A stretch of DNA of 64,000 nt. It comes from Xanthomarina sp. F1114. Its GTDB lineage: Bacteria; Bacteroidota; Bacteroidia; Flavobacteriales; Flavobacteriaceae. Numbering within the stretch: the stretch's first letter is position 1; each line of letters opens with the position of its first letter. The notes beneath the pieces are model-generated. The model did not search any database. It was not told the origin of the DNA and worked only from the letters and a program-made list of their open reading frames with translations. Positions 1 to 64,000 of the stretch are shown here, piece after piece. A program made the translations under genes and the position numbers. The stretch is from positions 1 through 64,000 of the forward strand of contig NZ_JAPMLL010000004.1 in NCBI RefSeq assembly GCF_026410255.1, given 5' to 3'.

Positions 1-45
1 ATTAGCGCCGATGGTACTGCAGTTGTGGAAGAGTAGGTCATCGCC
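1..45 (+). rRNA. 5S ribosomal RNA, 3' end (partial)
   Basis: The window opens inside a 5S rRNA gene. The visible stretch has the GGTACTGC and GAGTAGGTCATCGCC pattern that closes Bacteroidetes 5S genes, and a strong Rho-independent terminator follows directly. The rest of an rRNA operon should lie just left of the window. The 3' boundary is placed by resemblance and may be off by a base or two. Confidence 0.88.
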
Positions 46-53
46 TTTTTTAG

Positions 54-90
54 AATCCCGATTCATTTTATTGAATCGGGATTTTTTTTT
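54..90 (+). terminator. Rho-independent terminator of the rRNA operon
   Basis: A perfect 12-bp inverted repeat (54-65 with 72-83) with a 6-nt loop is followed by an uninterrupted T tract to base 90. It lies 8 nt past the 5S 3' end, as expected for an rRNA operon terminator. Bases 91-382 after it hold no gene, tRNA or convincing regulatory site that I can see. Confidence 0.93.
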
Positions 91-382
91 GCATAATAAA
101 TGGGAAATGGAAGATTATGCCGTGTAAAGGAATACAAAACCAAAAGGGCAAATTATTTAGTATAATAAAGCTAAGAAAATAACGAGGAGCTCTGCATACC
201 ATCCTATTTCAGAAAGCTATACACTAATAACTGTGCATAAAGTTCCTTATTAAGGGATAACTATAGGAATAAATTTAAAGCAAAAGAGTCTTTTTAAAAA
301 GGACTTAATAAGAATAACATTTCTTCAGAAATCCATCATCAATAGAACCTACTACTGTATTATGAGTCTTTCTGAATGAGCA

Positions 383-766
383 CTATAAAGTTAGGGACCA
401 AGTGTGTTGAAGTTTTCTAAACTTCTTTAGTTCACTTCGAAGTATTGGAAGATAATCTTTACCATTGCTATTAGAGTTTTCTAATCTTCTACAATTTTTA
501 TATAATAAATTGGTTAATCGTTTAACAGAAGCTATGTGCTTGTGTTTTTTATCGCTATACCTTTCTAGTTCTGCTTTCTCTATTTCTGGTGCTAGAGATG
601 TAGATTGCTGTACTATATCTCCTGTAAAATAAATGTGTAAATCTTCTTTACCATCTGGTTTTAAATATGCCAAATCATGATTTAAATATGTCGAAATACT
701 TCGAGATATGGTGATGATTTCCATAGCCTTTTGATATATAGGCGAGTGGTATAAGTGTGTGGACAT
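383..766 (-). CDS. hypothetical helical protein, paralogue of the 1339-1833 gene
   Basis: This 127-residue protein is cytosolic, has no signal peptide or membrane segment, and is predicted by eye to be mostly helical and rich in Lys and Glu. Its N-terminal PIYQKAMEI and C-terminal YLPILRSELKKFRKLQHTW motifs match PIFLKAMEI and YLDLLRKEIEEFRILFAEW in the 164-residue product at 1339-1833, so the two are distant paralogues. The pattern resembles small four-helix-bundle (S23-like) proteins, but that link is inference. It is divergent from the Lrp gene across a 127-bp gap. The ATG start is supported by the conserved N-terminal motif. Function unknown. Confidence 0.75.
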   Translation of the reverse strand: MSTHLYHSPIYQKAMEIITISRSISTYLNHDLAYLKPDGKEDLHIYFTGDIVQQSTSLAPEIEKAELERYSDKKHKHIASVKRLTNLLYKNCRRLENSNSNGKDYLPILRSELKKFRKLQHTWSLTL

Positions 767-848
767 AATTAATACTAGTTTTTATAACAATTTTATCAAA
801 TTTACCAACTAGTTGTCATATTTAACTTTAGTTATTATGGTAAAACTG

Positions 849-856
849 TATATTTG
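849..856 (+). promoter_or_regulatory. putative -7 element (TATATTTG) of the Lrp gene
   Basis: TATATTTG fits the Bacteroidetes -7 consensus TAnnTTTG, 37 bp upstream of the Lrp/AsnC start. No clear TTG -33 element is seen at the usual spacing. The match is short, so support is moderate. Confidence 0.45.
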
Positions 857-893
857 CTTTAATTATTAACGTAGAATCTAATATTTCTTTAAT

Positions 894-1337
894 ATGAGTT
901 TAGATCAATTAAACTGGAAAATTTTGAAATGCTTACAGAGTAATTCAAGGCTATCTAACGCCGAAATTGGACGTCAAGTGGGAATTAGTTCTCCCGCTGT
1001 GTCGGAGAGAATTAAAAAAATGGAGGATTTAGGAATTATTCAAAATTACCATACAACGGTATCTCCTTTTGAAGTAGGCTATCAATTAAAAGCACTTATT
1101 ACGATTAGAGCATTTATGGGAATGTTAAAACCTTTTTTAGAAAAAGTTAAAACCTTTGATGAAGTTATCAACTGTTATCGTATTACAGGGAATGAGAATA
1201 TTGTAATGGAAGTAGTTTTAAAAAACCAGAAACATTTAGAAACCTTTATAGACCAATTAATTGTTTATGGAGAAACTAAAACTCAAATAGTTTTATCTCA
1301 TGTTATTAAACATAATCCGGTTAAACCTTTAAAATAG
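894..1337 (+). CDS. Lrp/AsnC family transcriptional regulator
   Basis: A 147-residue DNA-binding regulator with the standard family layout. Residues about 4-60 form the AsnC-type helix-turn-helix (LDQLNWKILKCLQ, SNAEIGRQVGISSPAVSERIKKME), and about 65-140 the RAM/effector domain. In this domain GNENIVMEVV corresponds to the usual G-x-YD segment, so the second position is N rather than the common Y/F-D. Length is typical. Members bind amino acids and control amino-acid metabolism or transport. It sits between two paralogous small genes on the opposite strand and head-to-tail with the MFS exporter region, which may be its targets (inference). Confidence 0.93.
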   Translation: MSLDQLNWKILKCLQSNSRLSNAEIGRQVGISSPAVSERIKKMEDLGIIQNYHTTVSPFEVGYQLKALITIRAFMGMLKPFLEKVKTFDEVINCYRITGNENIVMEVVLKNQKHLETFIDQLIVYGETKTQIVLSHVIKHNPVKPLK

Positions 1338-1338
1338 A

Positions 1339-1833
1339 CTATATGTTCTTGTCATTATAATCGATATCATCATTTGGGTCTATGTCATCATAATTTATAC
1401 CTGGAGGATTAAATAAACCCCAACGATCAATTATATAGTTCCAACAATTAAAAGATGCTACCCATTCGGCAAATAGTATTCTAAACTCTTCAATTTCTTT
1501 TCTTAATAGATCTAAGTATTCAATATCTTTATAACCGTGCATTTGTAGGCCACGAGCATCAGTGATAAGTTCTCTGGCTGCTTTTCTAATTATAGTAGCG
1601 TTTTCCATTTTAATGTCGTAAAGCATATCTTCATTTCCAGCTCCAGCAATTTTAGCAGGAATTATAAGTGAATTCTGTCTAAGATAATCTAGATTGCTTT
1701 TAATCAACTCTTCTTCCATCTTTTGTTCATATTCAATCTCGGAGTTTTCAACAGCTTTAATTATGTGATCAACTATTTTTTTTATTTCCATTGCTTTTAG
1801 AAATATTGGCAATTTCTCCCATTCTTGTTTCAT
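1339..1833 (-). CDS. hypothetical helical protein with acidic tail
   Basis: This 164-residue soluble protein is a paralogue of the 383-766 product (shared KAMEI near the N terminus and LRKEIEEFRxLxxEW near residue 120). Residues 1-130 look like a bundle of amphipathic helices. The last 20 or so residues are an Asp/Asn-rich tail (DDIDPNDDIDYNDKN) absent from the paralogue. Its stop lies 1 bp from the stop of the convergent Lrp gene, and its start lies 18 bp from the MFS stop, so it probably ends the MFS transcript. It resembles four-helix-bundle proteins, but no function can be assigned. Confidence 0.75.
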   Translation of the reverse strand: MKQEWEKLPIFLKAMEIKKIVDHIIKAVENSEIEYEQKMEEELIKSNLDYLRQNSLIIPAKIAGAGNEDMLYDIKMENATIIRKAARELITDARGLQMHGYKDIEYLDLLRKEIEEFRILFAEWVASFNCWNYIIDRWGLFNPPGINYDDIDPNDDIDYNDKNI

Positions 1834-1851
1834 CTAAGTAAATCTTTATTT

Positions 1852-3069
1852 TTACTTTAAATATAACTCATTTCTTGATTTCAAATAATATTTGAGGTAA
1901 TAAAGCAGGCCAACACATATGATACCTAAAGCTACCATTACAAGCCAGGTAGTATTAAAGCCAAAACTATCAACTAAATGAAGTCCTGCGTTGTGTCCGA
2001 AGATATGTGCCACAGAAAACGCAATTGTGTATAATGCCATATATTCTCCTTGATTTCCTTTTCGCGCTCGTTGCAGTGCAAAAGCGTTCGAAAATGGGAA
2101 GCTTATCATTTCGCCAAGAGTCATTAATAACATACCTATAACTAATATACCGACCCATGAGGTTAAATCTAAGACTAAAAAACTTATAAGTGTTAATAGA
2201 GCACCAAAGGCCATAAGCCCTGGTTTGGTGTACTTAGTACGTTCTAACCATTTAATAAGTGGCATTTCCAGAACGAAAATAAATAGACCATTTAGTCCTA
2301 AAAGTAAGCCGATTTCAAACTCGGTTAATTTATGGATGTCTTTATAATATAAAGGCATTGTGGAAAAGTATTGCAAAAAGATGATCCCGAACAAACTCAT
2401 TGCTAATAGAAAAATCCAAAAAGCTTTATCTTTATATGCGGATTGCGGATTTAAATTAATTACCGTATCTAATGTTTTTGCTTTTTTTGGATTTAGTACT
2501 TTAATTAGTAAGAGAGTTGCTAAAATACAAGTGATTCCATCGGCTATAAATAATCCTCGATAACTCAGACTCGTAATAATTAATCCTCCAATTGCCGGGC
2601 CTGCTGAAAACCCCAAGTTGATAGCTAAACGGATAAGCGTTACCGAACGTGTTTTGTTTTTTGGTTTGCTATAGGCGCTTAGTGCTACAAACATAGCAGG
2701 ACGAAACATATCTGCAACTAACATGATTATAAATATTCCTATACAAAAAGAGATAAAAGTGTTGAGAAACTGTAAGCCAATAAAAAGAAGTCCTGTGGTT
2801 AATAAACTTCTAACCATAACTTTATAATAACCAATTTTATCTGTTAACTTACCTCCTAACCAAGACCCAAAAACAGAGCCCAGACCAAAAGCAGACATAA
2901 CCCAACCCACTTGAGCAAAAGTGAAATGTAGACTTTCGGTCAGGTATAAGGATAGAAAAGGGATAACCATAGTTCCTGCTCTATTGATTAAAGTTACCAA
3001 AGCTAGCCACCAAACTTCAGGAGATAGCCCTTTAAAAGTGTTTATATAATTATCAAAAAGTGTTTTCAT
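1852..3069 (-). CDS. MFS transporter, probable drug/metabolite exporter
   Basis: A 405-residue inner-membrane protein with about 12 hydrophobic segments, typical of DHA-type major facilitator exporters. The loop after TM2 carries MFS motif A (GGKLTDKIGYYKVM, residues about 72-85). Substrate cannot be read from sequence. The gene is preceded on its own strand by a 13-codon open frame and a terminator-like hairpin only about 22 nt from the ATG, which suggests leader-peptide attenuation as known for several antibiotic exporters. The small helical gene at 1339 lies 18 bp downstream and is likely co-transcribed. Confidence 0.92.
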   Translation of the reverse strand: MKTLFDNYINTFKGLSPEVWWLALVTLINRAGTMVIPFLSLYLTESLHFTFAQVGWVMSAFGLGSVFGSWLGGKLTDKIGYYKVMVRSLLTTGLLFIGLQFLNTFISFCIGIFIIMLVADMFRPAMFVALSAYSKPKNKTRSVTLIRLAINLGFSAGPAIGGLIITSLSYRGLFIADGITCILATLLLIKVLNPKKAKTLDTVINLNPQSAYKDKAFWIFLLAMSLFGIIFLQYFSTMPLYYKDIHKLTEFEIGLLLGLNGLFIFVLEMPLIKWLERTKYTKPGLMAFGALLTLISFLVLDLTSWVGILVIGMLLMTLGEMISFPFSNAFALQRARKGNQGEYMALYTIAFSVAHIFGHNAGLHLVDSFGFNTTWLVMVALGIICVGLLYYLKYYLKSRNELYLK

Positions 3070-3091
3070 TTTTATGGATTCTAAAAAACTA

Positions 3092-3119
3092 AAAAGCCCA
3101 ACGATATTGTTGGACTTTT
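3092..3119 (-). terminator. terminator-like hairpin (putative attenuator) before the MFS gene
   Basis: On the minus strand an 11-bp stem (3119-3109 pairs with 3102-3092, 6-nt loop) is followed by a U-rich run. One pair is U-G in the minus RNA but A-C in the plus RNA, so the structure fits a minus-strand transcript. It sits about 22 nt before the MFS ATG with no minus-strand gene upstream to terminate, which is why an attenuator role is proposed. Confidence 0.6.
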
Positions 3120-3159
3120 ATATATAATTTGAATTGATAATTATATCCTTATTATACAT
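3118..3159 (-). CDS. putative 13-residue leader peptide of the MFS gene
   Basis: An ATG-initiated frame encodes MYNKDIIINSNYI. Its stop codon overlaps the first bases of the terminator-like hairpin 3092-3119. A ribosome paused at the end of this frame would cover the 5' arm of the hairpin and could prevent termination. This arrangement is what ribosome-mediated attenuators look like, but a 13-codon frame can also occur by chance, and no strong ribosome-binding sequence is seen. Confidence 0.4.
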   Translation of the reverse strand: MYNKDIIINSNYI

Positions 3160-3273
3160 TAGTTAACTCTTTGTTTCTTTAAAATAGATGACTGAATATT
3201 AGAGAAATTAATACAATGCTTTATTAATTCTTAATTTTACTGAATCAAAACTAAACAAAATAGTTTTAAGTTG

Positions 3274-3281
3274 TATTTTTG
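3274..3281 (+). promoter_or_regulatory. putative -7 element (TATTTTTG) of the DUF1684 gene
   Basis: TATTTTTG matches TAnnTTTG and ends 19 bp before the start codon, giving a short leader. No good -33 TTG is seen. Confidence 0.4.
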
Positions 3282-3300
3282 AAATGTAAAAAACATAAAA

Positions 3301-3903
3301 ATGAAACACTTCTTAAGCTTTTTTTTATTGCTTTCAGTTTTAAGCTGTACCCAAAAGAAACAGCCTATTTTAGGTGATACTGAATTTCAGAAAAATATGA
3401 ATGCCGATTTTAAAGACGCCACTAAATCGCCATTAAAAGCCAAAGACCGAAAAGGTTTTAAAGGTTTAGATTTTTTTAAGTATGATTCTGCCTATGTGGT
3501 CCAAGCTTCTTTTAAAAGAACGCCAGATGAAATTCCTTTTAAAATGAAAACTACAACAGATAGAATGCCGATGTACGTAAAATATGGAGTTGCAACTTTT
3601 GCGTTAAACGGACAGGAACATCAACTAAGTATCTATCAGAGTATGGATTTATTGAATGAAGAGGGATTTGAAGATTATCTGTTTTTACCATTTTTAGATA
3701 CAACAAACGGAGAAAGCACCTACGGAGGTGGAAGATATATAGAATGCGACATGCCTAATAACGGAATTATTGAAATTGACTTTAATACAGCGTACAACCC
3801 TTATTGTGCTTATAACGAAAAGTATTCTTGTCCAATAGTACCAAGAGAAAACTATTTAAGTGTTAAAGTAGAAGCAGGAGTAAAAGATTTTATCAAAAAG
3901 TAG
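3301..3903 (+). CDS. DUF1684 family lipoprotein
   Basis: A 200-residue protein with a type II signal peptide: hydrophobic residues 5-14 then LSC, lipidation at Cys16. The mature part has DUF1684 features: the FxxxMNADFKDATKSPL start, a central region around PMYVKYGVATF, and the C-terminal DFNTAYNPYCAYNEKYSCPIVPRENxL signature near residues 160-185. Members are widespread in Bacteroidetes and actinobacteria and have no established function. It is monocistronic, between the MFS leader region on the opposite strand and convergent crcB. Confidence 0.9.
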   Translation: MKHFLSFFLLLSVLSCTQKKQPILGDTEFQKNMNADFKDATKSPLKAKDRKGFKGLDFFKYDSAYVVQASFKRTPDEIPFKMKTTTDRMPMYVKYGVATFALNGQEHQLSIYQSMDLLNEEGFEDYLFLPFLDTTNGESTYGGGRYIECDMPNNGIIEIDFNTAYNPYCAYNEKYSCPIVPRENYLSVKVEAGVKDFIKK

Positions 3904-3945
3904 CTGATATTGTTGAATTTTATGGTTTTAAGAACGAGGTGTTAT

Positions 3946-4311
3946 TCATTTAACCAAATACATTCCTAAGAAAACCGCTAAAAAACCTAAAGCAAAAGTG
4001 GCAATGGTATAAATAGCAAAGCTCATAAAATCTCCAGTTTTAAGGAAGACGTGGTTTTCATAAGCAAAGGCAGAAAAAGTAGTAAAACCACCGCAAAACC
4101 CAGTAGCTAATAATAAGGTGTGATTTTGAGTTAATGCCTCATTTTTTGCTGCTAGTCCTAAAATTAAACCAATAAGTAAACTACCAAGAATGTTCGCTAA
4201 CATTGTGCCATAAGGGATTCCTGTAGCGTAACTGTTTAAATGTTTACTGAGAAGATATCTCAAAGCACTTCCAATACCACCACCAATAAACACCAGTAAA
4301 ATTTGTTTCAT
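3946..4311 (-). CDS. crcB: fluoride efflux channel CrcB/Fluc
   Basis: A 121-residue membrane protein with four hydrophobic helices. Fluc motifs are visible: GSALRYLLS near residue 14, ANILGSLLIG near 40, and the GFCGGFTTFSAFA signature around residues 71-83 that lines the pore and Na+ site. Fluc channels act as dual-topology dimers that lower cytosolic fluoride. Only one copy is seen, consistent with a homodimer. It lies 33 bp downstream of the SRPBCC gene on the same strand and may be co-transcribed. No fluoride riboswitch is evident in that 33-bp gap. Confidence 0.96.
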   Translation of the reverse strand: MKQILLVFIGGGIGSALRYLLSKHLNSYATGIPYGTMLANILGSLLIGLILGLAAKNEALTQNHTLLLATGFCGGFTTFSAFAYENHVFLKTGDFMSFAIYTIATFALGFLAVFLGMYLVK

Positions 4312-4344
4312 CTAATTAAGTTAATTTTTTTAATAGGATGCATA

Positions 4345-5367
4345 TTATTGATCTAAAGCCAGATATATTTCGGTAATCCAATTGGCAGGATTTGGAGTTT
4401 TTGTTGGGTCGGTTACATGGACTTCTAACATAGGTCCTTGATCTGATAACTGTAAGTTGTTTTCAGGAATATAATTCATAGCAGTATCCCAAGCTTCTTT
4501 TAAATTATTAGAATTTCCTTTTAGAGTCGTTTTTAAAGCTCTAAAAGGTTCTAATTGACCAGTTAAAATCTCACTTTCTAAACTTATAACTTGGTTGGTA
4601 GTAGGAACACAAGATGAAAACATTACAGCATTATTGTCTTCATCCCATTTGTGGTAGAGTACAAAAGGAGGACCGGCTGTTGTAATATTGTTTTTATTAA
4701 CATAGGACTCAACTTCAGATAACATAGCTTGTTTTACCGAATCAAAATTGTTCATTTTAGCAGAGGTTGTTTTGTATAGATAAAACCCTCCTCCACGTTG
4801 CGTAATATTATCTACTTTTATCGAATATACTTTCATTGAAGCCTGAATCACACTATCTAATTTCTCTAAACCCTTCTCTATATCTGGACCTATCATTTCA
4901 TCGAATCCTCCTGTAAAAATGGCATAAGCTTTAAGTTTAAAAGGAATGTTATCTGAACTTATTTTCCATGACACTTCCGTTTTGTTTTTATTTTTAGGAT
5001 TAAAATCCCAATGAACATCTGTAGATTGGAAATCTCCAAACTGCAATATTTGGTCTATAGAACTGTTTGAAGTTGTTTTAGTGGTTTTCATCTGTCCAGG
5101 ACCATCATCATTTACCCAAGCATAAGAACTTGCAATTCCACTTGTTTTATCTCCTAAAGTTACAACCGTTTCAGGGGCTTTTTCAATCCAAGGAGACCAT
5201 GCTTCCCAATTTTTAAAATCTATCACATTGTTATAGATAATTTCATTTGAAGCTTCCATAGTTTTGGTTCGCTTTACATCAAAGGAATTGGGCTGTACAG
5301 CAACGTATATTGTTAATCCAATAATAAAAATAAGTATTAAAAATAGTATGTATTTTATAGCTTTCAT
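4345..5367 (-). CDS. membrane-anchored SRPBCC / GyrI-like effector-binding domain protein
   Basis: A 340-residue protein with one N-terminal membrane helix (about 5-25), then a START-like SRPBCC (polyketide cyclase) domain at about 35-155 (NEIIYNNVIDFKNWEAWSPW, and a C-terminal GLEKLDSVI helix), and a GyrI-like/bacterial effector-binding domain at about 160-340. Both folds bind hydrophobic small molecules, but ligand and role are unknown. This two-domain arrangement is common in Bacteroidetes. It is divergent from the M49 peptidase gene, with a TACCTTTG -7 candidate on the minus strand at 5390-5397. Confidence 0.85.
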   Translation of the reverse strand: MKAIKYILFLILIFIIGLTIYVAVQPNSFDVKRTKTMEASNEIIYNNVIDFKNWEAWSPWIEKAPETVVTLGDKTSGIASSYAWVNDDGPGQMKTTKTTSNSSIDQILQFGDFQSTDVHWDFNPKNKNKTEVSWKISSDNIPFKLKAYAIFTGGFDEMIGPDIEKGLEKLDSVIQASMKVYSIKVDNITQRGGGFYLYKTTSAKMNNFDSVKQAMLSEVESYVNKNNITTAGPPFVLYHKWDEDNNAVMFSSCVPTTNQVISLESEILTGQLEPFRALKTTLKGNSNNLKEAWDTAMNYIPENNLQLSDQGPMLEVHVTDPTKTPNPANWITEIYLALDQ

Positions 5368-5389
5368 ATTAGGTTGTCTAGTTCTTATT

Positions 5390-5397
5390 CAAAGGTA
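5390..5397 (-). promoter_or_regulatory. putative -7 element (TACCTTTG) of the SRPBCC-crcB unit
   Basis: On the minus strand TACCTTTG fits TAnnTTTG, 22 bp before the SRPBCC start codon. It abuts the plus-strand promoter of the M49 gene, so the two divergent units share about 45 bp of control region. Confidence 0.45.
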
Positions 5398-5403
5398 ATC
5401 AAT

Positions 5404-5433
5404 TTTGTACTATCTTAATAAATGTTACATTTG
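5404..5433 (+). promoter_or_regulatory. putative promoter of the M49 peptidase gene
   Basis: TTTG at 5404-5407 and TACATTTG at 5426-5433 are separated by 18 bp, matching the Bacteroidetes -33/-7 arrangement. The predicted transcript start lies about 15 bp before the ATG. Confidence 0.6.
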
Positions 5434-5456
5434 TAATACACTAAAATAAATAAAAA

Positions 5457-7496
5457 ATGAAAGTTAAACATGTATTAGGCTTCGCTTTAGCCTTAACTGC
5501 TTTTGTGTCTTGTAAAGATGAAAAGAAGGAACCAGCTGTTAAAGTGGCAGAAGTGAAAGTAGAAAATGCCTTTGATTATAATGTAGAGCAATTTGCCGAC
5601 ATTAAAATGTTACGTTATCAAATTCCTGGTTGGGAAAACTTAACATTAAAAGAACAAAAATTAGTTTATTATTTAACCCAGGCAGGTTTGGCTGGAAGAG
5701 ATATAATTTGGGATCAGAATTACAGACATAATCTTAAAATTAGAAAAGCTTTAGAAGCTGTTTATACCAATTATTCTGGAGACAAAAATAGTGACGATTG
5801 GAATGCTTTCGAAATCTATTTAAAACGCGTATGGTTTAGCAATGGAATTCATCATCATTATTCAAACGATAAGTTGAAGCCAGAGTTTTCCCAAGAGTAT
5901 TTAAAAACCTTATTAACTGAAACTAATACAAGTTTAGAAGGCGAAGCTTTTGATGTTATTTTTAACGACTCTGATTCTAAAAAGGTAAATCAAGCTAAAG
6001 GAGTTGATAATGTAGCACTATCTGCTGTTAATTTTTATGGGCCAAATGTAACTAATGCAGATGTAGAGACATTTTATAAAAATAAAAAATCTCCAAATCC
6101 AGATAAGCCATTGTCTTTTGGATTAAATTCTAAATTGGTTAAAGAAAATGGTCAAGTAAGAGAATTAGTATATAAATCTGGAGGTTTATATGGTTCTGCT
6201 ATAGACGAAATTACTAAATGGTTGGAATTAGCACAAGGAGTTGCGGAAAACAAGGCTCAAGGAGATGCATTAGGTTTATTAATACAGTATTATAATACCG
6301 GAGATCTTCAAACTTGGGACGATTATAATGTAGCCTGGACTGCTGCCACAGATGGTAATGTAGATTATATAAATAGTTTTATTGAAGTTTATAACGACCC
6401 TTTAGGATATAGAGGTTCTTATGAAACTATAGTGCAAATTAACGACTTTGATATGTCTCAAAAAATGAAAGTCTTATCAGATAACGCGCAATGGTTTGAA
6501 GATAATTCGCCTTTAATGGAAGAGCACAAAAAGAAGAATGTAGTAGGTGTAACTTATAAGGTTGTTAATGTGGCTGGAGAAGCTGGAGACGCTTCACCTA
6601 GCACACCAATTGGTGTTAATTTACCAAACGCGAACTGGATTCGTGCAGCTGTTGGAAGTAAGTCTGTTTCTCTAGGAAATATTATTGAAGCTTATAATAA
6701 TGCAGGAAGCTCAGGACGTTTGCATGAATTTGTTAACGATGAAGAAGAGTTCCAACTAGAGGAAAAGTATGGACAAGTAGCAGATAAATTACACACAGCT
6801 TTACATGAAGTTATAGGGCATGCTTCGGGACAATTAAATCCAGGTGTTGGTGAGACCAAGGAAACACTTAAAAATTATGCATCTACTTTAGAGGAAGGTC
6901 GTGCAGATTTAGTGGGACTTTATTACTTATACAATCCGAAGTTACAAGAATTAGGCTTGGTTGACGATTGGAAAGCTATGGGAAAAGCAGCTTACGATGG
7001 TTATATTAGAAATGGTTTGATGACACAGCTAATTCGCTTAAACATAGGAGATGATGTTGAAGAGGCTCATATGAGAAACAGGCAATGGGTAAGTGCTTGG
7101 GTTTTTGAAAAAGGAAAAGCAGATAATGTGATTGAAAAAATTACTCGCGATGGAAAAACTTATTATAATATTACTGATTACGATAAGTTGCATGATTTAT
7201 TTGGACAATTATTACGTGAAACACAACGTATTAAATCTGAAGGAGATTACCAAGCTGTTGAAGATTTAGTAGAAACTTATGGCGTAAAAGTAAATCAAGA
7301 TTTACATGCTGAAATATTGGAGAGAAACAAGCAATTTACTGCTGCACCATATAGTGGATTTGTAAACCCTATCTTAGTTCCAGAAAAGGATGATAGTGGT
7401 GAAATTACTTCTATAAAAGTATTGCAACCAGAGTCTTTTCCTGGTCAGATGTTAGATTATAGCAAAAACTATAATTACCTTCCTGAGGTAAACTAA
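5457..7496 (+). CDS. dipeptidyl-peptidase 3 family (M49) zinc metallopeptidase, lipoprotein
   Basis: A 679-residue protein with an N-terminal lipoprotein-type signal (FALALTAFVSC, Cys about 20), so it is probably anchored in the periplasm. It carries the M49 zinc signature HEVIGH at residues 450-455 (eukaryotic DPP III has HELLGH) and the second motif EEGRAD at about 479-484 that supplies the third zinc ligand. Members release dipeptides from the N terminus of oligopeptides. Length fits the bacterial branch. It is monocistronic with its own promoter and terminator. Confidence 0.94.
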   Translation: MKVKHVLGFALALTAFVSCKDEKKEPAVKVAEVKVENAFDYNVEQFADIKMLRYQIPGWENLTLKEQKLVYYLTQAGLAGRDIIWDQNYRHNLKIRKALEAVYTNYSGDKNSDDWNAFEIYLKRVWFSNGIHHHYSNDKLKPEFSQEYLKTLLTETNTSLEGEAFDVIFNDSDSKKVNQAKGVDNVALSAVNFYGPNVTNADVETFYKNKKSPNPDKPLSFGLNSKLVKENGQVRELVYKSGGLYGSAIDEITKWLELAQGVAENKAQGDALGLLIQYYNTGDLQTWDDYNVAWTAATDGNVDYINSFIEVYNDPLGYRGSYETIVQINDFDMSQKMKVLSDNAQWFEDNSPLMEEHKKKNVVGVTYKVVNVAGEAGDASPSTPIGVNLPNANWIRAAVGSKSVSLGNIIEAYNNAGSSGRLHEFVNDEEEFQLEEKYGQVADKLHTALHEVIGHASGQLNPGVGETKETLKNYASTLEEGRADLVGLYYLYNPKLQELGLVDDWKAMGKAAYDGYIRNGLMTQLIRLNIGDDVEEAHMRNRQWVSAWVFEKGKADNVIEKITRDGKTYYNITDYDKLHDLFGQLLRETQRIKSEGDYQAVEDLVETYGVKVNQDLHAEILERNKQFTAAPYSGFVNPILVPEKDDSGEITSIKVLQPESFPGQMLDYSKNYNYLPEVN

Positions 7497-7516
7497 AATT
7501 ACAATTTACTTTAATT

Positions 7517-7553
7517 AAAAAGCCTTAACGTTAAAATCATTAAGGCTTTTTTT
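7517..7553 (+). terminator. Rho-independent terminator after the M49 gene
   Basis: An 11-bp perfect stem (7517-7527 with 7540-7550) with a 12-nt loop is followed by T residues, 20 bp past the peptidase stop codon. Confidence 0.85.
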
Positions 7554-7576
7554 GTTAGAAAATTTTACTGTTGAAT

Positions 7577-7651
7577 TTATTTGTTAATGCTAAATTTTAA
7601 AAGAATAAAATTTATAGCAAGTAGTAAAAGTAATATTAAAAATGAATTCAT
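7577..7651 (-). CDS. possible 24-residue hydrophobic peptide
   Basis: An ATG frame of 24 codons on the minus strand encodes a peptide that is almost one membrane helix: MNSF, a run of Leu/Ile/Ala/Phe, then KFSINK at the C terminus. It is the only structured-looking content of the 7554-7952 gap. No recognisable promoter or ribosome-binding site precedes it. AT-rich DNA often yields hydrophobic frames on its own, so this is only a candidate small membrane protein. Confidence 0.25.
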   Translation of the reverse strand: MNSFLILLLLLAINFILLKFSINK

Positions 7652-7952
7652 AATAAGTGATTTTTATTATACATCTTAAAACTATTGATTTGTCATCATC
7701 ATTTTAAGGTTAATTAGAATGTTAAACTCTTGGATTTACCTAATCTTAAAGAGATTTGGTTCATACAATAAACTAAAATTGAAAATAGAGAAATACCGTT
7801 TGGTTTATTTTAATTTATTAAGTTGTTTTATTATCAGCATCAATTCTTAGGTATACAGTTTATGTTAGTTACAAATAGTAATTAATAAAATTTAACTAGT
7901 GCTTTAAAAGTAATAGACCAAGTAATGAAATCTATAGCCAAGAAAAATTATT
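7652..7952. other. gene-free stretch
   Basis: About 300 bp of AT-rich sequence between the possible small peptide and the small membrane protein gene. I see no tRNA, repeat, hairpin with T tract or open frame worth annotating. Confidence 0.6.
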
Positions 7953-8138
7953 TTACGTAAATAACCATTTTATTGAAGCAATAAATAAGATAAAGGCAAT
8001 AAAAGCAACTAAAATCCAAACACTACCTTTATAGTAACGTTTGTGAAGTTTTAAATCCTTTCTATAAGTATAAAAAATGGCTATTATAAAAACGATTGCA
8101 AATAAAACTCCAAAAACCAATTGTCCCTTTGTAAACAT
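7953..8138 (-). CDS. small two-helix membrane protein
   Basis: A 61-residue protein starting at the ATG at 8138 (MFTKGQLVFG). A longer reading from a TTG at 8156 adds six residues and is less likely. There are two hydrophobic helices, about 8-25 and 41-59, joined by a basic loop (TYRKDLKLHKRYYKG), so by the positive-inside rule the loop should be cytoplasmic. Short proteins of this shape are common in Flavobacteriaceae and have no known function. It is divergent from the MazG-like gene. Confidence 0.75.
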   Translation of the reverse strand: MFTKGQLVFGVLFAIVFIIAIFYTYRKDLKLHKRYYKGSVWILVAFIAFILFIASIKWLFT

Positions 8139-8269
8139 ATCCTTAATTTTAGGCAAAATTACGAAAACATTCCAATAAGATTTCTGTTTTATTGAATGAA
8201 AATATTAATTATGTATTTCTAGCTTCTTGTCTATTTAAAGATGAATCCGGATATAAAAATATTATGTAA

Positions 8270-8656
8270 ATGAAAGAAAAAATTGAAGCTGTAAAAGCTT
8301 TTCACACAGCCTTTAAAATAGGACACCGAGAAACTCCTAAAGCCGATCTTGGAATGAAGAAAAACATGTTGCGATATAAGTTAATGCGCGAAGAAAATGA
8401 AGAATATTTAGAAGTAGCAAATAACAACGATTTGGTTGAAGTTGCTGATGCTTTGGGAGATATGCTCTATATTTTATGTGGAACTATTATAGAACATGGT
8501 ATGCAACATAAAATAGATGAAGTTTTTGAAGAAATTCAACGTAGTAATATGAGTAAGCTTGGAGGAAACGGAGAGCCTATTTATCGTGAAGACGGCAAAG
8601 TGCTTAAAGGACCCCATTATTTTCAACCTAATATTGCCAGTATTCTTGAAAAATAA
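8270..8656 (+). CDS. MazG-like nucleoside triphosphate pyrophosphohydrolase
   Basis: A 128-residue all-alpha NTP-PPase. The metal-binding motifs are EENEE at residues 41-45 and EVADALGD at 57-64, the ExxE and ExxD pattern of the MazG/HisE superfamily. Residues 91-97 (RSNMSKL) match the basic segment seen in the phosphoribosyl-ATP pyrophosphohydrolase-like subfamily. It probably hydrolyses a (possibly non-canonical) NTP to NMP and PPi as house-cleaning. It is not in a histidine operon, so a HisE role is unlikely. Shares a bidirectional terminator with ilvE. Confidence 0.88.
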   Translation: MKEKIEAVKAFHTAFKIGHRETPKADLGMKKNMLRYKLMREENEEYLEVANNNDLVEVADALGDMLYILCGTIIEHGMQHKIDEVFEEIQRSNMSKLGGNGEPIYREDGKVLKGPHYFQPNIASILEK

Positions 8657-8679
8657 AAAAAAAAATTGATAGAAAATAA

Positions 8680-8707
8680 AAAACGACCATTTCAAATGGT
8701 CGTTTTT
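8680..8707. terminator. bidirectional terminator between the MazG-like gene and ilvE
   Basis: An 11-bp stem (8680-8690 with 8696-8706) with a 5-nt loop is flanked by A and T tracts, so it can stop transcripts of both convergent genes. Confidence 0.85.
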
Positions 8708-8780
8708 ATTAATCCAGATTCTATATCTTTTACATTTTTGGTTAAAAATTGCTTGCTGAGTATTTAAACAAGATTAGCAT

Positions 8781-9854
8781 CTATAAAACAACTTCGTGTC
8801 TCCAACCATGTTTATCTTCTGCTAAATTATTTTGAATTTCTTCTAATTGCTTTTTAAACATGTTGGCAAATGAGTTTTCACTCTCCGGAATTTCAAATAC
8901 TTCATTTCCGTGTTCAAAAGCAGAAATAGGGCTTACAACAGCTGCAGTTCCAGCTCCAAAAATTTCTTTTAAACTCCCATTTCTGGCAGCTTCTTTTATT
9001 TCTGTAACTGGTACACGTTTAACATCAACCTTAATACCGTTGTCTTCAGCTAATTGAATAATACTCCTTCTAGTAATGCCATCTAAAATTCTATCGCTAG
9101 TTGGTGCAGTTACTAAGGTGTCATTTATTCTAAAAAAGATGTTCATGGTTCCAGCTTCTTCTAAAAACTCATGAGTATTTGCATCTGTCCATATAATTTG
9201 CTGGTATCCTTTTTCTTGAGCTAAAGTGGTTGGATAAAACTGAGCAGCATAGTTTCCTGCAGCTTTAGCAAATCCAACACCTCCATTTGCCGAGCGACTA
9301 TATTTTTCAGCAAATAAAACGCGTACTTTACCAGAATAATAGGCTTTTGCAGGCGAACAAATTATCATAAAACGATAAGAATTTGCTGGCGATGCAGAAA
9401 TAGCAGGCTCTGTTGCTATAACAAAAGGTCTTATATATAAAGAGTTTCCTAACCCAGGTTGAATCCAATCGGCATCCATTTGTAATAAGGTTTCCAATCC
9501 TTTAAAAAAATATTCTTTAGGAAATTCAGGCATCGCTAATCTAGCAGAAGACTTATTAATTCTACTATGGTTATCCTCTGGTCTAAACAACCAAACTTTA
9601 CCTGCTTCATCTTTATAAGCTTTCATACCTTCAAAAACAGCTTGTCCATAATGGAATACTCTTGCCGAAGGCTCGAAAGACAAGGCTTGATAAGGCATAA
9701 TTTTGGGTTGTTGCCATTTGCCATCAATAAAATCGCAAACAAACATATGATCTGTAAAAGTCCTTCCAAAAGTTAAGTTTTCAAAATCGACATTTTTAAT
9801 CTTGGAAGTTTCAGATTTTTGAATGTTTAAGGGGATATTTAAGGGGTTTATCAT
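8781..9854 (-). CDS. ilvE: branched-chain amino acid aminotransferase
   Basis: A 357-residue fold-type IV PLP enzyme of the class IIa BCAT group (mitochondrial/Bacteroidetes type, longer than E. coli IlvE). The PLP Schiff-base lysine is Lys197 in GFAKAAGNYAA. Other family segments are FEGMKAY, RPFVIATEP, EEAGTMNIFF and DGITRRSI. It catalyses the last step of Leu, Ile and Val synthesis and the first of their breakdown, in the cytoplasm with 2-oxoglutarate. Monocistronic and divergent from the DUF4920 lipoprotein gene. Confidence 0.96.
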   Translation of the reverse strand: MINPLNIPLNIQKSETSKIKNVDFENLTFGRTFTDHMFVCDFIDGKWQQPKIMPYQALSFEPSARVFHYGQAVFEGMKAYKDEAGKVWLFRPEDNHSRINKSSARLAMPEFPKEYFFKGLETLLQMDADWIQPGLGNSLYIRPFVIATEPAISASPANSYRFMIICSPAKAYYSGKVRVLFAEKYSRSANGGVGFAKAAGNYAAQFYPTTLAQEKGYQQIIWTDANTHEFLEEAGTMNIFFRINDTLVTAPTSDRILDGITRRSIIQLAEDNGIKVDVKRVPVTEIKEAARNGSLKEIFGAGTAAVVSPISAFEHGNEVFEIPESENSFANMFKKQLEEIQNNLAEDKHGWRHEVVL

Positions 9855-9927
9855 GACATTATTTTTGTTACGCGAATTTAAAGAAATTATGCTTTATAAA
9901 AAACCAAAACGTTTTTTATAAAATACG

Positions 9928-9935
9928 TATCTTTG
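9928..9935 (+). promoter_or_regulatory. putative -7 element (TATCTTTG) of the DUF4920 operon
   Basis: TATCTTTG matches TAnnTTTG, 30 bp before the ATG at 9966. A TTG inside it at 9933 would extend the lipoprotein N-terminally, but the promoter match and the signal peptide both favour the later ATG. Confidence 0.55.
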
Positions 9936-9965
9936 TCGGTAAGCTCAATCAAATTTATAATTATT

Positions 9966-10472
9966 ATGAAGCATATTTTAACACTTTTTCTTTTTGCAAC
10001 ACTAATTAGTTCTTGTAAAAATAATAATACTGAAACCCCTGAAATTTCTGAAGATAAAAAGGAAATATCATATCTTTCTTTTGGCGAAAAAATTGATGCA
10101 GACCAAGCTGTAGAGCTTGTTTCTATTGCAGAGGACTATAAAAACATGAAAGTAGGAGATAGTGTTTCTACAAAATTAATTGGGAAAGTAGATCAGGTTT
10201 GTCAGGCTAAAGGCTGCTGGATGAAAATGGATTTAGGAAATGATGAGCAGGTAATGGTAAAGTTTAAAGACTACGGTTTTTTTATGCCTAAAAATATCGC
10301 AGGGAAAGATGTTATTATAGACGGAGAAGCTTTTGTAAGCGAATTATCTGTTGAAGAATTACGTCATTATGCCGAGGATGCTGGAAAATCTGAAGAAGAA
10401 ATTGCAGCTATTACAGAACCTCGACGCACTTATTCTTTTGTTGCAAATGGAGCACTTTTAATAGAAGAATAA
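9966..10472 (+). CDS. DUF4920 family lipoprotein
   Basis: A 168-residue lipoprotein starting at ATG 9966, with signal MKHILTLFLFATLISSC and lipidation at Cys17. The mature domain matches DUF4920: KVGDSVSTKLIGKVDQVCQAKGCWMKMDLG (quoted in part: VCQAKGCWMKM), with a VCxxxGCW cysteine pair that may bind metal or form a disulfide, then an OB-like beta barrel. The stop codon directly abuts the ATG of the next gene, so the two are translationally coupled. Function is not established; the Cys pair and the heme-motif neighbour suggest a periplasmic metal or redox role (inference). Confidence 0.85.
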   Translation: MKHILTLFLFATLISSCKNNNTETPEISEDKKEISYLSFGEKIDADQAVELVSIAEDYKNMKVGDSVSTKLIGKVDQVCQAKGCWMKMDLGNDEQVMVKFKDYGFFMPKNIAGKDVIIDGEAFVSELSVEELRHYAEDAGKSEEEIAAITEPRRTYSFVANGALLIEE

Positions 10473-10910
10473 ATGAAAGTTTTAATTTTAAGTATGTCTC
10501 TGGTATTTTTTGTTTTAAGTTGTAAACAGGTCGATAAATCTCTGGAAATAGAGAAAGAAGAAGTTGTTTACGATATGTATCAGCCTTCTGAAATGGCCAA
10601 TCTTATGAACGAGATGTATGCCCAGAATTTAGAAGTTAAACAAGATATACTTGCTGGTAAAATTCCAACCGAGTTTCCTTTGGATTTTTTGAAAATCCAT
10701 ACTGCAGAAATGTCAGAATTTAAAAGTAGAAACGAAACTTTTCAAAGTTTTTCTAAACTTTTTATAGAAAGTGAAAAGGAGATCTTTAATACAGAATCTC
10801 AAATCCCTGTTGAAGAACGTTTCAATAATATGGTTAATCTATGTATTTCTTGCCATCAAACAGAATGCACAGGGCCTATTTCTAGAATTCAAAAACTGAT
10901 AATTAAATAG
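10473..10910 (+). CDS. lipoprotein with a single CxxCH heme-binding motif
   Basis: A 145-residue protein with a lipoprotein signal (LVFFVLSC, Cys17) and a mostly helical mature part. Near the C terminus is CISCH (residues about 124-128) followed by QTECTGP, the typical c-type heme attachment pattern, so a small membrane-attached cytochrome c is likely. Helices before the motif rather than after it resemble the cytochrome c' (class II) layout, where the heme motif is C-terminal. It starts immediately after the DUF4920 stop and runs into mnmD 3 bp downstream, forming a three-gene operon. Confidence 0.75.
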   Translation: MKVLILSMSLVFFVLSCKQVDKSLEIEKEEVVYDMYQPSEMANLMNEMYAQNLEVKQDILAGKIPTEFPLDFLKIHTAEMSEFKSRNETFQSFSKLFIESEKEIFNTESQIPVEERFNNMVNLCISCHQTECTGPISRIQKLIIK

Positions 10911-10913
10911 CTT

Positions 10914-11597
10914 TTGGAACGTAAAATCATCACCACTGCAGATGGTTCTAAAACAATTCAACTTGTAGATTTAGACGAACAATACCATTCGCTTCATGGG
11001 GCATTACAAGAATCGGAGTACGTTTTTATCAAGCAAGGCTTGCAGCATGTTATTCAGGATAAGCATAACCAAACTAATTCTATTTCTATATTAGAAATTG
11101 GCTTTGGCACCGGATTAAATGCCATGACAACCTTGGCCAAAACTAAAAATTGCCAAACACCTATAAGCTATGTGGGTGTAGAAGCATATCCTATTTCGGC
11201 AGAAGAGGTTTTAGAACTTAATTACAATAATTTATTCTTAGACGCCAATATCAACGAGTTATATAAAGATATTCATTCTTGTTCCTGGGAAAAACCTGTA
11301 AAAATAACTCCGTATTTCACCCTAGAAAAGCAACAGAAAAGTTTTAATGAGATTGCAGATAAAAATGTTTATAATCTTATTTATTTTGATGCTTTTGGGC
11401 CTCGAATTCAACCCGAATTATGGATAGAATCCGTGTTTAAGACTATGTTTGACTCGTTAAAAGAAGATGGTGTTTTAGTTACTTATTCGGCAAAAGGAAG
11501 TGTGCGTCGTGCAATGCAATCAGTTGGGTTTTTGGTAGAAAAACTCCCTGGTCCTCCGGGTAAGCGTGAAATGTTAAGAGCTCTGAGAGGCTCTTAA
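10914..11597 (+). CDS. mnmD: tRNA U34 (mnm5s2U) methyltransferase MnmD
   Basis: A 227-residue SAM-dependent methyltransferase corresponding to the N-terminal half of bifunctional MnmC (DUF752). The SAM loop is LEIGFGTGLNAM (about 60-71) and the substrate-side motif is FDAFGPRIQPELW (about 158-170). It methylates 5-aminomethyl-2-thiouridine at the wobble position to mnm5s2U. There is no FAD oxidase half, as usual in stand-alone MnmD. The best start is the TTG at 10914, 3 bp after the preceding stop; no ATG exists near the conserved N terminus. Confidence 0.92.
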   Translation: MERKIITTADGSKTIQLVDLDEQYHSLHGALQESEYVFIKQGLQHVIQDKHNQTNSISILEIGFGTGLNAMTTLAKTKNCQTPISYVGVEAYPISAEEVLELNYNNLFLDANINELYKDIHSCSWEKPVKITPYFTLEKQQKSFNEIADKNVYNLIYFDAFGPRIQPELWIESVFKTMFDSLKEDGVLVTYSAKGSVRRAMQSVGFLVEKLPGPPGKREMLRALRGS

Positions 11598-11776
11598 CAT
11601 TCGGAGAGTTTTTACGAGTCAAATGCTTCGTGGAACTAAGTCTTCAATTGCTTCATAGTGAGACAAACCTCCAAAGTTTTCTCAAAAACGGCATAAAACA
11701 CTTCGGTCTTTCTATAAACTTTAGTTAAATCTGTTAAACCTAATCTAAAGTGTCTGTAAAAGGTGAGTCAATTCTG

Positions 11777-11784
11777 TATCTTTA
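11777..11784 (+). promoter_or_regulatory. weak -7 element (TATCTTTA) of the SDR epimerase gene
   Basis: One mismatch to TAnnTTTG, ending 14 bp before the ATG. The preceding 11598-11776 shows nothing else of note. Confidence 0.3.
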
Positions 11785-11798
11785 AATAAAAATTGACA

Positions 11799-12701
11799 AT
11801 GAAAGTTTTAATTACAGGAGCAACAGGATTGGTTGGGAAAGCTATCGTGACTCAATGTAAAAAACATAATATATCTGTACATTATTTAAGCACCTCAAAA
11901 TCAAAGATTGTAACTACAGAAAATTATAAAGGGTTTTATTGGAATCCCGATACGCAGGAAATCGATATTGCTTGTTTTAAGGGCGTAGACGCTATTATTA
12001 ATTTGGCTGGAGCGCCTATTTCTAAACGATGGACAAAAAGTTATAAACAAAGCATAATAAACAGTAGATTAGATTCTTTGCATCTACTAAAGTCAATCAT
12101 TGAGAAAGAAAAAATAAATATTAAGCAATTAATTTCTGCAAGTGCAATTGGAATTTATCCAGACTCTATAATTAATTATTATGATGAAAGTGCTACTGCC
12201 ATCTCATTAGGTTTTCTGGGGGAAGTTGCGGACTCTTGGGAAAAAGCAGCTGATGAATTTTCCGACTTAGGGATACCAGTCACAAAAATTAGAATTGGTT
12301 TAGTTATGGATTCTAAAGAAGGCGCATTGCCTCAAATGATAAAACCAATAAAATTAGGAGTAGGAGCAGCTTTTGGAAGTGGACTTCAATGGCAATCCTG
12401 GATTCATAAAAAGGATTTGGCACGAATTTTTATTTATACCTTAGAAAATAAATTAGAAGGAGTATTTAACGGGGTTGCACCAAATCCAGTTACCAATCTA
12501 GACTTAACTAAGGCTATAGCCAATAAACTCGATAAGCCTTTATGGTTACCAAATATTCCAAAGTTTATTATGAAATTGGTTTTAGGAGAGATGCATGTGC
12601 TGCTTTTTGAAAGCCAAAGAGTGTGTTCAAAAAAGATTATAGATACAGGTTTTGATTATCGCTACGTAAACCTCAGGCCTGCATTAGAAGATTTATTATA
12701 A
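11799..12701 (+). CDS. TIGR01777 family NAD(P)-binding epimerase (SDR39U1-like)
   Basis: A 300-residue atypical short-chain dehydrogenase/reductase. The N-terminal nucleotide loop is ITGATGLVGKAI, followed by the family landmarks NLAGAPISKRW (about 67-77), SASAIGIYP (about 110-118) with the active-site Tyr, and KIRIGLVMD. The C-terminal region ends in DUF1731 (RVCSKKIIDTGFDYRY). Substrate unknown; the family is distantly related to nucleotide-sugar epimerases. Start is ATG 11799; a TTG two codons upstream is less likely. Shares a bidirectional terminator with the YceI gene. Confidence 0.9.
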   Translation: MKVLITGATGLVGKAIVTQCKKHNISVHYLSTSKSKIVTTENYKGFYWNPDTQEIDIACFKGVDAIINLAGAPISKRWTKSYKQSIINSRLDSLHLLKSIIEKEKINIKQLISASAIGIYPDSIINYYDESATAISLGFLGEVADSWEKAADEFSDLGIPVTKIRIGLVMDSKEGALPQMIKPIKLGVGAAFGSGLQWQSWIHKKDLARIFIYTLENKLEGVFNGVAPNPVTNLDLTKAIANKLDKPLWLPNIPKFIMKLVLGEMHVLLFESQRVCSKKIIDTGFDYRYVNLRPALEDLL

Positions 12702-12702
12702 A

Positions 12703-12736
12703 AAAAACCGTTACAAATAAAATTGCAACGGTTTTT
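12703..12736. terminator. bidirectional terminator between the epimerase and YceI genes
   Basis: A 10-bp stem (12703-12712 with 12727-12736) begins 1 bp after the epimerase stop codon and is flanked by A and T tracts, so it can serve both convergent genes. Confidence 0.85.
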
Positions 12737-12762
12737 TAATATGTTTTAAAGTAATAAAACCC

Positions 12763-13419
12763 TTAAGATTTTGTTGCTTTCACATCTATTTTAAGTTCCA
12801 TTCCATCGTTAATAAACTTGTCTCCTAAGTTATCAAAGAAAGATTTAGAACCATATTTTACATTCCATTTAGAACGATCGATAGTAAAAACTTCACTAGT
12901 TATAGCTACAGAGTCTCCATTTTGGTTAATTACCACAGGAATTGTAATGTTGTTAGAAACATCTTTCATTTTTAAATTACCAGACAACATAGATTTACCA
13001 TCTACAGTTTCCAATTTAGTAACCTCAAACGCTGCAGCTGGGTATTTTTCTACATCAAAAAAGTCAGGACTTTTTAGATGACCAGTTAATTTACCATGGT
13101 TTTCATCATCTTCAGGAATATCTTGTACATAAATAGAATTCATATCTATTAAAAATGTACCACTTTCTAAAACTCCGTTATGAATAGTAAAAACACCATT
13201 TTCAATATCTATAGTTCCATGGTGAGTTCCTGTAGGTTTATGCCCTTTCCATGTAATGCTAGAAGCATCTGTGTCAACTTTATATTTTGTTGAAACATCT
13301 GTTGTTTCAGCAGCAGTTTCAGCTTCAGTTGTAGTAGCCTCTTGTGCCTTATCTTTGCAACTTGTAAAAGCGAATGTCATTGCTACAACCGTTAAGATTG
13401 TAAAAAACTTTGTTTTCAT
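12763..13419 (-). CDS. YceI family lipoprotein
   Basis: A 218-residue protein starting at ATG 13419; an upstream alternative start at 13452 puts 11 extra residues before the signal peptide. Signal residues 1-21 end in AFTSC (lipobox). A Thr/Ala/Glu-rich linker follows, then a YceI lipocalin-like domain: KYKVDTDASSITWKGHK, GVFTIHNG, LTGHLKSPDFFDVEKYP, and KDVSNNITIPV. YceI proteins bind isoprenoid-type lipids in the periplasm. A TATTTTTG -7 candidate lies on the minus strand at 13450-13457. Confidence 0.94.
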   Translation of the reverse strand: MKTKFFTILTVVAMTFAFTSCKDKAQEATTTEAETAAETTDVSTKYKVDTDASSITWKGHKPTGTHHGTIDIENGVFTIHNGVLESGTFLIDMNSIYVQDIPEDDENHGKLTGHLKSPDFFDVEKYPAAAFEVTKLETVDGKSMLSGNLKMKDVSNNITIPVVINQNGDSVAITSEVFTIDRSKWNVKYGSKSFFDNLGDKFINDGMELKIDVKATKS

Positions 13420-13449
13420 AGTAATAATTTTATTTATAGTGTTAATTGG

Positions 13450-13457
13450 CAAAAATA
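13450..13457 (-). promoter_or_regulatory. putative -7 element (TATTTTTG) of the YceI gene
   Basis: Minus-strand TATTTTTG fits TAnnTTTG, 30 bp before the ATG at 13419. No clear -33 TTG. Confidence 0.4.
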
Positions 13458-13511
13458 GGTATTTATAGATGAATAAATTCTAAAAGAAATATTAAAATTA
13501 TTTGATGACAT

Positions 13512-13544
13512 TTTGACATTTTTACAATAATGGCAGTACTTTTG
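13512..13544 (+). promoter_or_regulatory. putative promoter of grpE-dnaJ
   Basis: TTTG at 13512-13515 and TACTTTTG at 13537-13544 with 21 bp between them fit the Bacteroidetes housekeeping promoter. The transcript leader would be about 37 nt. No CIRCE inverted repeat is visible. Confidence 0.6.
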
Positions 13545-13587
13545 CCTTTTCAAAAGAAGTATTAAAAATAATTTATGTGATACGACT

Positions 13588-14112
13588 ATGAGTAAGAAAG
13601 ATAAAAATGTAGATATGAATCCTGAACACGCTGAAGAACAGGTTGTTGATCAGGTAGAGCTAAGTAATGAAGAAAGGCTTGAAGAGGAATTAAAATTAGA
13701 AAAAGATAAATTTTTACGTTTGTTTGCAGAGTTTGAAAATTATAAAAGACGAACTGCTAAAGAGCGTATCGATTTGTTTAAAACTGCAAGTGAAGACGTT
13801 ATGTTGGCTTTATTACCAATTTTAGACGATTTTGACAGAGCCTATACTGAAATTTCTAAAACTGAAGAAAAAGGCTTATTAAAAGGAGTGGAATTAATTA
13901 GAAATAAATTAAAAAACACCCTTGAAAGTAAAGGTTTAGAAGAAGTAGTTTTAGTTTCTGGAGATGCTTTTAATGCAGACAATCACGAAGCAATTACTCA
14001 AATACCTGCACCAACTGACGATTTAAAAGGAAAAATTGTAGATGTGGTTGAAAAAGGGTATAAGTTAGGCGATAAGACAATTAGATTTCCAAAAGTAGTT
14101 ATAGGACAATAA
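13588..14112 (+). CDS. grpE: nucleotide exchange factor GrpE
   Basis: A 174-residue DnaK co-chaperone. The acidic N terminus leads into a long coiled coil (about 25-80: [18 protein letters not shown], then [14 protein letters not shown]), followed by a C-terminal beta domain with the family ending [13 protein letters not shown]. It drives ADP release from DnaK. dnaJ starts 1 bp after the stop codon. dnaK is not in this window. Confidence 0.97.
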
Positions 14113-14113
14113 G

Positions 14114-15247
14114 ATGACAAAACGAGATTATTACGAGATATTAAAGATAGACAAAACAGCCACTGCTGCCGAAATTAAAAAGGCATACAGAAAAAAGGCT
14201 TTGAAATATCATCCAGATAAGAATCCAGATGATAAAGAAGCCGAAACAAAATTTAAAGAAGCAGCTGAAGCATACGAAGTATTAAGTAATGCTGACAAAA
14301 AAGCACGTTACGATCAATTTGGACATCAAGCCTTTGATGGTAATGGTGGCTTTGGTGGTGGTAATATGAATATGGACGACATATTCAGCCAGTTCGGAGA
14401 TATCTTTGGAGGTGCTTTTGGTGGCGGAGGCGGATTCTCTGGTTTTGGTGGAGGAAGTGGCTTTGGAGGTCAGCAACGTCGTGTAAAAGGTAGCAACCTG
14501 CGTATTCGTGTTAAATTAACATTAGAAGAAATTGCTAATGGTGTAGAGAAAAAAGTAAAAGTAAAACGTAAAGTTCAAGCTAAAGGTACTACTTACAAAA
14601 CATGTAGTGCTTGTCAAGGATCTGGACAAGTTACACGTGTTACAAATACTATTTTAGGTCGTATGCAAACAGCAACCACTTGTACTACCTGTGGAGGTGC
14701 TGGACAAACTATAGACAAAAAGCCAGACGGAGCAGATTCTCATGGATTAATAGTAAAAGAAGAAACAGTTTCTATTAAAATTCCAGCAGGAGTTGTAGAA
14801 GGTATGCAATTAAAAGTTTCAGGTAAAGGAAACGAAGCTCCAGGTAATGGTATTTCGGGAGATTTACTTGTAGCTATAGAAGAAGAAAGACACGACTCTT
14901 TACAACGTGAAGGCGATAATTTACATTATGATTTATATGTAAGTTATCCAGATGCAGTACTTGGTACGTCTAAAGAAATTGATACAGTTACTGGAAAAGT
15001 GCGTATTAAAGTAGAAGCTGGCGTGCAATCTGGAAAAATATTGCGATTAAGAGGAAAAGGCATTCCAAGTATTAACGGATATGGAAAAGGAGACTTATTA
15101 GTACATGTTAATGTATGGACACCAAAAACATTAAGTAAGCAACAAAAAGACTTTTTTGAATCCATGAGAGATGATGAACATTTTACGCCAAAGCCGGAAA
15201 GTTCAGACAAATCTTTCTTCGAAAAAGTTAAAGATATGTTTACCTAA
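14114..15247 (+). CDS. dnaJ: chaperone DnaJ with a reduced zinc-finger region
   Basis: A 377-residue Hsp40. The J domain (about 4-68) has the HPD motif in [10 protein letters not shown]; a Gly/Phe-rich stretch spans about 75-122; two C-terminal substrate-binding domains follow (about 130-360). Canonical type I DnaJ has four CxxCxGxG repeats. Only two are present here, CSACQGSG at 164 and CTTCGGAG at 190, enough for one zinc site. The segment between them is continuous and well ordered, so this looks like a lineage-specific reduction rather than damage. Forms an operon with grpE. Confidence 0.96.
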
Positions 15248-15264
15248 AATAATTCAACCTTATT

Positions 15265-15292
15265 AAACCCACTATAAACAGTGGGTTTTTTT
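15265..15292 (+). terminator. Rho-independent terminator after dnaJ
   Basis: A 9-bp stem (15265-15273 with 15280-15288), 6-nt loop and trailing T tract, 18 bp past the dnaJ stop codon. Confidence 0.88.
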
Positions 15293-15343
15293 GTTTTAAG
15301 AAACTTATTTATTCTTAATTTTCATTTGTTTATTAAAAAACAC

Positions 15344-15351
15344 TATCTTTG
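15344..15351 (+). promoter_or_regulatory. putative -7 element (TATCTTTG) within the dnaJ-ABC gap
   Basis: TATCTTTG is an exact TAnnTTTG match with TTTG at 15325-15328 upstream. The 15-bp spacing is shorter than the usual 17-23 bp, so support is moderate. It points into a region with two further terminator-like hairpins and no open frame. Confidence 0.4.
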
Positions 15352-15356
15352 AGATA

Positions 15357-15446
15357 TCACTATTTTTAAATAGTGGTTTTTTTCTTTTTCATAGCAATTT
15401 TTTCCCATCCTAAAATAGAAGATATTTCAGGGTGGGTTTTGTTTTT
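15357..15446 (+). ncRNA. candidate small RNA or untranslated leader with two hairpins
   Basis: Between dnaJ and the ABC exporter lie two additional plus-strand hairpins: 15357-15376 (about 8 bp) with a T7 tract after it, and 15404-15436 (8 bp with one U-G pair, then a 5-bp inner stem) followed by TTTTGTTTTT. A TAnnTTTG element sits just upstream and no open frame with an ATG is present. Either a short stable RNA is made here, or these are backup terminators of grpE-dnaJ, or an attenuator leader of the ABC genes. I do not recognise a named RNA family. Confidence 0.35.
15404..15446 (+). terminator. second strong terminator-like hairpin before the ABC genes
   Basis: CCCATCCT pairs with AGGGTGGG (one U-G pair), the stem continues after an A/C mismatch with five more pairs, and a T-rich tract follows. 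It ends 102 bp before the ABC ATPase start. Confidence 0.7.
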
Positions 15447-15548
15447 ATAGACCAGTTTTATTGTAGTACTAATTTATAGACTTATATTAGGGATTACGTT
15501 CGCACATTTAATATCTTTACGGTACTATTTTCAAAACAACACACTTTT

Positions 15549-16475
15549 ATGAACAACCTATTAGAAGCCCACTCAGTTTCTAAAAAATTCGGAGATTTTA
15601 CAGCTTTAAACCAAGTTTCAATAGCTGTACCAAAAGGAAGTATCTACGGTTTGCTTGGCCCAAATGGAGCGGGTAAAACAACACTTATTCGAATAATTAA
15701 TCAAATTACCATGCCAGATCAAGGCGAGGTTATTTTGGATGGCGAATCTTTAAATTCTCATCATATTAGAGATATTGGTTATTTGCCAGAAGAACGAGGT
15801 TTATATAAGACCATGAAAGTAGGCGAACAAGCCATGTATTTAGCTCGATTAAAAGGATTGAGTAAAGCCGAAGCTAAAATCAGGCTAAAGTATTGGTTTG
15901 AAAGATTAGAAATAGGAGATTGGTGGAATAAAAAAATTCAAGAGCTGTCTAAAGGAATGGCTCAAAAAATTCAATTTATAGTTACGGTTTTACATGAGCC
16001 AAAATTATTGATTTTCGACGAACCTTTTTCCGGATTCGATCCAATCAACGCCATTCTTATTAAAGATGAAATCTTAAGACTAAGAGACAACGGAGCAACC
16101 GTTATATTTTCTACCCACAGAATGGAATCTGTAGAGGAGTTATGCGACCAAATAACCTTGATTCATGAATCTAACAAAATTCTAGACGGAAAGTTAACAG
16201 ACATAAAAAAACAGTTTAAAACTAACACGTTTGAAGTAGGAATAAGAACTTCAAATAATCTTATGTTAGAAAAAGAATTGTCCGAAAAATTTAAGGTTTC
16301 TCCAGCTAGTTTTAAAACACTTGACAACGAGTTGATGCTCAACGTTAAATTATCAGAAAACGATATTCCTAATGATTTGTTGAGCTTTCTAACATCAAAA
16401 GGAGAGGTATCTCACTTTGTGGAGTTAATTCCGAGTGCAAACGATATTTTCATTCAAGCAATTAAGAACAACTAA
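15549..16475 (+). CDS. ABC transporter ATP-binding protein, NatA-like
   Basis: A 308-residue ATPase of the ABC-2 exporter class. Walker A is GPNGAGKTT (37-45), the signature is LSKGMAQK rather than the usual LSGG-Q, and Walker B is LLIFDEPFSGFDP. The C-terminal 80 or so residues match the DUF4162 extension common to NatA-type subunits. The permease gene follows after 1 bp. NatAB systems export Na+ or drugs; the real substrate is unknown. A TATCTTTA near-promoter lies at 15512-15519. Confidence 0.93.
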   Translation: MNNLLEAHSVSKKFGDFTALNQVSIAVPKGSIYGLLGPNGAGKTTLIRIINQITMPDQGEVILDGESLNSHHIRDIGYLPEERGLYKTMKVGEQAMYLARLKGLSKAEAKIRLKYWFERLEIGDWWNKKIQELSKGMAQKIQFIVTVLHEPKLLIFDEPFSGFDPINAILIKDEILRLRDNGATVIFSTHRMESVEELCDQITLIHESNKILDGKLTDIKKQFKTNTFEVGIRTSNNLMLEKELSEKFKVSPASFKTLDNELMLNVKLSENDIPNDLLSFLTSKGEVSHFVELIPSANDIFIQAIKNN

Positions 16476-16476
16476 T

Positions 16477-17790
16477 ATGAATCATTTAGGATTAATTATA
16501 GAAAGAGAGTACTTAACCAAGGTTAAAAATAAATCTTTTATTGTTATGACCATTTTAAGCCCAATTATCATGATTGCGCTTATTGCTGTTGTAGCTTACT
16601 TGTCTCAGGTAAATAATAATAAACAACGTACCATATCTGTTTTGGACGAATCTGGAATTTTAAAAAGCTCTTTTACAGATACTGAAAATGTTAACTATCA
16701 TCTTTTAGATAATATGACACTTGAAGAAGCTAAACTTCTAGTCAATCAAAACGAAGAATATGGGCTCTTGTATATTGGTAATTTTAAAAACATCAATGAA
16801 ATTGGTGAGCATATTAAGTTTTTTTCTGAAGAGTCGCCTTCATTAACCTTGATGTCTGCTTTAGAAAGTAAATTAGAAAAACAACTTACAGATTTAAAAT
16901 TAGAGTTTGAAGGCGTAGATGTTGAGAAAATTAGAGCTTCCAGAATTCGTGTGGACATAGGACAGGAAAGCTTTGTTGGAGAAAAAACATCTAAAATTGA
17001 CAGCGTAGTAAAACTTATTTTTGGTGGACTGGCTGGATATTTACTGTTTATGTTTATCATTATTTATGGTAATATGATTATGAGGAGTGTCATTGAAGAA
17101 AAAACCAGTCGCATCATTGAAATTATTATTTCTTCAGTCAAACCAATTCAGTTAATGTTAGGAAAAATAATTGGTACCTCGCTAGCAGGAATTACGCAGT
17201 TTGTTATTTGGATAATTCTTGGTGGACTTTTAATGACAATTTTGTCCTTAGTTTTTGGAATCGATTTAGCCCAGTCTCAATCCGGACAGCAAGAAATGCT
17301 AAGTCAGGCTATGCAAAATCCTGATGTTAATACCGAAATTCAAAATGTTATATCCGCATTTTATAATTTGCCAATAACCAATTTAATATTTGCCTTTATC
17401 TTATTTTTTATAGGAGGTTACTTGTTGTATAGTTCGCTTTATGCTGCAATTGGAGCTGCTGTAGATAATGAAACAGACACCCAACAGTTTTTATTACCTA
17501 TTTTAATGCCATTAATCCTGGCCGTTTATATCGGTATTTTTACTGTAATCGAAGATCCACATGGAACTGTTTCTACAGTGTTTTCTTTTATTCCCTTTAC
17601 CTCTCCAGTTGTTATGCTTATGAGGATTCCATTTGGCGTTCCAATATGGCAACAGCTACTGTCTTTTGTGTTATTGGTGGGAACCTTTATTTTAACAGTA
17701 TGGTTTGCAGCAAAAATTTATCGAGTGGGTATTTTAATGTACGGTAAGAAACCTAGTTATAAAGAGCTAATTAAGTGGATAAAGTATTAA
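16477..17790 (+). CDS. ABC-2 type permease, NatB-like
   Basis: A 437-residue membrane subunit. The ATG at 16477, 1 bp after the ATPase stop, is preferred over an in-frame codon at 16435 inside the ATPase gene. A first membrane helix (about 20-42) is followed by a long extracytoplasmic domain (about 45-180), then five or six helices from about 195 to the end, the ABC2_membrane_3 layout. The GGYLLYSSLYAAIGAAVDNE segment (quoted in part as LYAAIGAAVDNE) is typical of the NatB family. Works with the preceding ATPase in the inner membrane. Confidence 0.92.
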   Translation: MNHLGLIIEREYLTKVKNKSFIVMTILSPIIMIALIAVVAYLSQVNNNKQRTISVLDESGILKSSFTDTENVNYHLLDNMTLEEAKLLVNQNEEYGLLYIGNFKNINEIGEHIKFFSEESPSLTLMSALESKLEKQLTDLKLEFEGVDVEKIRASRIRVDIGQESFVGEKTSKIDSVVKLIFGGLAGYLLFMFIIIYGNMIMRSVIEEKTSRIIEIIISSVKPIQLMLGKIIGTSLAGITQFVIWIILGGLLMTILSLVFGIDLAQSQSGQQEMLSQAMQNPDVNTEIQNVISAFYNLPITNLIFAFILFFIGGYLLYSSLYAAIGAAVDNETDTQQFLLPILMPLILAVYIGIFTVIEDPHGTVSTVFSFIPFTSPVVMLMRIPFGVPIWQQLLSFVLLVGTFILTVWFAAKIYRVGILMYGKKPSYKELIKWIKY

Positions 17791-17955
17791 AGAAAACATT
17801 AAAGCAGGTTTACAAGGAATAGCATTAATTGTTGCATAAAGTAATGTTAAAGCCAAGTTTAGTGTCTTTTTTCTTCTGTTAAATGCGATATTTATAACAT
17901 AATGCAGATTAAAAAATGAAAATAAAGAATAATAAATAAAGAATTAAGTAGAAAG

Positions 17956-19119
17956 ATGCCAAGAATATTAGTAATAGAAGACGAAGCAGCCATAAGAAGA
18001 GTATTGGTTAAAATTCTTTCAGAAGAGAACCCTAGCTACCAGGTGGAAGAAGCTGAGGACGGTTTAGTTGGAATCGAAAAAATTAAAAATGAAGATTACG
18101 ATTTAGTTTTATGCGATATTAAAATGCCTAAAATGGATGGTGTTGAGGTTTTAGAAGCTGTAAAAAAAATAAAACCTGAAGTTCCAATGGTTATGATTTC
18201 TGGACATGGAGATCTAGATACAGCTGTTAACACTATGAAATTAGGAGCTTTCGATTATATTTCAAAACCCCCAGATTTAAATCGGTTATTAAATACGGTT
18301 CGTATTGCTTTAAATAGTAAAGAGCTTGTAGTTGAAAATAAAAGACTTAAAAAGAAGGTTAGTAAAAACTACGAAATGATTGGCGAAAGCGAAGCTATCT
18401 CTAGTATAAAGGGCATGATTGAGAAAGTAGCTCCAACAGATGCCCGAGTGTTGATTACTGGACCTAATGGAACAGGAAAAGAATTGGTAGCACATTGGTT
18501 ACACCAAAAGAGCGATAGATCTAAAGGTTCTCTAATTGAAGTAAATTGCGCAGCTATACCATCAGAACTTATTGAAAGTGAGTTGTTTGGTCACGTAAAA
18601 GGTGCGTTTACTAGTGCTGTTAAAGATCGTGCTGGAAAATTTGAGGCAGCGCATGGAGGCACTATTTTTTTAGATGAAATTGGAGATATGAGTCTTTCTG
18701 CCCAAGCCAAAGTATTAAGAGCTTTACAAGAAAGTAGAATTCAGCGTGTTGGTAGCGATAAAGACATAAAAGTAGATGTTCGTGTTATTGCAGCAACCAA
18801 TAAAGATTTAAAAAAAGAAATTGAAGAAGGTAATTTTAGAGAAGATTTATATCATCGTTTAGCAGTTATACTTATTAAAGTGCCAGCATTAAACGATAGA
18901 AGAGAAGATATTCCATTATTGATTGAATACTTCTCTGAAAAAATTTCAAAAGAACAAGGAACGGCTGTAAAATCGTTTTCAGCAAAAGCTGTAAAAATGC
19001 TTCAAGAGTACGACTGGACAGGAAACATTAGAGAACTTCGAAATGTGGTAGAACGTTTAATTATTTTAGGAGAAAAAGAAGTTGGAGAAGACGATGTGAA
19101 AATGTTTGCCACAAAATAA
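17956..19119 (+). CDS. sigma-54-interacting response regulator lacking a DNA-binding domain
   Basis: A 387-residue NtrC-like protein: receiver domain (about 1-120) with phospho-acceptor Asp54 in CDIKMPKMDG, and an AAA+ domain (about 140-375) with Walker A GPNGTGKE (169-176), the sigma-54 contact loop GAFTSA (216-221), Walker B FLDEIGD (238-244) and sensor segment NIRELRN. The usual C-terminal Fis-type helix-turn-helix is missing; the protein ends 15 residues after the AAA+ lid. No histidine kinase is nearby. It may activate RpoN from solution. The next gene, ppk2, starts 21 bp downstream. Confidence 0.92.
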   Translation: MPRILVIEDEAAIRRVLVKILSEENPSYQVEEAEDGLVGIEKIKNEDYDLVLCDIKMPKMDGVEVLEAVKKIKPEVPMVMISGHGDLDTAVNTMKLGAFDYISKPPDLNRLLNTVRIALNSKELVVENKRLKKKVSKNYEMIGESEAISSIKGMIEKVAPTDARVLITGPNGTGKELVAHWLHQKSDRSKGSLIEVNCAAIPSELIESELFGHVKGAFTSAVKDRAGKFEAAHGGTIFLDEIGDMSLSAQAKVLRALQESRIQRVGSDKDIKVDVRVIAATNKDLKKEIEEGNFREDLYHRLAVILIKVPALNDRREDIPLLIEYFSEKISKEQGTAVKSFSAKAVKMLQEYDWTGNIRELRNVVERLIILGEKEVGEDDVKMFATK

Positions 19120-19140
19120 ACCTTAAAAAATATTTTCATT

Positions 19141-20019
19141 ATGAAAAAAATAAAAAAAAATGAATTCCAGGTTAAAGAGGCTATCGAGATTAAAAACACC
19201 CCAACAGCCTTTAATCTAGAGGCTGATACCGAAAAGATTGAAAAAAAACTTGGAAAAATTAGAAAGAAATTAGCTAAGCTACAAGATACCATGTATGCAC
19301 ATGGAAAATACTCTGTTCTTGTGTGTTTACAAGGAATGGATACGGCCGGAAAGGACAGTTTGATTCGCGAAGTTTTTAAAGATTTAAATGCTCGTGGAGT
19401 GGTAGTACACAGTTTTAAAGTGCCAACATCTTTCGAATTAAAACACGATTATTTATGGAGACATTATATTAAGCTTCCTCCTCGTGGCAAAATAGGCGTT
19501 TTTAATAGAACACATTATGAAAATGTTCTAGTTACTCGAGTGCATCCTGAGTATATTTTAAATGAAAATTTACCTGAAATAACTTCTATAGAAGATATTA
19601 ATGAAACATTTTGGGACAAGCGCTTTGAACAAATCAATAATTTTGAAAAGTATGTTGCCGAAAACGGAACTATTATATTAAAATTCTTTTTAAACCTATC
19701 AAAAGACGAACAAAAACATAGGTTACTTCGTCGATTGGAAAAGGAAGATAAGAACTGGAAATTCTCTCCTGGAGATTTAGCCGAACGTAAACTTTGGGAT
19801 GATTATCAGGTTTGCTATCAAGATGCAATAAATAGAACTTCTAAAGCACATGCTCCTTGGTTTGCTATTCCAGCGGATGATAAGCCTACCGCAAGATATT
19901 TAGTCGCAAAAATTATTCATCAACATCTAAAGGAATACAAAGACATTAAAGAACCAGAATTGGACGACGAGGTGAAAGACAATTTAAAACTTTATAAAAA
20001 ACAACTTGAAAGCGAATAG
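19141..20019 (+). CDS. ppk2: polyphosphate kinase 2 family protein
   Basis: A 292-residue P-loop kinase of the PPK2 group. Walker A is GMDTAGKD (65-72); the lid region contains LWRHYIKLPPRG and FNRTHYENVLVTRVHP (about 115-145), typical of the polyP:nucleotide phosphotransferase branch. It transfers phosphate between polyphosphate and nucleoside mono- or diphosphates. An N-terminal coiled coil (about 29-52) precedes the domain. It probably shares a transcript with the sigma-54 activator gene, suggesting stress or phosphate control (inference). Confidence 0.93.
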   Translation: MKKIKKNEFQVKEAIEIKNTPTAFNLEADTEKIEKKLGKIRKKLAKLQDTMYAHGKYSVLVCLQGMDTAGKDSLIREVFKDLNARGVVVHSFKVPTSFELKHDYLWRHYIKLPPRGKIGVFNRTHYENVLVTRVHPEYILNENLPEITSIEDINETFWDKRFEQINNFEKYVAENGTIILKFFLNLSKDEQKHRLLRRLEKEDKNWKFSPGDLAERKLWDDYQVCYQDAINRTSKAHAPWFAIPADDKPTARYLVAKIIHQHLKEYKDIKEPELDDEVKDNLKLYKKQLESE

Positions 20020-20094
20020 CCAAATAAGATTTTTACAACCCTTTAAGCAATATGTTTTTTATTATTTATAACTTTATTTTTTAAAACCTAGTTT

Positions 20095-21471
20095 ATGCGA
20101 TGTATCATCCTATTTTTTAGTTTAATTTTTGTTTTAAATACAACAGCACAAACAGATGCAGAAGTACTTAAAAGTATCTATACCACCTCTCTTACAAATG
20201 GGTATAGTTATCAATGGTTAGATCATTTGTCCAACCAGATTGGAGGACGCTTATCAGGATCTTTAAATGCTGAAATAGCAGTGGAATACACTAAAGAAGA
20301 ACTTGAGAAGTTAGGACTGGACAAGGTTTGGTTGCAGCCAGTAATGGTTCCAAAATGGGTTCGTGGTGCCCCAGAGTTTGCTTTTATAGAAACAGTATCG
20401 GGTTCAACAACCAATGTAAATATTTGTGCGCTTGGTGGTTCTATGCCAACTCCTATTGGAGGGCTTAAAGCAAATGTGGTGGAAGTAAAAAGTATGGAGG
20501 AGTTAAAAACTCTAGGTAAAGAAAATATAGAAGGAAAAATTGTTTTTTTTAATCGTCCTATGCAACCAGAAATTATTCAAACTTTTGAGGCTTATGGTAG
20601 TTGCGCCAATCAAAGATATTCTGGTGCTTTGGAAGCTACAAAATATGGAGCTGTTGGAGTTATAGTGAGGTCTTTAAGTTTGCGTCAAGACGATTTTCCT
20701 CACACAGGAAGTATGACTTATGGTAATTTACCTCTTTCAAAACGTATCCCATCTGCAGCAATAAGTACAAACGATGCTAATACATTAAGTACTATGTTGG
20801 CTTTAAATAAGGATGTTAAATTTTACTTTAGTCAGACTTGTAAGCAATTAGACGATGTAAAATCTTATAATGTGATTGGCGAAATTACAGGGAGTCAATT
20901 TCCAAACGAGTACATTATAGTTGGAGGACATCTAGATTCATGGGATTTAGGAGATGGTGCTCACGATGATGGAGCAGGTGTTGTTCAATCTATGGAGGTT
21001 TTACGCTTATTTAAAGAATTAGGTATTAAACCAAAAAGAAGTATTCGTGTAGTATTATTTATGAATGAAGAAAATGGACTTCGTGGAGCTCTAAAGTATG
21101 CTGAAGTGGCAAAGCAAAAAGGCGAAAAGCATATTTTTTCTTTAGAAAGCGACTCTGGAGGATTCACACCTCGTGGGTTTAGTTTTGATTGCAACGATGC
21201 TAACTTTAATCAGGTATTGGGTTGGAAAGACTTATTTAAACCATATTTAATTCATTATTTTGAAAAAGGTGGAAGTGGCGCAGATGTTGGCCCGCTAAAA
21301 ACAGATTCAAATGTTTTATCTGGTTTAAGACCAGATTCTCAACGTTATTTCGATTATCATCATGCCGCAAACGATACTTTTGATGCTGTTAATAAACGAG
21401 AACTAGAACTTGGCGCAGCCTCTATGGCTAGTCTAGTTTATCTATTTGACACCTATGGTTTGGTTAAATAA
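20095..21471 (+). CDS. secreted M28 family (carboxypeptidase Q-like) metallopeptidase
   Basis: A 458-residue protein with a Sec signal peptide (about 1-19, ending TTAQ). The M28 zinc site is recognisable: GGHLDSWDLGDGAHDDGAG (His279 ligand, Asp281 catalytic helper, Asp291/292 bridging), then NEENG with the catalytic base, and the late His in YHHAANDTFDAV. A PA domain-like insert lies around 120-230. It cleaves peptides in the periplasm or outside. The next gene starts 8 bp downstream, so co-transcription is likely. Confidence 0.93.
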   Translation: MRCIILFFSLIFVLNTTAQTDAEVLKSIYTTSLTNGYSYQWLDHLSNQIGGRLSGSLNAEIAVEYTKEELEKLGLDKVWLQPVMVPKWVRGAPEFAFIETVSGSTTNVNICALGGSMPTPIGGLKANVVEVKSMEELKTLGKENIEGKIVFFNRPMQPEIIQTFEAYGSCANQRYSGALEATKYGAVGVIVRSLSLRQDDFPHTGSMTYGNLPLSKRIPSAAISTNDANTLSTMLALNKDVKFYFSQTCKQLDDVKSYNVIGEITGSQFPNEYIIVGGHLDSWDLGDGAHDDGAGVVQSMEVLRLFKELGIKPKRSIRVVLFMNEENGLRGALKYAEVAKQKGEKHIFSLESDSGGFTPRGFSFDCNDANFNQVLGWKDLFKPYLIHYFEKGGSGADVGPLKTDSNVLSGLRPDSQRYFDYHHAANDTFDAVNKRELELGAASMASLVYLFDTYGLVK

Positions 21472-21479
21472 AAACACTC

Positions 21480-21971
21480 ATGAATATTTTTTTTAAAGAA
21501 GAACAAAGGTTTTCACAATGGTGGTTTTGGCTTATCATGTTAGGAATTGGAAGTATTCCTATCTTCGGGATCTACAAACAATTTATTCTCGGAGAAAAGT
21601 TTGGAAACAACCCCATGTCTAACCTAGGGCTTATCATTTTCTCTGTATTTATTTTGGGGCTAATAACCGTATTTTTCTTTATGCGTTTAAAGACAGAAAT
21701 AGATTCTAATGGCATCCGAATGGAGTTTCTTCCTTTAGCCAAGAAATATTTTTTATGGGAAGATGTAAAATCAGTTAAAATTATAAAGTATAGGTTTGTT
21801 GGTTACGGATTGAGATTAAGTATTACGCACGGTACCGTTTATAATACTAGTGGTACCAAAGGGTTATCTATAGAACTTACTAATGGAAAAAAATACTTAA
21901 TTGGAACCCAAAAAGAACTAGAGCTTCAGGCTGTTTTAAAAAGAATAGAAAACAATAAATTGTTAGAATAA
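21480..21971 (+). CDS. membrane protein with PH-like cytoplasmic domain
   Basis: A 163-residue protein with two membrane helices (about 15-33 and 46-67) followed by a beta-rich domain (about 70-160: KTEIDSNGIRMEFLP, YFLWEDVKSVKIIKY, GLSIELTNGKKYLIGTQ). The strand pattern matches bacterial PH-like (DUF304-type) domains. It is the last gene of the unit with the M28 peptidase. No function is established. Confidence 0.8.
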   Translation: MNIFFKEEQRFSQWWFWLIMLGIGSIPIFGIYKQFILGEKFGNNPMSNLGLIIFSVFILGLITVFFFMRLKTEIDSNGIRMEFLPLAKKYFLWEDVKSVKIIKYRFVGYGLRLSITHGTVYNTSGTKGLSIELTNGKKYLIGTQKELELQAVLKRIENNKLLE

Positions 21972-22061
21972 ATTTAGGCTTACATCTATTGTTTTGTGAA
22001 TTGGACTATTTATAATAACTTGGCTAAAAGCTTTAATTGTTTAGATAGCAAATTAACTTTA

Positions 22062-22865
22062 TTAAGTACTTACCTCAGTTTCCTCAATTTCTAATTGTTT
22101 TTTTAAAGTTTTGTCTAAATCCTGTAATAATAAGGTGAATTTCTTTTGGGCTATAACTTGTTTTTGATAGCCTTCCAGTTTGTATGATAATAAATTCCAT
22201 AATTCTAAATTGTCAAATATATTTTCATATTTAGTTTCAGGTCCTCCTTGAACAAGTAGTTTTTTTCTGTTTGGAAAAGCGACCTCCGAATAATTAATAC
22301 TTCTATTGATAAAAGGTTGCACAACCAATTGGTGTTGATTGGTATTGTATTGGTGTGTCTGGTTAATATGGGATAATTGTTGCTGCAACTTTCTAAGTAG
22401 CTTAATAGTTTCCTTGCTTTTTGCCTTATGCGTGTAATTTTTTCCTAGAAATTCTTTTACCATAGGGAAATCAAAACTTTGAGTCCTTACAGTCACCAAT
22501 GGTCCAAGATTTTCTTTTAAGTAGATAATTGAATCTTTGTTTTTAGAATTTAAAATATTTAAGCACTTTTTTGTCATAATAATTAGTGAATCTGTTTGTG
22601 CTTTTTTCGATTTACCAACTGCAATAGCAGGATTTACTTCATGATAAATACCTACAAAATATTCTTTTACATGTTGTTGTTCTTTGTAATCTTGATACCA
22701 TCCATAAATAGCTAAAGCTAATAAAACACTAAGTTTTACAAATATAATTTCTACAAGTCTGTTTTTAAGGAATACTCCAGATTTGTCGTCGCTTTTTTTG
22801 TAAGCAACTAGTTGTTTTACAAGTTTATCCATTTGTTTTTTTATTTTTAATTGGATTTTTTCCAT
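22062..22865 (-). CDS. hypothetical single-pass membrane protein
   Basis: A 267-residue protein with a short basic N-terminal tail (about 1-35), one membrane helix (about 38-58, VEIIFVKLSVLLALAIYGWY), and a large helical extracytoplasmic part that ends in a coiled coil (about 235-265). Its topology resembles the DUF6090-type proteins frequent in Flavobacteriaceae, but I cannot confirm the family. It is monocistronic, with gene-poor DNA on its upstream side. Confidence 0.65.
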   Translation of the reverse strand: MEKIQLKIKKQMDKLVKQLVAYKKSDDKSGVFLKNRLVEIIFVKLSVLLALAIYGWYQDYKEQQHVKEYFVGIYHEVNPAIAVGKSKKAQTDSLIIMTKKCLNILNSKNKDSIIYLKENLGPLVTVRTQSFDFPMVKEFLGKNYTHKAKSKETIKLLRKLQQQLSHINQTHQYNTNQHQLVVQPFINRSINYSEVAFPNRKKLLVQGGPETKYENIFDNLELWNLLSYKLEGYQKQVIAQKKFTLLLQDLDKTLKKQLEIEETEVST

Positions 22866-23402
22866 GAAGGTTGTAGCGCCTTATCGTTTTTAAAGTTAAT
22901 AAAATTGATGAGTTAAATTGAAAGAAATACAAGAAAATGAATAACTAGATCAAAACTTGATATGGAACCAGGCTTTTAATATGACACTTATTATTAAGTT
23001 GCAGCGATATCATTTTTATAGAAGTGTTTTTATGGAACAGACTTCCTTAATATGTTATCCGAGTTTTATTTTTATTAAAAAAAACATAGTAGAAAAGTAA
23101 TAAGCCAATTCCGATTTAAGAAATCATTACTATAATAGACACCATGCCGAAATCTCATCAGAAACATATAGGTTTCGCAATGTTTTTGCTATTTAATACA
23201 AGTTTTGTAACTGTAATAGTTGTCATATTAATACTTCCAGCAAGTAAAATTTTACTGGAAGTATAATTCATATATTTTGAAGTGAAATTAGTTGTAGGGG
23301 TTGAGGTATGTTATTCTTAACCTCCAAAAATAATTTTAAGTTATAATAAAGATACAAATGCTGCTTTCTTAATTTCCCTAGATGTGTTTGTATTAGATAA
23401 AA
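22866..23402. other. 537-bp gene-poor stretch
   Basis: AT-rich region between two minus-strand genes. It holds one possible 40-codon plus-strand frame (23144-23266) and, overlapping its end, a hairpin-forming inverted repeat (23232-23240 with 23255-23263) whose loop itself contains a palindrome. The hairpin has no T tract. I see no tRNA or recognised promoter. Confidence 0.55.
23144..23266 (+). CDS. possible 40-residue single-helix membrane peptide
   Basis: An ATG frame of 40 codons encodes a basic start (MPKSHQKH) followed by one long hydrophobic helix (VTVIVVILILPA). The composition suits a small membrane protein. There is no visible promoter or ribosome-binding sequence, and frames of this length are common by chance in AT-rich DNA, so it is only a candidate. 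Confidence 0.22.
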   Translation: MPKSHQKHIGFAMFLLFNTSFVTVIVVILILPASKILLEV

Positions 23403-23975
23403 TTATTTAAAATCGCCTGCTTCGTCTATTTCGATAACTTCTGGAACATCTTCAATTTTCATAGGTTCATTAGTTTTATCTATTTCAGCTTTTTCATCTT
23501 TCATCTTTTCTAGTTCTAGCGCTACTAAAGAAGAGTCCCAATATCCAAACTCCGTAACAATCTTTTTGTCTATAAATTGAAAAGTAATATGTACTGGAAT
23601 AATAATTTGCTTGTTGTTACCTTCTAAATTTCCTTTTAATAGTCCCCAAAAGTTTACCCAAGATTTACCACTATTGTCTTCAATCATTTCGTATTCTCTG
23701 CTTTCATCTTCAAAAGCACGAGTAGAAAATCCGGCATCATGGTTTTTGTGAAAACCTTCAAGATCTTCTGGCGCTAAGACTACAGATCTAGAGTTATAGT
23801 AAATATGTGCTGTATCTGCATATAGAGACATTAATTTGTCCCATTCTTGATAATTATAATTGCTAATAGCAGCTTTTACAAGTTCTATTTCTTCTGAGTT
23901 TTGTGTGTAACGAGGTGCATTACTACAAGATGTTATAAGTAAAAGTAAAAATCCAATTAAAGTAATATTTTTCAT
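23403..23975 (-). CDS. SnoaL/NTF2-like domain lipoprotein
   Basis: A 190-residue lipoprotein (signal LLLLITSC, Cys17). Residues about 27-155 form an NTF2-like cone: ELVKAAISNYNYQEWDKLMSLYAD near the start, a central GFHKNHD, and strands around WVNFWGLLKG and VHITFQFIDKKIVTEFGYWD (quoted in parts). An acidic Glu/Asp/Lys tail follows. Such proteins often act on or bind small molecules; this one is uncharacterised. No operon partner. Confidence 0.8.
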   Translation of the reverse strand: MKNITLIGFLLLLITSCSNAPRYTQNSEEIELVKAAISNYNYQEWDKLMSLYADTAHIYYNSRSVVLAPEDLEGFHKNHDAGFSTRAFEDESREYEMIEDNSGKSWVNFWGLLKGNLEGNNKQIIIPVHITFQFIDKKIVTEFGYWDSSLVALELEKMKDEKAEIDKTNEPMKIEDVPEVIEIDEAGDFK

Positions 23976-24597
23976 GATTAATGGGTTTTAGGTTAAAATA
24001 ATATTCTTAAATAAAATGATTTTTAGAAGCCTAAAACAAAGAATGCCAAGTTGAGCGTAACAAAATGGTTGCTATATAGTCAGCTTTTGGTTAATAGCAG
24101 ATAGGGCTTTATGCTATTAAAATAAAAATCACTTTAGTAAATAGACGATTTAAATGTCTAGTAATCAAGTAAAAATACAAAATTAATGTGAATGTGTTCT
24201 TACAAGAATGAAAATCTTTAATCTAAAAAAAAGAGCTTATATAATTTCTATTATAGAAAGCACGCAATTAATTGTTTTTTTCTTGTTCTAAGAGTAAGAC
24301 TCTTTTTAGTAGAATTATTCGGGTTTTAATTTTTATTTTGAATAAAGTGAAGAATCGACTCGGTACGTTCTAATTCTTATTGTAAATAAAAAGTCAAATA
24401 AAAAGTCAAATAAAAAGTTGTCTATTTAGTGTTTAATGACAAAGTTGTTTTTATGAAAACGGGTTAAAATTGCAAGTTGTTTTAGTGTTTTGTTATTAAT
24501 TGTCCAAAAAATAACACTTTGTCGGTAATTTTTAACACTTATCTTGTTTATTATTCATAAGCTAAGCTTTTTGATAGTTTTGATAAAAACAAACGAT
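23976..24597. other. 622-bp gene-free stretch
   Basis: AT-rich region between the divergent lipoprotein and T9SS genes. It contains a 12-bp tandem repeat (24384-24419), a short inverted repeat with a T run near 24288-24307, and an imperfect promoter-like TTTG/TATCTTG pair at 24518-24547. No open frame is convincing. Confidence 0.55.
24384..24419. repeat. tandem repeat, three units of 12 bp
   Basis: The unit AAATAAAAAGTC occurs three times in a row; only the last base of the third copy differs. It lies 179 bp upstream of the T9SS type A gene. It could be a slippage-prone tract affecting expression or just a low-complexity run. Confidence 0.85.
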
Positions 24598-25608
24598 ATG
24601 AACACAAAACTACCTATCTTATTTTTCCTAATTTCTTTATTTACTTATGGGCAAACTCCTATAAATTCGTTTTATAGTGTGCCAGAATCTTATTTTGCTG
24701 TAGTGACATCTTCTACAGCTGTAGACCAAAGTGCAAGTGGAGCTGACTTAACTTGGGATTTCACCAATTTAACATCTGTAGGTACCGTGCAAGATACTTA
24801 CGACTCTCCAACACCTGAAGAACTTATAGCCTATCCAGGCACAACTTCAGTTTTAACCATTACAGAAACAGCAACAACTACTTCTAGTAAGATTTTTACC
24901 AGAGAAGTCGCTGCAGAAGTATCTTTTACAGGAGCAGAATCTTCTGGCTTAGATTTAAATTACACTACAAACAATGGTGTTATTGGAACCTTCCCTTTAA
25001 GTTATGGCTCTAATAATACAGATGCTGTTTCCGGTAGCTTTAATTATGAGACGTATTCCGGAACTTTTACGGGAAATATAGTAACTACCGTAGATGCTTA
25101 TGGTACGCTTAATATGAACGATGTTGGAGAAGGTGCATATAGTGGTCCAGTTACAAGATTAAAAGTAGTTCAAACCTTGAATCTAACTTATCTTATTCCA
25201 AATGTTGGTACTGTAACGCAAACTAGTTATTTCTACTACGATGCTAACGATGGTACCTTGGTTTTTAGAACAAATACAGTTGATGTAGTAGTTTCTTTAT
25301 TGGGTATAAATGAAACTATTACGGTAATGGAAAGCTATTTGTCTACTACTATAGGTATTTCTGATAATCAAATTGTAAATAATGAGTTTAGAATTATTCC
25401 AAATCCAGTTAGCGAGGTACTAAATATTCGCTTAAACCAAAATGAAAGTATTCGTTCTATAACACTAACAGATCTTAGTGGAAGACAAGTGTTACATGTA
25501 AATAGTAATCTTACTTCAATTTCGGTTAACCATTTACAAACAGGTATGTATATTGCTAATATTATAACAGATAAAGGTGTTTATTCTAAGAGAGTATTGA
25601 AAAAATAA
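24598..25608 (+). CDS. secreted protein with T9SS type A sorting domain
   Basis: A 336-residue protein starting at ATG 24598. An in-frame start at 24544 would put 18 residues in front of the signal peptide (MNTKLPILFFLISLFTYGQ). The mature part is a Ser/Thr-rich beta domain of unknown fold. The last 70 or so residues are a T9SS type A signal: FRIIPNPVSEVLNI, LTDLSGRQVL, LQTGMYIANI and SKRVLKK. It should be exported by Sec, passed through T9SS and either anchored or released at the surface. Monocistronic, with its own terminator. Confidence 0.92.
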   Translation: MNTKLPILFFLISLFTYGQTPINSFYSVPESYFAVVTSSTAVDQSASGADLTWDFTNLTSVGTVQDTYDSPTPEELIAYPGTTSVLTITETATTTSSKIFTREVAAEVSFTGAESSGLDLNYTTNNGVIGTFPLSYGSNNTDAVSGSFNYETYSGTFTGNIVTTVDAYGTLNMNDVGEGAYSGPVTRLKVVQTLNLTYLIPNVGTVTQTSYFYYDANDGTLVFRTNTVDVVVSLLGINETITVMESYLSTTIGISDNQIVNNEFRIIPNPVSEVLNIRLNQNESIRSITLTDLSGRQVLHVNSNLTSISVNHLQTGMYIANIITDKGVYSKRVLKK

Positions 25609-25630
25609 AATCATTTAATCATTAAAAATC

Positions 25631-25661
25631 AAAGCGTTTCATATTCTGAAACGCTTTTTTT
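25631..25661 (+). terminator. Rho-independent terminator after the T9SS type A gene
   Basis: An 11-bp perfect stem (25631-25641 with 25647-25657) with a 5-nt loop and a T tract, 22 bp past the stop codon. Confidence 0.9.
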
Positions 25662-25779
25662 ATTGTTTTTTATAAAGTATAAAATTAGAGAGTACTTCTT
25701 AAAAATAATTTTATTTTGGGCATAATCATTTTTTATTTTAAACATTTAGAAAGTATAGTAATAGTTCCTATAAAAATTA

Positions 25780-25810
25780 TTGGTAAAAAGCAATAGGTTG
25801 TTTACTTTTG
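25780..25810 (+). promoter_or_regulatory. putative promoter of sucC
   Basis: TTG at 25780-25782 and TACTTTTG at 25803-25810 are 20 bp apart, the optimal Bacteroidetes arrangement. The start codon lies 59 bp downstream. Confidence 0.6.
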
Positions 25811-25869
25811 CACCACAATAGATTTAAGAGTTTCCTTTCTTTAAGGGAATGACAACTAAATTAATAAAG

Positions 25870-27063
25870 ATGAATTTACACGAATATCAAGGAAAAGACA
25901 TATTAGCAAGCTTTGGCGTACGTATTCAGCGTGGTGTTGTTGCAAAAAACGCACAAGAGGCTGTTGCTGCTGCTAAACAATTAACTGCTGAAACTGGAAC
26001 AGGTTGGCATGTTATTAAAGCTCAGGTTCACGCTGGTGGACGTGGTAAAGGTGGAGGTGTTAAACTTGCCAAAAACCTAGAAGAGGTTGAAACAATTGCA
26101 GGACAAATTATTGGGATGAATTTAGTTACACCTCAAACGTCTGCAGAAGGTAAAAAAGTACATCAAGTACTTGTTGCCGAAGATGTTTACTATCCTGGAG
26201 AAAGTGAAACAAGCGAGTTTTATGTATCTGTGTTATTAAATCGTGCTACTGGTCGTAATATGATTATGTATTCTACAGAAGGTGGAATGGATATTGAAAC
26301 TGTTGCCGAAGAAACTCCACATTTAATCTTTACAGAAGAGGTTGATCCATCTGTTGGATTAATGCCTTTCCAAGCAAGACGTATTGCTTTTAATTTAGGA
26401 TTAGAAGGATTAGCGTTTAAAGAAATGACAAAATTTGTCTCTAATCTTTATACAGCTTACGTAGAGTCTGATTCTTCTTTATTTGAAATTAACCCAGTTT
26501 TAAAAACAAGTGATAATAAAATTATGGCTGTGGATGCAAAAGTAACCATAGATGATAATTCACTTTTTAGACATAAAGAATATAATGATTTACGCGATTT
26601 ACGCGAAGAAAATCCAATTGAAGTTGAAGCAGGAGCTTTAGGACTTAACTATGTAGATTTAGACGGAAACGTGGGATGTATGGTTAATGGTGCTGGACTT
26701 GCAATGGCAACTATGGATTTAATTAAACAAGCTGGTGGAGAGCCAGCTAACTTCTTAGATGTTGGTGGAACAGCAGATGCTGCTAGAGTAGAGGCTGCTT
26801 TTCAAATTATCTTAAAAGATCCAAATGTAAAAGCAATTTTAATTAATATTTTTGGTGGAATTGTACGTTGCGATCGTGTAGCTCAAGGAGTTATTGATGC
26901 ATATAAAAACATGGGGAATATTTCTGTGCCAATTATTGTACGTTTACAAGGAACTAACGCGGACATCGCTAAAGAATTAATTGATAATTCTGGATTGGAT
27001 GTATTAAGTGCTACAGAATTCCAAGAAGCTGCAGATAAAGTACAAGAAGTTTTAACTGCATAA
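25870..27063 (+). CDS. sucC: succinate-CoA ligase, beta subunit
   Basis: A 397-residue ATP-grasp subunit of the TCA-cycle enzyme that makes ATP/GTP from succinyl-CoA. The start is ATG 25870 (MNLHEYQGKDILASFGV, the conserved N terminus); an in-frame ATG at 25849 adds seven unconserved residues. Visible features: AQVHAGGRGKGGGVKLA for nucleotide binding, and the C-terminal half with GNVGCMVNGAGLAMATMD, LDVGGTADAARV and INIFGGIVRCDRVAQG (quoted segments below 20 residues). sucD is not adjacent. Confidence 0.97.
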   Translation: MNLHEYQGKDILASFGVRIQRGVVAKNAQEAVAAAKQLTAETGTGWHVIKAQVHAGGRGKGGGVKLAKNLEEVETIAGQIIGMNLVTPQTSAEGKKVHQVLVAEDVYYPGESETSEFYVSVLLNRATGRNMIMYSTEGGMDIETVAEETPHLIFTEEVDPSVGLMPFQARRIAFNLGLEGLAFKEMTKFVSNLYTAYVESDSSLFEINPVLKTSDNKIMAVDAKVTIDDNSLFRHKEYNDLRDLREENPIEVEAGALGLNYVDLDGNVGCMVNGAGLAMATMDLIKQAGGEPANFLDVGGTADAARVEAAFQIILKDPNVKAILINIFGGIVRCDRVAQGVIDAYKNMGNISVPIIVRLQGTNADIAKELIDNSGLDVLSATEFQEAADKVQEVLTA

Positions 27064-27129
27064 TCTTATAAAAGCTACTTTTAAAATCTATCTGGCAACG
27101 GATAGCTTATTTAAGAGTTTAACATAAAA

Positions 27130-27166
27130 AAAGAGCAACTTTAAAATTTAAAGTTGCTCTTTTTTA
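27130..27166. terminator. bidirectional terminator between sucC and the APS/PAPS reductase gene
   Basis: A 13-bp perfect stem (27130-27142 with 27150-27162) is flanked by A and T tracts between two convergent genes. Confidence 0.9.
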
Positions 27167-27183
27167 TTTCTTATTCGCTTAGG

Positions 27184-27882
27184 TTATAAATGCAGTCCAC
27201 ATTCTGTTTTTGGGTTGTTGTTCCATCTCCCACTTCTATCTTCTCCTGGAACAGTACAATGGCTACAGCCAATAGAATGATAGCCTTTAGCTACTAATGG
27301 GTGGAAAGGGAGTTGATGTTTCTCAATAAAGGAATCGCGTTCTTCTTTAGTAATATCCAATAAGGGGTAAAATTTTAAAATTTCGCCACGCATTTCAAAA
27401 ATATCTAAGGTTGCTCTATGATCGCTTTGCCACTTCATTAAACCCGAAACCCATATTTTATATTGTTTTTTAATAGTTTCTAAAGGTCTTACCTTATTTA
27501 CCGAACAACAAAAATCAGGGTTGGTTTTCCATGTTTCGTTTTTTGTAGTAAACTCATGCTCTTCCTTTGTGGCGCCAATAGACTTGACATTTAAACCGTA
27601 AAGCTTTTCTAGTTTCTGTTTATACTTTAAAGTTTCTTCAAAATGATAGCCTGTGTCGATAAAAAAGACAGTTTGTTCTTTATTAACATCAGATACTAAT
27701 TTGAGCAAAAAGGCAGAAGTTGCCGCAAAGGAACTAGTTAGCATAATATCTTTAAGCTGAAAGTCTTTATATAATTCTTTTATACGGTTGCTAGGAGAAA
27801 GGGCTTTGTACTTTTTGTTTAAAAGTTCTATTGTTTCTTCAGAGAGTTCAGAAGGGTTTATAGTTGTAGGGTTGTCGAACAT
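27184..27882 (-). CDS. cysH: assimilatory APS/PAPS reductase with Fe-S cysteine motifs
   Basis: A 232-residue sulfonucleotide reductase producing sulfite from adenylyl sulfate. The PAPS_reduct fold contains TSSFAATSAFLL and FFIDTGYHFEET. Four cysteines in CC (about 129-130) and CSHC (about 213-216) form the [4Fe-4S] ligand set of APS-type reductases, which the E. coli PAPS enzyme lacks. The C-terminal TECGLH holds the catalytic cysteine. This favours APS as substrate. No other sulfate genes are adjacent. Confidence 0.92.
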   Translation of the reverse strand: MFDNPTTINPSELSEETIELLNKKYKALSPSNRIKELYKDFQLKDIMLTSSFAATSAFLLKLVSDVNKEQTVFFIDTGYHFEETLKYKQKLEKLYGLNVKSIGATKEEHEFTTKNETWKTNPDFCCSVNKVRPLETIKKQYKIWVSGLMKWQSDHRATLDIFEMRGEILKFYPLLDITKEERDSFIEKHQLPFHPLVAKGYHSIGCSHCTVPGEDRSGRWNNNPKTECGLHL

Positions 27883-27949
27883 GTTATTTAGGACTATTTG
27901 GTCTTATTTGTGCAATGTAAGAATAAACTTGAACTTATTTAATGTTTTA

Positions 27950-28216
27950 TTACTTTTTTAAGTTTTTAGGAGGTGTAGATTTCTTTTCTATTTTTTTTGG
28001 TTTAGGTCCACGGAGATGAATTACTAAACCATTTAAGAAGTTTCTCAAGATTTGATCGCCACATTCCATATATTTTGGATGGTCTTCTTTTCTAAAGAAA
28101 GCTCCTAATTCGCTTTTGCTTATTCTAAAATCTACTAGTTCTAATATTTTGACTATTTCGTCGTCTCTAAGCTGTAAAGCAACTCTTAATTTCTTAAATA
28201 TATCATTGTTAGTCAT
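27950..28216 (-). CDS. DUF1456 (YehS-like) protein
   Basis: An 88-residue soluble protein. The repeat-like helical segments NNDIFKKLRVALQLRDDEIVKIL and ISKSELGAFFRKEDHPKY (given in parts) are the DUF1456/YehS hallmark; E. coli YehS has two such repeats over about 150 residues, while this form is shorter. The C terminus is Lys/Pro-rich. Function unknown. It lies 67 bp upstream of the reductase gene on the same strand and could share a transcript. Confidence 0.85.
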   Translation of the reverse strand: MTNNDIFKKLRVALQLRDDEIVKILELVDFRISKSELGAFFRKEDHPKYMECGDQILRNFLNGLVIHLRGPKPKKIEKKSTPPKNLKK

Positions 28217-28441
28217 ATAAAGTTTTTTGGTTTTAGTTTTATCTTAAAATAGTCAAATAATCGATGAAACGCATTTTTTGTTTAATAGCCTGATAGTCAG
28301 TAATATAGGTAAATAATTATACAAGATGTAGAATATCAACGATAAAACGCAGGTTATTTTTCGACAAGTTACAAATTATCATGGATTATTAAATATGGTT
28401 TATAAGTATCTTTATAATGTAAAATTAAGCCATTCTTCATA

Positions 28442-28843
28442 ATGATTAACAGGGTTGAAAAACTTAGTCTTTTGTCTGAAATGATTTCATTTGCAAAAAG
28501 CGAAGACGATTTAAAACCAATTGAGTATAATTTTTTACTTGCAATTGCAAGGCAGCTTGGAATTTCACGAGAAGATTTCGACTATCTTATCGAGAACCCT
28601 ATTAATTATTTTCATTTAAAATCGCATAGCGAACGAATTGTACAATTTCATAGATTGGTATTATTAATGAATATTACCGACGAACATACACATAAAGAAA
28701 GAGTAAAGCTTTTTAATTATGGTATTAGAATGGGGTTAAGTCACGAATCCATAAATAAAGTTCTGTATTTAATGGAAAGTTTCCCTAACAAAGTTGTGCC
28801 TCCAGATGTGCTTATAGATATCTTTAAAGTGCAGTATAATTAA
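28442..28843 (+). CDS. TerB-like helical protein
   Basis: A 133-residue all-helical protein with a TerB-type layout: EKLSLLSEMISFAKSEDDLKPIEYNFLLAIARQLGIS (in parts) near the N terminus and the ERVKLFNYGIRMGLS helix later. TerB-family proteins often bind metals through acidic residues and act near membranes. No other tellurite-resistance (Ter) gene is nearby. A near-promoter TATCTTTA sits at 28407-28414. Convergent with uvrB. Confidence 0.75.
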   Translation: MINRVEKLSLLSEMISFAKSEDDLKPIEYNFLLAIARQLGISREDFDYLIENPINYFHLKSHSERIVQFHRLVLLMNITDEHTHKERVKLFNYGIRMGLSHESINKVLYLMESFPNKVVPPDVLIDIFKVQYN

Positions 28844-28913
28844 TTCAAGATATAAGAATCAAATAAAGGATTAAGCTATTTAGTCTTCTCTCTTTCTCAA
28901 AACTTATATATCA

Positions 28914-30914
28914 TTAATTTATGGTCTCCAATTTCTGCTGGTAGGCTTTTATTTCGTCTCTAAATTTAGCTGCTTGTAAAAAATCCAATGCTTTCGCAGC
29001 TTCCTCCATAAACTTACGTTTTTCGCGAATTTTCTTTTCCAGTTCGGCTTTAGAAAGATATTTGCTTTCTGGTTCTGCAGCTTTCATGGCTTCTAACTCA
29101 TAACTATATGTACTTACAGAGTTTTTAGATAAAGCATTGTCTAAGCTCTTGTTTAAAGCAGTTGGTGTAATGTTATGCTCTGTATTATATGCAATTTGTT
29201 TTTCACGTCTGTAATTGGTTTCATCAATAGTTTTTTGCATGCTTTTGGTTATTTTATCAGCATACATAATAGCTTTTCCGTTGAGGTTTCTGGCAGCTCT
29301 ACCAACCGTTTGTGTTAGAGATCTTGCGGAACGCAAAAAACCTTCCTTATCGGCATCTAAAATAGCTACTAACGACACTTCTGGTAAATCTAAACCTTCA
29401 CGCAATAAGTTAACTCCTACCAACACATCAAACATACCAGCTCGTAAATCCTGCATAATTTGAACACGCTCCAAAGTATCCACATCACTATGGATATAAC
29501 GAGTACGTATCTGTATTCTATCTAAATATTTTGTCAGTTCCTCAGCCATCCTTTTGGTAAGCGTAGTTACTAAAATACGTTCGTCTTTTTCTACGCGTTG
29601 TTGGATTTCCTCAATTAAATCGTCTATCTGATTTAAACTGGGGCGCACCTCAATTATAGGGTCTAAAAGTCCAGTTGGTCTAATTACCTGTTCTATATAT
29701 ACGCCTGCAGACTTTTCAAGTTCGTAGTCTGCTGGAGTTGCACTTACATAGATTACCTGGTTTTGTAAGGCTTCAAATTCTTCAAATTTTAAAGGCCTAT
29801 TGTCCATGGCTGCAGGCAGCCTAAAACCATATTCTACTAGGTTTTCTTTTCTACTTCTATCTCCTCCATACATGGCATGGACTTGAGAAATTGTAACATG
29901 ACTTTCGTCCACAACCATTAAATAATCATCTGGAAAATAATCTAATAAACAGAAAGGTCTGGTTCCTGGTTGTCTGCCATCTAAATATCTGGAATAGTTC
30001 TCAATGCCCGAGCAGTAACCCAGTTCCCGAATCATTTCTAAATCGAATTCTGTTCGTTCTTTTAGGCGTTTTGCTTCTAAGTGTTTTCCTATTTCTTTGA
30101 AATAATCGTATTGTTTTACTAAATCGTCTTGAATACTATTTATAGCTCCTTGTAAAACTTCTGGAGAAGTAACAAACATATTTGCTGGATAAATATTGAC
30201 TCTGTCATATTTTTCAATCACTTCATTCGTTTGAATGTTGAAGGCTTCAATGTCTTCAATTTCATCTCCAAAAAAATGAATTCTAAATGCATGATCGTCG
30301 TAGCTGGGAAAAATATCTACTGTATCTCCTTTTATTCTAAAATTTCCATGGTTAAATTCTGCTTCTGTTCTAGAATATAAACTCTGAACCAATCTGTGAA
30401 GTAATTTTGTTCGTGAAATAACTTGATCTGTTTCAAGAGAAATAACGTTTTTTTGAAATTCCACCGGATTTCCAATACCATATAAACAAGACACCGAGGC
30501 AATTACAATAACATCTCGTCTCCCAGAAAGTAGAGAAGAAGTAGTGCTCAATCTCATTTTTTCAATTTCTTCGTTTATAGATAAATCTTTTTCAATATAA
30601 ACTCCAGAGACTGGAATATAGGCTTCGGGTTGGTAATAATCGTAATAAGACACAAAGTACTCAACTGCATTATCTAGAAAGAATTGTTTAAACTCAGAAT
30701 ATAACTGAGCAGCCAAAGTTTTATTATGTGCTAAAACCAAAGTTGGTTTTTGAACTTTTTCAATAACATTGGCCACAGTAAAGGTTTTTCCAGAACCAGT
30801 AACACCTAATAAAGTTTGATATTTTTCATGTGCATCAAGACCTTCAGCTAATTGGTTTATAGCAGAGGGCTGATCTCCTGTTGGACTGAATTCTGATTTT
30901 ATCTTGAATTTCAT
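28914..30914 (-). CDS. uvrB: excinuclease ABC subunit UvrB
   Basis: A 666-residue helicase-like subunit of nucleotide excision repair. Walker A is GVTGSGKTFT near residue 40, the YYDYYQPEAY beta-hairpin is near 93-102, the DEAD-box variant is DESH, and motif VI is QTVGRAARN. The C-terminal UVR motif (FMEEAAKALDFLQAAKFRDE) that contacts UvrC is intact. Length matches the family. It is the last gene downstream of the T9SS block on the minus strand, 149 bp after it, so probably a separate unit. Confidence 0.98.
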   Translation of the reverse strand: MKFKIKSEFSPTGDQPSAINQLAEGLDAHEKYQTLLGVTGSGKTFTVANVIEKVQKPTLVLAHNKTLAAQLYSEFKQFFLDNAVEYFVSYYDYYQPEAYIPVSGVYIEKDLSINEEIEKMRLSTTSSLLSGRRDVIVIASVSCLYGIGNPVEFQKNVISLETDQVISRTKLLHRLVQSLYSRTEAEFNHGNFRIKGDTVDIFPSYDDHAFRIHFFGDEIEDIEAFNIQTNEVIEKYDRVNIYPANMFVTSPEVLQGAINSIQDDLVKQYDYFKEIGKHLEAKRLKERTEFDLEMIRELGYCSGIENYSRYLDGRQPGTRPFCLLDYFPDDYLMVVDESHVTISQVHAMYGGDRSRKENLVEYGFRLPAAMDNRPLKFEEFEALQNQVIYVSATPADYELEKSAGVYIEQVIRPTGLLDPIIEVRPSLNQIDDLIEEIQQRVEKDERILVTTLTKRMAEELTKYLDRIQIRTRYIHSDVDTLERVQIMQDLRAGMFDVLVGVNLLREGLDLPEVSLVAILDADKEGFLRSARSLTQTVGRAARNLNGKAIMYADKITKSMQKTIDETNYRREKQIAYNTEHNITPTALNKSLDNALSKNSVSTYSYELEAMKAAEPESKYLSKAELEKKIREKRKFMEEAAKALDFLQAAKFRDEIKAYQQKLETIN

Positions 30915-31063
30915 AATACTAAAAAGTGCCTAAAATGTCTAAAGTGAGATTGTGCTATTATGGCACAAATAACTATGAGATTAATGAATTGTTTAGTCTG
31001 CCTAAAGTTATTAAAATTATTAAAGTTTACTTAACGATTAACAATTTTAAACAAGTACATATA

Positions 31064-33394
31064 TTATCTTTTTAAAGAAAAATGACCTCGATATTCTTTT
31101 CCATTACTAAGAGTAATTATAAACCAATAATCGTCTGTAGGAAGTTGATTTCCATTAAAAGTACCATCCCAACCAGTTCCAAAAACATCTAATTCTCTTA
31201 ACAGCTTTCCGTAGCGATTAAATATTTTAACACTTGTTGAGGTTTCAAATTGATTTAAACCAAGTGGCTTCCAATAATCGTTATAACCATCTCCATTTGG
31301 TGTAAAAAACTTAGGGAAACCTAATACCGAAACATCTTCAGAAATTACGCCGCATCCATTTTTATCTTGAATATAAATTGTATGATGTCCGGCAGATACA
31401 TTTGTAAATATATTGCTGTCTTGAAAATTACCATTATCTAATGCATATTCATAATTACCTTCGCCTGAAACTGTAATTGTAATAGAGTTGTTATTTGTAG
31501 CTTCAATAATTATTATGTCTTGAATAGTAGCAATATTAGATGGAAGAACAGTTATAGTTCTTGATGCAGAACAATTATTGTTATTGGTAGCTGTTACCGT
31601 ATAAACTCCAATCTCATTCACTGAAATCTGTTCTGTATTTTGCATTAAATCTACACCATCTAGTTGCCATTGATAGGTGTAAGCTGAAGGTAGGCCGTTG
31701 ATAATTCCAGCTTCTAAGTTGATGGTTTCCGATAAATAATTGAGGCAATACATGGTTTCTTCGTCTGGAGCTAATTCTGGGCTTGGATAAACCGTGAGTT
31801 CTACAGAGGAATACGCATAACAAACGTTATTGTCTGTAATTTGCACAAATAAGATATCCAAATATGGAGCATTTGTGTTTTGATATGTTCCAGAAAGTTG
31901 ATTTGTTTGATTTTCTAAATCCTCTTGAGAAGAATAAAAAATAACATTTGCAGTATTAGGTACGCTGTTTTGAGTAATTATAAACGTGGCTATGTCGTCT
32001 AAATTAAAAGTAGTTATACCATCATTTATTTCATCGTCGCAGGTATAATATATCGGGAGTGAAATGGGATTGTTTGCAAAATCTAAGGCTAATTCAGCTA
32101 CAGAAATACAGCCATTGGCGTTAGAGACTCTAGCAAATACAGTTTGGTTTAAAGCCGTATTATCAAAACTAGTTGGATTAGGAATTGGGTTGGCTCCTGA
32201 GTTAGCTTCAGCTTCTAATAAATAAAAATTATCTAAAGTTAAACTTTGGTCGTTGTTAGTAATGTCTGCTTCTGCATCGAAGAGATTGTAAGTTGTATAG
32301 CCATCTAAGTTGTAATCGCAGCTAATTAAAGTTGTATTAAAAACAACAGGATTTGATGCTACTTCAATAGTAATATCTCCATAAGAAAAACAGGTTCCAT
32401 CAATAATTACTTCTACACTATAAGTGCCAGCGTTAGAAACTAAATAGGTAGAATCTGTTGCAAAAGGAATTTCTACACCATCTTTAAACCATTTATAAGT
32501 GTTTGTTCCAGGTTGGCTAGCATCGAGCAAAACGCTGCTGTCTGTACATAGCGCGTTATTTCTGGAAATTAACATATCTGGACCTAAATTGGTGTTTAAC
32601 TGAAAACTTCCAGCTTCTAAGAATACGGCAGAATCGTATCTGTAATTTATATGGTCTGCTATAACTAGTTTTACGTGATAGACTTCATTTGGAGTTACAT
32701 CTGCAATGGCTGTTAAAACTGTTGTTTGACCGTTAAAGTTTATTGGTGCACTAGAGTCGTTCCATCCACCAAAATAGGTTTCGTTTATCGGACTACATTC
32801 TCCAGGAATTCCGGAGTGAACGGTGGTTACTTTTACAGGTGTATAAGTTCCGGGTATTACAGCAATATTCTCGTATCTGCCTCCATCTTCTTCTTTAATT
32901 AAAAACCCGAACAAATCTGAATAGCGACAAGTGTTTGAGTCTCCTTGCTGGTATTCTTCTGAAGCAAACAGATATCTAAAACTAATTCTATCTGCAACAG
33001 CTCTAAAATTAAATTCTAAAATGGTTGCGTTGGTAGTCGCCGATTCGTTTAAAACATATTCTAAATCGTTATCGCCACGCCAGTTTGGAGCATCGTCATC
33101 ACTTAAGGATGTATTTGGACCTTGAACATTTGCTAATCTTCCTGTACTTAAAACAATTCCATTTTCAAACGGAAATCCAGCACCATTAGATTCAAAATAA
33201 CCATAGCTTTGGTCTGTACCATTAAAATTTCCACCAGAAACATTGGTAACAACTACATCTGTAATGCAGCTACTATCAATTAGAATGTCTTCAATAAGTT
33301 CTTGAGCGGTATAAGTTCCGCTATCTGTGGTTACATTTTGAGATACGGCAACACAGGAAATCAATAAGAAAGAGGCTAATAAAAACTGTTTCAT
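31064..33394 (-). CDS. choice-of-anchor L protein with T9SS type B sorting domain
   Basis: A 776-residue surface protein starting at ATG 33394. Sec signal to about residue 19 (CVAVSQ); a choice-of-anchor L domain (about 30-265: YGYFE, FPFENGIVLSTG, FLFASEEYQQ, YSDLFGFLIKE, VKLVIADH); an Ig-like segment; two copies of the shared Cys-bracketed module (about 355-545); a PKD-like segment; and a C-terminal type B (gliding motility-associated) signal with FFTPNGDGYNDYW and FNRYGKLL. It should be exported through T9SS and fixed to the surface. Last of five same-strand relatives. Confidence 0.9.
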   Translation of the reverse strand: MKQFLLASFLLISCVAVSQNVTTDSGTYTAQELIEDILIDSSCITDVVVTNVSGGNFNGTDQSYGYFESNGAGFPFENGIVLSTGRLANVQGPNTSLSDDDAPNWRGDNDLEYVLNESATTNATILEFNFRAVADRISFRYLFASEEYQQGDSNTCRYSDLFGFLIKEEDGGRYENIAVIPGTYTPVKVTTVHSGIPGECSPINETYFGGWNDSSAPINFNGQTTVLTAIADVTPNEVYHVKLVIADHINYRYDSAVFLEAGSFQLNTNLGPDMLISRNNALCTDSSVLLDASQPGTNTYKWFKDGVEIPFATDSTYLVSNAGTYSVEVIIDGTCFSYGDITIEVASNPVVFNTTLISCDYNLDGYTTYNLFDAEADITNNDQSLTLDNFYLLEAEANSGANPIPNPTSFDNTALNQTVFARVSNANGCISVAELALDFANNPISLPIYYTCDDEINDGITTFNLDDIATFIITQNSVPNTANVIFYSSQEDLENQTNQLSGTYQNTNAPYLDILFVQITDNNVCYAYSSVELTVYPSPELAPDEETMYCLNYLSETINLEAGIINGLPSAYTYQWQLDGVDLMQNTEQISVNEIGVYTVTATNNNNCSASRTITVLPSNIATIQDIIIIEATNNNSITITVSGEGNYEYALDNGNFQDSNIFTNVSAGHHTIYIQDKNGCGVISEDVSVLGFPKFFTPNGDGYNDYWKPLGLNQFETSTSVKIFNRYGKLLRELDVFGTGWDGTFNGNQLPTDDYWFIITLSNGKEYRGHFSLKR

Positions 33395-33454
33395 CAAGAA
33401 ATGTTAGTCTACAAAGATAACTAATCTTGATTCTTTATAATAATAAAGTTTTTA

Positions 33455-36400
33455 TTAGCGTTTTAAAGAAAAGTGCCTTTTTACTTCAAAAGAGATTTCG
33501 TCTTTTTTTACTAATGCTACAAACCAATAATCGGTAGACGGTAATAATTTGCCTCTATAAGTTCCATCCCAACCAGGAGAACTATGAGTTAATCTTGTTA
33601 TCAGTTTACCATACCTATCGTAAATATAAACTATGGTTCCTTCTAGTTGATCGACTCCAGTTATATGCCAGGTATCGTTATACCCATCATTATTTGGTGT
33701 AAAAAACAATGGCGCATCAATAATTACAATCTCTTTTGTAGCAGAAGCGCAACCGTTTAAGTCGATTACTTCTATAATATGTGGTCCTAAAGTAACATTG
33801 TAAAATACGTTAGACTCTTGCGGAACTCCATGATCTAGAGTGTACAGGTAATTACCAATACCACTAATAGTAACTGTAATATTATTTGGATTTGAGAAAT
33901 CTACGGTTTCTGTAAACTCTATAGTTGCTTGCTCAGATTCTATAACATTAAAAGTTGCAGTTGTCTGACATCCGTTAATGGAAGTAACAGTTACGGAATA
34001 GGTTCCAATATTCGTAATTTCGGTTTGAGAAGTTGTGGAGTTTGTGGACCATAGGTAGGTGTCGTCTGCAAAACCTGTTTCGGCTGAAACGACTAAAGGT
34101 AAATTGTCTAAACATACCGTTTGGTCTGGAATGTTTACTTCTGGTTTTCTGTTTATAAGCGTGTTAAAAGAAGTTGTGTTAAAGCAACCTGTTGCATTGT
34201 TTTCAACTCTTGCATAAATGGTTTGCTGGTTAAAAGCAGTATAATTTAATTCTTGAATGGCATTGCTATTATCCATAGCTTCTTCTTCTAATTCAAAATA
34301 ACTAACAGTAAATTGATTTGAGTTTTGTGTTCCAAGTATGAAAGAAGATTGCTGTGCTAAATTAAAAACTAATAATCCATCAAAATCGTCGTCGCAAGCT
34401 ACCATATTTTGAGGCTGATTTGCAACTGGGTTCGGGTTAACCAATAGATTAAAAGAACCAATAGTTGTACAACCTGTATCTGTATTTATAGCGTTTACAA
34501 AAATAGTGTCGTTATTAGAAGTGTAACTATATTCTGGTTCTAAAGGGTTTTGAGTATTCTCGGCATCTGATAGATTTGCGTAAAACGTTAAGTCTACAGG
34601 AGTTTGGTCTCCAATTAACTCATCTATAGCATCTAATAAATTATATGAGTTTGAATCTGCTTCACAAATTTCAATAGTTTCTGTATTTAGGCTAGGAGGT
34701 ACGTTTACAATTAATTCCAAAGGAATAGAAACAAAGCATTTGGAGACTGTATTTGTTACTCGAATATAAACAGTTTGCGGACTTGAAGTATTGTTATAAT
34801 CACTTGGATCTGGAATGGTTATATCGTTATTTTCAACATCTTCTATAGTTTCATGATAAGTTACTAAAATATCATTTTGTCTAATATCTAAAACTTCCGA
34901 TTCTGAAACGGTTAAGTCGAAACTCACGGAGCCGTCTTGATCTGTGTCGCAGGCAATTAATGCTGATGCAGAATTGACTAAAGGTACTTGAATTACATTT
35001 AAACCAAATTGTGCAATGGCGTGGCAATCGGTCCCATTTTCTACTCGCGCATAAATCTGCTGTGGATTTGAAGTATTCGTGTAGTTTAAAGGTAATTGGT
35101 TTTGTTCGGTCTCAGCATCTTCCAGACTTCTATAAAAAGTAATGGTTAATGTTTCTGGACTATTTTGAGACATTTCTGTTATAACAGTATTTAAATCGAA
35201 TGACTCCTGACTGTCGTTCGATATATCATCACATAAAAAGACATTTAAGGGAGCATCGAAAATTGGCACGGAACCTACTTCAATAACAAATGATGATACT
35301 CCAAAACAATTTTGATCGCTTGTGTTTTCCACACGAACATGGATGGTTTCAGGGCTTGACTGATTTACATAAGCCGTTGTTTTATCAATAATATTTGTTC
35401 TATTTAAAGCATCTTCAGCAGTTTTAAAATACAAAACATGTTTTCCTGTTTGTCCGTTTAAAATTTCGTCATCTTTATCTTCAAAGAAGAAATCAGCTGT
35501 TTGGTTGCCATCTGTTTCACAATTAATAAAATTACTAATATCTATAAAAACAGGTTCTGTATTTACAATAATTTCAAAATTAATTATGGCGTAACAAGTT
35601 GTAAGTTCACTTTCAACTCTTACAAAAATAGTTTGTGTGTTTGCATTATATTCAGTTGTGCTTGTAATAGCGTTTGAATTTGCATTGGCATCATCCTCAG
35701 AGGTGTGGAATGTAATATTCAGATTGTCCGTATTAGAAACAATTTCTGAAATTTTTGCATTTAAATCCACAATTGAAAAGGCATCCTGATTATCGTCGCA
35801 AATAACAATATCTAATGGCTGTGTTACAGTTGGTGCCGGAACAACGTTAATTTCAAGTGGAGATATATCATGACAACCAGTAGTGCCATCTGCTACGCGC
35901 ACATAAATAATTTGAGGGTTACTAATGTTTGTGTAAAAAGGAGCTAATACATTTTCGTTGTTTATGGCATCTTCTTCATTTAAGAAGTATGCAGTAGTTG
36001 GATTTGTAATTCCTGTACCTACATAATCGTCGAAAGCAGCTAATTCCATAGATGTAAAACCATCATCGTCTGTATCGCAATAATTAACAGCTTCTAAAAC
36101 AGGTAAAATAACTGGCGGATTGATAATTAAATTAAAGTCTGAAGAATATGTGCAATCCTCGTTTTCAAGCGTTACAAATAACTGATGAGGACTTGCAACA
36201 ACCTGGTATGAAACACTTTGGTCTATAGGATTAGATTGATTGATTTGATCAGTTTCTGTTTCGTAAAAAGTAACAGTAACATTTTCGAGACCATTCATTA
36301 TAATATTTGCAATATTCTCTAAATTGAAATCTGCAATACCATCAGCTGAGGCATCATCACAGGTATAAAAATCTCTAATATTGGTTCCAGATTCTAGAAG

Positions 36401-38302
36401 ATTTGTATGTAAGACAATAGAAGTTATAGATACGCAACCTGTTAGTTCATCCAACACTCTAATATAAACTGTTTGAACATTTGGTGTTGTATTTTCAAAA
36501 TTTTCAATGTCTTCAATTGGATTGTCTCCCGTCTGAGCGTCTTCGTAAGTTGTGTGGAATGTAGTTGAAACGCCAGTTAGTCCATCTAGAATAGTATCTA
36601 CAACAGTTGATAAATCGAAAATATCATATCCATCCCCATCTTGGTCGCAGGCATTAATAATTTCAGGATCCATACTGATAGACGGACTCTCTATAACGGA
36701 GATTTCTATAGAAGTCGTGTTTTTACAGCCTGTATTCGGGTCTATAACTCTAATAAAAATTTGTTCAGTTGGATTTGTATTTACATATGGAGAAGGAATT
36801 GGGTTGTCTCCAGAATCCGCATCGGTTTGAGAATAATGATAAGTAACAATTAGGTTGGAATTATTGTTAGTTATTTCGCCGTTTAGCTGTGTTAAATCTA
36901 TCTCGGTAAAGCCGTCGGGGGTTGCATCATCGCAAACTTCCATGGGTTGAGGATCGGTAATTACAGGTAGCGGATTGACCAGCAGATTAAAACTAGTATA
37001 GGACAAGCAGCCATTATCTGTATCAAGAATTCTAACGTGAATTAATTGCGGATTACTTGTGTTCTGAATTGGATTTGTAATTGGGTTTAAATTGTTTTGA
37101 GCTTCATTTAAAGAATAATGATAGCTAATACTATAATTGGAAGTAGGAATAGAGGCTAGAATCTCATTATCTTTAGTATTTAGATTAAAAGTCTCAATTC
37201 CGTCGTTACTTGGATCGTCGCAAATTTCATAATCTGTAACGGGGTCGGCAGTTTGTTCCGAATTTAGAGTTACTTCAACAGTATCATCAATAACACAGGT
37301 GGTGTTACTAATTGGAATACTTACAACAACTTTATATGTTCCAGAGGAAATAGCTGTTATAGTTTCTTGATTTTCGCCAGCTAGAGCCTGTCCGTTTAAA
37401 AACCACTGATAAGTCGCTAAGGGGTTTTGAATATCTCCGTTTAAAACCACATTGTCAGCACAAGTGGTAATATCTGGTCCAAGATCTACAGAGGCGTTAA
37501 AACTGTTTCCTTCAATAAACACGGCAGAATCAAAATTTTCGTCGGTTTGATCTGCAATTACTAATTTAATTCGGTATTGAACGTTAGGTTCAATACTTGC
37601 AATAGCAGAAAGTACTGTAGTTCTTCCATTAAAGTTGGTGTCTCCAAGACTATGACCTTCAAAATACTGTTCGTTTTCTGCTGGGCAAAATCCAACAACT
37701 TCTTCATGAACTGTACTTGTATTTACAGGAATAGTTGTGCCAGGAATTAATGCTACATTTTGATAAGCTGTAGTTGAACCTGTTTTCTTTATTAAGAAGG
37801 CAAACCCATCAGAATAATCGCAGGGATAATTAGCGTAATATTCTTCTGAAGCCAAAATATAATTGAACTGTACCTGATTGGAAACCGAAATAAAATCAAA
37901 TTCAATAGAGGTTGCATTTAGAGTGTTGGTTATACCTAAGGCTGTTTCTAAATCAGGATCTGTTCCCCAGGATGATTCTCCTTCATTTAAGACGTTAGAA
38001 TTTAATACGTTTCCAGCTGAAGCAGCTCCACCTGTTGAGAGTAAAATTCCGTTTTCGAACGGAAAATTAGAATCTGCTTTTTCAAAATATCCATAACTAG
38101 ATATTTGATTTACAGAGCCATTAATTGTTGATTGTATATTAGAAACTTCTACACAACCTTGTACAAGATGTGTTTCTATTAAATCGTTTAAAGGAACATC
38201 GTCGTTTACAGAAATTTGTTGTGAATAGGAAATTTGGTTAAATACCATAAAAAATATAACTAATAAATAGCCAGATAATTTTAGCCGAGAAATGCTATCC
38301 AT
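33455..38302 (-). CDS. giant choice-of-anchor L protein with 11 repeated modules and T9SS type B domain
   Basis: A 1615-residue protein starting at ATG 38302 (a TTG five codons upstream is less likely). Signal to about 28 (SYSQ), choice-of-anchor L domain (about 35-270), an Ig-like segment, then 11 consecutive modules of about 94 residues (about 358-1388). Each has C-D-x(2-4)-D-G near its start, a YH/FY-x(5)-DA segment, NTSNPQxIYVRV and a TGC-like cysteine near its end. A PKD-like region and the type B signal (FFTPNNDGYNDTW, YDRYGKLI) close the protein. Probably a long surface fibre or adhesin. Confidence 0.9.
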   Translation of the reverse strand: MDSISRLKLSGYLLVIFFMVFNQISYSQQISVNDDVPLNDLIETHLVQGCVEVSNIQSTINGSVNQISSYGYFEKADSNFPFENGILLSTGGAASAGNVLNSNVLNEGESSWGTDPDLETALGITNTLNATSIEFDFISVSNQVQFNYILASEEYYANYPCDYSDGFAFLIKKTGSTTAYQNVALIPGTTIPVNTSTVHEEVVGFCPAENEQYFEGHSLGDTNFNGRTTVLSAIASIEPNVQYRIKLVIADQTDENFDSAVFIEGNSFNASVDLGPDITTCADNVVLNGDIQNPLATYQWFLNGQALAGENQETITAISSGTYKVVVSIPISNTTCVIDDTVEVTLNSEQTADPVTDYEICDDPSNDGIETFNLNTKDNEILASIPTSNYSISYHYSLNEAQNNLNPITNPIQNTSNPQLIHVRILDTDNGCLSYTSFNLLVNPLPVITDPQPMEVCDDATPDGFTEIDLTQLNGEITNNNSNLIVTYHYSQTDADSGDNPIPSPYVNTNPTEQIFIRVIDPNTGCKNTTSIEISVIESPSISMDPEIINACDQDGDGYDIFDLSTVVDTILDGLTGVSTTFHTTYEDAQTGDNPIEDIENFENTTPNVQTVYIRVLDELTGCVSITSIVLHTNLLESGTNIRDFYTCDDASADGIADFNLENIANIIMNGLENVTVTFYETETDQINQSNPIDQSVSYQVVASPHQLFVTLENEDCTYSSDFNLIINPPVILPVLEAVNYCDTDDDGFTSMELAAFDDYVGTGITNPTTAYFLNEEDAINNENVLAPFYTNISNPQIIYVRVADGTTGCHDISPLEINVVPAPTVTQPLDIVICDDNQDAFSIVDLNAKISEIVSNTDNLNITFHTSEDDANANSNAITSTTEYNANTQTIFVRVESELTTCYAIINFEIIVNTEPVFIDISNFINCETDGNQTADFFFEDKDDEILNGQTGKHVLYFKTAEDALNRTNIIDKTTAYVNQSSPETIHVRVENTSDQNCFGVSSFVIEVGSVPIFDAPLNVFLCDDISNDSQESFDLNTVITEMSQNSPETLTITFYRSLEDAETEQNQLPLNYTNTSNPQQIYARVENGTDCHAIAQFGLNVIQVPLVNSASALIACDTDQDGSVSFDLTVSESEVLDIRQNDILVTYHETIEDVENNDITIPDPSDYNNTSSPQTVYIRVTNTVSKCFVSIPLELIVNVPPSLNTETIEICEADSNSYNLLDAIDELIGDQTPVDLTFYANLSDAENTQNPLEPEYSYTSNNDTIFVNAINTDTGCTTIGSFNLLVNPNPVANQPQNMVACDDDFDGLLVFNLAQQSSFILGTQNSNQFTVSYFELEEEAMDNSNAIQELNYTAFNQQTIYARVENNATGCFNTTSFNTLINRKPEVNIPDQTVCLDNLPLVVSAETGFADDTYLWSTNSTTSQTEITNIGTYSVTVTSINGCQTTATFNVIESEQATIEFTETVDFSNPNNITVTISGIGNYLYTLDHGVPQESNVFYNVTLGPHIIEVIDLNGCASATKEIVIIDAPLFFTPNNDGYNDTWHITGVDQLEGTIVYIYDRYGKLITRLTHSSPGWDGTYRGKLLPSTDYWFVALVKKDEISFEVKRHFSLKR

Positions 38303-38408
38303 AAAGTTAATTTTCAATGTTATTCTAATTTGGAGTTAATCTTGGGCAAAGTAATTAAAAAAATAGACCAAACGCAATAATTAACGACAAAATGCAGTAA
38401 TATTAGCT

Positions 38409-40247
38409 TTATTTGTTTAAATACACCCAACCAGTTAAGGTTTTATAGTTAGAATCGTTAAGGTTTAAGATGTAAAAATAAGTTCCGGTTGGTAAAATTT
38501 TCTCCGAGTTATTTATTCCGCGATTGGAGTTTCCAATCCATGGCTTATTGTTATCTCCCTCAAAAACAAGAGTTCCGTAGCGATTATAAATTAGTAATTT
38601 GTGAGTTTCGAAAATATTATAAAGACCTTGAATATTAAACCAATCATTATAACCATCGTTATTTGGTGTAAAAGCTTGTGGAATATTAGGTGGACAGTTT
38701 TCTACAAATAAATCGAAATAATAAACTTGGTAACAGGGTTGGTTTTCAACTTTCAAATAAATGGTTTGTGGTACTGTGGTGTTTTGGTAGTAGCTTGGAT
38801 TGAGTATTTCGTTTGTATTTGCTTCTAAATCCTCAAGAGTTTCAAAATAGGAAGTTGTTTGTCCGCTAATTTCAATTTGATCTTCGGACAAAAATAAATT
38901 AAAAGTAGACGTATCAAAGCCTTCATTACAATTTTTTATAGCTTCTAACGGAGTTATAATAACTTCTAAAAGCTGAATGTTTTGAGTGGTGACGTTGTTT
39001 AATTCGTTTAACTCGGTAATAACTCCAATACCATTTCCAATATCGTCCACGGCAATTGTTATAGTTAGATTGTTTGGTAAACTCTCAGGAATAGTAACCG
39101 TTATTTGTCCATTTTCTGACTCTCCAATATCCAAAGGCATACTGGTAAATGTATTTCCAATAAGTTCGTTATTTGCATAAATAGCAATAGGAACTTGAGC
39201 CGGTAAGACATCTGTGCTATTTGTATTATATATCGTATAATTAATAGTAACTTCCCTACTAGAACATTCTTGATTAATTTGGTTTATGTTGACGGTAGCA
39301 TCTGGAAGCTGGCTGTTTAAAACGGTAATAATATTATTAATCATGATTAAGTCTGCCTGTAAAATGCCGTTTCCATCATAATCTCCTGTAGTTAATTTTA
39401 TTTCTACTGAGGTGTCTCCAATTGCAATATTATCTTGAATGGGATACACGTCTACATCTCCATTGTAAAAAGTATTGCTGTTTGTGAAAGTATTTGTTCC
39501 ATTAAAAGCATTGTTGGCAGGGTTTAATGGCGGACTGGAAATAATATTGTTATTAATTAGTAAAGATTCTCCATATGCCAGGTTGGAATCTCCTTCCCAG
39601 GCTAAAAATCCAATTTTTGCTCCTTCGTTATCTAAAACATTTACATTGTCTAAAATGATGGTTTTTTCTTGAATATTTCTATTAATAATTTCTAAGCCTT
39701 GAAATAAATTCACCTGATTTAGTGGTAGTTGTTCGTCTTCGTAGATAACATATACACACCAGCCAGCAAAATTTGTTCGATTGCCACAATAACCAGGGTT
39801 TTCTAATAGAGTTTCTGAAATAACTAAATCGCTTAGCATATAATTAGAATTTCCTGTATTAGAGATGAGTTCTGTAATATCTGATACACAGGAAAAATAG
39901 CTGAGAGTACCGTAATTATTATCATTGAATTCTACAAGATAATTCTGGTCTGCTACTATAGATGTGTTATTTAGGCTAACTTCTAAATCGCCCTCGCCAG
40001 AGCCGGCCCAATACAAATATGCAGCAACAATGTTCGTGTTTTGTGGTAGAAATAATTCTGCTTGAGATTCCGGGAGTACATCGCAAAACGTTCGATCTAG
40101 ATTGTTTTCTGCAGGATTTAGCGTGTTTCCAAATGCCAAATAATCGTAATGCCCATTAAATTGTTGAAATAGGCTAACTTCTTGACTAAACATAAAATGA
40201 GTAGTTAGCACAAAAAATAGCACAAGGTATTTATATGGTCGGAACAT
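38409..40247 (-). CDS. T9SS type B protein with adhesin-like N-terminal region
   Basis: A 612-residue secreted protein, signal to about 21 (MFSQ). Residues about 25-290 are a beta-rich region (AAYLYWAGSGEG, AGWCVYVIYED, GFLAWEGD) resembling DUF3344-type surface domains, followed by a CARDB-like Ig fold (about 315-425: VTINYTIYN, ITELNELNNV), one shared Cys-bracketed module (about 430-515), and a divergent type B sorting domain (AFTPNNDGYNDWF, YNRYGTLVF). Its ending GWVYLNK differs from the HFSLKR of the other four. 106 bp separate it from the next gene. Confidence 0.85.
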   Translation of the reverse strand: MFRPYKYLVLFFVLTTHFMFSQEVSLFQQFNGHYDYLAFGNTLNPAENNLDRTFCDVLPESQAELFLPQNTNIVAAYLYWAGSGEGDLEVSLNNTSIVADQNYLVEFNDNNYGTLSYFSCVSDITELISNTGNSNYMLSDLVISETLLENPGYCGNRTNFAGWCVYVIYEDEQLPLNQVNLFQGLEIINRNIQEKTIILDNVNVLDNEGAKIGFLAWEGDSNLAYGESLLINNNIISSPPLNPANNAFNGTNTFTNSNTFYNGDVDVYPIQDNIAIGDTSVEIKLTTGDYDGNGILQADLIMINNIITVLNSQLPDATVNINQINQECSSREVTINYTIYNTNSTDVLPAQVPIAIYANNELIGNTFTSMPLDIGESENGQITVTIPESLPNNLTITIAVDDIGNGIGVITELNELNNVTTQNIQLLEVIITPLEAIKNCNEGFDTSTFNLFLSEDQIEISGQTTSYFETLEDLEANTNEILNPSYYQNTTVPQTIYLKVENQPCYQVYYFDLFVENCPPNIPQAFTPNNDGYNDWFNIQGLYNIFETHKLLIYNRYGTLVFEGDNNKPWIGNSNRGINNSEKILPTGTYFYILNLNDSNYKTLTGWVYLNK

Positions 40248-40286
40248 TCAATTGTAATAATTAAAATAAATGTACAACTTTTAAGT

Positions 40287-41552
40287 TTATCGCTTTAAAC
40301 TAAAATGGCTGTTATATTCTCTACCGTCTTTTAGGGTTGCAGAAAACCAATAGTCATCAGTAGGTAAAGGTTCACCATTAAAGGTTCCGTCCCAGCCTGA
40401 GCCAAGTGGATTTAATTGTTTTATTAGTTTTCCATGCCGGTCGAAAATACGAATGAGGGTATTTGGTTGGAATATATTAGAAACCCCTTTTATATTCCAA
40501 GTATCATTATATCCATCTCCATTTGGAGTGAAAAACTTTGGAAAACCAATAATTGAAACCTCTTGTGTAACAATGCCACAATTGTTTTTTATATCTCTTA
40601 CAGCCACCGTATAGATGCCGCCGTAGACATTATAAAAAATATTATCTGATTGATAGATTCTGTATAGTCCATCTTGATTGTAAAGGGCATATTCGTATTC
40701 GCCTTCGCCAGAAACTAAAACAGTTATTGTATTATTTTCGGTGGCATCTACTACAATAACATCGTTAAAAGTAGCAGTATTCGAAGGTTCTACAGTTATA
40801 TTTCTAGATTTAGAACAGCCAAAATTATCAGTCGCTGTAACAGTATAAGTGCCTATTTGGTTAATTTGAATGGTAGAAGCTGTCTCTCCATTAGACCAGA
40901 TATATGTATAATTGGTAGGAGAATCGCTTAAAACCCCAGCTTCTAATATAATAGTTTGTGGAAAGCTGTTTAGGCAATATAAAACACTTTCGTCTTCTTT
41001 TAATATAGGTAGTTTGTTTACAGTTAAATAAACTTCACTAATTCCATAGCAAGCATTATTGTTTTCCGCTCTGGCATAAATAGTTTGGTTGTATGGTGTT
41101 GTATTGGTGTATGGCGAAGTCAATTCGTTTTGTTCTAAAAGGGCATCTTGGTAATTAGGATAAAAAGTAATGGGAAAGGTTATCCCATTTATGACCTGCA
41201 TATCTGCAGCAAAATCGTTAAGGTTAAAGGTGTCAATTCCATCTTCAGAACCTAGTTCGTCGCAAATTTCAGGAGCTTGATAATCTAAAAGTTGTGTGGC
41301 GCTAACTTCTAAAGTAAGCTCTGCAATACTAAAACAACCAGTGGAATTGTCTGTTACTTGAGCATATACTGTTTGAGGATTAGAAATATTATTGTAGTTC
41401 TCAGCGTTTAACGGATCATTACTAGTTTCGGCATCGGTAGAGCTAAAATAGAACTCGGTAGATAGGTTAGTATCTCCTCCTGTTATTTCGGTGATTGCTT
41501 CATTTAAATTAAAAGTCGTTAAATTATCGTTTATACCATCGTTATCACATTG
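40287..41552 (-). repeat. direct repeat copy A (3' half of the 817-residue gene)
   Basis: About 1.27 kb aligned without a visible gap to 42747-44012 at a constant offset of 2460 bp. Three lines compared by eye show about 85-92% base identity. Similarity stops within the module that starts CDxDGINDNL. Confidence 0.9.
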
Positions 41553-42740
41553 TAAAAGTGAACTATTATTTGAAGGCGGAATAGGTAAAACCTCTAAATC
41601 TAAAGTAGTAATACTTGCACAATCAGGGTTATTGGCGTCTTCAATTCTAACAAATATTTGTTGTAAATCTGCTGTTGTATTATAATAAATATCTGCTAAT
41701 GGGTTAGTATCTGTTTCTGCATCTATTTGAAGTTCATGATAGCTAATAGTTAGATTTGCAGGATCTTGTCCGTTTAAAATCTCATTATTTTTAGTAGGAA
41801 GGTCAAAGAAAGTTTGTCCATTTGTAGCATCACCATCTTCGTAGTCATCGCATACAATATAGTTAGATGGAGTAGTGAAATCTGGGCTAGTAACAGATAA
41901 ATTAAAAGGAACAATTTCAAAACAACCTGTATTTGTATTAGTTAATCTGGCATAAACTGTTTGCGGGTTGCTTACGTTTGTATATGGACTAGCTACAGTA
42001 CCTATGTTTAAATTAGCATCACTTTCATTGAAATGGTAACTTACTGCTACATCTGTTTGAGTTCCTATTATTTGACTTGTATTGATGTCTAGATTAAACT
42101 CGGTTTCCCCGTTCCCTAGTGGTATAAGTGTATCGCAGTTTTCCAAGTCTAGAGCCTCTGGAGAGCCCATTTCGTTGGTTGGTGGGCTGGCAAACTCTGC
42201 AGTTCCTGTCCATTCAAGGCTAAACGGACTGTTTCCAATAGGCCTGTCGATAACAATAAAATACGTGTCTCCAGCCGTTACATCCAGCCATTTTACAAAA
42301 CTATTTCCAAATTGTCCTGGGCCTTCAGCTGTATCTGATTCTTCCCCGTTCATTCCGGTATAATTGTTTTGTTGTCCAGAAGCTAAAGGGTTAGTTGTCG
42401 AGCATCTAATAGCTTGACCAATATTATTACACGGTCTGTTAGGACCAAAAACAAAAAAATCGTAATCTTCTGTAATAGAAGTGCTATTAGGTCTTAAAGT
42501 AAAGCCTAACGTTCCATCGGTAACTAATGTTACTTGAAGCCATAAACTATTGTTTTCTTGACTTCCACAGGTATTAGAGCCATAGAGTTCTTGAACACCA
42601 ATACCGTTAACATTTAGATTAACTTCCGAGTTTCCACATACAATTACAGCATCTACACAATCGGTTGGTAGTTGAGCCGAAACTTGAAATACATTAAAGC
42701 ATAAAAATATTACGAATAAAAAGGGTTTAATCTGTCTCAA
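40287..42740 (-). CDS. T9SS type B protein with four shared modules
   Basis: An 817-residue secreted protein. Start is the TTG at 42740, only 6 bp after the preceding stop: it gives an intact signal peptide (MRQIKPFLFVIFLCFNVFQVSAQ, in part) and no ATG is available. Residues about 25-185 look like a pre-peptidase C-terminal/beta-sandwich domain. Four Cys-bracketed modules follow (about 200-575), then an Ig-like segment and the type B signal. The last 420 or so residues are almost identical to those of the upstream neighbour. Confidence 0.87.
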   Translation of the reverse strand: MRQIKPFLFVIFLCFNVFQVSAQLPTDCVDAVIVCGNSEVNLNVNGIGVQELYGSNTCGSQENNSLWLQVTLVTDGTLGFTLRPNSTSITEDYDFFVFGPNRPCNNIGQAIRCSTTNPLASGQQNNYTGMNGEESDTAEGPGQFGNSFVKWLDVTAGDTYFIVIDRPIGNSPFSLEWTGTAEFASPPTNEMGSPEALDLENCDTLIPLGNGETEFNLDINTSQIIGTQTDVAVSYHFNESDANLNIGTVASPYTNVSNPQTVYARLTNTNTGCFEIVPFNLSVTSPDFTTPSNYIVCDDYEDGDATNGQTFFDLPTKNNEILNGQDPANLTISYHELQIDAETDTNPLADIYYNTTADLQQIFVRIEDANNPDCASITTLDLEVLPIPPSNNSSLLQCDNDGINDNLTTFNLNEAITEITGGDTNLSTEFYFSSTDAETSNDPLNAENYNNISNPQTVYAQVTDNSTGCFSIAELTLEVSATQLLDYQAPEICDELGSEDGIDTFNLNDFAADMQVINGITFPITFYPNYQDALLEQNELTSPYTNTTPYNQTIYARAENNNACYGISEVYLTVNKLPILKEDESVLYCLNSFPQTIILEAGVLSDSPTNYTYIWSNGETASTIQINQIGTYTVTATDNFGCSKSRNITVEPSNTATFNDVIVVDATENNTITVLVSGEGEYEYALYNQDGLYRIYQSDNIFYNVYGGIYTVAVRDIKNNCGIVTQEVSIIGFPKFFTPNGDGYNDTWNIKGVSNIFQPNTLIRIFDRHGKLIKQLNPLGSGWDGTFNGEPLPTDDYWFSATLKDGREYNSHFSLKR

Positions 42741-42746
42741 AATAAA

Positions 42747-44012
42747 TTATCGTTTTAAACTAAAATGACTGTTAAATTCCCTGCCATCTTTTAGGGTTGC
42801 CGAAAACCAATAGTCATCCGACGGTAAAGGTTCTCCATTAAAGGTTCCGCCCCAGCCTGGACCAAGCGGATTTAGTTGTTTTATTAGTTTTCCATATCTA
42901 TCGTAAATACGAATCAAGGTATTTGGTTGGAATATATTGGAAACACCTTTTATGTTCCAGGTATCATTATATCCATCTCCATTTGGAGTAAAAAATTTTG
43001 GGAAACCAATAATAGAAACGTCTTGTGTAACAATGCCACAATTGTTTTTTATATCTCTTACTGCTACCGTATAAATACCTCCATAGACATTATAAAAAAT
43101 ATTATCTGATTGATACGTGTGGTATAAACCTTCTTGATTATAAAGAGCATACTCATATTCTCCTTCTCCAGAAACTAAAACAGTTATTGTATTGTTTTCG
43201 GTAGCATCTACTACAATAATATCGTTAAAAGTAGCAACATTCGAAGGTGCCACAATTATATTTCTAGATTTAGAGCAACCGGAACTATTTGTTACAGTAA
43301 CCGTATAAGTGCCTATTTGATTAATTTGAATGCTAGAAGTTGTCTCTCCGTTAGACCAGATATATGTATAATTGGCAGGAGAATCGTTTAAAACTCCAGC
43401 TTCTAATATAATAGTTTTTGGAAAGCTGTTTAAGCAATATAAAGTGTTTTCGTCTTCTTTTAGTACAGGTAGTTTGTTTATAGTTAAATAAACTTCACTA
43501 ATCCCGTAACAAGCATTATTGTTTTCAGCTCGGGCATAAATTGTTTGATTGTATGGCGTTGTATTGGTGTATGAAGAATTCAATTCGCTTTGTTCCAAAA
43601 GAGCATCTTGGTAGCTAGAATAGAAAGTAATTGGAAAAGTAATTCCATTTATGTCCTGCATTTCTGTGGCAATATTATCTAAGTTGAAACTGTTAATACC
43701 ATCTTCAGACTCCAGCTCATCACAATCTTCAGGAACTTGATAGTCTAAAAGTTGTGTGCTGCTAACTTCTAAAGTAAGCTCTGCAATATTAACACAGCCA
43801 GTTAAATTATCCGTTACTTGAGCATATAAAGTTTGAGGATTAGAAATATTATTGTAGTTCTCAGCGTTTAACGGATCATTACTAGTTTCGGCATCGTCAA
43901 AATTAAAATAGAAATTGGTAGATAGATTAGTATTTCCTCCTGTTATTTCGGTGATTGCTTCATTTAAATTAAACGTGGTTAAGTTATCGTTTATACCGTC
44001 GATATCGCATTG
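42747..44012 (-). repeat. direct repeat copy B (3' part of the 1121-residue gene)
   Basis: Partner of 40287-41552. Because the two copies are close, similar and in the same direction, they could recombine and delete or fuse the intervening gene. Confidence 0.9.
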
Positions 44013-46112
44013 AATTAAAGTAGAGTTAAAAGCTACTGGTACAGGGTTCACTACTAAATCAAAAGAAGTTATATCAAAACAAGCTGAATTTAAGTTATTT
44101 TCAACTCTAACAAATATGGTTTCGTTAAAAGGAGTTAGGTTATAATAGGGTTCAGATAATTGATTAATATTAGCTTCGGCATCTGCTTGAGAAGAATGAT
44201 AACTTACTGAATATGCCGTTGCGTCCTGATCTCCTAAAATCAAATTATTAAGGTTAAGGAGAGAGGTTTCTGTATGTCCGTTAGAAGCATCTCCATCTGT
44301 ATTATCATCGCAAGACGTTTGATTGCTTATAGGATTTGCAATTGGAGTAGTAAAAACTTCAATAAAAAAAGAAGACATATCAAAACAGCTTGGACTTCCA
44401 ATTAAATCAAGTTTTACAAAAATTTCTTGAGGATTGCTTGTATTTGTATATGGACCTATAATTTCGTTTTGGTTTAAATTGGCATCTTCTTGAGATTCAT
44501 AATAATGAACGGAATAATGGTTGCTATCTTGAGTTCCTAAAATACTACCGTCTAGAGTGGTGAAATCAAATTGCCAAAAACCGTCAGTATTATCATCGCA
44601 AATATCAATTTTGGGTACTGTGTTTGCAATTGGCGACGTAAAATATTCAATAATAGCTTCTCCTTCAAGAAAATCGCAATCTCCATTATTTAAATCGATT
44701 ACTACTTCATAAACACCGTTTTCATCAACTTCTAAAAAATAATTTGTATTGGGTAAAGGGGTTCCGTTAAAAGTCCAGGAATAACTAGCGTCAGGAATAT
44801 TTTCAGCAGTTAAAGTAAAAGTTTGGCCATTACATAAAGGCAAATAATTAGTACTTATTGGAGTTGTTGGATTATTTATAATATCTATTTTTTCAACAAA
44901 AAAAGACGAAATAAAAGGAGGGAGACCTTGTCTAGCTAATCTATTGCTATTGTCTATATTTAGGAATACTGTGTTTTCTGTGTAGTTGCATCCATTACCA
45001 ATAATATTGGGCAATTCTATAGTGCTTAAATAAGGTAAACCTATATTATATGTGCTACTTTCTGTTTTATAAATTTTACCATCTGGTCCTAATTGAAGTG
45101 CGCTCCTGTAACCTGTTTTGCTTTCAAGAATTACTTCTGAAGCACTTATGGCATTAATATTACCAGCAGTTAAATCGTATTGTAATAAAGCACTACGCTG
45201 GGCACTTGGGGCGGTGTTTGAAGGTAAATCGTTATTAGCACTAACATAAAGTACTTGGCTGTTTGGAGAAAACTCTATGCCATATGGTTTATTTGCGTTA
45301 GCATTACTTGTAATATTAATTGGTTGAGGATTACTTATTTCCCCAGTTTCTGGAACAAAATCGAAAATTAATAAGCGAGTGTTTATATTGTTTGGATTTG
45401 GACTGGCACATACTAATTTAGTTCCATCTGGAGAAAACTTTAAATAACCTCTTCTTTCTGAAATAGTAGAGCCAATATCAAAGGTGTCATGAAGAGCAAT
45501 ACCTGTATTTGAAACTTCAAAAAGATAAAATGTTTTATTATTATTGTTTACTGCATTCGAGTTTGTTAAAGCATCATCATCAGCTAAAGTAATAACCCAA
45601 ATGTTACCAGATTCGCAGTCTTTTAAAACAGCGCTTAATTTTTCTGAAGCTCTATGGAGTAAAAATTGATTTTTATCTGTAATAGCTCCTAATCCACCAG
45701 CCAGGCTCATATCTACAATAGAATAGCTAAAGCCTAAATCTTCACCTTGATAACCCAGGTTGGTACCTTGAGTAAATATATAATAAATGTTTGGGCTGTC
45801 TGGTTTTGGTATAATTATGGCAGATTGAGTACTAGACGAATTTCCATGTAAACCGTAGCCATTTTGCATTTGTAAATGATTCTTATTATATACAATTCGA
45901 CCGTCTGTATAGAATAAAAGTTCTCCGTCTGCATTAGAGATACTTGTACAGCCTTCAATTGTACTTAATGCACCATCAGTTAATGCGGTTACCGTGCCAT
46001 TATTATTAAATTGAATTCCTGCTTGATTACCAAAATACCAATTAGATGCTTCATCTTGAGAATAAGCACAGATAATATGGGTAAAAAAAATGTAAAAAAG
46101 GAATTTCTTCAT
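42747..46112 (-). CDS. T9SS type B protein with beta-propeller-like N-terminal domain
   Basis: A 1121-residue secreted protein (signal to about 18, CAYSQ). Residues about 20-400 form repeated WD40/PD40-like strands (GYLKFSPDGTKLVCASP, YGIEFSPNSQVLYVSAN, ALQLGPDGKIYKTE), suggesting a beta-propeller. A PKD-like segment, four Cys-bracketed modules (about 510-885) and the type B signal (FFTPNGDGYNDTW, YDRYGKLI, HFSLKR) follow. It begins 26 bp after the ABC permease stop, so it is probably the first surface protein of the operon. Confidence 0.88.
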   Translation of the reverse strand: MKKFLFYIFFTHIICAYSQDEASNWYFGNQAGIQFNNNGTVTALTDGALSTIEGCTSISNADGELLFYTDGRIVYNKNHLQMQNGYGLHGNSSSTQSAIIIPKPDSPNIYYIFTQGTNLGYQGEDLGFSYSIVDMSLAGGLGAITDKNQFLLHRASEKLSAVLKDCESGNIWVITLADDDALTNSNAVNNNNKTFYLFEVSNTGIALHDTFDIGSTISERRGYLKFSPDGTKLVCASPNPNNINTRLLIFDFVPETGEISNPQPINITSNANANKPYGIEFSPNSQVLYVSANNDLPSNTAPSAQRSALLQYDLTAGNINAISASEVILESKTGYRSALQLGPDGKIYKTESSTYNIGLPYLSTIELPNIIGNGCNYTENTVFLNIDNSNRLARQGLPPFISSFFVEKIDIINNPTTPISTNYLPLCNGQTFTLTAENIPDASYSWTFNGTPLPNTNYFLEVDENGVYEVVIDLNNGDCDFLEGEAIIEYFTSPIANTVPKIDICDDNTDGFWQFDFTTLDGSILGTQDSNHYSVHYYESQEDANLNQNEIIGPYTNTSNPQEIFVKLDLIGSPSCFDMSSFFIEVFTTPIANPISNQTSCDDNTDGDASNGHTETSLLNLNNLILGDQDATAYSVSYHSSQADAEANINQLSEPYYNLTPFNETIFVRVENNLNSACFDITSFDLVVNPVPVAFNSTLIQCDIDGINDNLTTFNLNEAITEITGGNTNLSTNFYFNFDDAETSNDPLNAENYNNISNPQTLYAQVTDNLTGCVNIAELTLEVSSTQLLDYQVPEDCDELESEDGINSFNLDNIATEMQDINGITFPITFYSSYQDALLEQSELNSSYTNTTPYNQTIYARAENNNACYGISEVYLTINKLPVLKEDENTLYCLNSFPKTIILEAGVLNDSPANYTYIWSNGETTSSIQINQIGTYTVTVTNSSGCSKSRNIIVAPSNVATFNDIIVVDATENNTITVLVSGEGEYEYALYNQEGLYHTYQSDNIFYNVYGGIYTVAVRDIKNNCGIVTQDVSIIGFPKFFTPNGDGYNDTWNIKGVSNIFQPNTLIRIYDRYGKLIKQLNPLGPGWGGTFNGEPLPSDDYWFSATLKDGREFNSHFSLKR

Positions 46113-46138
46113 TTAGCTAGACATAGCTAACAAAGGTA

Positions 46139-46963
46139 TTATAAATCACGCTTTTTTAATAATCTATAGGATAAAAAGACAAATATAGCAGTCCAACCTA
46201 ATACAATGGCAATTTCATACCAGTGCACACCATAGTCGTACATTAAATCTCCCTTTTCAGGAAATTTAGTCATCATAATTCTTTGAAAAGGCTGGTCTAT
46301 GAGATTATACATAGATTTTAATGGGAAAAAAGCTTGAATTTTACCAGCAATATCCATATTGGCTTGCCAGGAAATGAGCCCGAAAGCAATCCATTCTAAA
46401 ATATATAAAATAAATAAAAAGGCTAAAGCAAAAGCAGAGCGTTTTACTAGCATGCCAAAAAACAGACACAAACTAAAAAAACCAATCAGCTTAACAAAAT
46501 AAGCTATTATAAAATCGGTTTCTCTAAATATGATTGCGGCTTCTGTATAACTAGAATAGTATAATCCAATAAAAAGCGAAGCTACTGCAATTAAAAATGT
46601 TGCAATTAGTGAGAAGAAAACAATGGTGTAAAATTTAGAAAGAATAAACTCTTTTTTACTTAAACCATCTATAAGGTTTTGTTTTAAGGTTTTATTACTG
46701 TATTCATTCCCAATCATGCTTACCACAACAATAGCAAAGAAAAATTTGAATTGCGAGGCGAAAAACGTTGTAATATGCCAGATAATTGGAAAATTAAAAA
46801 TGCCTAATTCTCCTAATTCTAAAGTAAAAAAACCAAAGAAATTTATTTTTATAGATGAAAGAATTAAAACTGTAAAAGGCAATACAAAAGAAACAAATAT
46901 TAATATTTTGCTAGTTCTATTTAAAAGCAGTTTTTGTAATTCTAGATTTAAAAGTCTTAACAT
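46139..46963 (-). CDS. ABC-2 type permease
   Basis: A 274-residue membrane protein with about six hydrophobic helices and the opening LLNLELQKLLLNRTSKILIF, typical of ABC2_membrane permeases in bacitracin- or gliding-type exporters. A conserved GNEYSNKTLKQNLIDGLSKKEF stretch (in part) couples to the ATPase. Works with the ATP-binding protein 44 bp upstream. It sits between that gene and five T9SS surface proteins, so the exporter may serve them (inference). Confidence 0.9.
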   Translation of the reverse strand: MLRLLNLELQKLLLNRTSKILIFVSFVLPFTVLILSSIKINFFGFFTLELGELGIFNFPIIWHITTFFASQFKFFFAIVVVSMIGNEYSNKTLKQNLIDGLSKKEFILSKFYTIVFFSLIATFLIAVASLFIGLYYSSYTEAAIIFRETDFIIAYFVKLIGFFSLCLFFGMLVKRSAFALAFLFILYILEWIAFGLISWQANMDIAGKIQAFFPLKSMYNLIDQPFQRIMMTKFPEKGDLMYDYGVHWYEIAIVLGWTAIFVFLSYRLLKKRDL

Positions 46964-47007
46964 GAAAGTGGTTTTATTGCTGAGGTTGGTCTGTGTAATT
47001 TAATAAA

Positions 47008-47904
47008 TTAAAGCTTGTCAGTAAGTTGTAAAAATTGCTCTTCTAGGCTTTGTTTGCGTTTTACTAAATGCGATAAGTAAATTCCTTTTTCAAACATAAG
47101 TTTGTTAAAAGTTACGGCATCCATTGGCTCGTTTAAAAAGGCAGTAATTAACTGATTCTCTACTTTTACCTTTCCAAAGTCTGGATTCAATTCTAAGTAG
47201 TCTAAAAGTTCTTTTTGATTTTCACTTTTCAACTCGAAAAAACCATGGCTTGAAATCATTTCGTCCACACGTCCGGAGTAAAGTTTAACACCTTTATTTA
47301 AAACAACTACATGCGAGCATACTTTTTCAACTTCATCTAATAAATGTGAAGCTAAAAGAATGGTGGTTCCCTTATTGGCAATTTCCTTGATTATTTCTCT
47401 AATTTGATGAATTCCTTGTGGATCCAGACCATTTGTTGGTTCGTCTAAAATTAAGATTTCTGGATCGTTTAATAGAGCAGAAGCAATAGCTAATCGTTGT
47501 TTCATTCCTAAAGAAAAAGTACTAAACTTATGATTCTTCCTATCTAATAAATTTACTATTTCTAATTTTTCGTCTATTTTAGAGTAGTCGACCTCTTTTA
47601 TTTTACAGACTAACTTAAGGTTTTGAGCAGCTGTCATATAAGGATAAAAATTAGGGCGCTCAATTATAGCGCCAACTCTTTTAAGTGCATTATGTGTTGT
47701 AACAGTTCCATTAAACCATTTAAAAGTACCAGAGGTTTTATTTACTACATTTAAAACAATGCCTAAAGTGGTGGATTTTCCACTTCCGTTTGGCCCAAGA
47801 ATTCCATATACGTTGCCTTTATTTATGGTGAAAGATAGGTCGTTGACGGCTGTTAGCGAACCAAATTTTTTGCTAAGATTATTAATTGTAAGAATGGGTT
47901 CCAA
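47008..47904 (-). CDS. ABC transporter ATP-binding protein
   Basis: A 298-residue ATPase: Walker A GPNGSGKST near residue 38, signature FSLGMKQRLA, Walker B ILILDEPTNGLDPQG, H-loop ASHLLDEV. The best start is TTG 47904 (MEPILTINNLSKKFG); no ATG precedes it in frame. The signature and length match exporter ATPases of the bacitracin-resistance or GldA type. First gene of the seven-gene minus-strand block; divergent from the 353-residue gene. Confidence 0.92.
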   Translation of the reverse strand: MEPILTINNLSKKFGSLTAVNDLSFTINKGNVYGILGPNGSGKSTTLGIVLNVVNKTSGTFKWFNGTVTTHNALKRVGAIIERPNFYPYMTAAQNLKLVCKIKEVDYSKIDEKLEIVNLLDRKNHKFSTFSLGMKQRLAIASALLNDPEILILDEPTNGLDPQGIHQIREIIKEIANKGTTILLASHLLDEVEKVCSHVVVLNKGVKLYSGRVDEMISSHGFFELKSENQKELLDYLELNPDFGKVKVENQLITAFLNEPMDAVTFNKLMFEKGIYLSHLVKRKQSLEEQFLQLTDKL

Positions 47905-48004
47905 ATTGTTGGTTTTTGATGGTTTAAGAAACTAGCTTTAGTTTTAATTGATATATATACGACGAGTGTTTTTATAAATTGTTACATTGATAAAAATAAA
48001 AACT

Positions 48005-48012
48005 TAAATTTG
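48005..48012 (+). promoter_or_regulatory. putative -7 element (TAAATTTG) of the 353-residue gene
   Basis: Matches TAnnTTTG, 16 bp before the start codon. TTG candidates for the -33 element lie 15 or 23 bp upstream. Confidence 0.4.
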
Positions 48013-48028
48013 AAGAATTCGTTTTTCT

Positions 48029-49090
48029 ATGGAAGATTTAAAAATATCAAAAAAAAAGCCATCTTATCCAGTTAGTCCTAAATTGCATCAATATCTCACG
48101 GAATATAACAGGAATATTAGATTGCCAATATTTTACGACGATTTATTGCGTTTTCAAGGATCTGTTGTTGTTTATGATAAACATGAAGAAGATACTTTAT
48201 GGGTTCGTGTGTATTATAATGAATTTGAACGCCAGGAAATTGATTTAAGTTTAAAAAAGGTATATACCATTTTGCACTCTGATGGAAACGAAAAGACAAT
48301 TCCTTTTTTAACTGTTGATGCTATAGATTATTGCACTTTTGGAAATTCGAAACCTTTTCGAGTAAAGGTTAGAAATGTTTTAAATGATAACTACACGTAT
48401 TTTTATGTAAAAAAAGCGGATGCATCTCGTGTTTATGGGTTGGAATTAGAGCATATGTTATCTCCGTATAATTTGAATTTTTTAGTACATAAGGACACTT
48501 TAATTGAAGAACATATAGCGGGAATACCTGGGGACGAGTTTATAAAAACCATGTTACCAAACTGCAATGCTATGGAGAAGTCTCAAATTGCTAAAGAGTT
48601 TGTTAAGTTTAACGAACGTTGTACAATTAGACTGCTTGGAGACATGAGATCTTATAATTATGTGATTGTTCCAACTCACGATTTTGACCATGTTGTTTAT
48701 AAGATTCGTGCTATCGATTTTGACCAACAATGTTACGAAGGGAAGTTTAATATTTACAAACCTCAGTTTTTTAAAGAAAACTACAAAATGGTAGAATTAG
48801 TTACTCAAAAATTCCAGGCAGAATCTATTGATCAATACAAATTGGAAGAACGTTCCATAATGGCAAAACGCTTAATAAGTTATAACGATAGAATCGAGCA
48901 ATTAATAGCATGTATGCTTGACGACACTATTTCTACCCCAGAAAATGTAAAACAATTAAGAGGTGAGATTTTTGAATTTGCTTCGGATATAAATTTTAAG
49001 AATTGTAAAACAATGGGAGATATTCTAAAATATGCTCTCGATTTTGTAAAAAGAAACTACGAAGATGTTAACATGAAAAATTTCTATTAG
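48029..49090 (+). CDS. uncharacterised 353-residue protein
   Basis: A soluble protein with no signal peptide or membrane helix; I do not recognise the family. The N-terminal third is beta-rich and basic (SYPVSPKLHQYL, GSVVVYDKHEEDTLWVRVYYNEFE). The middle has IPGDEFIKTMLP and an RLLGDMRSYNYVIVP segment that leads into YKIRAIDFDQQCYEGK. The conserved-looking ...DFD... near 230 faintly recalls kinase-like phosphotransferases, but the usual catalytic HxD pattern is absent. It is divergent from the ABC-T9SS block and monocistronic. Confidence 0.7.
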   Translation: MEDLKISKKKPSYPVSPKLHQYLTEYNRNIRLPIFYDDLLRFQGSVVVYDKHEEDTLWVRVYYNEFERQEIDLSLKKVYTILHSDGNEKTIPFLTVDAIDYCTFGNSKPFRVKVRNVLNDNYTYFYVKKADASRVYGLELEHMLSPYNLNFLVHKDTLIEEHIAGIPGDEFIKTMLPNCNAMEKSQIAKEFVKFNERCTIRLLGDMRSYNYVIVPTHDFDHVVYKIRAIDFDQQCYEGKFNIYKPQFFKENYKMVELVTQKFQAESIDQYKLEERSIMAKRLISYNDRIEQLIACMLDDTISTPENVKQLRGEIFEFASDINFKNCKTMGDILKYALDFVKRNYEDVNMKNFY

Positions 49091-49190
49091 AATATAAAGG
49101 AATGTTTCATTTTTTTAAAGTCCATTTTTATGTTGCTTCGCGAAGAACAATATGTTGTTAAGAAGCCAATGGATGTGTTCTGAATTAGTT

Positions 49191-49204
49191 GTCCCGCTAG
49201 GGAC
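49191..49204. repeat. small hairpin of a possible degraded interspersed repeat
   Basis: A 5-bp perfect stem (GTCCC...GGGAC, 4-nt loop, extendable by one T-A pair) followed by ATCATACGGGTTATTTTG. From memory, the GTCCC(G)TAGGGACATCATACGGGT pattern occurs as a scattered repeat in many Bacteroidetes genomes. This copy looks shortened and stands alone in the window, 101 bp after the 353-residue gene. Confidence 0.35.
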
Positions 49205-49256
49205 ATCATACGGGTTATTTTGTTATCCAATTATAACAATCAAAACTGATTATAAA

Positions 49257-49775
49257 TTAATTCCAATTTTCATCAAAATTCAGATTATCATAATCATCTA
49301 AGTCGAAGTCGTCATCAAACTCGTCGTTATACTCATCTAAATTTTCAGCTTCGAAAGATTTTTCTGGAGCTTGATCTGGAATTTGTCCGTGAACAAACAT
49401 TAAATTTGGGTAATCTGTCCCTTCGGCTTCGTCAACAATTTCTGCCAGTTCCACTAAAAATGTCCACATACTTAAAAAGTCGTAAATATATATCAACTTT
49501 GTTTTGTCTTCGTGGGTCACTTCGTTAATAGGTGTGTTTCCCATTAATTTCACTTCATTTGAAGCTTCACTCAAATCAAATAAAGAGATTTCCTCGCCTT
49601 GATTCCATTCATCATCACTTACATAAAAAGAAGCCATTTCCGATCCATCAAACCCAAAAGATTGGGTAATGCTATTGTGTAAATCTTCTAAAGTGTCTGT
49701 TTCACGAATTTCAATATCTCTAAAAATATCTCCTTCAGAGTCGTGGTCTAGTATAATTCTAAATCTGTAAATCAT
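49257..49775 (-). CDS. pRiA4b ORF3-like (IS1096 TnpR-type) protein
   Basis: A 172-residue protein matching the plasmid pRiA4b ORF-3 family: MIYRFRIILDHDSEGDIFRDIEI, DTLEDLHNSITQSFGFD, MASFYVSDDEWNQG and TKLIYIYDFLSMWTFLVEL (each in part). The last 35 residues are almost entirely Asp, Glu, Asn and Tyr. Despite the family name there is no transposase nearby and no inverted repeat, so this is a resident gene. Function unknown. A minus-strand TATCTTTG -7 box at 49881-49888 would give a leader of about 100 nt. Confidence 0.8.
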   Translation of the reverse strand: MIYRFRIILDHDSEGDIFRDIEIRETDTLEDLHNSITQSFGFDGSEMASFYVSDDEWNQGEEISLFDLSEASNEVKLMGNTPINEVTHEDKTKLIYIYDFLSMWTFLVELAEIVDEAEGTDYPNLMFVHGQIPDQAPEKSFEAENLDEYNDEFDDDFDLDDYDNLNFDENWN

Positions 49776-49880
49776 GATTTCTGTTGTTGAGTTATTAAGT
49801 TTTATCTTAATAATAAATTGATACAGTTGCCTTGTTAAAGCTTTAAATTTGTGTTATTCTGTAAACAAAAAAATGGTTTG

Positions 49881-49888
49881 CAAAGATA
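49881..49888 (-). promoter_or_regulatory. putative -7 element (TATCTTTG) of the pRiA4b-like gene
   Basis: Minus-strand TATCTTTG fits TAnnTTTG; the implied 5' leader to 49775 is about 100 nt. No clear -33. Confidence 0.4.
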
Positions 49889-49954
49889 AGATTTTGTTTA
49901 ATAACCTCTAACTCTAATTACAAAATATATATTTAAAACTTAAGACATTAATAT

Positions 49955-50974
49955 TTACTTACTAAAGCGATGTAAGGTGAAAGTCATAGCAGATAGTAGT
50001 AAAAAAGCTCCTACTTGATGGGCTACACCTAACCACAGTGGTACTTGATAAATAATGGTGAAAACACCTAAAACAAACTGCACAAAAACCAATATAAACA
50101 AGGAGTCCAAAGCTATATTCTGATATTTTGTACGCGGTAATTTCTTGCCTTGAAACCAAATAACTAAAATTAAAGCAACTACAATATAGGCGAATGTTCT
50201 GTGTATAAACTGGATACCACTTGGGTTTTCTATTAAGTTTTTATAAAAAGGTTCTAAGATATAAACGGTATGGTGCATAAACTTTCCTTCGTTCATAAAA
50301 GGCCAATGATTATGTAATAAACCAGCTTTCAATCCAGCCACAAATGCGCCATAAATAATTTGTAGAACTAATACAAGATATCCAACAATTACTAGATTTC
50401 TAAACTTTTTATCTACTTGCTTTTTCTGAGGAAATATTAAATCTAAAGCAACCCATAAAGTTGCAGCAAAGGTTAAAAAGGCAGTGGTTAAATGTGCTGC
50501 CAATCTAAAATGACTGACATCTGGTCTATCTACCAATCCACTTTTTACCATATACCAACCTAAAAATCCTTGGAAACCTCCAAGTATCAAAAGCACGATA
50601 CTTTTTTTTATAGTTTTTTTTGTGAGTTGCTTGGTGACTAAGAAATATATAAAAGGAATAATAAAAACGAGACCAATAACTCTTCCTATAACTCTATGAA
50701 GCCATTCCCAGAAATAAATACCTTTAAAATCTTCTAAGGTAAAATGATAATGTAGTTTTTGATACTCTGGAAATTGCTGGTACAATTCAAATTCTTCTTG
50801 CCATTGAGCCTCATTTAGAGGAGGAATGGTTCCTGTTATTAATTTATAATTTGAAATTGATAAACCAGAATCTGTTAATCTGGTAATACCTCCTACAACT
50901 ACCATAATGAAGATTAATACACAGCCTGTTAAAAGCCAGTAGATTACTTTTTTATTATCTTTTTGTTTTACCAC
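49955..50974 (-). CDS. ctaA: heme A synthase (CtaA/COX15)
   Basis: A 339-residue inner-membrane protein with about eight helices. The four conserved heme-ligand histidines are visible in EWLHRVIGR, SHFRLAAH, QFIHRTFAY and GVAHQVGA. It oxidises heme O to heme A for cytochrome oxidase. The start is a GTG at 50974 (MVKQKDNKKVIYW); no ATG precedes it in frame. The CCA-adding enzyme gene ends 34 bp upstream of it on the same strand. Confidence 0.95.
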   Translation of the reverse strand: MVKQKDNKKVIYWLLTGCVLIFIMVVVGGITRLTDSGLSISNYKLITGTIPPLNEAQWQEEFELYQQFPEYQKLHYHFTLEDFKGIYFWEWLHRVIGRVIGLVFIIPFIYFLVTKQLTKKTIKKSIVLLILGGFQGFLGWYMVKSGLVDRPDVSHFRLAAHLTTAFLTFAATLWVALDLIFPQKKQVDKKFRNLVIVGYLVLVLQIIYGAFVAGLKAGLLHNHWPFMNEGKFMHHTVYILEPFYKNLIENPSGIQFIHRTFAYIVVALILVIWFQGKKLPRTKYQNIALDSLFILVFVQFVLGVFTIIYQVPLWLGVAHQVGAFLLLSAMTFTLHRFSK

Positions 50975-51008
50975 GAATACACCTGTTTTAAAATTTATTT
51001 ATTGAATA

Positions 51009-52427
51009 CTACTTACTCGCTTTTAACCCTAAACGTTCTCCTTCCTTTAGCATGAGTTGATAGGCAGCTTCATATTCATTAGGAATATCTCCTTCCAAGA
51101 TGGCTTCTTTAATTACTTCCTTGATAGCTCCTATTTCTCTACAAGGTTTTAAATTAAATGTTTCCATAATTACCTCTCCAGAGATTGGGGGTTGAAAATT
51201 TCTTATTTGATCGCGTTCTTCAACTTCTACTATTTTTTTTCTTACTATTTTAAAGTTGTTATGGTATTTTTTAAATCTCTTTGGGTTTTTAGTAGTGATA
51301 TCTGCTTCACAAAGAAGCATTAAATCTTCTACATAATCTCCTGCATCAAAAACCAAACGCCTTACAGCAGAGTCTGTTACCATATCTTCTGCTAAAACAA
51401 TTGGTCTCGAACTCATAAGAACCATTTTTTGGACAAACTTCATTTTTTCATTTAATGGCATTTTTAAGCGCTTAAATAACTGATATACCATTTTGGAACC
51501 CTTAAATTCATGTCCGTGAAAGGTCCATCCAATTTTTTTATGAAACTTTTTAGTAGGTGCTTTTCCTATATCGTGTAACAAAGCGGCCCAACGTAACCAG
51601 AGATTATCTGTGTTTTTACTAATATTATCTACTACTTCTAAGGTGTGATAAAAGTTATCCTTATGTCTCTGTCCTTCAATTTCGTCAATACCTTTTAAAG
51701 CAGTTAATTCAGGTAGTATATAACTTAATAATCCAGTTTTTTCAAGTAATATAAAACCGATAGAAGGTTTAGGACTTTCTATAATTTTATTTAATTCTAC
51801 TACAATACGTTCCTTAGTAATTATATTTATTCGCTCTTTATTCCTTGAAATAGCTTTTAAGGATTCCTCTTCAATTTTAAAATCTAATTGGGAAGCAAAA
51901 CGAATAGCACGCATCATTCGTAATGGATCGTCGCTATACGTTATATCCGGACTTAGAGGTGTGCGAATAATGGCGTCTTTTAAATCTTGAATGCCATTAA
52001 AAGGGTCAAGTAGTTCTCCAAAATTTTCTAGAGATAGATCTATAGCTAAAGCATTAATAGTAAAATCTCGACGATTTTGATCATCTTCAAGCGTGCCATT
52101 TTCAACTATAGGATTTCTGCTATTTTCGTTATAGCTCTCTTTTCTTGCACCAACAAATTCTATTTCAATATCTTCAAAACGCAACATAGCTGTTCCGTAG
52201 GTTTTAAAAACTTGAACTTTTGGTTTGTTTGGCAGGTTTTTAGCAACTTGTTTAGCTAATTCGATTCCTGAGCCAATTGCAACAATATCAATGTCTTTTG
52301 CAGAACCACGTTGTAAGATATAATCGCGAACAAATCCACCAATAACATAAGTATCAAGTTGTAGCTCTTTTGCCGATTGGGAGATAACCTTAAAGATTGG
52401 ATGCGTTAATGCTTGTTTGTAATTCAT
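51009..52427 (-). CDS. cca: CCA-adding tRNA nucleotidyltransferase with HD domain
   Basis: A 472-residue class II nucleotidyltransferase: head motif IGGFVRDYIL (about 29-38) with catalytic acids in KDIDIVAIG (the DxD), RRDFTINALA, and the RNA-binding neck DDPLRMMRAIRFA. A C-terminal HD domain is shown by RWAALLHDIGKAP around 290. It builds or repairs the tRNA 3' CCA end; the HD part gives phosphodiesterase activity in relatives. A TsaC-like gene lies 57 bp upstream on the same strand, so a small tRNA-related unit with ctaA at its end is likely. Confidence 0.95.
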   Translation of the reverse strand: MNYKQALTHPIFKVISQSAKELQLDTYVIGGFVRDYILQRGSAKDIDIVAIGSGIELAKQVAKNLPNKPKVQVFKTYGTAMLRFEDIEIEFVGARKESYNENSRNPIVENGTLEDDQNRRDFTINALAIDLSLENFGELLDPFNGIQDLKDAIIRTPLSPDITYSDDPLRMMRAIRFASQLDFKIEEESLKAISRNKERINIITKERIVVELNKIIESPKPSIGFILLEKTGLLSYILPELTALKGIDEIEGQRHKDNFYHTLEVVDNISKNTDNLWLRWAALLHDIGKAPTKKFHKKIGWTFHGHEFKGSKMVYQLFKRLKMPLNEKMKFVQKMVLMSSRPIVLAEDMVTDSAVRRLVFDAGDYVEDLMLLCEADITTKNPKRFKKYHNNFKIVRKKIVEVEERDQIRNFQPPISGEVIMETFNLKPCREIGAIKEVIKEAILEGDIPNEYEAAYQLMLKEGERLGLKASK

Positions 52428-52484
52428 TTATTAAATTCCAGTATTCAAATTCCAATGCTAACTTAGTGTTCGAATTTTGAAGTA

Positions 52485-53045
52485 TTATTTTCTTATAATT
52501 TGTACTTTTCCATCATTACTTAATTTAATAATTGATGATGGTTTAGCTCCTATTTTTTCATCAGGCAAATTTACAACATAGTCCACACCTTTTAAAATGT
52601 CTTGATGTATTTCTTTGAATGATTTTGGCGTTGGTTGTCCGCTTATATTGGCGGATGTAGAAACAATAGCTCCATTAAATTTTCGGAGTAACTGAAAGCA
52701 AAAATCACTATCTGGAATTCTTATAGCAATGGTGTTATCTTGTGCAATTAAGTTTTGAGCTAAATTCTTGGGCTCGTCGTAGATAATAGTAATTGGATTA
52801 TTTTCAATATCCATTAAGTCGAACGCTGCATCTGGAATTTTTTTTATGTATTTACTTAGCATTCTATCGTCAGCTACCAAACAAATTAATGCTTTACTAT
52901 CATTACGTTGTTTTAACTTATAGATTTTTTCTACAGCTTCAGCATTTGTGGCATCACATCCAATTCCCCAAACTGTATCTGTAGGATAAAGAATGAGGCC
53001 ACCTTGTTTTAAAACGGTTAAAGCTTGGTGTAATTCGTCTTTCAT
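52485..53045 (-). CDS. tsaC: threonylcarbamoyl-AMP synthase (YrdC/TsaC)
   Basis: A 186-residue single-domain YrdC protein. The active-site basic cleft is represented by GGLILYPTDTVWGIGCDATN, KIYKLKQRNDSKALICLV (in parts), and STSANISGQPTP near the C terminus. It makes threonylcarbamoyl-AMP for the t6A modification of ANN-decoding tRNAs. No Sua5 C-terminal domain. A promoter-like TTTG-N22-TATTTTTG on the minus strand (53083-53050) ends only 4 nt before the ATG, so the mRNA may have almost no leader. Confidence 0.95.
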   Translation of the reverse strand: MKDELHQALTVLKQGGLILYPTDTVWGIGCDATNAEAVEKIYKLKQRNDSKALICLVADDRMLSKYIKKIPDAAFDLMDIENNPITIIYDEPKNLAQNLIAQDNTIAIRIPDSDFCFQLLRKFNGAIVSTSANISGQPTPKSFKEIHQDILKGVDYVVNLPDEKIGAKPSSIIKLSNDGKVQIIRK

Positions 53046-53049
53046 TCAG

Positions 53050-53083
53050 CAAAAATAATAATTGGTAACCAATAGTAAACAAA
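53050..53083 (-). promoter_or_regulatory. putative promoter of the tsaC gene, abutting the start codon
   Basis: TTTG (minus strand, 53083-53080) and TATTTTTG (53057-53050) are 22 bp apart. The -7 box ends 4 nt before the ATG, which implies a leaderless or near-leaderless transcript if used. Confidence 0.5.
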
Positions 53084-53092
53084 TTATATTTG
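53062..53092 (+). promoter_or_regulatory. putative promoter of the sugar cluster
   Basis: TTG at 53062-53064 and TATATTTG at 53085-53092 are 20 bp apart, overlapping the divergent tsaC promoter. The first gene starts 36 bp downstream. Confidence 0.6.
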
Positions 53093-53127
53093 TAATTTGC
53101 CACTAAAACCCAATATACAGCGATTCT

Positions 53128-54207
53128 ATGATATATGTTACCAAAACATTTTTACCCAAACAGGAAGATTATAGTGCGCTACTAAAAAAATCTTGGGATA
53201 AACATTGGATTACAAATAGAGGCGATTTAGTTCTTGAATTAGAACAGAATATTAAGGAAACCTTTAAAATCCCTCATATGATAGCAACAACTAACGGGAC
53301 TTTGCCGTTGCAAATTGCTATTAAAGCATTGGGACTTACAGGGGAAATTTTAACAACACCTTTTAGTTATATAGCCACCTCTTCTGCCATTGCGTGGGAA
53401 GGTTGTAAGCCTGTTTTTGTAGATATTGATGCAGATTCGTTTAATATTGATCCAGCAAAAATTGAAGCTAAAATAACCTCTAAAACAACTGGGATTTTAG
53501 CGACACATGTTTTTGGTAATCCTTGTGAAATGGATGCAATTGATTTAATTGCCAAAAAACACAACTTAAAAGTTATTTATGATGCTGCTCATTGTTTTGG
53601 TGTAGAATATCAAGGTAAAAGTATTTTTAACTTTGGAGATGTTAGTACTTGCAGCTTTCATGCTACTAAAATTTTCCATACCGGTGAAGGTGGAGCTATG
53701 TTTACTACAAACTCAGAGCTTTATAAAACCTTATATTATCAACATAATTTTGGACATAATGGACCAGAAGACTTTTATGGAATGGGGATTAATGCTAAAA
53801 TGAGTGAGCTTCAGGCCGCCATGGGATTGGCCGTTTTTCCACATTTTTTTGAAATATTAAAGCGCAGACACCGTTTATATAACGTATATATAGAAAATTT
53901 AAAAGTATTGAATCAATTACAGTTTCAAAAAATAACAAAAGACGCTTCCTATAATTGTGCGTATTTTCCAGTTGTTTTTCCTTCTGAAAATGATTTGTTA
54001 CATGCTAAAGACAATCTAAGTGAAGCATCTATTTTTCCAAGACGTTATTTTTACCCATCTTTAAATACCATACCGTATTTAAATGGTGAGGCTATGCCAA
54101 TTTCAGAATCACTTTCCAAGCGAATATTATGTTTGCCGTTATATTACGATTTGAAGGAAGAAGATGTATTACAGATTTGTCGTGTAATCCATAAAAGCTT
54201 AAATTAA
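53128..54207 (+). CDS. DegT/DnrJ/EryC1/StrS family sugar aminotransferase
   Basis: A 359-residue fold-type I PLP enzyme. The PLP lysine is Lys181 in SFHATKIFHTGEGGA; DAAHCFG (about 151-157) stacks on PLP, and ATTNGTLPLQIAI contacts the phosphate. It aminates a keto-sugar nucleotide to an amino sugar, cytosolic. The acetyltransferase gene starts 1 bp after its stop, suggesting production of an N-acylated amino sugar (compare PglE/PglD). No dehydratase is present in the window. Confidence 0.94.
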   Translation: MIYVTKTFLPKQEDYSALLKKSWDKHWITNRGDLVLELEQNIKETFKIPHMIATTNGTLPLQIAIKALGLTGEILTTPFSYIATSSAIAWEGCKPVFVDIDADSFNIDPAKIEAKITSKTTGILATHVFGNPCEMDAIDLIAKKHNLKVIYDAAHCFGVEYQGKSIFNFGDVSTCSFHATKIFHTGEGGAMFTTNSELYKTLYYQHNFGHNGPEDFYGMGINAKMSELQAAMGLAVFPHFFEILKRRHRLYNVYIENLKVLNQLQFQKITKDASYNCAYFPVVFPSENDLLHAKDNLSEASIFPRRYFYPSLNTIPYLNGEAMPISESLSKRILCLPLYYDLKEEDVLQICRVIHKSLN

Positions 54208-54208
54208 A

Positions 54209-54847
54209 TTGAAAAAAGAAATATATTTATTGGGTGTAGGAAATTATACCGAAGTTATTATTGAATTAGCACGTGATTGCGATTATGATGTGAAAGGACT
54301 TTACCATTATAATACTGATCGTGTGGGCGAAACCGTTTTAGGTGTTAAAGTAACGGATACTACAGAAAATCTTTTACAGCAAGATATTAGAGGGAAAAAT
54401 TTTGCCGTTACAATGGGAGATAATACTATTAGACAAACTTTGGCAAATAAAATTCGCGATAAAGGTGGTATTACTCCAAACCTTATTCATCCATACGCTG
54501 TTATCAGTCCGTCAGCTAAATTAGGTGTTGGATGTTTTATTCATATGTCCTCAAAAATAAGCACCCAAGTTGTACTTGGTAACGACTGTGTTGTAGACTT
54601 TAATAGTTTGGTTGCCCATCACGCTAAATTAGGAAATGCGTGTTATATGTCTTCCATAGCTATGGTTGGTTCTTATTGTATTATTGGAGATCGTGTTTTA
54701 TTTGGAATGAACTCACTTATTTTGCCATTAAGGTTAACTCTTGGTAATGACTGTATTGTTGGAGGAAAAGCCAATGTTACCAAATCCTTCCCGGATAATT
54801 GTTTGTTGGTTGGAAATCCAGCTAAAAAACTTAAAGTAGCAAAATAG
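54209..54847 (+). CDS. NeuD/PglD-like sugar O/N-acyltransferase
   Basis: A 212-residue protein with an N-terminal Rossmann-like half (about 1-85, LLGVGNYTEVII) and a left-handed beta-helix of hexapeptide repeats (about 95-205: HPYAVISPSAKLG, VVLGNDCVVDFN, GNPAKK at the end). The likely catalytic His is in VAHHAKLG. Start is a TTG at 54209, 1 bp after the aminotransferase stop; no ATG fits the conserved N terminus. It should acetylate the amino sugar made by the preceding gene. Confidence 0.9.
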   Translation: MKKEIYLLGVGNYTEVIIELARDCDYDVKGLYHYNTDRVGETVLGVKVTDTTENLLQQDIRGKNFAVTMGDNTIRQTLANKIRDKGGITPNLIHPYAVISPSAKLGVGCFIHMSSKISTQVVLGNDCVVDFNSLVAHHAKLGNACYMSSIAMVGSYCIIGDRVLFGMNSLILPLRLTLGNDCIVGGKANVTKSFPDNCLLVGNPAKKLKVAK

Positions 54848-55765
54848 ATGAAACCCTTATTAAGCATTTGCTGTACCGCGTACAATCAAGAGGAATATAT
54901 TGAAGAAACAATAACTGGTTTTTTAAATCAGAAAACAGACTTCCCGATTGAGATTATTATTCACGACGATGCTTCTACCGATAATACCGCCAGAATTATT
55001 CAATCTTTTGCTGAAAAAGACAATAGAATTAAAACTATTCTTCAAACTGAAAATCAGTATTCTCAAAATATAAAAATTTGGCCTAATCATTTGTTTTCGG
55101 AAGCTAACGGAAAGTATATAGCCTTATGTGAAGGGGACGATTATTGGACGGATCCTTTAAAACTTCAAAAACAAGTAGATTTTTTAGAGGCAAATCAAGA
55201 TTATGTCATTGCCTGGACCAATTATAAAGTTTATAATGGTAAAACATTTGTCGAAAATAGTTTTAATCACACAGAAAAAAATACAACAATTGATTTTAAC
55301 AATTTGTTTTCACCCTATTGTACATATACTTTAACAAGTGTTTTTAAAACGGAAGCCTTAGATTTAGACTTGTTAAAATCCTTAAAACACTTTAAAGATA
55401 ACTCTTTATATGTAGCACTGTTAAAAAATGGGAAAGGTGTTTTTATGGATTTTGAATCGGCTGTTTATCGGGTGCACGAAGGCGGTGTTTACTCTTTACA
55501 ATCTGACTTTTTTAAGAACTATTCATCGTACCTAAACCTTAAGGAGGTTACAGATGCTGTTCCTGAATCGAAAACTAAAAATATTGTAAATGTAATTGAT
55601 ACCTTAGAAAAAGCAACTGCATTTGAAGTTCTAAAACTAAAAAATACAGGAGAAGAACTTGCCAACTATCAATTAGATTTTATGGAATCGTATTTTAAAA
55701 ATGCAGATTTTAAGACAAAATTTAAATACTACAAACGCCTTATTAAATTAAAGTTTTTGAAATGA
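54848..55765 (+). CDS. GT2 glycosyltransferase, copy 1 of a duplicated pair
   Basis: A 305-residue GT-A enzyme. N-terminal CCTAYNQEEYIEE and IIHDDASTDNTARII bind the nucleotide sugar; the metal-binding acid pair is in CEGDDYWTDPLKLQKQ (about 96-110). The same-length product of 56655-57572 is closely similar along its whole length. It begins right after the acetyltransferase stop codon. Acceptor unknown. Confidence 0.93.
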   Translation: MKPLLSICCTAYNQEEYIEETITGFLNQKTDFPIEIIIHDDASTDNTARIIQSFAEKDNRIKTILQTENQYSQNIKIWPNHLFSEANGKYIALCEGDDYWTDPLKLQKQVDFLEANQDYVIAWTNYKVYNGKTFVENSFNHTEKNTTIDFNNLFSPYCTYTLTSVFKTEALDLDLLKSLKHFKDNSLYVALLKNGKGVFMDFESAVYRVHEGGVYSLQSDFFKNYSSYLNLKEVTDAVPESKTKNIVNVIDTLEKATAFEVLKLKNTGEELANYQLDFMESYFKNADFKTKFKYYKRLIKLKFLK

Positions 55766-56028
55766 ATTTTCCGTAAGCAATATCTTGTCTTTAATCTTTA
55801 TCCTTGATTAATTTGAATTAAATGCTGTTTTCTGAAAATTTCTAGCATTTATCCAACCTATCGTCTTTAATATTTTATTCATAATATCATAAATTTTCTT
55901 AATTTGCCTACTTCTAGAGATGTGGTATTTTTAGAATATTTGAAATTTAATATTTTGTATAAACTTGAATTCTGAGTTCGAATAAATTGCAAGTTATAGA
56001 AATAAATAACACTATTAATATCATATAA

Positions 56029-56658
56029 ATGATTGTACTAGGAGCAAAAGGTCATGCCAAAGACTTATTGGTTGTTTTAAATGAAACAGCTAATGAAGAC
56101 ATAAATTTTACTTTTTTTGACGATTTTACAAAGCCAGAAGAGCATCTTTTTCTAGGGGAATATCTAATTCTTCACAATTTTTCCGAGATTGATTTTAGTT
56201 TAAATCCACGTTTTGTTTCAGCTATTGGTGGGCCTATATTACGCAGACAAATGGTGGAAAAATTTGTAAAAGCGGGTGGTATTTATAAAACTGTAATTTC
56301 AAACCAAGCAGCAATTGGTAGTTTAGATGTAAATATAGGTAAGGGGTGTAATATTATGCCTTTTGTTTTTATTAGTAATAATGTGCAAATAGGTTCAGGT
56401 TGCTTAATAAACGTTGGTGCGTATCTACATCATGATGTTGTTATTGGAGATTATTGTGATGTTTCTCCAGGTGCTAAAATATTAGGAAGAGTTAAAATTG
56501 GAAACAATTGTAGTATTGGCTCGGGAGCTGTTATTTTGCCAAATGTAATTCTAGGTGATAACGTTACAGTAGGAGCAGGAGCAGTGGTTGTAAAAAATTG
56601 CTTAAATGAAGACACAATTATTGGTGTTCCTGGTAAAACAAAAAATAAGACCGAATGA
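56029..56658 (+). CDS. NeuD/PglD-like sugar acyltransferase, second type
   Basis: A 209-residue beta-helix acyltransferase: MIVLGAKGHAKDLL at the start, then hexapeptide repeats (GSLDVNIGKGCNIMPF, VVIGDYCDVSPGAKILG, AVILPNVILGDNVTVGAGA). The catalytic His is probably in AYLHHDVVIG. It differs clearly from the product of 54209, so the two are not a recent duplication. Its stop codon overlaps the next start by 4 bp. The preceding 55766-56028 has no gene. Confidence 0.9.
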   Translation: MIVLGAKGHAKDLLVVLNETANEDINFTFFDDFTKPEEHLFLGEYLILHNFSEIDFSLNPRFVSAIGGPILRRQMVEKFVKAGGIYKTVISNQAAIGSLDVNIGKGCNIMPFVFISNNVQIGSGCLINVGAYLHHDVVIGDYCDVSPGAKILGRVKIGNNCSIGSGAVILPNVILGDNVTVGAGAVVVKNCLNEDTIIGVPGKTKNKTE

Positions 56659-57572
56659 AACCAGTATTGACTATTTGTTGTACTACATTTAATCAGGAAA
56701 AATATGTAGAGAAAACTTTGGAAGGTTTTTATCTTCAAAAAACAACTTTTCCTATTGAAATTCAGATTCATGATGATGCATCTACAGATGGAACCCAAGC
56801 CATTTTAAAAAAACATGCAGAAAAAGACCCCCGTATTAAATTAATTCTTCAAACAGAAAATAAATATTCACAACATATTATGCCTTGGTGGCATTATAGC
56901 TTTCCTCAAGCTAAAGGAAAATATATTGCTTTATGCGAAGGGGACGATTATTGGACAGATCCATTAAAACTTCAAAAACAAGTTGATTTTTTAGAGTCAA
57001 ATCCGGATTATGTCATCTCCTGGACCAATTATAAAATATTTAATGGGTCTGGTTTTCTATCTAATCAATGGAAACATAAAGAAGAAAATACACGCATTAA
57101 TTATAACAATATCTTTTCTCCATATTGCACCTTAACTTTAACGGCTGTATTTAAGAAAGAAGCTTTAAATTTAGAGCTTTTAAAATCTTTTAAATATTCA
57201 AAAGACAACTCGTTGTACATAGTATTATTACAAAAAGGGAGTGGGGTTTTTATGGATTTTGAATCTGCTGTTTATCGGGTCCATGAAGGCGGAGTTTATT
57301 CTTTACAATCAGATTTTTTTAAGAATTATTCTTCCTATTTAAATGTGAAAGAAGCCTCAGATGCTATTCCAGAATCTAAAACAGCAAATATTAAGAAAGT
57401 CATTAAATCTTTAGGAAATGCAACTGCTTTTGAGGTTTTAAAGTTAAAAAATTCAGGCGAAGAGTTATCTAAAATTCAATTAGACTTTATGGAAACCTAT
57501 TTTCAGGAAGCTGGTTTAAAAACAAAGTTTAAATATTATAAACGACTTTTAAAACATCAATTTTTAAAATAA
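56655..57572 (+). CDS. GT2 glycosyltransferase, copy 2 of a duplicated pair
   Basis: A 305-residue relative of the 54848 product, same length and motifs (CCTTFNQEKYVEK, IHDDASTDGTQAIL, CEGDDYWTDPLKLQKQ). Residues about 85-115 and 195-245 are close to identical, while stretches between differ. The start ATG overlaps the acetyltransferase stop (ATGA), so they are coupled. Its 3' end overlaps the convergent GT2 gene by 9 bp. Confidence 0.93.
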   Translation: MKPVLTICCTTFNQEKYVEKTLEGFYLQKTTFPIEIQIHDDASTDGTQAILKKHAEKDPRIKLILQTENKYSQHIMPWWHYSFPQAKGKYIALCEGDDYWTDPLKLQKQVDFLESNPDYVISWTNYKIFNGSGFLSNQWKHKEENTRINYNNIFSPYCTLTLTAVFKKEALNLELLKSFKYSKDNSLYIVLLQKGSGVFMDFESAVYRVHEGGVYSLQSDFFKNYSSYLNVKEASDAIPESKTANIKKVIKSLGNATAFEVLKLKNSGEELSKIQLDFMETYFQEAGLKTKFKYYKRLLKHQFLK

Positions 57573-58556
57573 ACACTTGAAGTAGAGTGCAACCTTATCA
57601 GTTGTTTTGAGTACATTAAAAAAGCCCGACTCAGATTTTATATACTTATAAAATTCACGATTGTAATTGGAAGCATTCCTAATACTACGGATAATTGTTC
57701 TATTTATGTGTGTTTCAAATAACTGCTGATTATAAATTTTTAATTTCTTATTGCGTTCTAATAAATCAGCAGCAGCTTGTATAGTTTTTATAATAGTGTT
57801 TGTTGCTTGTTTTCGTTGTAATGAAACGGCATTAATGTAGAATAATAGATTAGGATCCGATGGCTGAATGTTTAAATGTTCTAATTGTTTGGTTTTAATC
57901 AGTACTTCAGATTTTCGAAGATTAGCTTCTTTTGTCTGACTAATATTTTCATCGTGCCAACGGTATTTTAATAATGATTCTGGAAGATTATGAAATTGCG
58001 TTTTATGAATTAATTGACTCCACAAGCCATAATCTTCTGCTGGTACATATTGATGTTCAAAACGTAGATTTCCTAAAACAGATTTCCGGAACATTACCGT
58101 AGGGTTTCCAATCCCGCAACTATGTAAAAATTGAACTTTTAAAGCTTCATGAGATACTTCGTGTTTTACTGTTTTACTTTTGGTTCCAAAAAATGTAAAC
58201 CATGTGCCACAAACACCCACTTCTGGCTGTGCTTTTAAATAATCCAACTGTTTTTCAAGACGTGTAGGTAAGGCTATGTCATCCGCATCAAGCAGGGCTA
58301 TAAATTCCGTTTTGGCCTTTTCAATACCTTCATTCCGTAAATTTGCTGGACCTTCATTTTTGGTTTTTGTAATTACTAAAACCCGGGAATCTTGCTTTTT
58401 ATAATTATCTAAAATTTCTGCTGTAGCATCAGAAGAATTGTCGTTTAAAACCAATAATATAAAATCTGAAAAGGTTTGACTCAAGATGCTGTCAATAGAT
58501 TCTTTCAGAAATTTTTCGCCATTATAAACAGGCATTATTACAGTTAATAGAGGCAT
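57564..58556 (-). CDS. GT2 glycosyltransferase
   Basis: A 330-residue GT-A glycosyltransferase starting at ATG 58556 (a TTG 7 codons upstream is less likely). MPLLTVIMPVYNGEKFLKES at the start, VLNDNSSDATAEIL, and LLDADDIALPTRLEKQ with the metal-binding DxD. The C-terminal helical part (about 230-330) is basic. A minus-strand TACTTTTG at 58582-58575 is a likely -7 element. Overlaps the convergent gene by 9 bp. Confidence 0.93.
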   Translation of the reverse strand: MPLLTVIMPVYNGEKFLKESIDSILSQTFSDFILLVLNDNSSDATAEILDNYKKQDSRVLVITKTKNEGPANLRNEGIEKAKTEFIALLDADDIALPTRLEKQLDYLKAQPEVGVCGTWFTFFGTKSKTVKHEVSHEALKVQFLHSCGIGNPTVMFRKSVLGNLRFEHQYVPAEDYGLWSQLIHKTQFHNLPESLLKYRWHDENISQTKEANLRKSEVLIKTKQLEHLNIQPSDPNLLFYINAVSLQRKQATNTIIKTIQAAADLLERNKKLKIYNQQLFETHINRTIIRSIRNASNYNREFYKYIKSESGFFNVLKTTDKVALYFKCLF

Positions 58557-58574
58557 TTTGGACAATTTTAATAA

Positions 58575-58582
58575 CAAAAGTA
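58575..58582 (-). promoter_or_regulatory. putative -7 element (TACTTTTG) of the GT2 gene
   Basis: Fits TAnnTTTG on the minus strand, 18 bp before the ATG. Confidence 0.4.
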
Positions 58583-58602
58583 GTTATTTATGTGTCATAA
58601 GC

Positions 58603-58610
58603 TATATTTG
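58603..58610 (+). promoter_or_regulatory. putative -7 element (TATATTTG) of the 288-residue gene
   Basis: Fits TAnnTTTG, 14 bp before the ATG, back-to-back with the minus-strand element at 58575-58582. Confidence 0.4.
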
Positions 58611-58624
58611 TAAAAAAATAATCT

Positions 58625-59491
58625 ATGAAAAAAATTCACGTCGGTTTTTTATTGTCTTATGATTACGATAAACTAAAGAAGTCTATTCCTCCCGTATATC
58701 AGGAAGCGGATGCTATTTTTATTGCTATGGATCATAAAAACAGAACGTGGTCTGGAGAAACATTTGATGTGGATCCTACTTTCTTTAAATGGTTAGATAC
58801 TTTTGATGTTGATAATAAGATTCAACTATATAAAGACGATTTTTATGATGAAAATTTAATTGCTATAGAAAACGATAATCGCGAGCGACACATGTTGTCA
58901 TTAAAAATGGGCATTGGTAATTGGTTGGTGCAAATTGATAGCGATGAGTATTTTGTAGATTTTGCCAATTATGTAAAAGATTTAAGACGCTATGATAGTT
59001 ATTTAGACAATCCTGAAAAAAACAATATTCAAATTGCTGCATTTTTAATCAATTTGTATAAGTACACAGATAATGGTGTTTTGTTTATAAAAGAACCAAC
59101 GCGTGGAGTTATTGCCACAAACTATCCAAACTATAAAGTAGCAAGAAATACCCGTAAGCGTATTGTTTATACACAAAATATTCTACTTCATGAAAGTATT
59201 GCTAGAGATGAAGCGGAATTGGTTTTAAAACTGGATAATTGGGGACATAATATAGAAGTTCAGGACAAAGAAACCTTTTTAGAAAAATGGCGAACAACAA
59301 ATAAATCCAATTATAAAGAACGAGAAAATTTCTTTTATATAGAACCAGAAAAATGGAAACATTTGGAGTTTTGTGAAGGGAATACTATTGAAGAAATTCG
59401 TAAAAACATTAATTTAGATGGGATTATGCCTTCTAAGTTTTTTATTGCTAAAAAGAATTTCGGACAATGGTTCAAACATTTATTTAAGTAA
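58625..59491 (+). CDS. glycosyltransferase-like protein with DSD motif
   Basis: A 288-residue protein with a GT-A-like layout: HVGFLLSYDYDKLKKSIPP, AIFIAMDHKNRTWSG, and LVQIDSDEYFVDF (about 99-111) carrying an Asp-Ser-Asp metal motif. It lacks the canonical GT2 N-terminal signature, so the donor and exact family are open. The C terminus is basic (FIAKKNFGQWFKHLFK). It overlaps the convergent GT4 gene by 12 bp. Confidence 0.8.
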   Translation: MKKIHVGFLLSYDYDKLKKSIPPVYQEADAIFIAMDHKNRTWSGETFDVDPTFFKWLDTFDVDNKIQLYKDDFYDENLIAIENDNRERHMLSLKMGIGNWLVQIDSDEYFVDFANYVKDLRRYDSYLDNPEKNNIQIAAFLINLYKYTDNGVLFIKEPTRGVIATNYPNYKVARNTRKRIVYTQNILLHESIARDEAELVLKLDNWGHNIEVQDKETFLEKWRTTNKSNYKERENFFYIEPEKWKHLEFCEGNTIEEIRKNINLDGIMPSKFFIAKKNFGQWFKHLFK

Positions 59492-60556
59492 ACTTTCGTA
59501 CACTTTTAAATATTGTTTCGCCGTGTCGTCCCAGGAATAAGAATTGGCATGCTGCTGTAATTTGGCCTTGTAGCCTTCTGGGTTTTCATTGTAAATTTTC
59601 ATCCCGTTCTGTAAAATATCTGCCATATATTTAGGTTCAAAATGTTTCCAATAAAATGCGTATTTTCCACCTACTTCAGGAAGGGAACTTTTATTCGATA
59701 AGAAAACAGGTTTTCCATATTGCATAGCTTCAATAGGAGGGATTCCAAACCCTTCACGTAAAGATGGAAAGCAAAATGCATAACAGTTTTCTAGATAATA
59801 AGCTTTATCAGCTTCACTTATTTTTCCAGTTAAAAACACTCGGTTTTCAAGTTGTAACTCGTCAACTGTTTTAAGTATATTTTTAGCGTAATCTGTGGTG
59901 TTTTTTCCGGAAATAATTAAGTTTAGATTTGGTAAATGCGCAAGCATTTCAACTAAAGTATGGAAATTCTTTTTCTCTAAAACTTCACCTATGGTAAAAA
60001 TAAAATCACCTTGTGGCAGTAGTTGAGGTTTGTGGCTTTTGGGTGTTTCAATGGGTTTAGAACTTCCATTATATATAACATATTCAGGAATATTAGGTAC
60101 TTTAAAATACCTGTGGGTCATGGTTTTTGCATATTCAGAAATATAGGTAATAGCATGACTGCGTTTTAATTTGTTATTAAAGAGTTTAACACGTTTGTTT
60201 AATGCTTTCCCAGATAATTCTTCCATAAAGTTTACATCGTGAACGGTCAATAAATATGGAATGCTTTTATAAGGTTCAACTTTTGTATTCTGATTTAAAG
60301 AATGCCATAAATCGTAAGGCTTCCTAATTCTGAAGAGTTTGTTACGTTGTAGAGAATTATATTTTTTATAGGAGAACGTGTATCCGAATTCTGCTTCCAA
60401 TTTCTCTGGATACTTACTGATTAGGGTAATTTCAACATCTAAAGCTTTTAAAAGCTCTTGATTATTATGGAATCCTTTTATTAAATGATAATTAAATTGC
60501 CCAAAACCGAAGAATAAATTATCAATATTATGAGACTCCAAACAAATTGTGCGCAT
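59480..60556 (-). CDS. GT4 (GT-B fold) glycosyltransferase
   Basis: A 358-residue enzyme starting at ATG 60556 (MRTICLESHNIDNLFFGFGQF), whose N terminus enters the first beta strand directly. An in-frame ATG at 60613 would add 19 unlikely residues. The GT4 C-terminal half shows GDFIFTIGEVLEKKNFHTLVE, VFLTGKISEADKAYYL, and PSLREGFGIPPIEAMQYGKPV (in parts) with the E-x7-E nucleotide-binding pattern. A member of the surface-glycan cluster. Confidence 0.93.
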   Translation of the reverse strand: MRTICLESHNIDNLFFGFGQFNYHLIKGFHNNQELLKALDVEITLISKYPEKLEAEFGYTFSYKKYNSLQRNKLFRIRKPYDLWHSLNQNTKVEPYKSIPYLLTVHDVNFMEELSGKALNKRVKLFNNKLKRSHAITYISEYAKTMTHRYFKVPNIPEYVIYNGSSKPIETPKSHKPQLLPQGDFIFTIGEVLEKKNFHTLVEMLAHLPNLNLIISGKNTTDYAKNILKTVDELQLENRVFLTGKISEADKAYYLENCYAFCFPSLREGFGIPPIEAMQYGKPVFLSNKSSLPEVGGKYAFYWKHFEPKYMADILQNGMKIYNENPEGYKAKLQQHANSYSWDDTAKQYLKVYESLLK

Positions 60557-60647
60557 ACTAAAAGCTTTTGTGCAAATTATATAATTTGTGAAAGAACTGC
60601 TAATTTTATTCATAATTAAAACAAAATAAATATTGTAATATTGTAGT

Positions 60648-61412
60648 ATGAATTATACCGTGCATAAGGCGTTTCAAAAGGATAAGCAACAGCTTACAAG
60701 CTATATTGAAAATTACGAAACGACTGGTGAAAACTTTGGAAATCAAGATAGGAACTCGCTTAAATTATACAATTTAAATGGGCTGACAATCAATGTGAAA
60801 TCTTTTAAAATTCCAAATATGATCAATCAGATTGCGTATCGGTTTTTTAGAAAAAGCAAGGCTCAACGTTCTTTTGAATATGCTAATCGTCTATTAGATT
60901 TAGGAATAGGAACTCCGCAACCTATTGCGTATTATGAGTATAAAACGCCATTATTATTCAAGAAAAGCTACTATATTAGTGAGCATTTGCCATACGATTT
61001 AACCTATCGAGAATTGACATTCGATTTTAATATGCCTAATCACGAAGCTATTTTACGAGCTTTTACACGTTTTACTTATGGACTTCATGAAGCTGGTGTG
61101 AATTTTTTAGACCATTCGCCAGGAAATACTTTAATTCAATTGAATAATGGAAAATATAAATTCTTTTTGGTAGACTTAAACCGAATGGAGTTTGGCGATC
61201 TGGATTTTGAAACTCGTATTAAAAACTTTGCTCGGTTAACCATTCATAAATCTATGGTAGAGATTATGAGCGATGAATATGCCAAATTAGGTGGCTATGA
61301 TTATAATCGGGTTTTTAATTTGATGTGGGAGGAAACAGAAGCTTTTCAAGAGCGCTTTCATAGAAAAAGACGTATCAAAAATAAAATCTTGTTTTGGAGA
61401 CAGAAGAAATAA
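60648..61412 (+). CDS. WaaP/Kdo kinase-like LPS core kinase
   Basis: A 254-residue protein with a Ser/Thr kinase-like fold: INVKSFKIPN (ATP-binding Lys), LGIGTPQPIAYYE, ISEHLPYDLTYREL, FLDHSPGNTLIQL corresponding to the catalytic HxDxxxxN loop, and FFLVDLNRMEFGDLD for the metal Asp. These match LPS heptose/Kdo kinases. It phosphorylates a core sugar, probably at the membrane. It ends exactly where the convergent GT2 gene ends. Confidence 0.88.
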   Translation: MNYTVHKAFQKDKQQLTSYIENYETTGENFGNQDRNSLKLYNLNGLTINVKSFKIPNMINQIAYRFFRKSKAQRSFEYANRLLDLGIGTPQPIAYYEYKTPLLFKKSYYISEHLPYDLTYRELTFDFNMPNHEAILRAFTRFTYGLHEAGVNFLDHSPGNTLIQLNNGKYKFFLVDLNRMEFGDLDFETRIKNFARLTIHKSMVEIMSDEYAKLGGYDYNRVFNLMWEETEAFQERFHRKRRIKNKILFWRQKK

Positions 61413-62165
61413 TTACTTTAAATTTCTACGTAATAACCAAAGTTTAACATAACGCATAAATACCACATAAGCTTGAATAGTACCAATGGTTAGTCCGACG
61501 ACGCCATCTCTAAATCCGCTTTGTACAAAATAGTGTTTAAAAAATCCCCAAAAAGGTTTTATAACAAAATGATAAGCTGTTAGTTTGCCTGTTTTTTTAT
61601 CATATTCTTCAGCTTGTTTAGTGGCATACCGATTCATTTTTTCAATATAGGCATCTATTGTGGTGTAAGTATTGTGGTAAAGTTTGTTTTTAAGAAAGCC
61701 AATAGAACCGTCTGCCACCATTTCTTCGTGAACCAACTTATCATCGTACTTACAGAAATCTCTTTTAAATAAACGAATCACTTTATCATTACGCCAACCG
61801 CTATAGTTTACGCGTTTGCCCATAAAATGATTGATTCTTCCAATCCAAAATGCGACATGTTTTTGTTTGGTATTTATAATATCAATTATTTCTGTTTGTA
61901 ATTCTGGAGTTACGCGTTCATCGGCATCAACAATCAATACCCAATCATGTTTTGCTTGAGGAATGATCCAGTTTTTTTGCTCAGCGTGGTAACTAAATTC
62001 ACGCTGAATTACAGTTGTATTTAAGCTTTTTGCTTTTTCAAAAGTCCCATCGGAACTAAAACTATCAACCACAATAATTTCATCTGCAAAATGTACAGAT
62101 GCAACTACCGATTCAATATTATGAATCTCATCTTTTGTAAGAATAATGGCAGTTAGTTTTTCCAT
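61413..62165 (-). CDS. WaaE/KdtX-like GT2 glycosyltransferase
   Basis: A 250-residue GT-A enzyme: KLTAIILTKDEIHNIESVV, IIVVDSFSSDGTFEKA, and VLIVDADERVTPEL with the DxD motif. The later GRINHFMGKRVNYSGWRNDKVIRLFKRD region (in parts) is characteristic of the WaaE (LPS core beta-1,4-glucosyltransferase) family. Transcribed after the GT9 gene, with a 1-bp gap. Confidence 0.92.
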   Translation of the reverse strand: MEKLTAIILTKDEIHNIESVVASVHFADEIIVVDSFSSDGTFEKAKSLNTTVIQREFSYHAEQKNWIIPQAKHDWVLIVDADERVTPELQTEIIDIINTKQKHVAFWIGRINHFMGKRVNYSGWRNDKVIRLFKRDFCKYDDKLVHEEMVADGSIGFLKNKLYHNTYTTIDAYIEKMNRYATKQAEEYDKKTGKLTAYHFVIKPFWGFFKHYFVQSGFRDGVVGLTIGTIQAYVVFMRYVKLWLLRRNLK

Positions 62166-62166
62166 A

Positions 62167-63228
62167 TTATCGGTTTATAGTTTTTAGAAACCTGTCCAAC
62201 TTAGATTCAAATAAATTTGGTGTAAATTCCTGATACAATTCCATGGCCTGTGGCTTCACGTCTTTCTCTGTTTTTCCACTATATAATTTAGGCTTATAAT
62301 CTTTTAGGTGAACAGATTCATTTATATTTTTTTCTTCAAAAATATTCCAGGTGTCTTTATCAATCCAAGTTGAAAAAATAGTAAAGGTTTTTATATTTAG
62401 TGCTTTTGCCATATTTACTGCGCCACCTTCGTTTCCAATTAAGGCATGACAATGAGCGGTGAGGGCTAAAAATTCTCTCAGGCTTTTACCAAAAAGATTC
62501 ATATAAATATGAGTTTGGGTTTCAGGTTTACACAAGTTAAAGATAGCCTTAGCTTCTGCTTCTTGCTTCGGGATATAATTGAATAAAATTTGCCCATTGG
62601 TGGTGGCAATAATCTGGTCAATTACCTGAGACATATAGTCAAACGGATAGGTTTTATTGGTGCCACTACCTAAAACACTAATCATAATAAGTGCTTTTTC
62701 AAGATTAATACCGTTGGAAATTAGAAATTGTTTACTCGTTTCTGATTCTTCTGAAGTTAAATATATTTTAGGTTTAGCAGATTGAATGTGAATGTTTAAA
62801 GGTTCTAACAACTGTAATCTGTTTACAATGGCCAAACCACAAGTTTCGTTTGTTTGTTTATCTCGTTTTATATTGTGCGTATATATAAAAGAACTATAAT
62901 ATTTATAATACGAAATTTTAGTTTTTGCACCGGATAAGGCGGTAATCAGATTGCTAGATAATTTAGAATATACATCAATGATAACGTTATAATCTCTTTT
63001 ACTTATTGACTGCGCTAAATTCCAAAGCTCCTTTTTACTTTTCTCTGTTTCTGGTGTAAAAAGTATAAACTCATCAATAAAAGGATTGTTTTCAACAACT
63101 GGCATAGTATGCGAATTGATTAAATAATCCAATTGCGCCTTTGGGTAGCGCTCACGTAAGGCCTCAAATAAGACACTTGATGTAAGCACATCTCCAATCA
63201 TTTTTTGTTGTATAACTAATATTTTCAA
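62167..63228 (-). CDS. GT9 (heptosyltransferase family) glycosyltransferase
   Basis: A 353-residue GT-B enzyme: MKILVIQQKMIGDVLTSSVLFEALRERYP (in part) and the C-terminal FGKSLREFLALTAHCHALIGNEGGAVNMAKAL (in part), with the NxGG(A)xHxA-like site of ADP-heptose transferases. It joins heptose-type sugars to an LPS core. The start is a TTG at 63228; no in-frame ATG precedes it. Lies 46 bp downstream of dapD. Confidence 0.92.
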   Translation of the reverse strand: MKILVIQQKMIGDVLTSSVLFEALRERYPKAQLDYLINSHTMPVVENNPFIDEFILFTPETEKSKKELWNLAQSISKRDYNVIIDVYSKLSSNLITALSGAKTKISYYKYYSSFIYTHNIKRDKQTNETCGLAIVNRLQLLEPLNIHIQSAKPKIYLTSEESETSKQFLISNGINLEKALIMISVLGSGTNKTYPFDYMSQVIDQIIATTNGQILFNYIPKQEAEAKAIFNLCKPETQTHIYMNLFGKSLREFLALTAHCHALIGNEGGAVNMAKALNIKTFTIFSTWIDKDTWNIFEEKNINESVHLKDYKPKLYSGKTEKDVKPQAMELYQEFTPNLFESKLDRFLKTINR

Positions 63229-63274
63229 ATGCGAGTTATAATTTTATTTAATGCTAACTTAAACTAAAAATTAG

Positions 63275-64000
63275 TTAAACGGCTACATCATATTCACGTA
63301 AGGCATCGTTTAAAGATGTTTTTTTATCCGTACTTTCTTTGCGTTTACCTATAATTAGCGCACACGGAACTTGAAATTCGCCAGCCTTAAACTTTTTAGT
63401 ATAACTTCCAGGAATTACTACAGAACGAGCTGGAACTACACCTTTGGTTTCTACTGGTTCGTCTCCTGTTACATCTATAATTTTGGTACTCATAGTTAAT
63501 ACGACATTTGCTCCTAAAACAGCTTCTTTTTCTACGCGTACCCCTTCAACCACAATACAACGAGAACCAATAAAAGCACCATCTTCAATAATTACTGGAG
63601 CTGCTTGAAGTGGTTCTAAAACACCACCAATTCCTACACCTCCAGAAAGATGTACATTCTTACCAATTTGTGCACAACTTCCAACGGTAGCCCATGTATC
63701 TACCATGGTTCCTTCATCTACATACGCACCAATATTTACATAACTTGGCATTAAAATAACACCCTTAGAAATATATGCACCATGACGCGCAACAGCATGC
63801 GGTACTACACGAATGCCTTTGTCTTTATAACCAGTTTTTAATGGGATTTTATCGTGATATTCAAAAATACCTACTTCAAAAGTTTCCATTTTTTGAATTG
63901 GGAAATATAGCACCACTGCTTTTTTTACCCATTCATTAACTTGCCAGCCATCTTTTGTTGGCTCAGCTACACGAAGAGTTCCTTCGTCAATTAAATCAAC
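63275..64000 (-). CDS. dapD: tetrahydrodipicolinate N-succinyltransferase, C-terminal part (gene runs off the window)
   Basis: The reading frame stays open to base 64000, giving 241 visible residues. They begin in VDLIDEGTLRVAEPTKDG and continue through the NEWVKKAVVLYFP segment of DapD. A left-handed beta-helix follows (HAVARHGAYISKGVILMP, GVGIGGVLEPLQAAPVIIED, in parts), ending in the domain that binds succinyl-CoA. It succinylates tetrahydrodipicolinate in lysine/DAP synthesis. The N-terminal part lies outside. Confidence 0.97.
   Translation of the reverse strand, partial: VDLIDEGTLRVAEPTKDGWQVNEWVKKAVVLYFPIQKMETFEVGIFEYHDKIPLKTGYKDKGIRVVPHAVARHGAYISKGVILMPSYVNIGAYVDEGTMVDTWATVGSCAQIGKNVHLSGGVGIGGVLEPLQAAPVIIEDGAFIGSRCIVVEGVRVEKEAVLGANVVLTMSTKIIDVTGDEPVETKGVVPARSVVIPGSYTKKFKAGEFQVPCALIIGKRKESTDKKTSLNDALREYDVAV

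Follow-up and report, generated by a model that had tools for sequence, protein, structure and literature searches.

The five neighbouring genes considered here, which we call A to E, are all encoded on the minus strand of the window (the entire 64,000-nucleotide stretch of Xanthomarina sp. F1114 DNA that was analysed), where the initial annotation had placed them, and all features given below lie on this strand. All five proteins match the Type B sorting domain TIGR04131 above its curated cut-off and have a hydrophobic N-terminus as judged by eye. Proteins A (777 aa; 31064..33397) and B (1620 aa; 33455..38317) begin with a choice-of-anchor L domain (NF038133), located at residues 52-265 (32603..33244) and 47-273 (37499..38179), respectively. 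These are followed by proteins C (612 aa; 38409..40247), D (817 aa; 40287..42740), and E (1121 aa; 42747..46112), the last of which has an N-terminal region that yielded no significant family in Pfam or NCBIfam. The sorting domains are found at 31067..31321 (A), 33458..33721 (B), 38415..38687 (C), 40290..40550 (D), and 42750..43010 (E), and those of A, B, D, and E are preceded by an Ig-like region. Otherwise the proteins are little annotated, with a sorting tag in each and a head domain in two. Upstream of the cluster are two syntenic genes that, from their sequences, we take to encode an ABC permease (46139..46963) and an ABC ATPase (47008..47904). A gene 52% identical to the former adjoins the Flavobacterium johnsoniae relative, and a gene 70% identical to the latter is also present in F. 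johnsoniae.

A repeated module with two cysteines

The proposal that a module of about 90 residues with two cysteines occurs 22 times in these five neighbouring T9SS proteins was confirmed, including its distribution among them. There are two copies in protein A (A1, 32063..32347; A2, 31775..32068) and 11 in protein B (B1, 36962..37249; B2, 36680..36961; B3, 36389..36676; B4, 36107..36388; B5, 35828..36106; B6, 35549..35827; B7, 35261..35548; B8, 34979..35260; B9, 34691..34978; B10, 34424..34693; B11, 34139..34423). Protein C has a single copy (C1, 38688..38957), and four each are present in protein D (D1, 41877..42164; D2, 41574..41879; D3, 41289..41576; D4, 41004..41291) and protein E (E1, 44340..44627; E2, 44034..44339; E3, 43749..44036; E4, 43464..43751). 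Successive copies start 90-101 residues apart, the two cysteines are separated by 65-77 residues, and the mean pairwise identity of the 22 modules is 29%. The majority columns of their alignment agree with the motifs originally listed, namely C-D....D-G, F-[ND]-L, D-A, N-T...Q-[TQ]-I-[YF]-x-R-V, and the second C. Profiles built with one protein left out recovered every module of that protein with scores of 46-85 bits, compared to best scores of 5.9-10.2 bits for shuffled controls (1000 shuffles per protein). Another 15 copies are located elsewhere in the same genome, in three other frames.

Both cysteines, whose constancy the initial annotation had suggested checking, are present in all 22 copies of the window. 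They are also present in 356 of 357 scorable copies from a set of 17 genomes (five alignment rows gapped at a cysteine column having been set aside) and in 1324 of 1328 from a wider set of orthologues (36 such rows set aside). Among distinct module copies of at least 80 residues, 1516 of 1592 have exactly two cysteines. Each module is very probably closed by its own internal disulfide. Many copies contain a C-D-x-[DN]-x-D-G loop, which might bind Ca2+. An EF-hand reading of this acidic loop was considered and rejected, as EF-hand_1 matched protein B alone, with an E value of 1.2 and a score of 9.3 bits where the cut-off is 25.4.

Similarity searches support the view that no named domain accounts for the module. 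Pfam and NCBIfam searches with the full proteins and with single modules gave nothing significant on the modules, and a profile search of PDB sequences had a best E value of 0.26. Twelve Pfam-A families other than Ig_7 each match one member among the 22 modules (best E value 0.0082), and no lectin family in Pfam significantly matches the proteins or modules. A description of the module was also not found in a literature search of titles and the first parts of abstracts, with subscription papers mostly outside its scope, which is a weak form of absence.

For a single module (B8), AlphaFold predicts a beta-sandwich of Ig-like form that includes two short helices (pLDDT 93.3, pTM 0.83), and for three modules in tandem (B7-B9) an ordered chain (pLDDT 92.4, pTM 0.71). 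These models describe an Ig-like beta-sandwich that has about 95 residues and no existing name. Structure searches with the single module gave weak matches (best Foldseek E value 0.027, Z up to 6.2), and therefore the term Ig-like rests on the predicted model. The tandem model aligns lengthwise with tandem Ig arrays, those of GhpA, titin, and Dscam among them (Foldseek E value 2.6e-9 and Z 7.8 at best). Matches were to Ig and PKD domains, with Z below 8 for the single module and the tandem alike. As judged from strand order, the cysteines do not correspond to the disulfide between strands B and F of a classical Ig domain, as one of them closes the first strand (residue 10) and the other immediately precedes the last (residue 79). 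The suggestion of a disulfide-closed, perhaps Ca2+-binding Ig-like unit that builds a rod is upheld in part, by a confidently predicted common fold and by an ordered multi-module chain in the models. Neither a described domain nor the lack of a common fold emerged, the two outcomes that had been named as counting against the proposal.

Conservation of the protein B array

Eleven modules are present in 47 of 54 intact protein B orthologues, and the modules are distinct by position. In this comparison an orthologue is an uncut ORF whose best segment is at least 42% identical, and the 77 named loci come from the best 80 of at least 587. Two of the 54 ORFs, each with 11 modules, lay outside a length window used in one comparison. 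The position of a module is kept in 3633 of 3762 between-genome best hits for protein B, and this positional orthology rules out a recent tandem duplication of the array. In the six longer orthologues that were seen, the extension is an added triplet of modules 9-10-11 (B9 to B11 in the window). Results from the set of 17 genomes, including this positional count and the 356 of 357 copies with both cysteines, are biased because those genomes were chosen for a listed hit frame of about 1600 aa, and the counts from 54 orthologues are less biased. Module number is variable in proteins D and E and in paralogues. A nearly frozen array of 11 modules, with one more triplet in the longer cases seen, represents unusual length conservation for a repeat protein.

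Orphan substrates and a shared shuttle

Type B substrates often, though not always, have a cognate PorP/SprF gene immediately downstream. In F. johnsoniae, nine of the 12 places encoding Type B substrates have an adjacent PorP gene and three do not (PMC12618676). The same source describes these orphan substrates (Fjoh_1123, Fjoh_1720, and Fjoh_4934) as being served by the shuttle Fjoh_1677, with recognition of the orphan sorting domains demonstrated in that organism. The window proteins also have no PorP gene adjacent to them, and none of the seven PorP places of the genome is on the contig of the window. Across three genomes, the module was found in 11 of 16 orphan Type B substrates versus 0 of 26 PorP-adjacent ones (Fisher p 1e-6), in counts where some locus flanks are cut so that a neighbouring PorP can be missed. 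Genome G667, taken as F. johnsoniae, agrees with the published account in having 12 Type B places, nine PorP-adjacent and three orphan, and the module is present in two of its three orphan candidates, which were equated with the published Fjoh tags by position and count rather than by a named record. One of these two, a 774-aa protein, follows the same ABC gene pair as the window cluster and has its best match to protein A (40% over 791 columns). Because three of five orphans in another genome (G634) and the third F. johnsoniae orphan have no module, orphan status and possession of the module are not identical. In a weakly supported grouping, A, B, D, and E have sorting domains that cluster with SprB and with the orphans of F. 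johnsoniae, and not with the majority of paired substrates. That of protein C belongs to another branch and clusters with the PorP-adjacent type.

An orthologue of Fjoh_1677 is encoded elsewhere in the genome of the window (C22:194736-195689), as established by a reciprocal best hit at 57% identity and by conserved flanking genes that are 57% and 79% identical to their F. johnsoniae counterparts. The protein carries a C-terminal Cys-x-Cys tail, which is also present in 62 of 63 shuttle orthologues. These 63 loci comprise two from Flavobacterium, the one in the genome of the window, and 60 taken down the hit list, from which plus-strand hits close to where a contig starts were left out. In the tail comparison behind the Fjoh_1677 assignment, the fused PorP is cut in the stretch retrieved from each genome, so that its tail lies outside view. 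Seven of the loci are unresolved contig ends. In the 56 resolved loci, a Type B gene is directly upstream of the shuttle in 14, with the module present in 11 of these, and no such gene is upstream in the other 42.

The module was found in 133 of 149 sampled Flavobacteriaceae genomes. Among SprA-positive genomes, 123 have both module and shuttle, eight only the module, one only the shuttle, and 14 neither (p 4e-13, in a test that ignores the relatedness of the genomes). The line for calling a shuttle orthologue was set by us at a drop in score from 230 to 197 bits. Nine module-bearing genomes lack a shuttle orthologue by this measure, of which four are 75-84% complete and two (G054 and G091) are 99% complete. 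Absence of the T9SS does not explain the co-occurrence, as SprA is present in 15 of 16 genomes without the module.

Interpretation and comparison with known systems

The computed results cover the module and its predicted fold, the conservation of the array, and the links to orphan substrates and to the shuttle. Considering them together, we favour, with a probability of roughly 0.65, the reading that the module serves as the stalk unit in a class of Flavobacteriaceae adhesins, Type B T9SS substrates that are delivered by one shared and probably track-linked shuttle. Each protein would consist of a variable N-terminal head, an in-line stalk of modules, and a C-terminal Type B sorting domain. 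After export by the T9SS, the class would dispense with a shuttle encoded beside each substrate, and a single shuttle of the PorP/SprF family, the Fjoh_1677 orthologue, would collect its members and hold them at the outer membrane. In SprF, a twin-cysteine tail is bonded to GldK of the gliding track (PMC12635249). Because the shuttle has a Cys-x-Cys end like that of SprF, it probably can be bonded to the track as well, and the putative adhesins might then be carried across the cell surface. This link to orphan substrates and a shared shuttle goes beyond the initial annotation. A bolder version, which we offer only tentatively and consider doubtful, is that protein B acts as a molecular ruler, whose 11 specialised modules, conserved in order and number in most orthologues and growing by a triplet in the six longer cases seen, would set the distance between head and cell. 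Proteins A to E would then be adhesins that differ in reach, cooperate, and travel on the gliding tracks by way of a single shuttle tethered through disulfides.

The modules could instead be generic Ig-like spacers of statically anchored proteins serving cell-cell or particle adhesion or a matrix, with the shuttle shared only through similar sorting domains and having no role on the gliding track. This is possible, although rather unlikely. SprB fusions carrying the Fjoh_1123 sorting domain were mostly static, as such anchoring would predict, yet 3% of cells had fusions that moved helically (PMC12618676). Similarly, the PorP-adjacent affinity of the protein C sorting domain fits static spacers, whereas the weakly supported grouping of the other four with SprB does not, nor does the near-universal SprF-like tail of the shuttle.

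We regard it as improbable that the module itself is the ligand-binding part, for example in Ca2+-dependent binding of sugars or surfaces, with the array providing avidity rather than length. The acidic loop in many copies and the individual conservation of protein B positions, as expected of separate binding sites, are consistent with such a role. However, many conserved columns look structural (cysteines and hydrophobic residues) and are common to all five proteins, lectin and EF-hand families lack significant matches, and A and B have another N-terminal domain as a candidate head. Ordinary repeat growth, leaving module number without special constraint or function, is suggested by the 87% DNA identity of D and E across 1266 bp and by the differing module numbers in these proteins and in paralogues, but it is very improbable given the positional fidelity and largely constant module number of protein B. 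On the stalk reading, a module that matched nothing in the searched libraries, yet occurs in most of the sampled Flavobacteriaceae genomes, supplies a recognisable body for most orphan Type B proteins of this analysis.

Several known systems resemble parts of this arrangement. Grappling hook protein A (GhpA) of Aureispira is a T9SS product. Its bacterial tandem Ig-like domains (PDB 9FLP, 9FLS, and others) rank high or at the top in both structure lists. The likeness is at the level of fold only, with 10-15% identity in structural alignments and Z scores of 5.2-7.8, level with animal Ig arrays. GhpA was rejected as a true relative because of this tie, and the structural alignments gave no evidence of shared descent. 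Ig_7 (PF19081, CHU_C associated) occurs in the same kind of protein and is found in protein A itself (residues 278-350, outside the modules), but in a Pfam-A search of each module it matched 0 of 22 and so is not among the families that match any copy. The window system resembles SprB and SprF in its Type B sorting domains, four of which (A, B, D, and E) are placed with weak support alongside that of SprB, and in the Cys-x-Cys tail of its shuttle. In contrast, the candidate SprB, a 6503-aa frame identified by size and partner, has a carrier of its own and gave no module match at an E value of 1e-3. Another parallel is offered by Fjoh_1123, Fjoh_1720, and Fjoh_4934 with Fjoh_1677. The module, an 11-module protein, and a five-gene cluster are not described in the available portion of PMC12618676. 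Genome evidence ties the module-bearing orphans to one shuttle, which leads to a testable prediction in F. johnsoniae as to which adhesins share the gliding tracks of SprB. The window cluster and these orphans both have Type B sorting domains and no adjacent PorP, and the genome of the window encodes an orthologous shuttle.

A two-cysteine module in five neighbouring T9SS proteins

Proteins A (31064-33397), B (33455-38317), C (38409-40247), D (40287-42740) and E (42747-46112) are encoded head to tail on the minus strand, and their genes are transcribed in the order E, D, C, B, A. Each of the five has a C-terminal Type B T9SS sorting domain (TIGR04131); A and B also have an N-terminal choice-of-anchor L domain. 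The cluster is flanked by genes that we presume from their sequences to be an ABC transporter pair (46139-47904, on the E side) and uvrB (28914-30914, on the A side). The gene order ABC-(E/D)-C-B-A-uvrB is seen again, with gene losses, across 17 genomes, a biased set because they were chosen for a hit frame of about 1600 amino acids. The ABC pair or the permease alone was found in 13 of these genomes and uvrB in 10, the remaining loci being cut or rearranged. The placement of the ABC ATPase and permease immediately upstream of the adhesin genes recurs in many family genomes as well as in F. johnsoniae.

The initial annotation described a two-cysteine module repeated 22 times in these proteins, for which it recognised no named domain, and both points held. 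The module spans about 95 residues, with four copies in E, four in D, one in C, 11 in B and two in A. Profiles built by leaving out one protein at a time recover all held-out modules at 46-85 bits, compared to at most 10.2 bits for the control sequences (1000 shuffles per protein). Scans of each of the 22 modules yielded no significant match, with best E values of 0.0082 in Pfam and 0.013 in NCBIfam, each in a single member, and the module profile reached a best E value of 0.26 among PDB sequences. All 22 copies carry two cysteines, spaced 65-77 residues apart, and their pairwise identity averages 29%. The 3.25 Mb genome, in which the window belongs to contig C42, holds 37 modules in total: the 22 in the window, seven in a frame of 1314 amino acids, seven in a frame of 2000 and one in a frame of 559. 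This last frame (L068 3096-4763) is located outside the window at a locus where no Type B place is listed, and the second cysteine of its single module is replaced by Met.

The module is present in 133 of 149 genomes sampled from the family, which we infer to be Flavobacteriaceae, and in 247 of 249 sampled from the genus to which G172 belongs, here treated as Flavobacterium. In a phylum-wide sample it is found in 54 of 395 genomes, comprising 39 in the family, seven in another family of the order and eight elsewhere in the class.

The co-occurrence of the two cysteines was likewise confirmed. Both are present in 356 of 357 scorable copies from 20 fetched loci (17 from other genomes and three from the same genome) and in 1324 of 1328 scorable copies from 77 named loci, drawn from the best 80 of at least 587. 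Exactly two cysteines occur in 1516 of 1592 distinct copies of at least 80 residues. Because the cysteines are so consistently paired in exported proteins, this pattern argues for one disulfide per module. A nine-residue loop separates the first cysteine from the F-[ND]-L motif in 553 of 1640 distinct copies, and within these loops position 1 is D (89%), position 3 is D or N (93%), position 5 is D (86%) and position 6 is G (81%). This acidic loop is similar to the beginning of an EF-hand loop, which makes the presence of Ca2+ there plausible.

Conservation of the module array in protein B

When the N-terminal part of B was used as the query, the best 66 places (E value of 1e-82 or better) fell in 58 of the 149 family genomes. 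The frame is 1600-1670 amino acids long at 58 of these places; among the other eight, at least two seem truncated where the contig ends and one is interrupted by a stop codon. Exactly 11 modules are found in 47 of 54 intact B orthologues from named genomes (uncut ORFs whose best segment is at least 42% identical, at loci among the best 80 of at least 587), and the remaining seven have 14 modules (four proteins), 17 (one), nine (one) or zero (one, a piece of 221 amino acids). Among the named loci from the same best 80, copy numbers are two in 26 of 27 A proteins, one in 29 of 32 C proteins, four in 15 of 19 D proteins and four in 24 of 32 E proteins.

In a set of 19 B proteins with the same selection bias as the 17 genomes above, best hits from one genome to another join modules at equal positions in 3633 of 3762 cases (96.6%). 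Such modules have a mean identity of 38-58%, versus 29% among the window copies, and for the most part each position retains a characteristic Cys-Cys spacing. By these comparisons, the B array appears nearly frozen. The longer B proteins (L088, L092, L107, L112, L090 and L058, with 14 or 17 modules) consist of positions 1-11 plus one or two extra 9-10-11 units; five of these six are named orthologues, and the sixth is an additional 17-module protein, in which one position is ambiguous. Positions 10 and 11 are the ones missing from the 9-module orthologue, and the 9-10-11 register does not extend to more distant paralogues.

In contrast to the B array, the last 1266 bp of D (40287-41552) and of E (42747-44012) are 87% identical DNA, including an identical run of 66 bases, which would reflect recent copying or conversion between these neighbours.

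Orphan Type B substrates and a probable shared shuttle

Type B substrates are reported to have the gene for their own PorP/SprF shuttle commonly adjacent, and the 12 found in F. johnsoniae are described as nine paired substrates and three orphans (Fjoh_1123, Fjoh_1720 and Fjoh_4934), to which the unpaired shuttle Fjoh_1677 is common (PMC12618676). The genome of the window has 14 Type B places, and the module is present in none of the six that are PorP-adjacent and in seven of the eight orphans; the remaining orphan is truncated by the end of its contig. In the comparison genome G667, nine of the 12 Type B places are PorP-adjacent and three are not; two further PorP genes are unpaired, one being of normal size and the other lying in a fused frame. 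We infer that this genome is F. johnsoniae because the order and spacing of its Type B places match the locus tags. Of its three orphans, two have modules (four in a protein of 1097 amino acids and two in one of 774-784), and the third (726-730 amino acids) has none. The 774-residue gene is preceded by genes for an ABC ATPase (70% identical to that of the window) and a permease (52%), and has the same divergent neighbour (64%); the closest window match of its product is A (40% over 791 columns). This makes the gene the syntenic equivalent of the window cluster, and its position points to Fjoh_4934.

In a second comparison genome, G634, which has 16 Type B places (one below the cut-off), modules are present in none of the 11 paired substrates and in two of the five orphans. 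Pooling the three genomes gives modules in 11 of 16 orphans versus none of 26 paired substrates (p 1e-6). A PorP gene lies within 2 kb of two of the 214 module-bearing proteins that have a sorting domain at the named loci (among the best 80 of at least 587) and of none of the 60 at the family loci; some of the loci surveyed have cut flanks, at which a nearby PorP gene could escape notice. In both exceptions, the PorP gene is directly downstream and belongs to the shared Fjoh_1677-type shuttle class. The sorting domain of C clusters, with weak support, with PorP-adjacent Type B domains, and this protein may be an exception that uses a shuttle other than that of A, B, D and E.

The unpaired PorP gene of the window's genome (C22:194736-195689) and the unpaired shuttle gene of G667 encode reciprocal best hits (57%), and their flanking genes are 57% and 79% identical. 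Among PorP proteins with visible tails, a Cys-x-Cys tail occurs in two of six from the window's genome and two of 10 from G667, in both cases only on the shared shuttle and the SprF candidate (the fused PorP of each genome is cut). One more G667 PorP ends in C-x-x-C. The Cys-x-Cys tail is kept in 62 of 63 shuttle orthologues. The twin cysteines of SprF are reported to be required for the disulfide with GldK that moves SprB on the track (PMC12635249).

At 14 of 56 resolved loci, a Type B gene is located directly upstream of the shuttle gene, and 11 of these encode modules; the remaining three are fragments, one of 136 amino acids and two truncated by the end of the contig. The upstream gene is oriented away at the other 42 loci. 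With kinship ignored, the 149 genomes divide into 124 with module and shuttle, nine with the module only, one with the shuttle only and 15 with neither, and the corresponding counts for SprA-positive genomes, on the same basis, are 123, 8, 1 and 14. Two genomes that are 99% complete (G054 and G091) have modules (1 and 28 hits, respectively) yet no shuttle orthologue by the line that we set. In many drafts the shuttle gene lies no more than a few hundred bases from a contig end (for example, G130:C10:104, G029:C6:108 and G141:C5:101), and seven loci of the upstream survey are likewise near contig ends, as though assembly had been broken by a repetitive gene immediately upstream.

Predicted fold and comparison with known stalks

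Structure prediction favours the Ig-like fold suggested by the initial annotation. The AlphaFold2 model of module B8, computed with the other 21 copies, is confident (pLDDT 93.3, pTM 0.83), with strands (E) and helices (H) in the order E-E-H-E-H-E-E-E, though the single-module matches to GhpA, PKD and Ig domains are weak (Foldseek E of at least 0.027, Z of at most 6.2). A tandem model of B7-B9 based on 46 sequences (pLDDT 92.4, pTM 0.71, at least 82 in every ten-residue block) can be aligned end to end with the tandem Ig arrays of GhpA, titin I67-I69 and Dscam, and in one listing also with cadherins. Its best Foldseek E value is 2.6e-9 and its best Z is 7.8 (227 residues aligned, rmsd 7.6 A); with Z below 8, the tandem matches may reflect a common arrangement only. 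From these models, the module is read as a predicted Ig-like stalk unit of a semi-rigid chain.

Our computations establish the module family, its fold model, the conserved array, and the ties to orphan Type B substrates and to the Fjoh_1677-type shuttle. Proteins A-E would be adhesins whose heads are carried on disulfide-closed stalks. Presumably, they would be exported via the T9SS, then retained by the shared shuttle and occasionally carried along the gliding track. In F. johnsoniae, the Fjoh_1677 shuttle is reported to handle orphan sorting domains, one of which is described as reaching the track rarely, in 3% of cells and with most foci static (PMC12618676).

The module family, the 11-copy protein with its triplet growth and the tie to the orphan class did not turn up in Pfam, NCBIfam or PDB sequences, and a literature search with thin coverage of subscription papers found no description of any of the three. 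Ig-like stalks of surface adhesins are themselves an already known kind of structure. By strand order, the cysteines of the module are placed otherwise than in classical Ig domains, one closing the first strand and the other immediately preceding the last.
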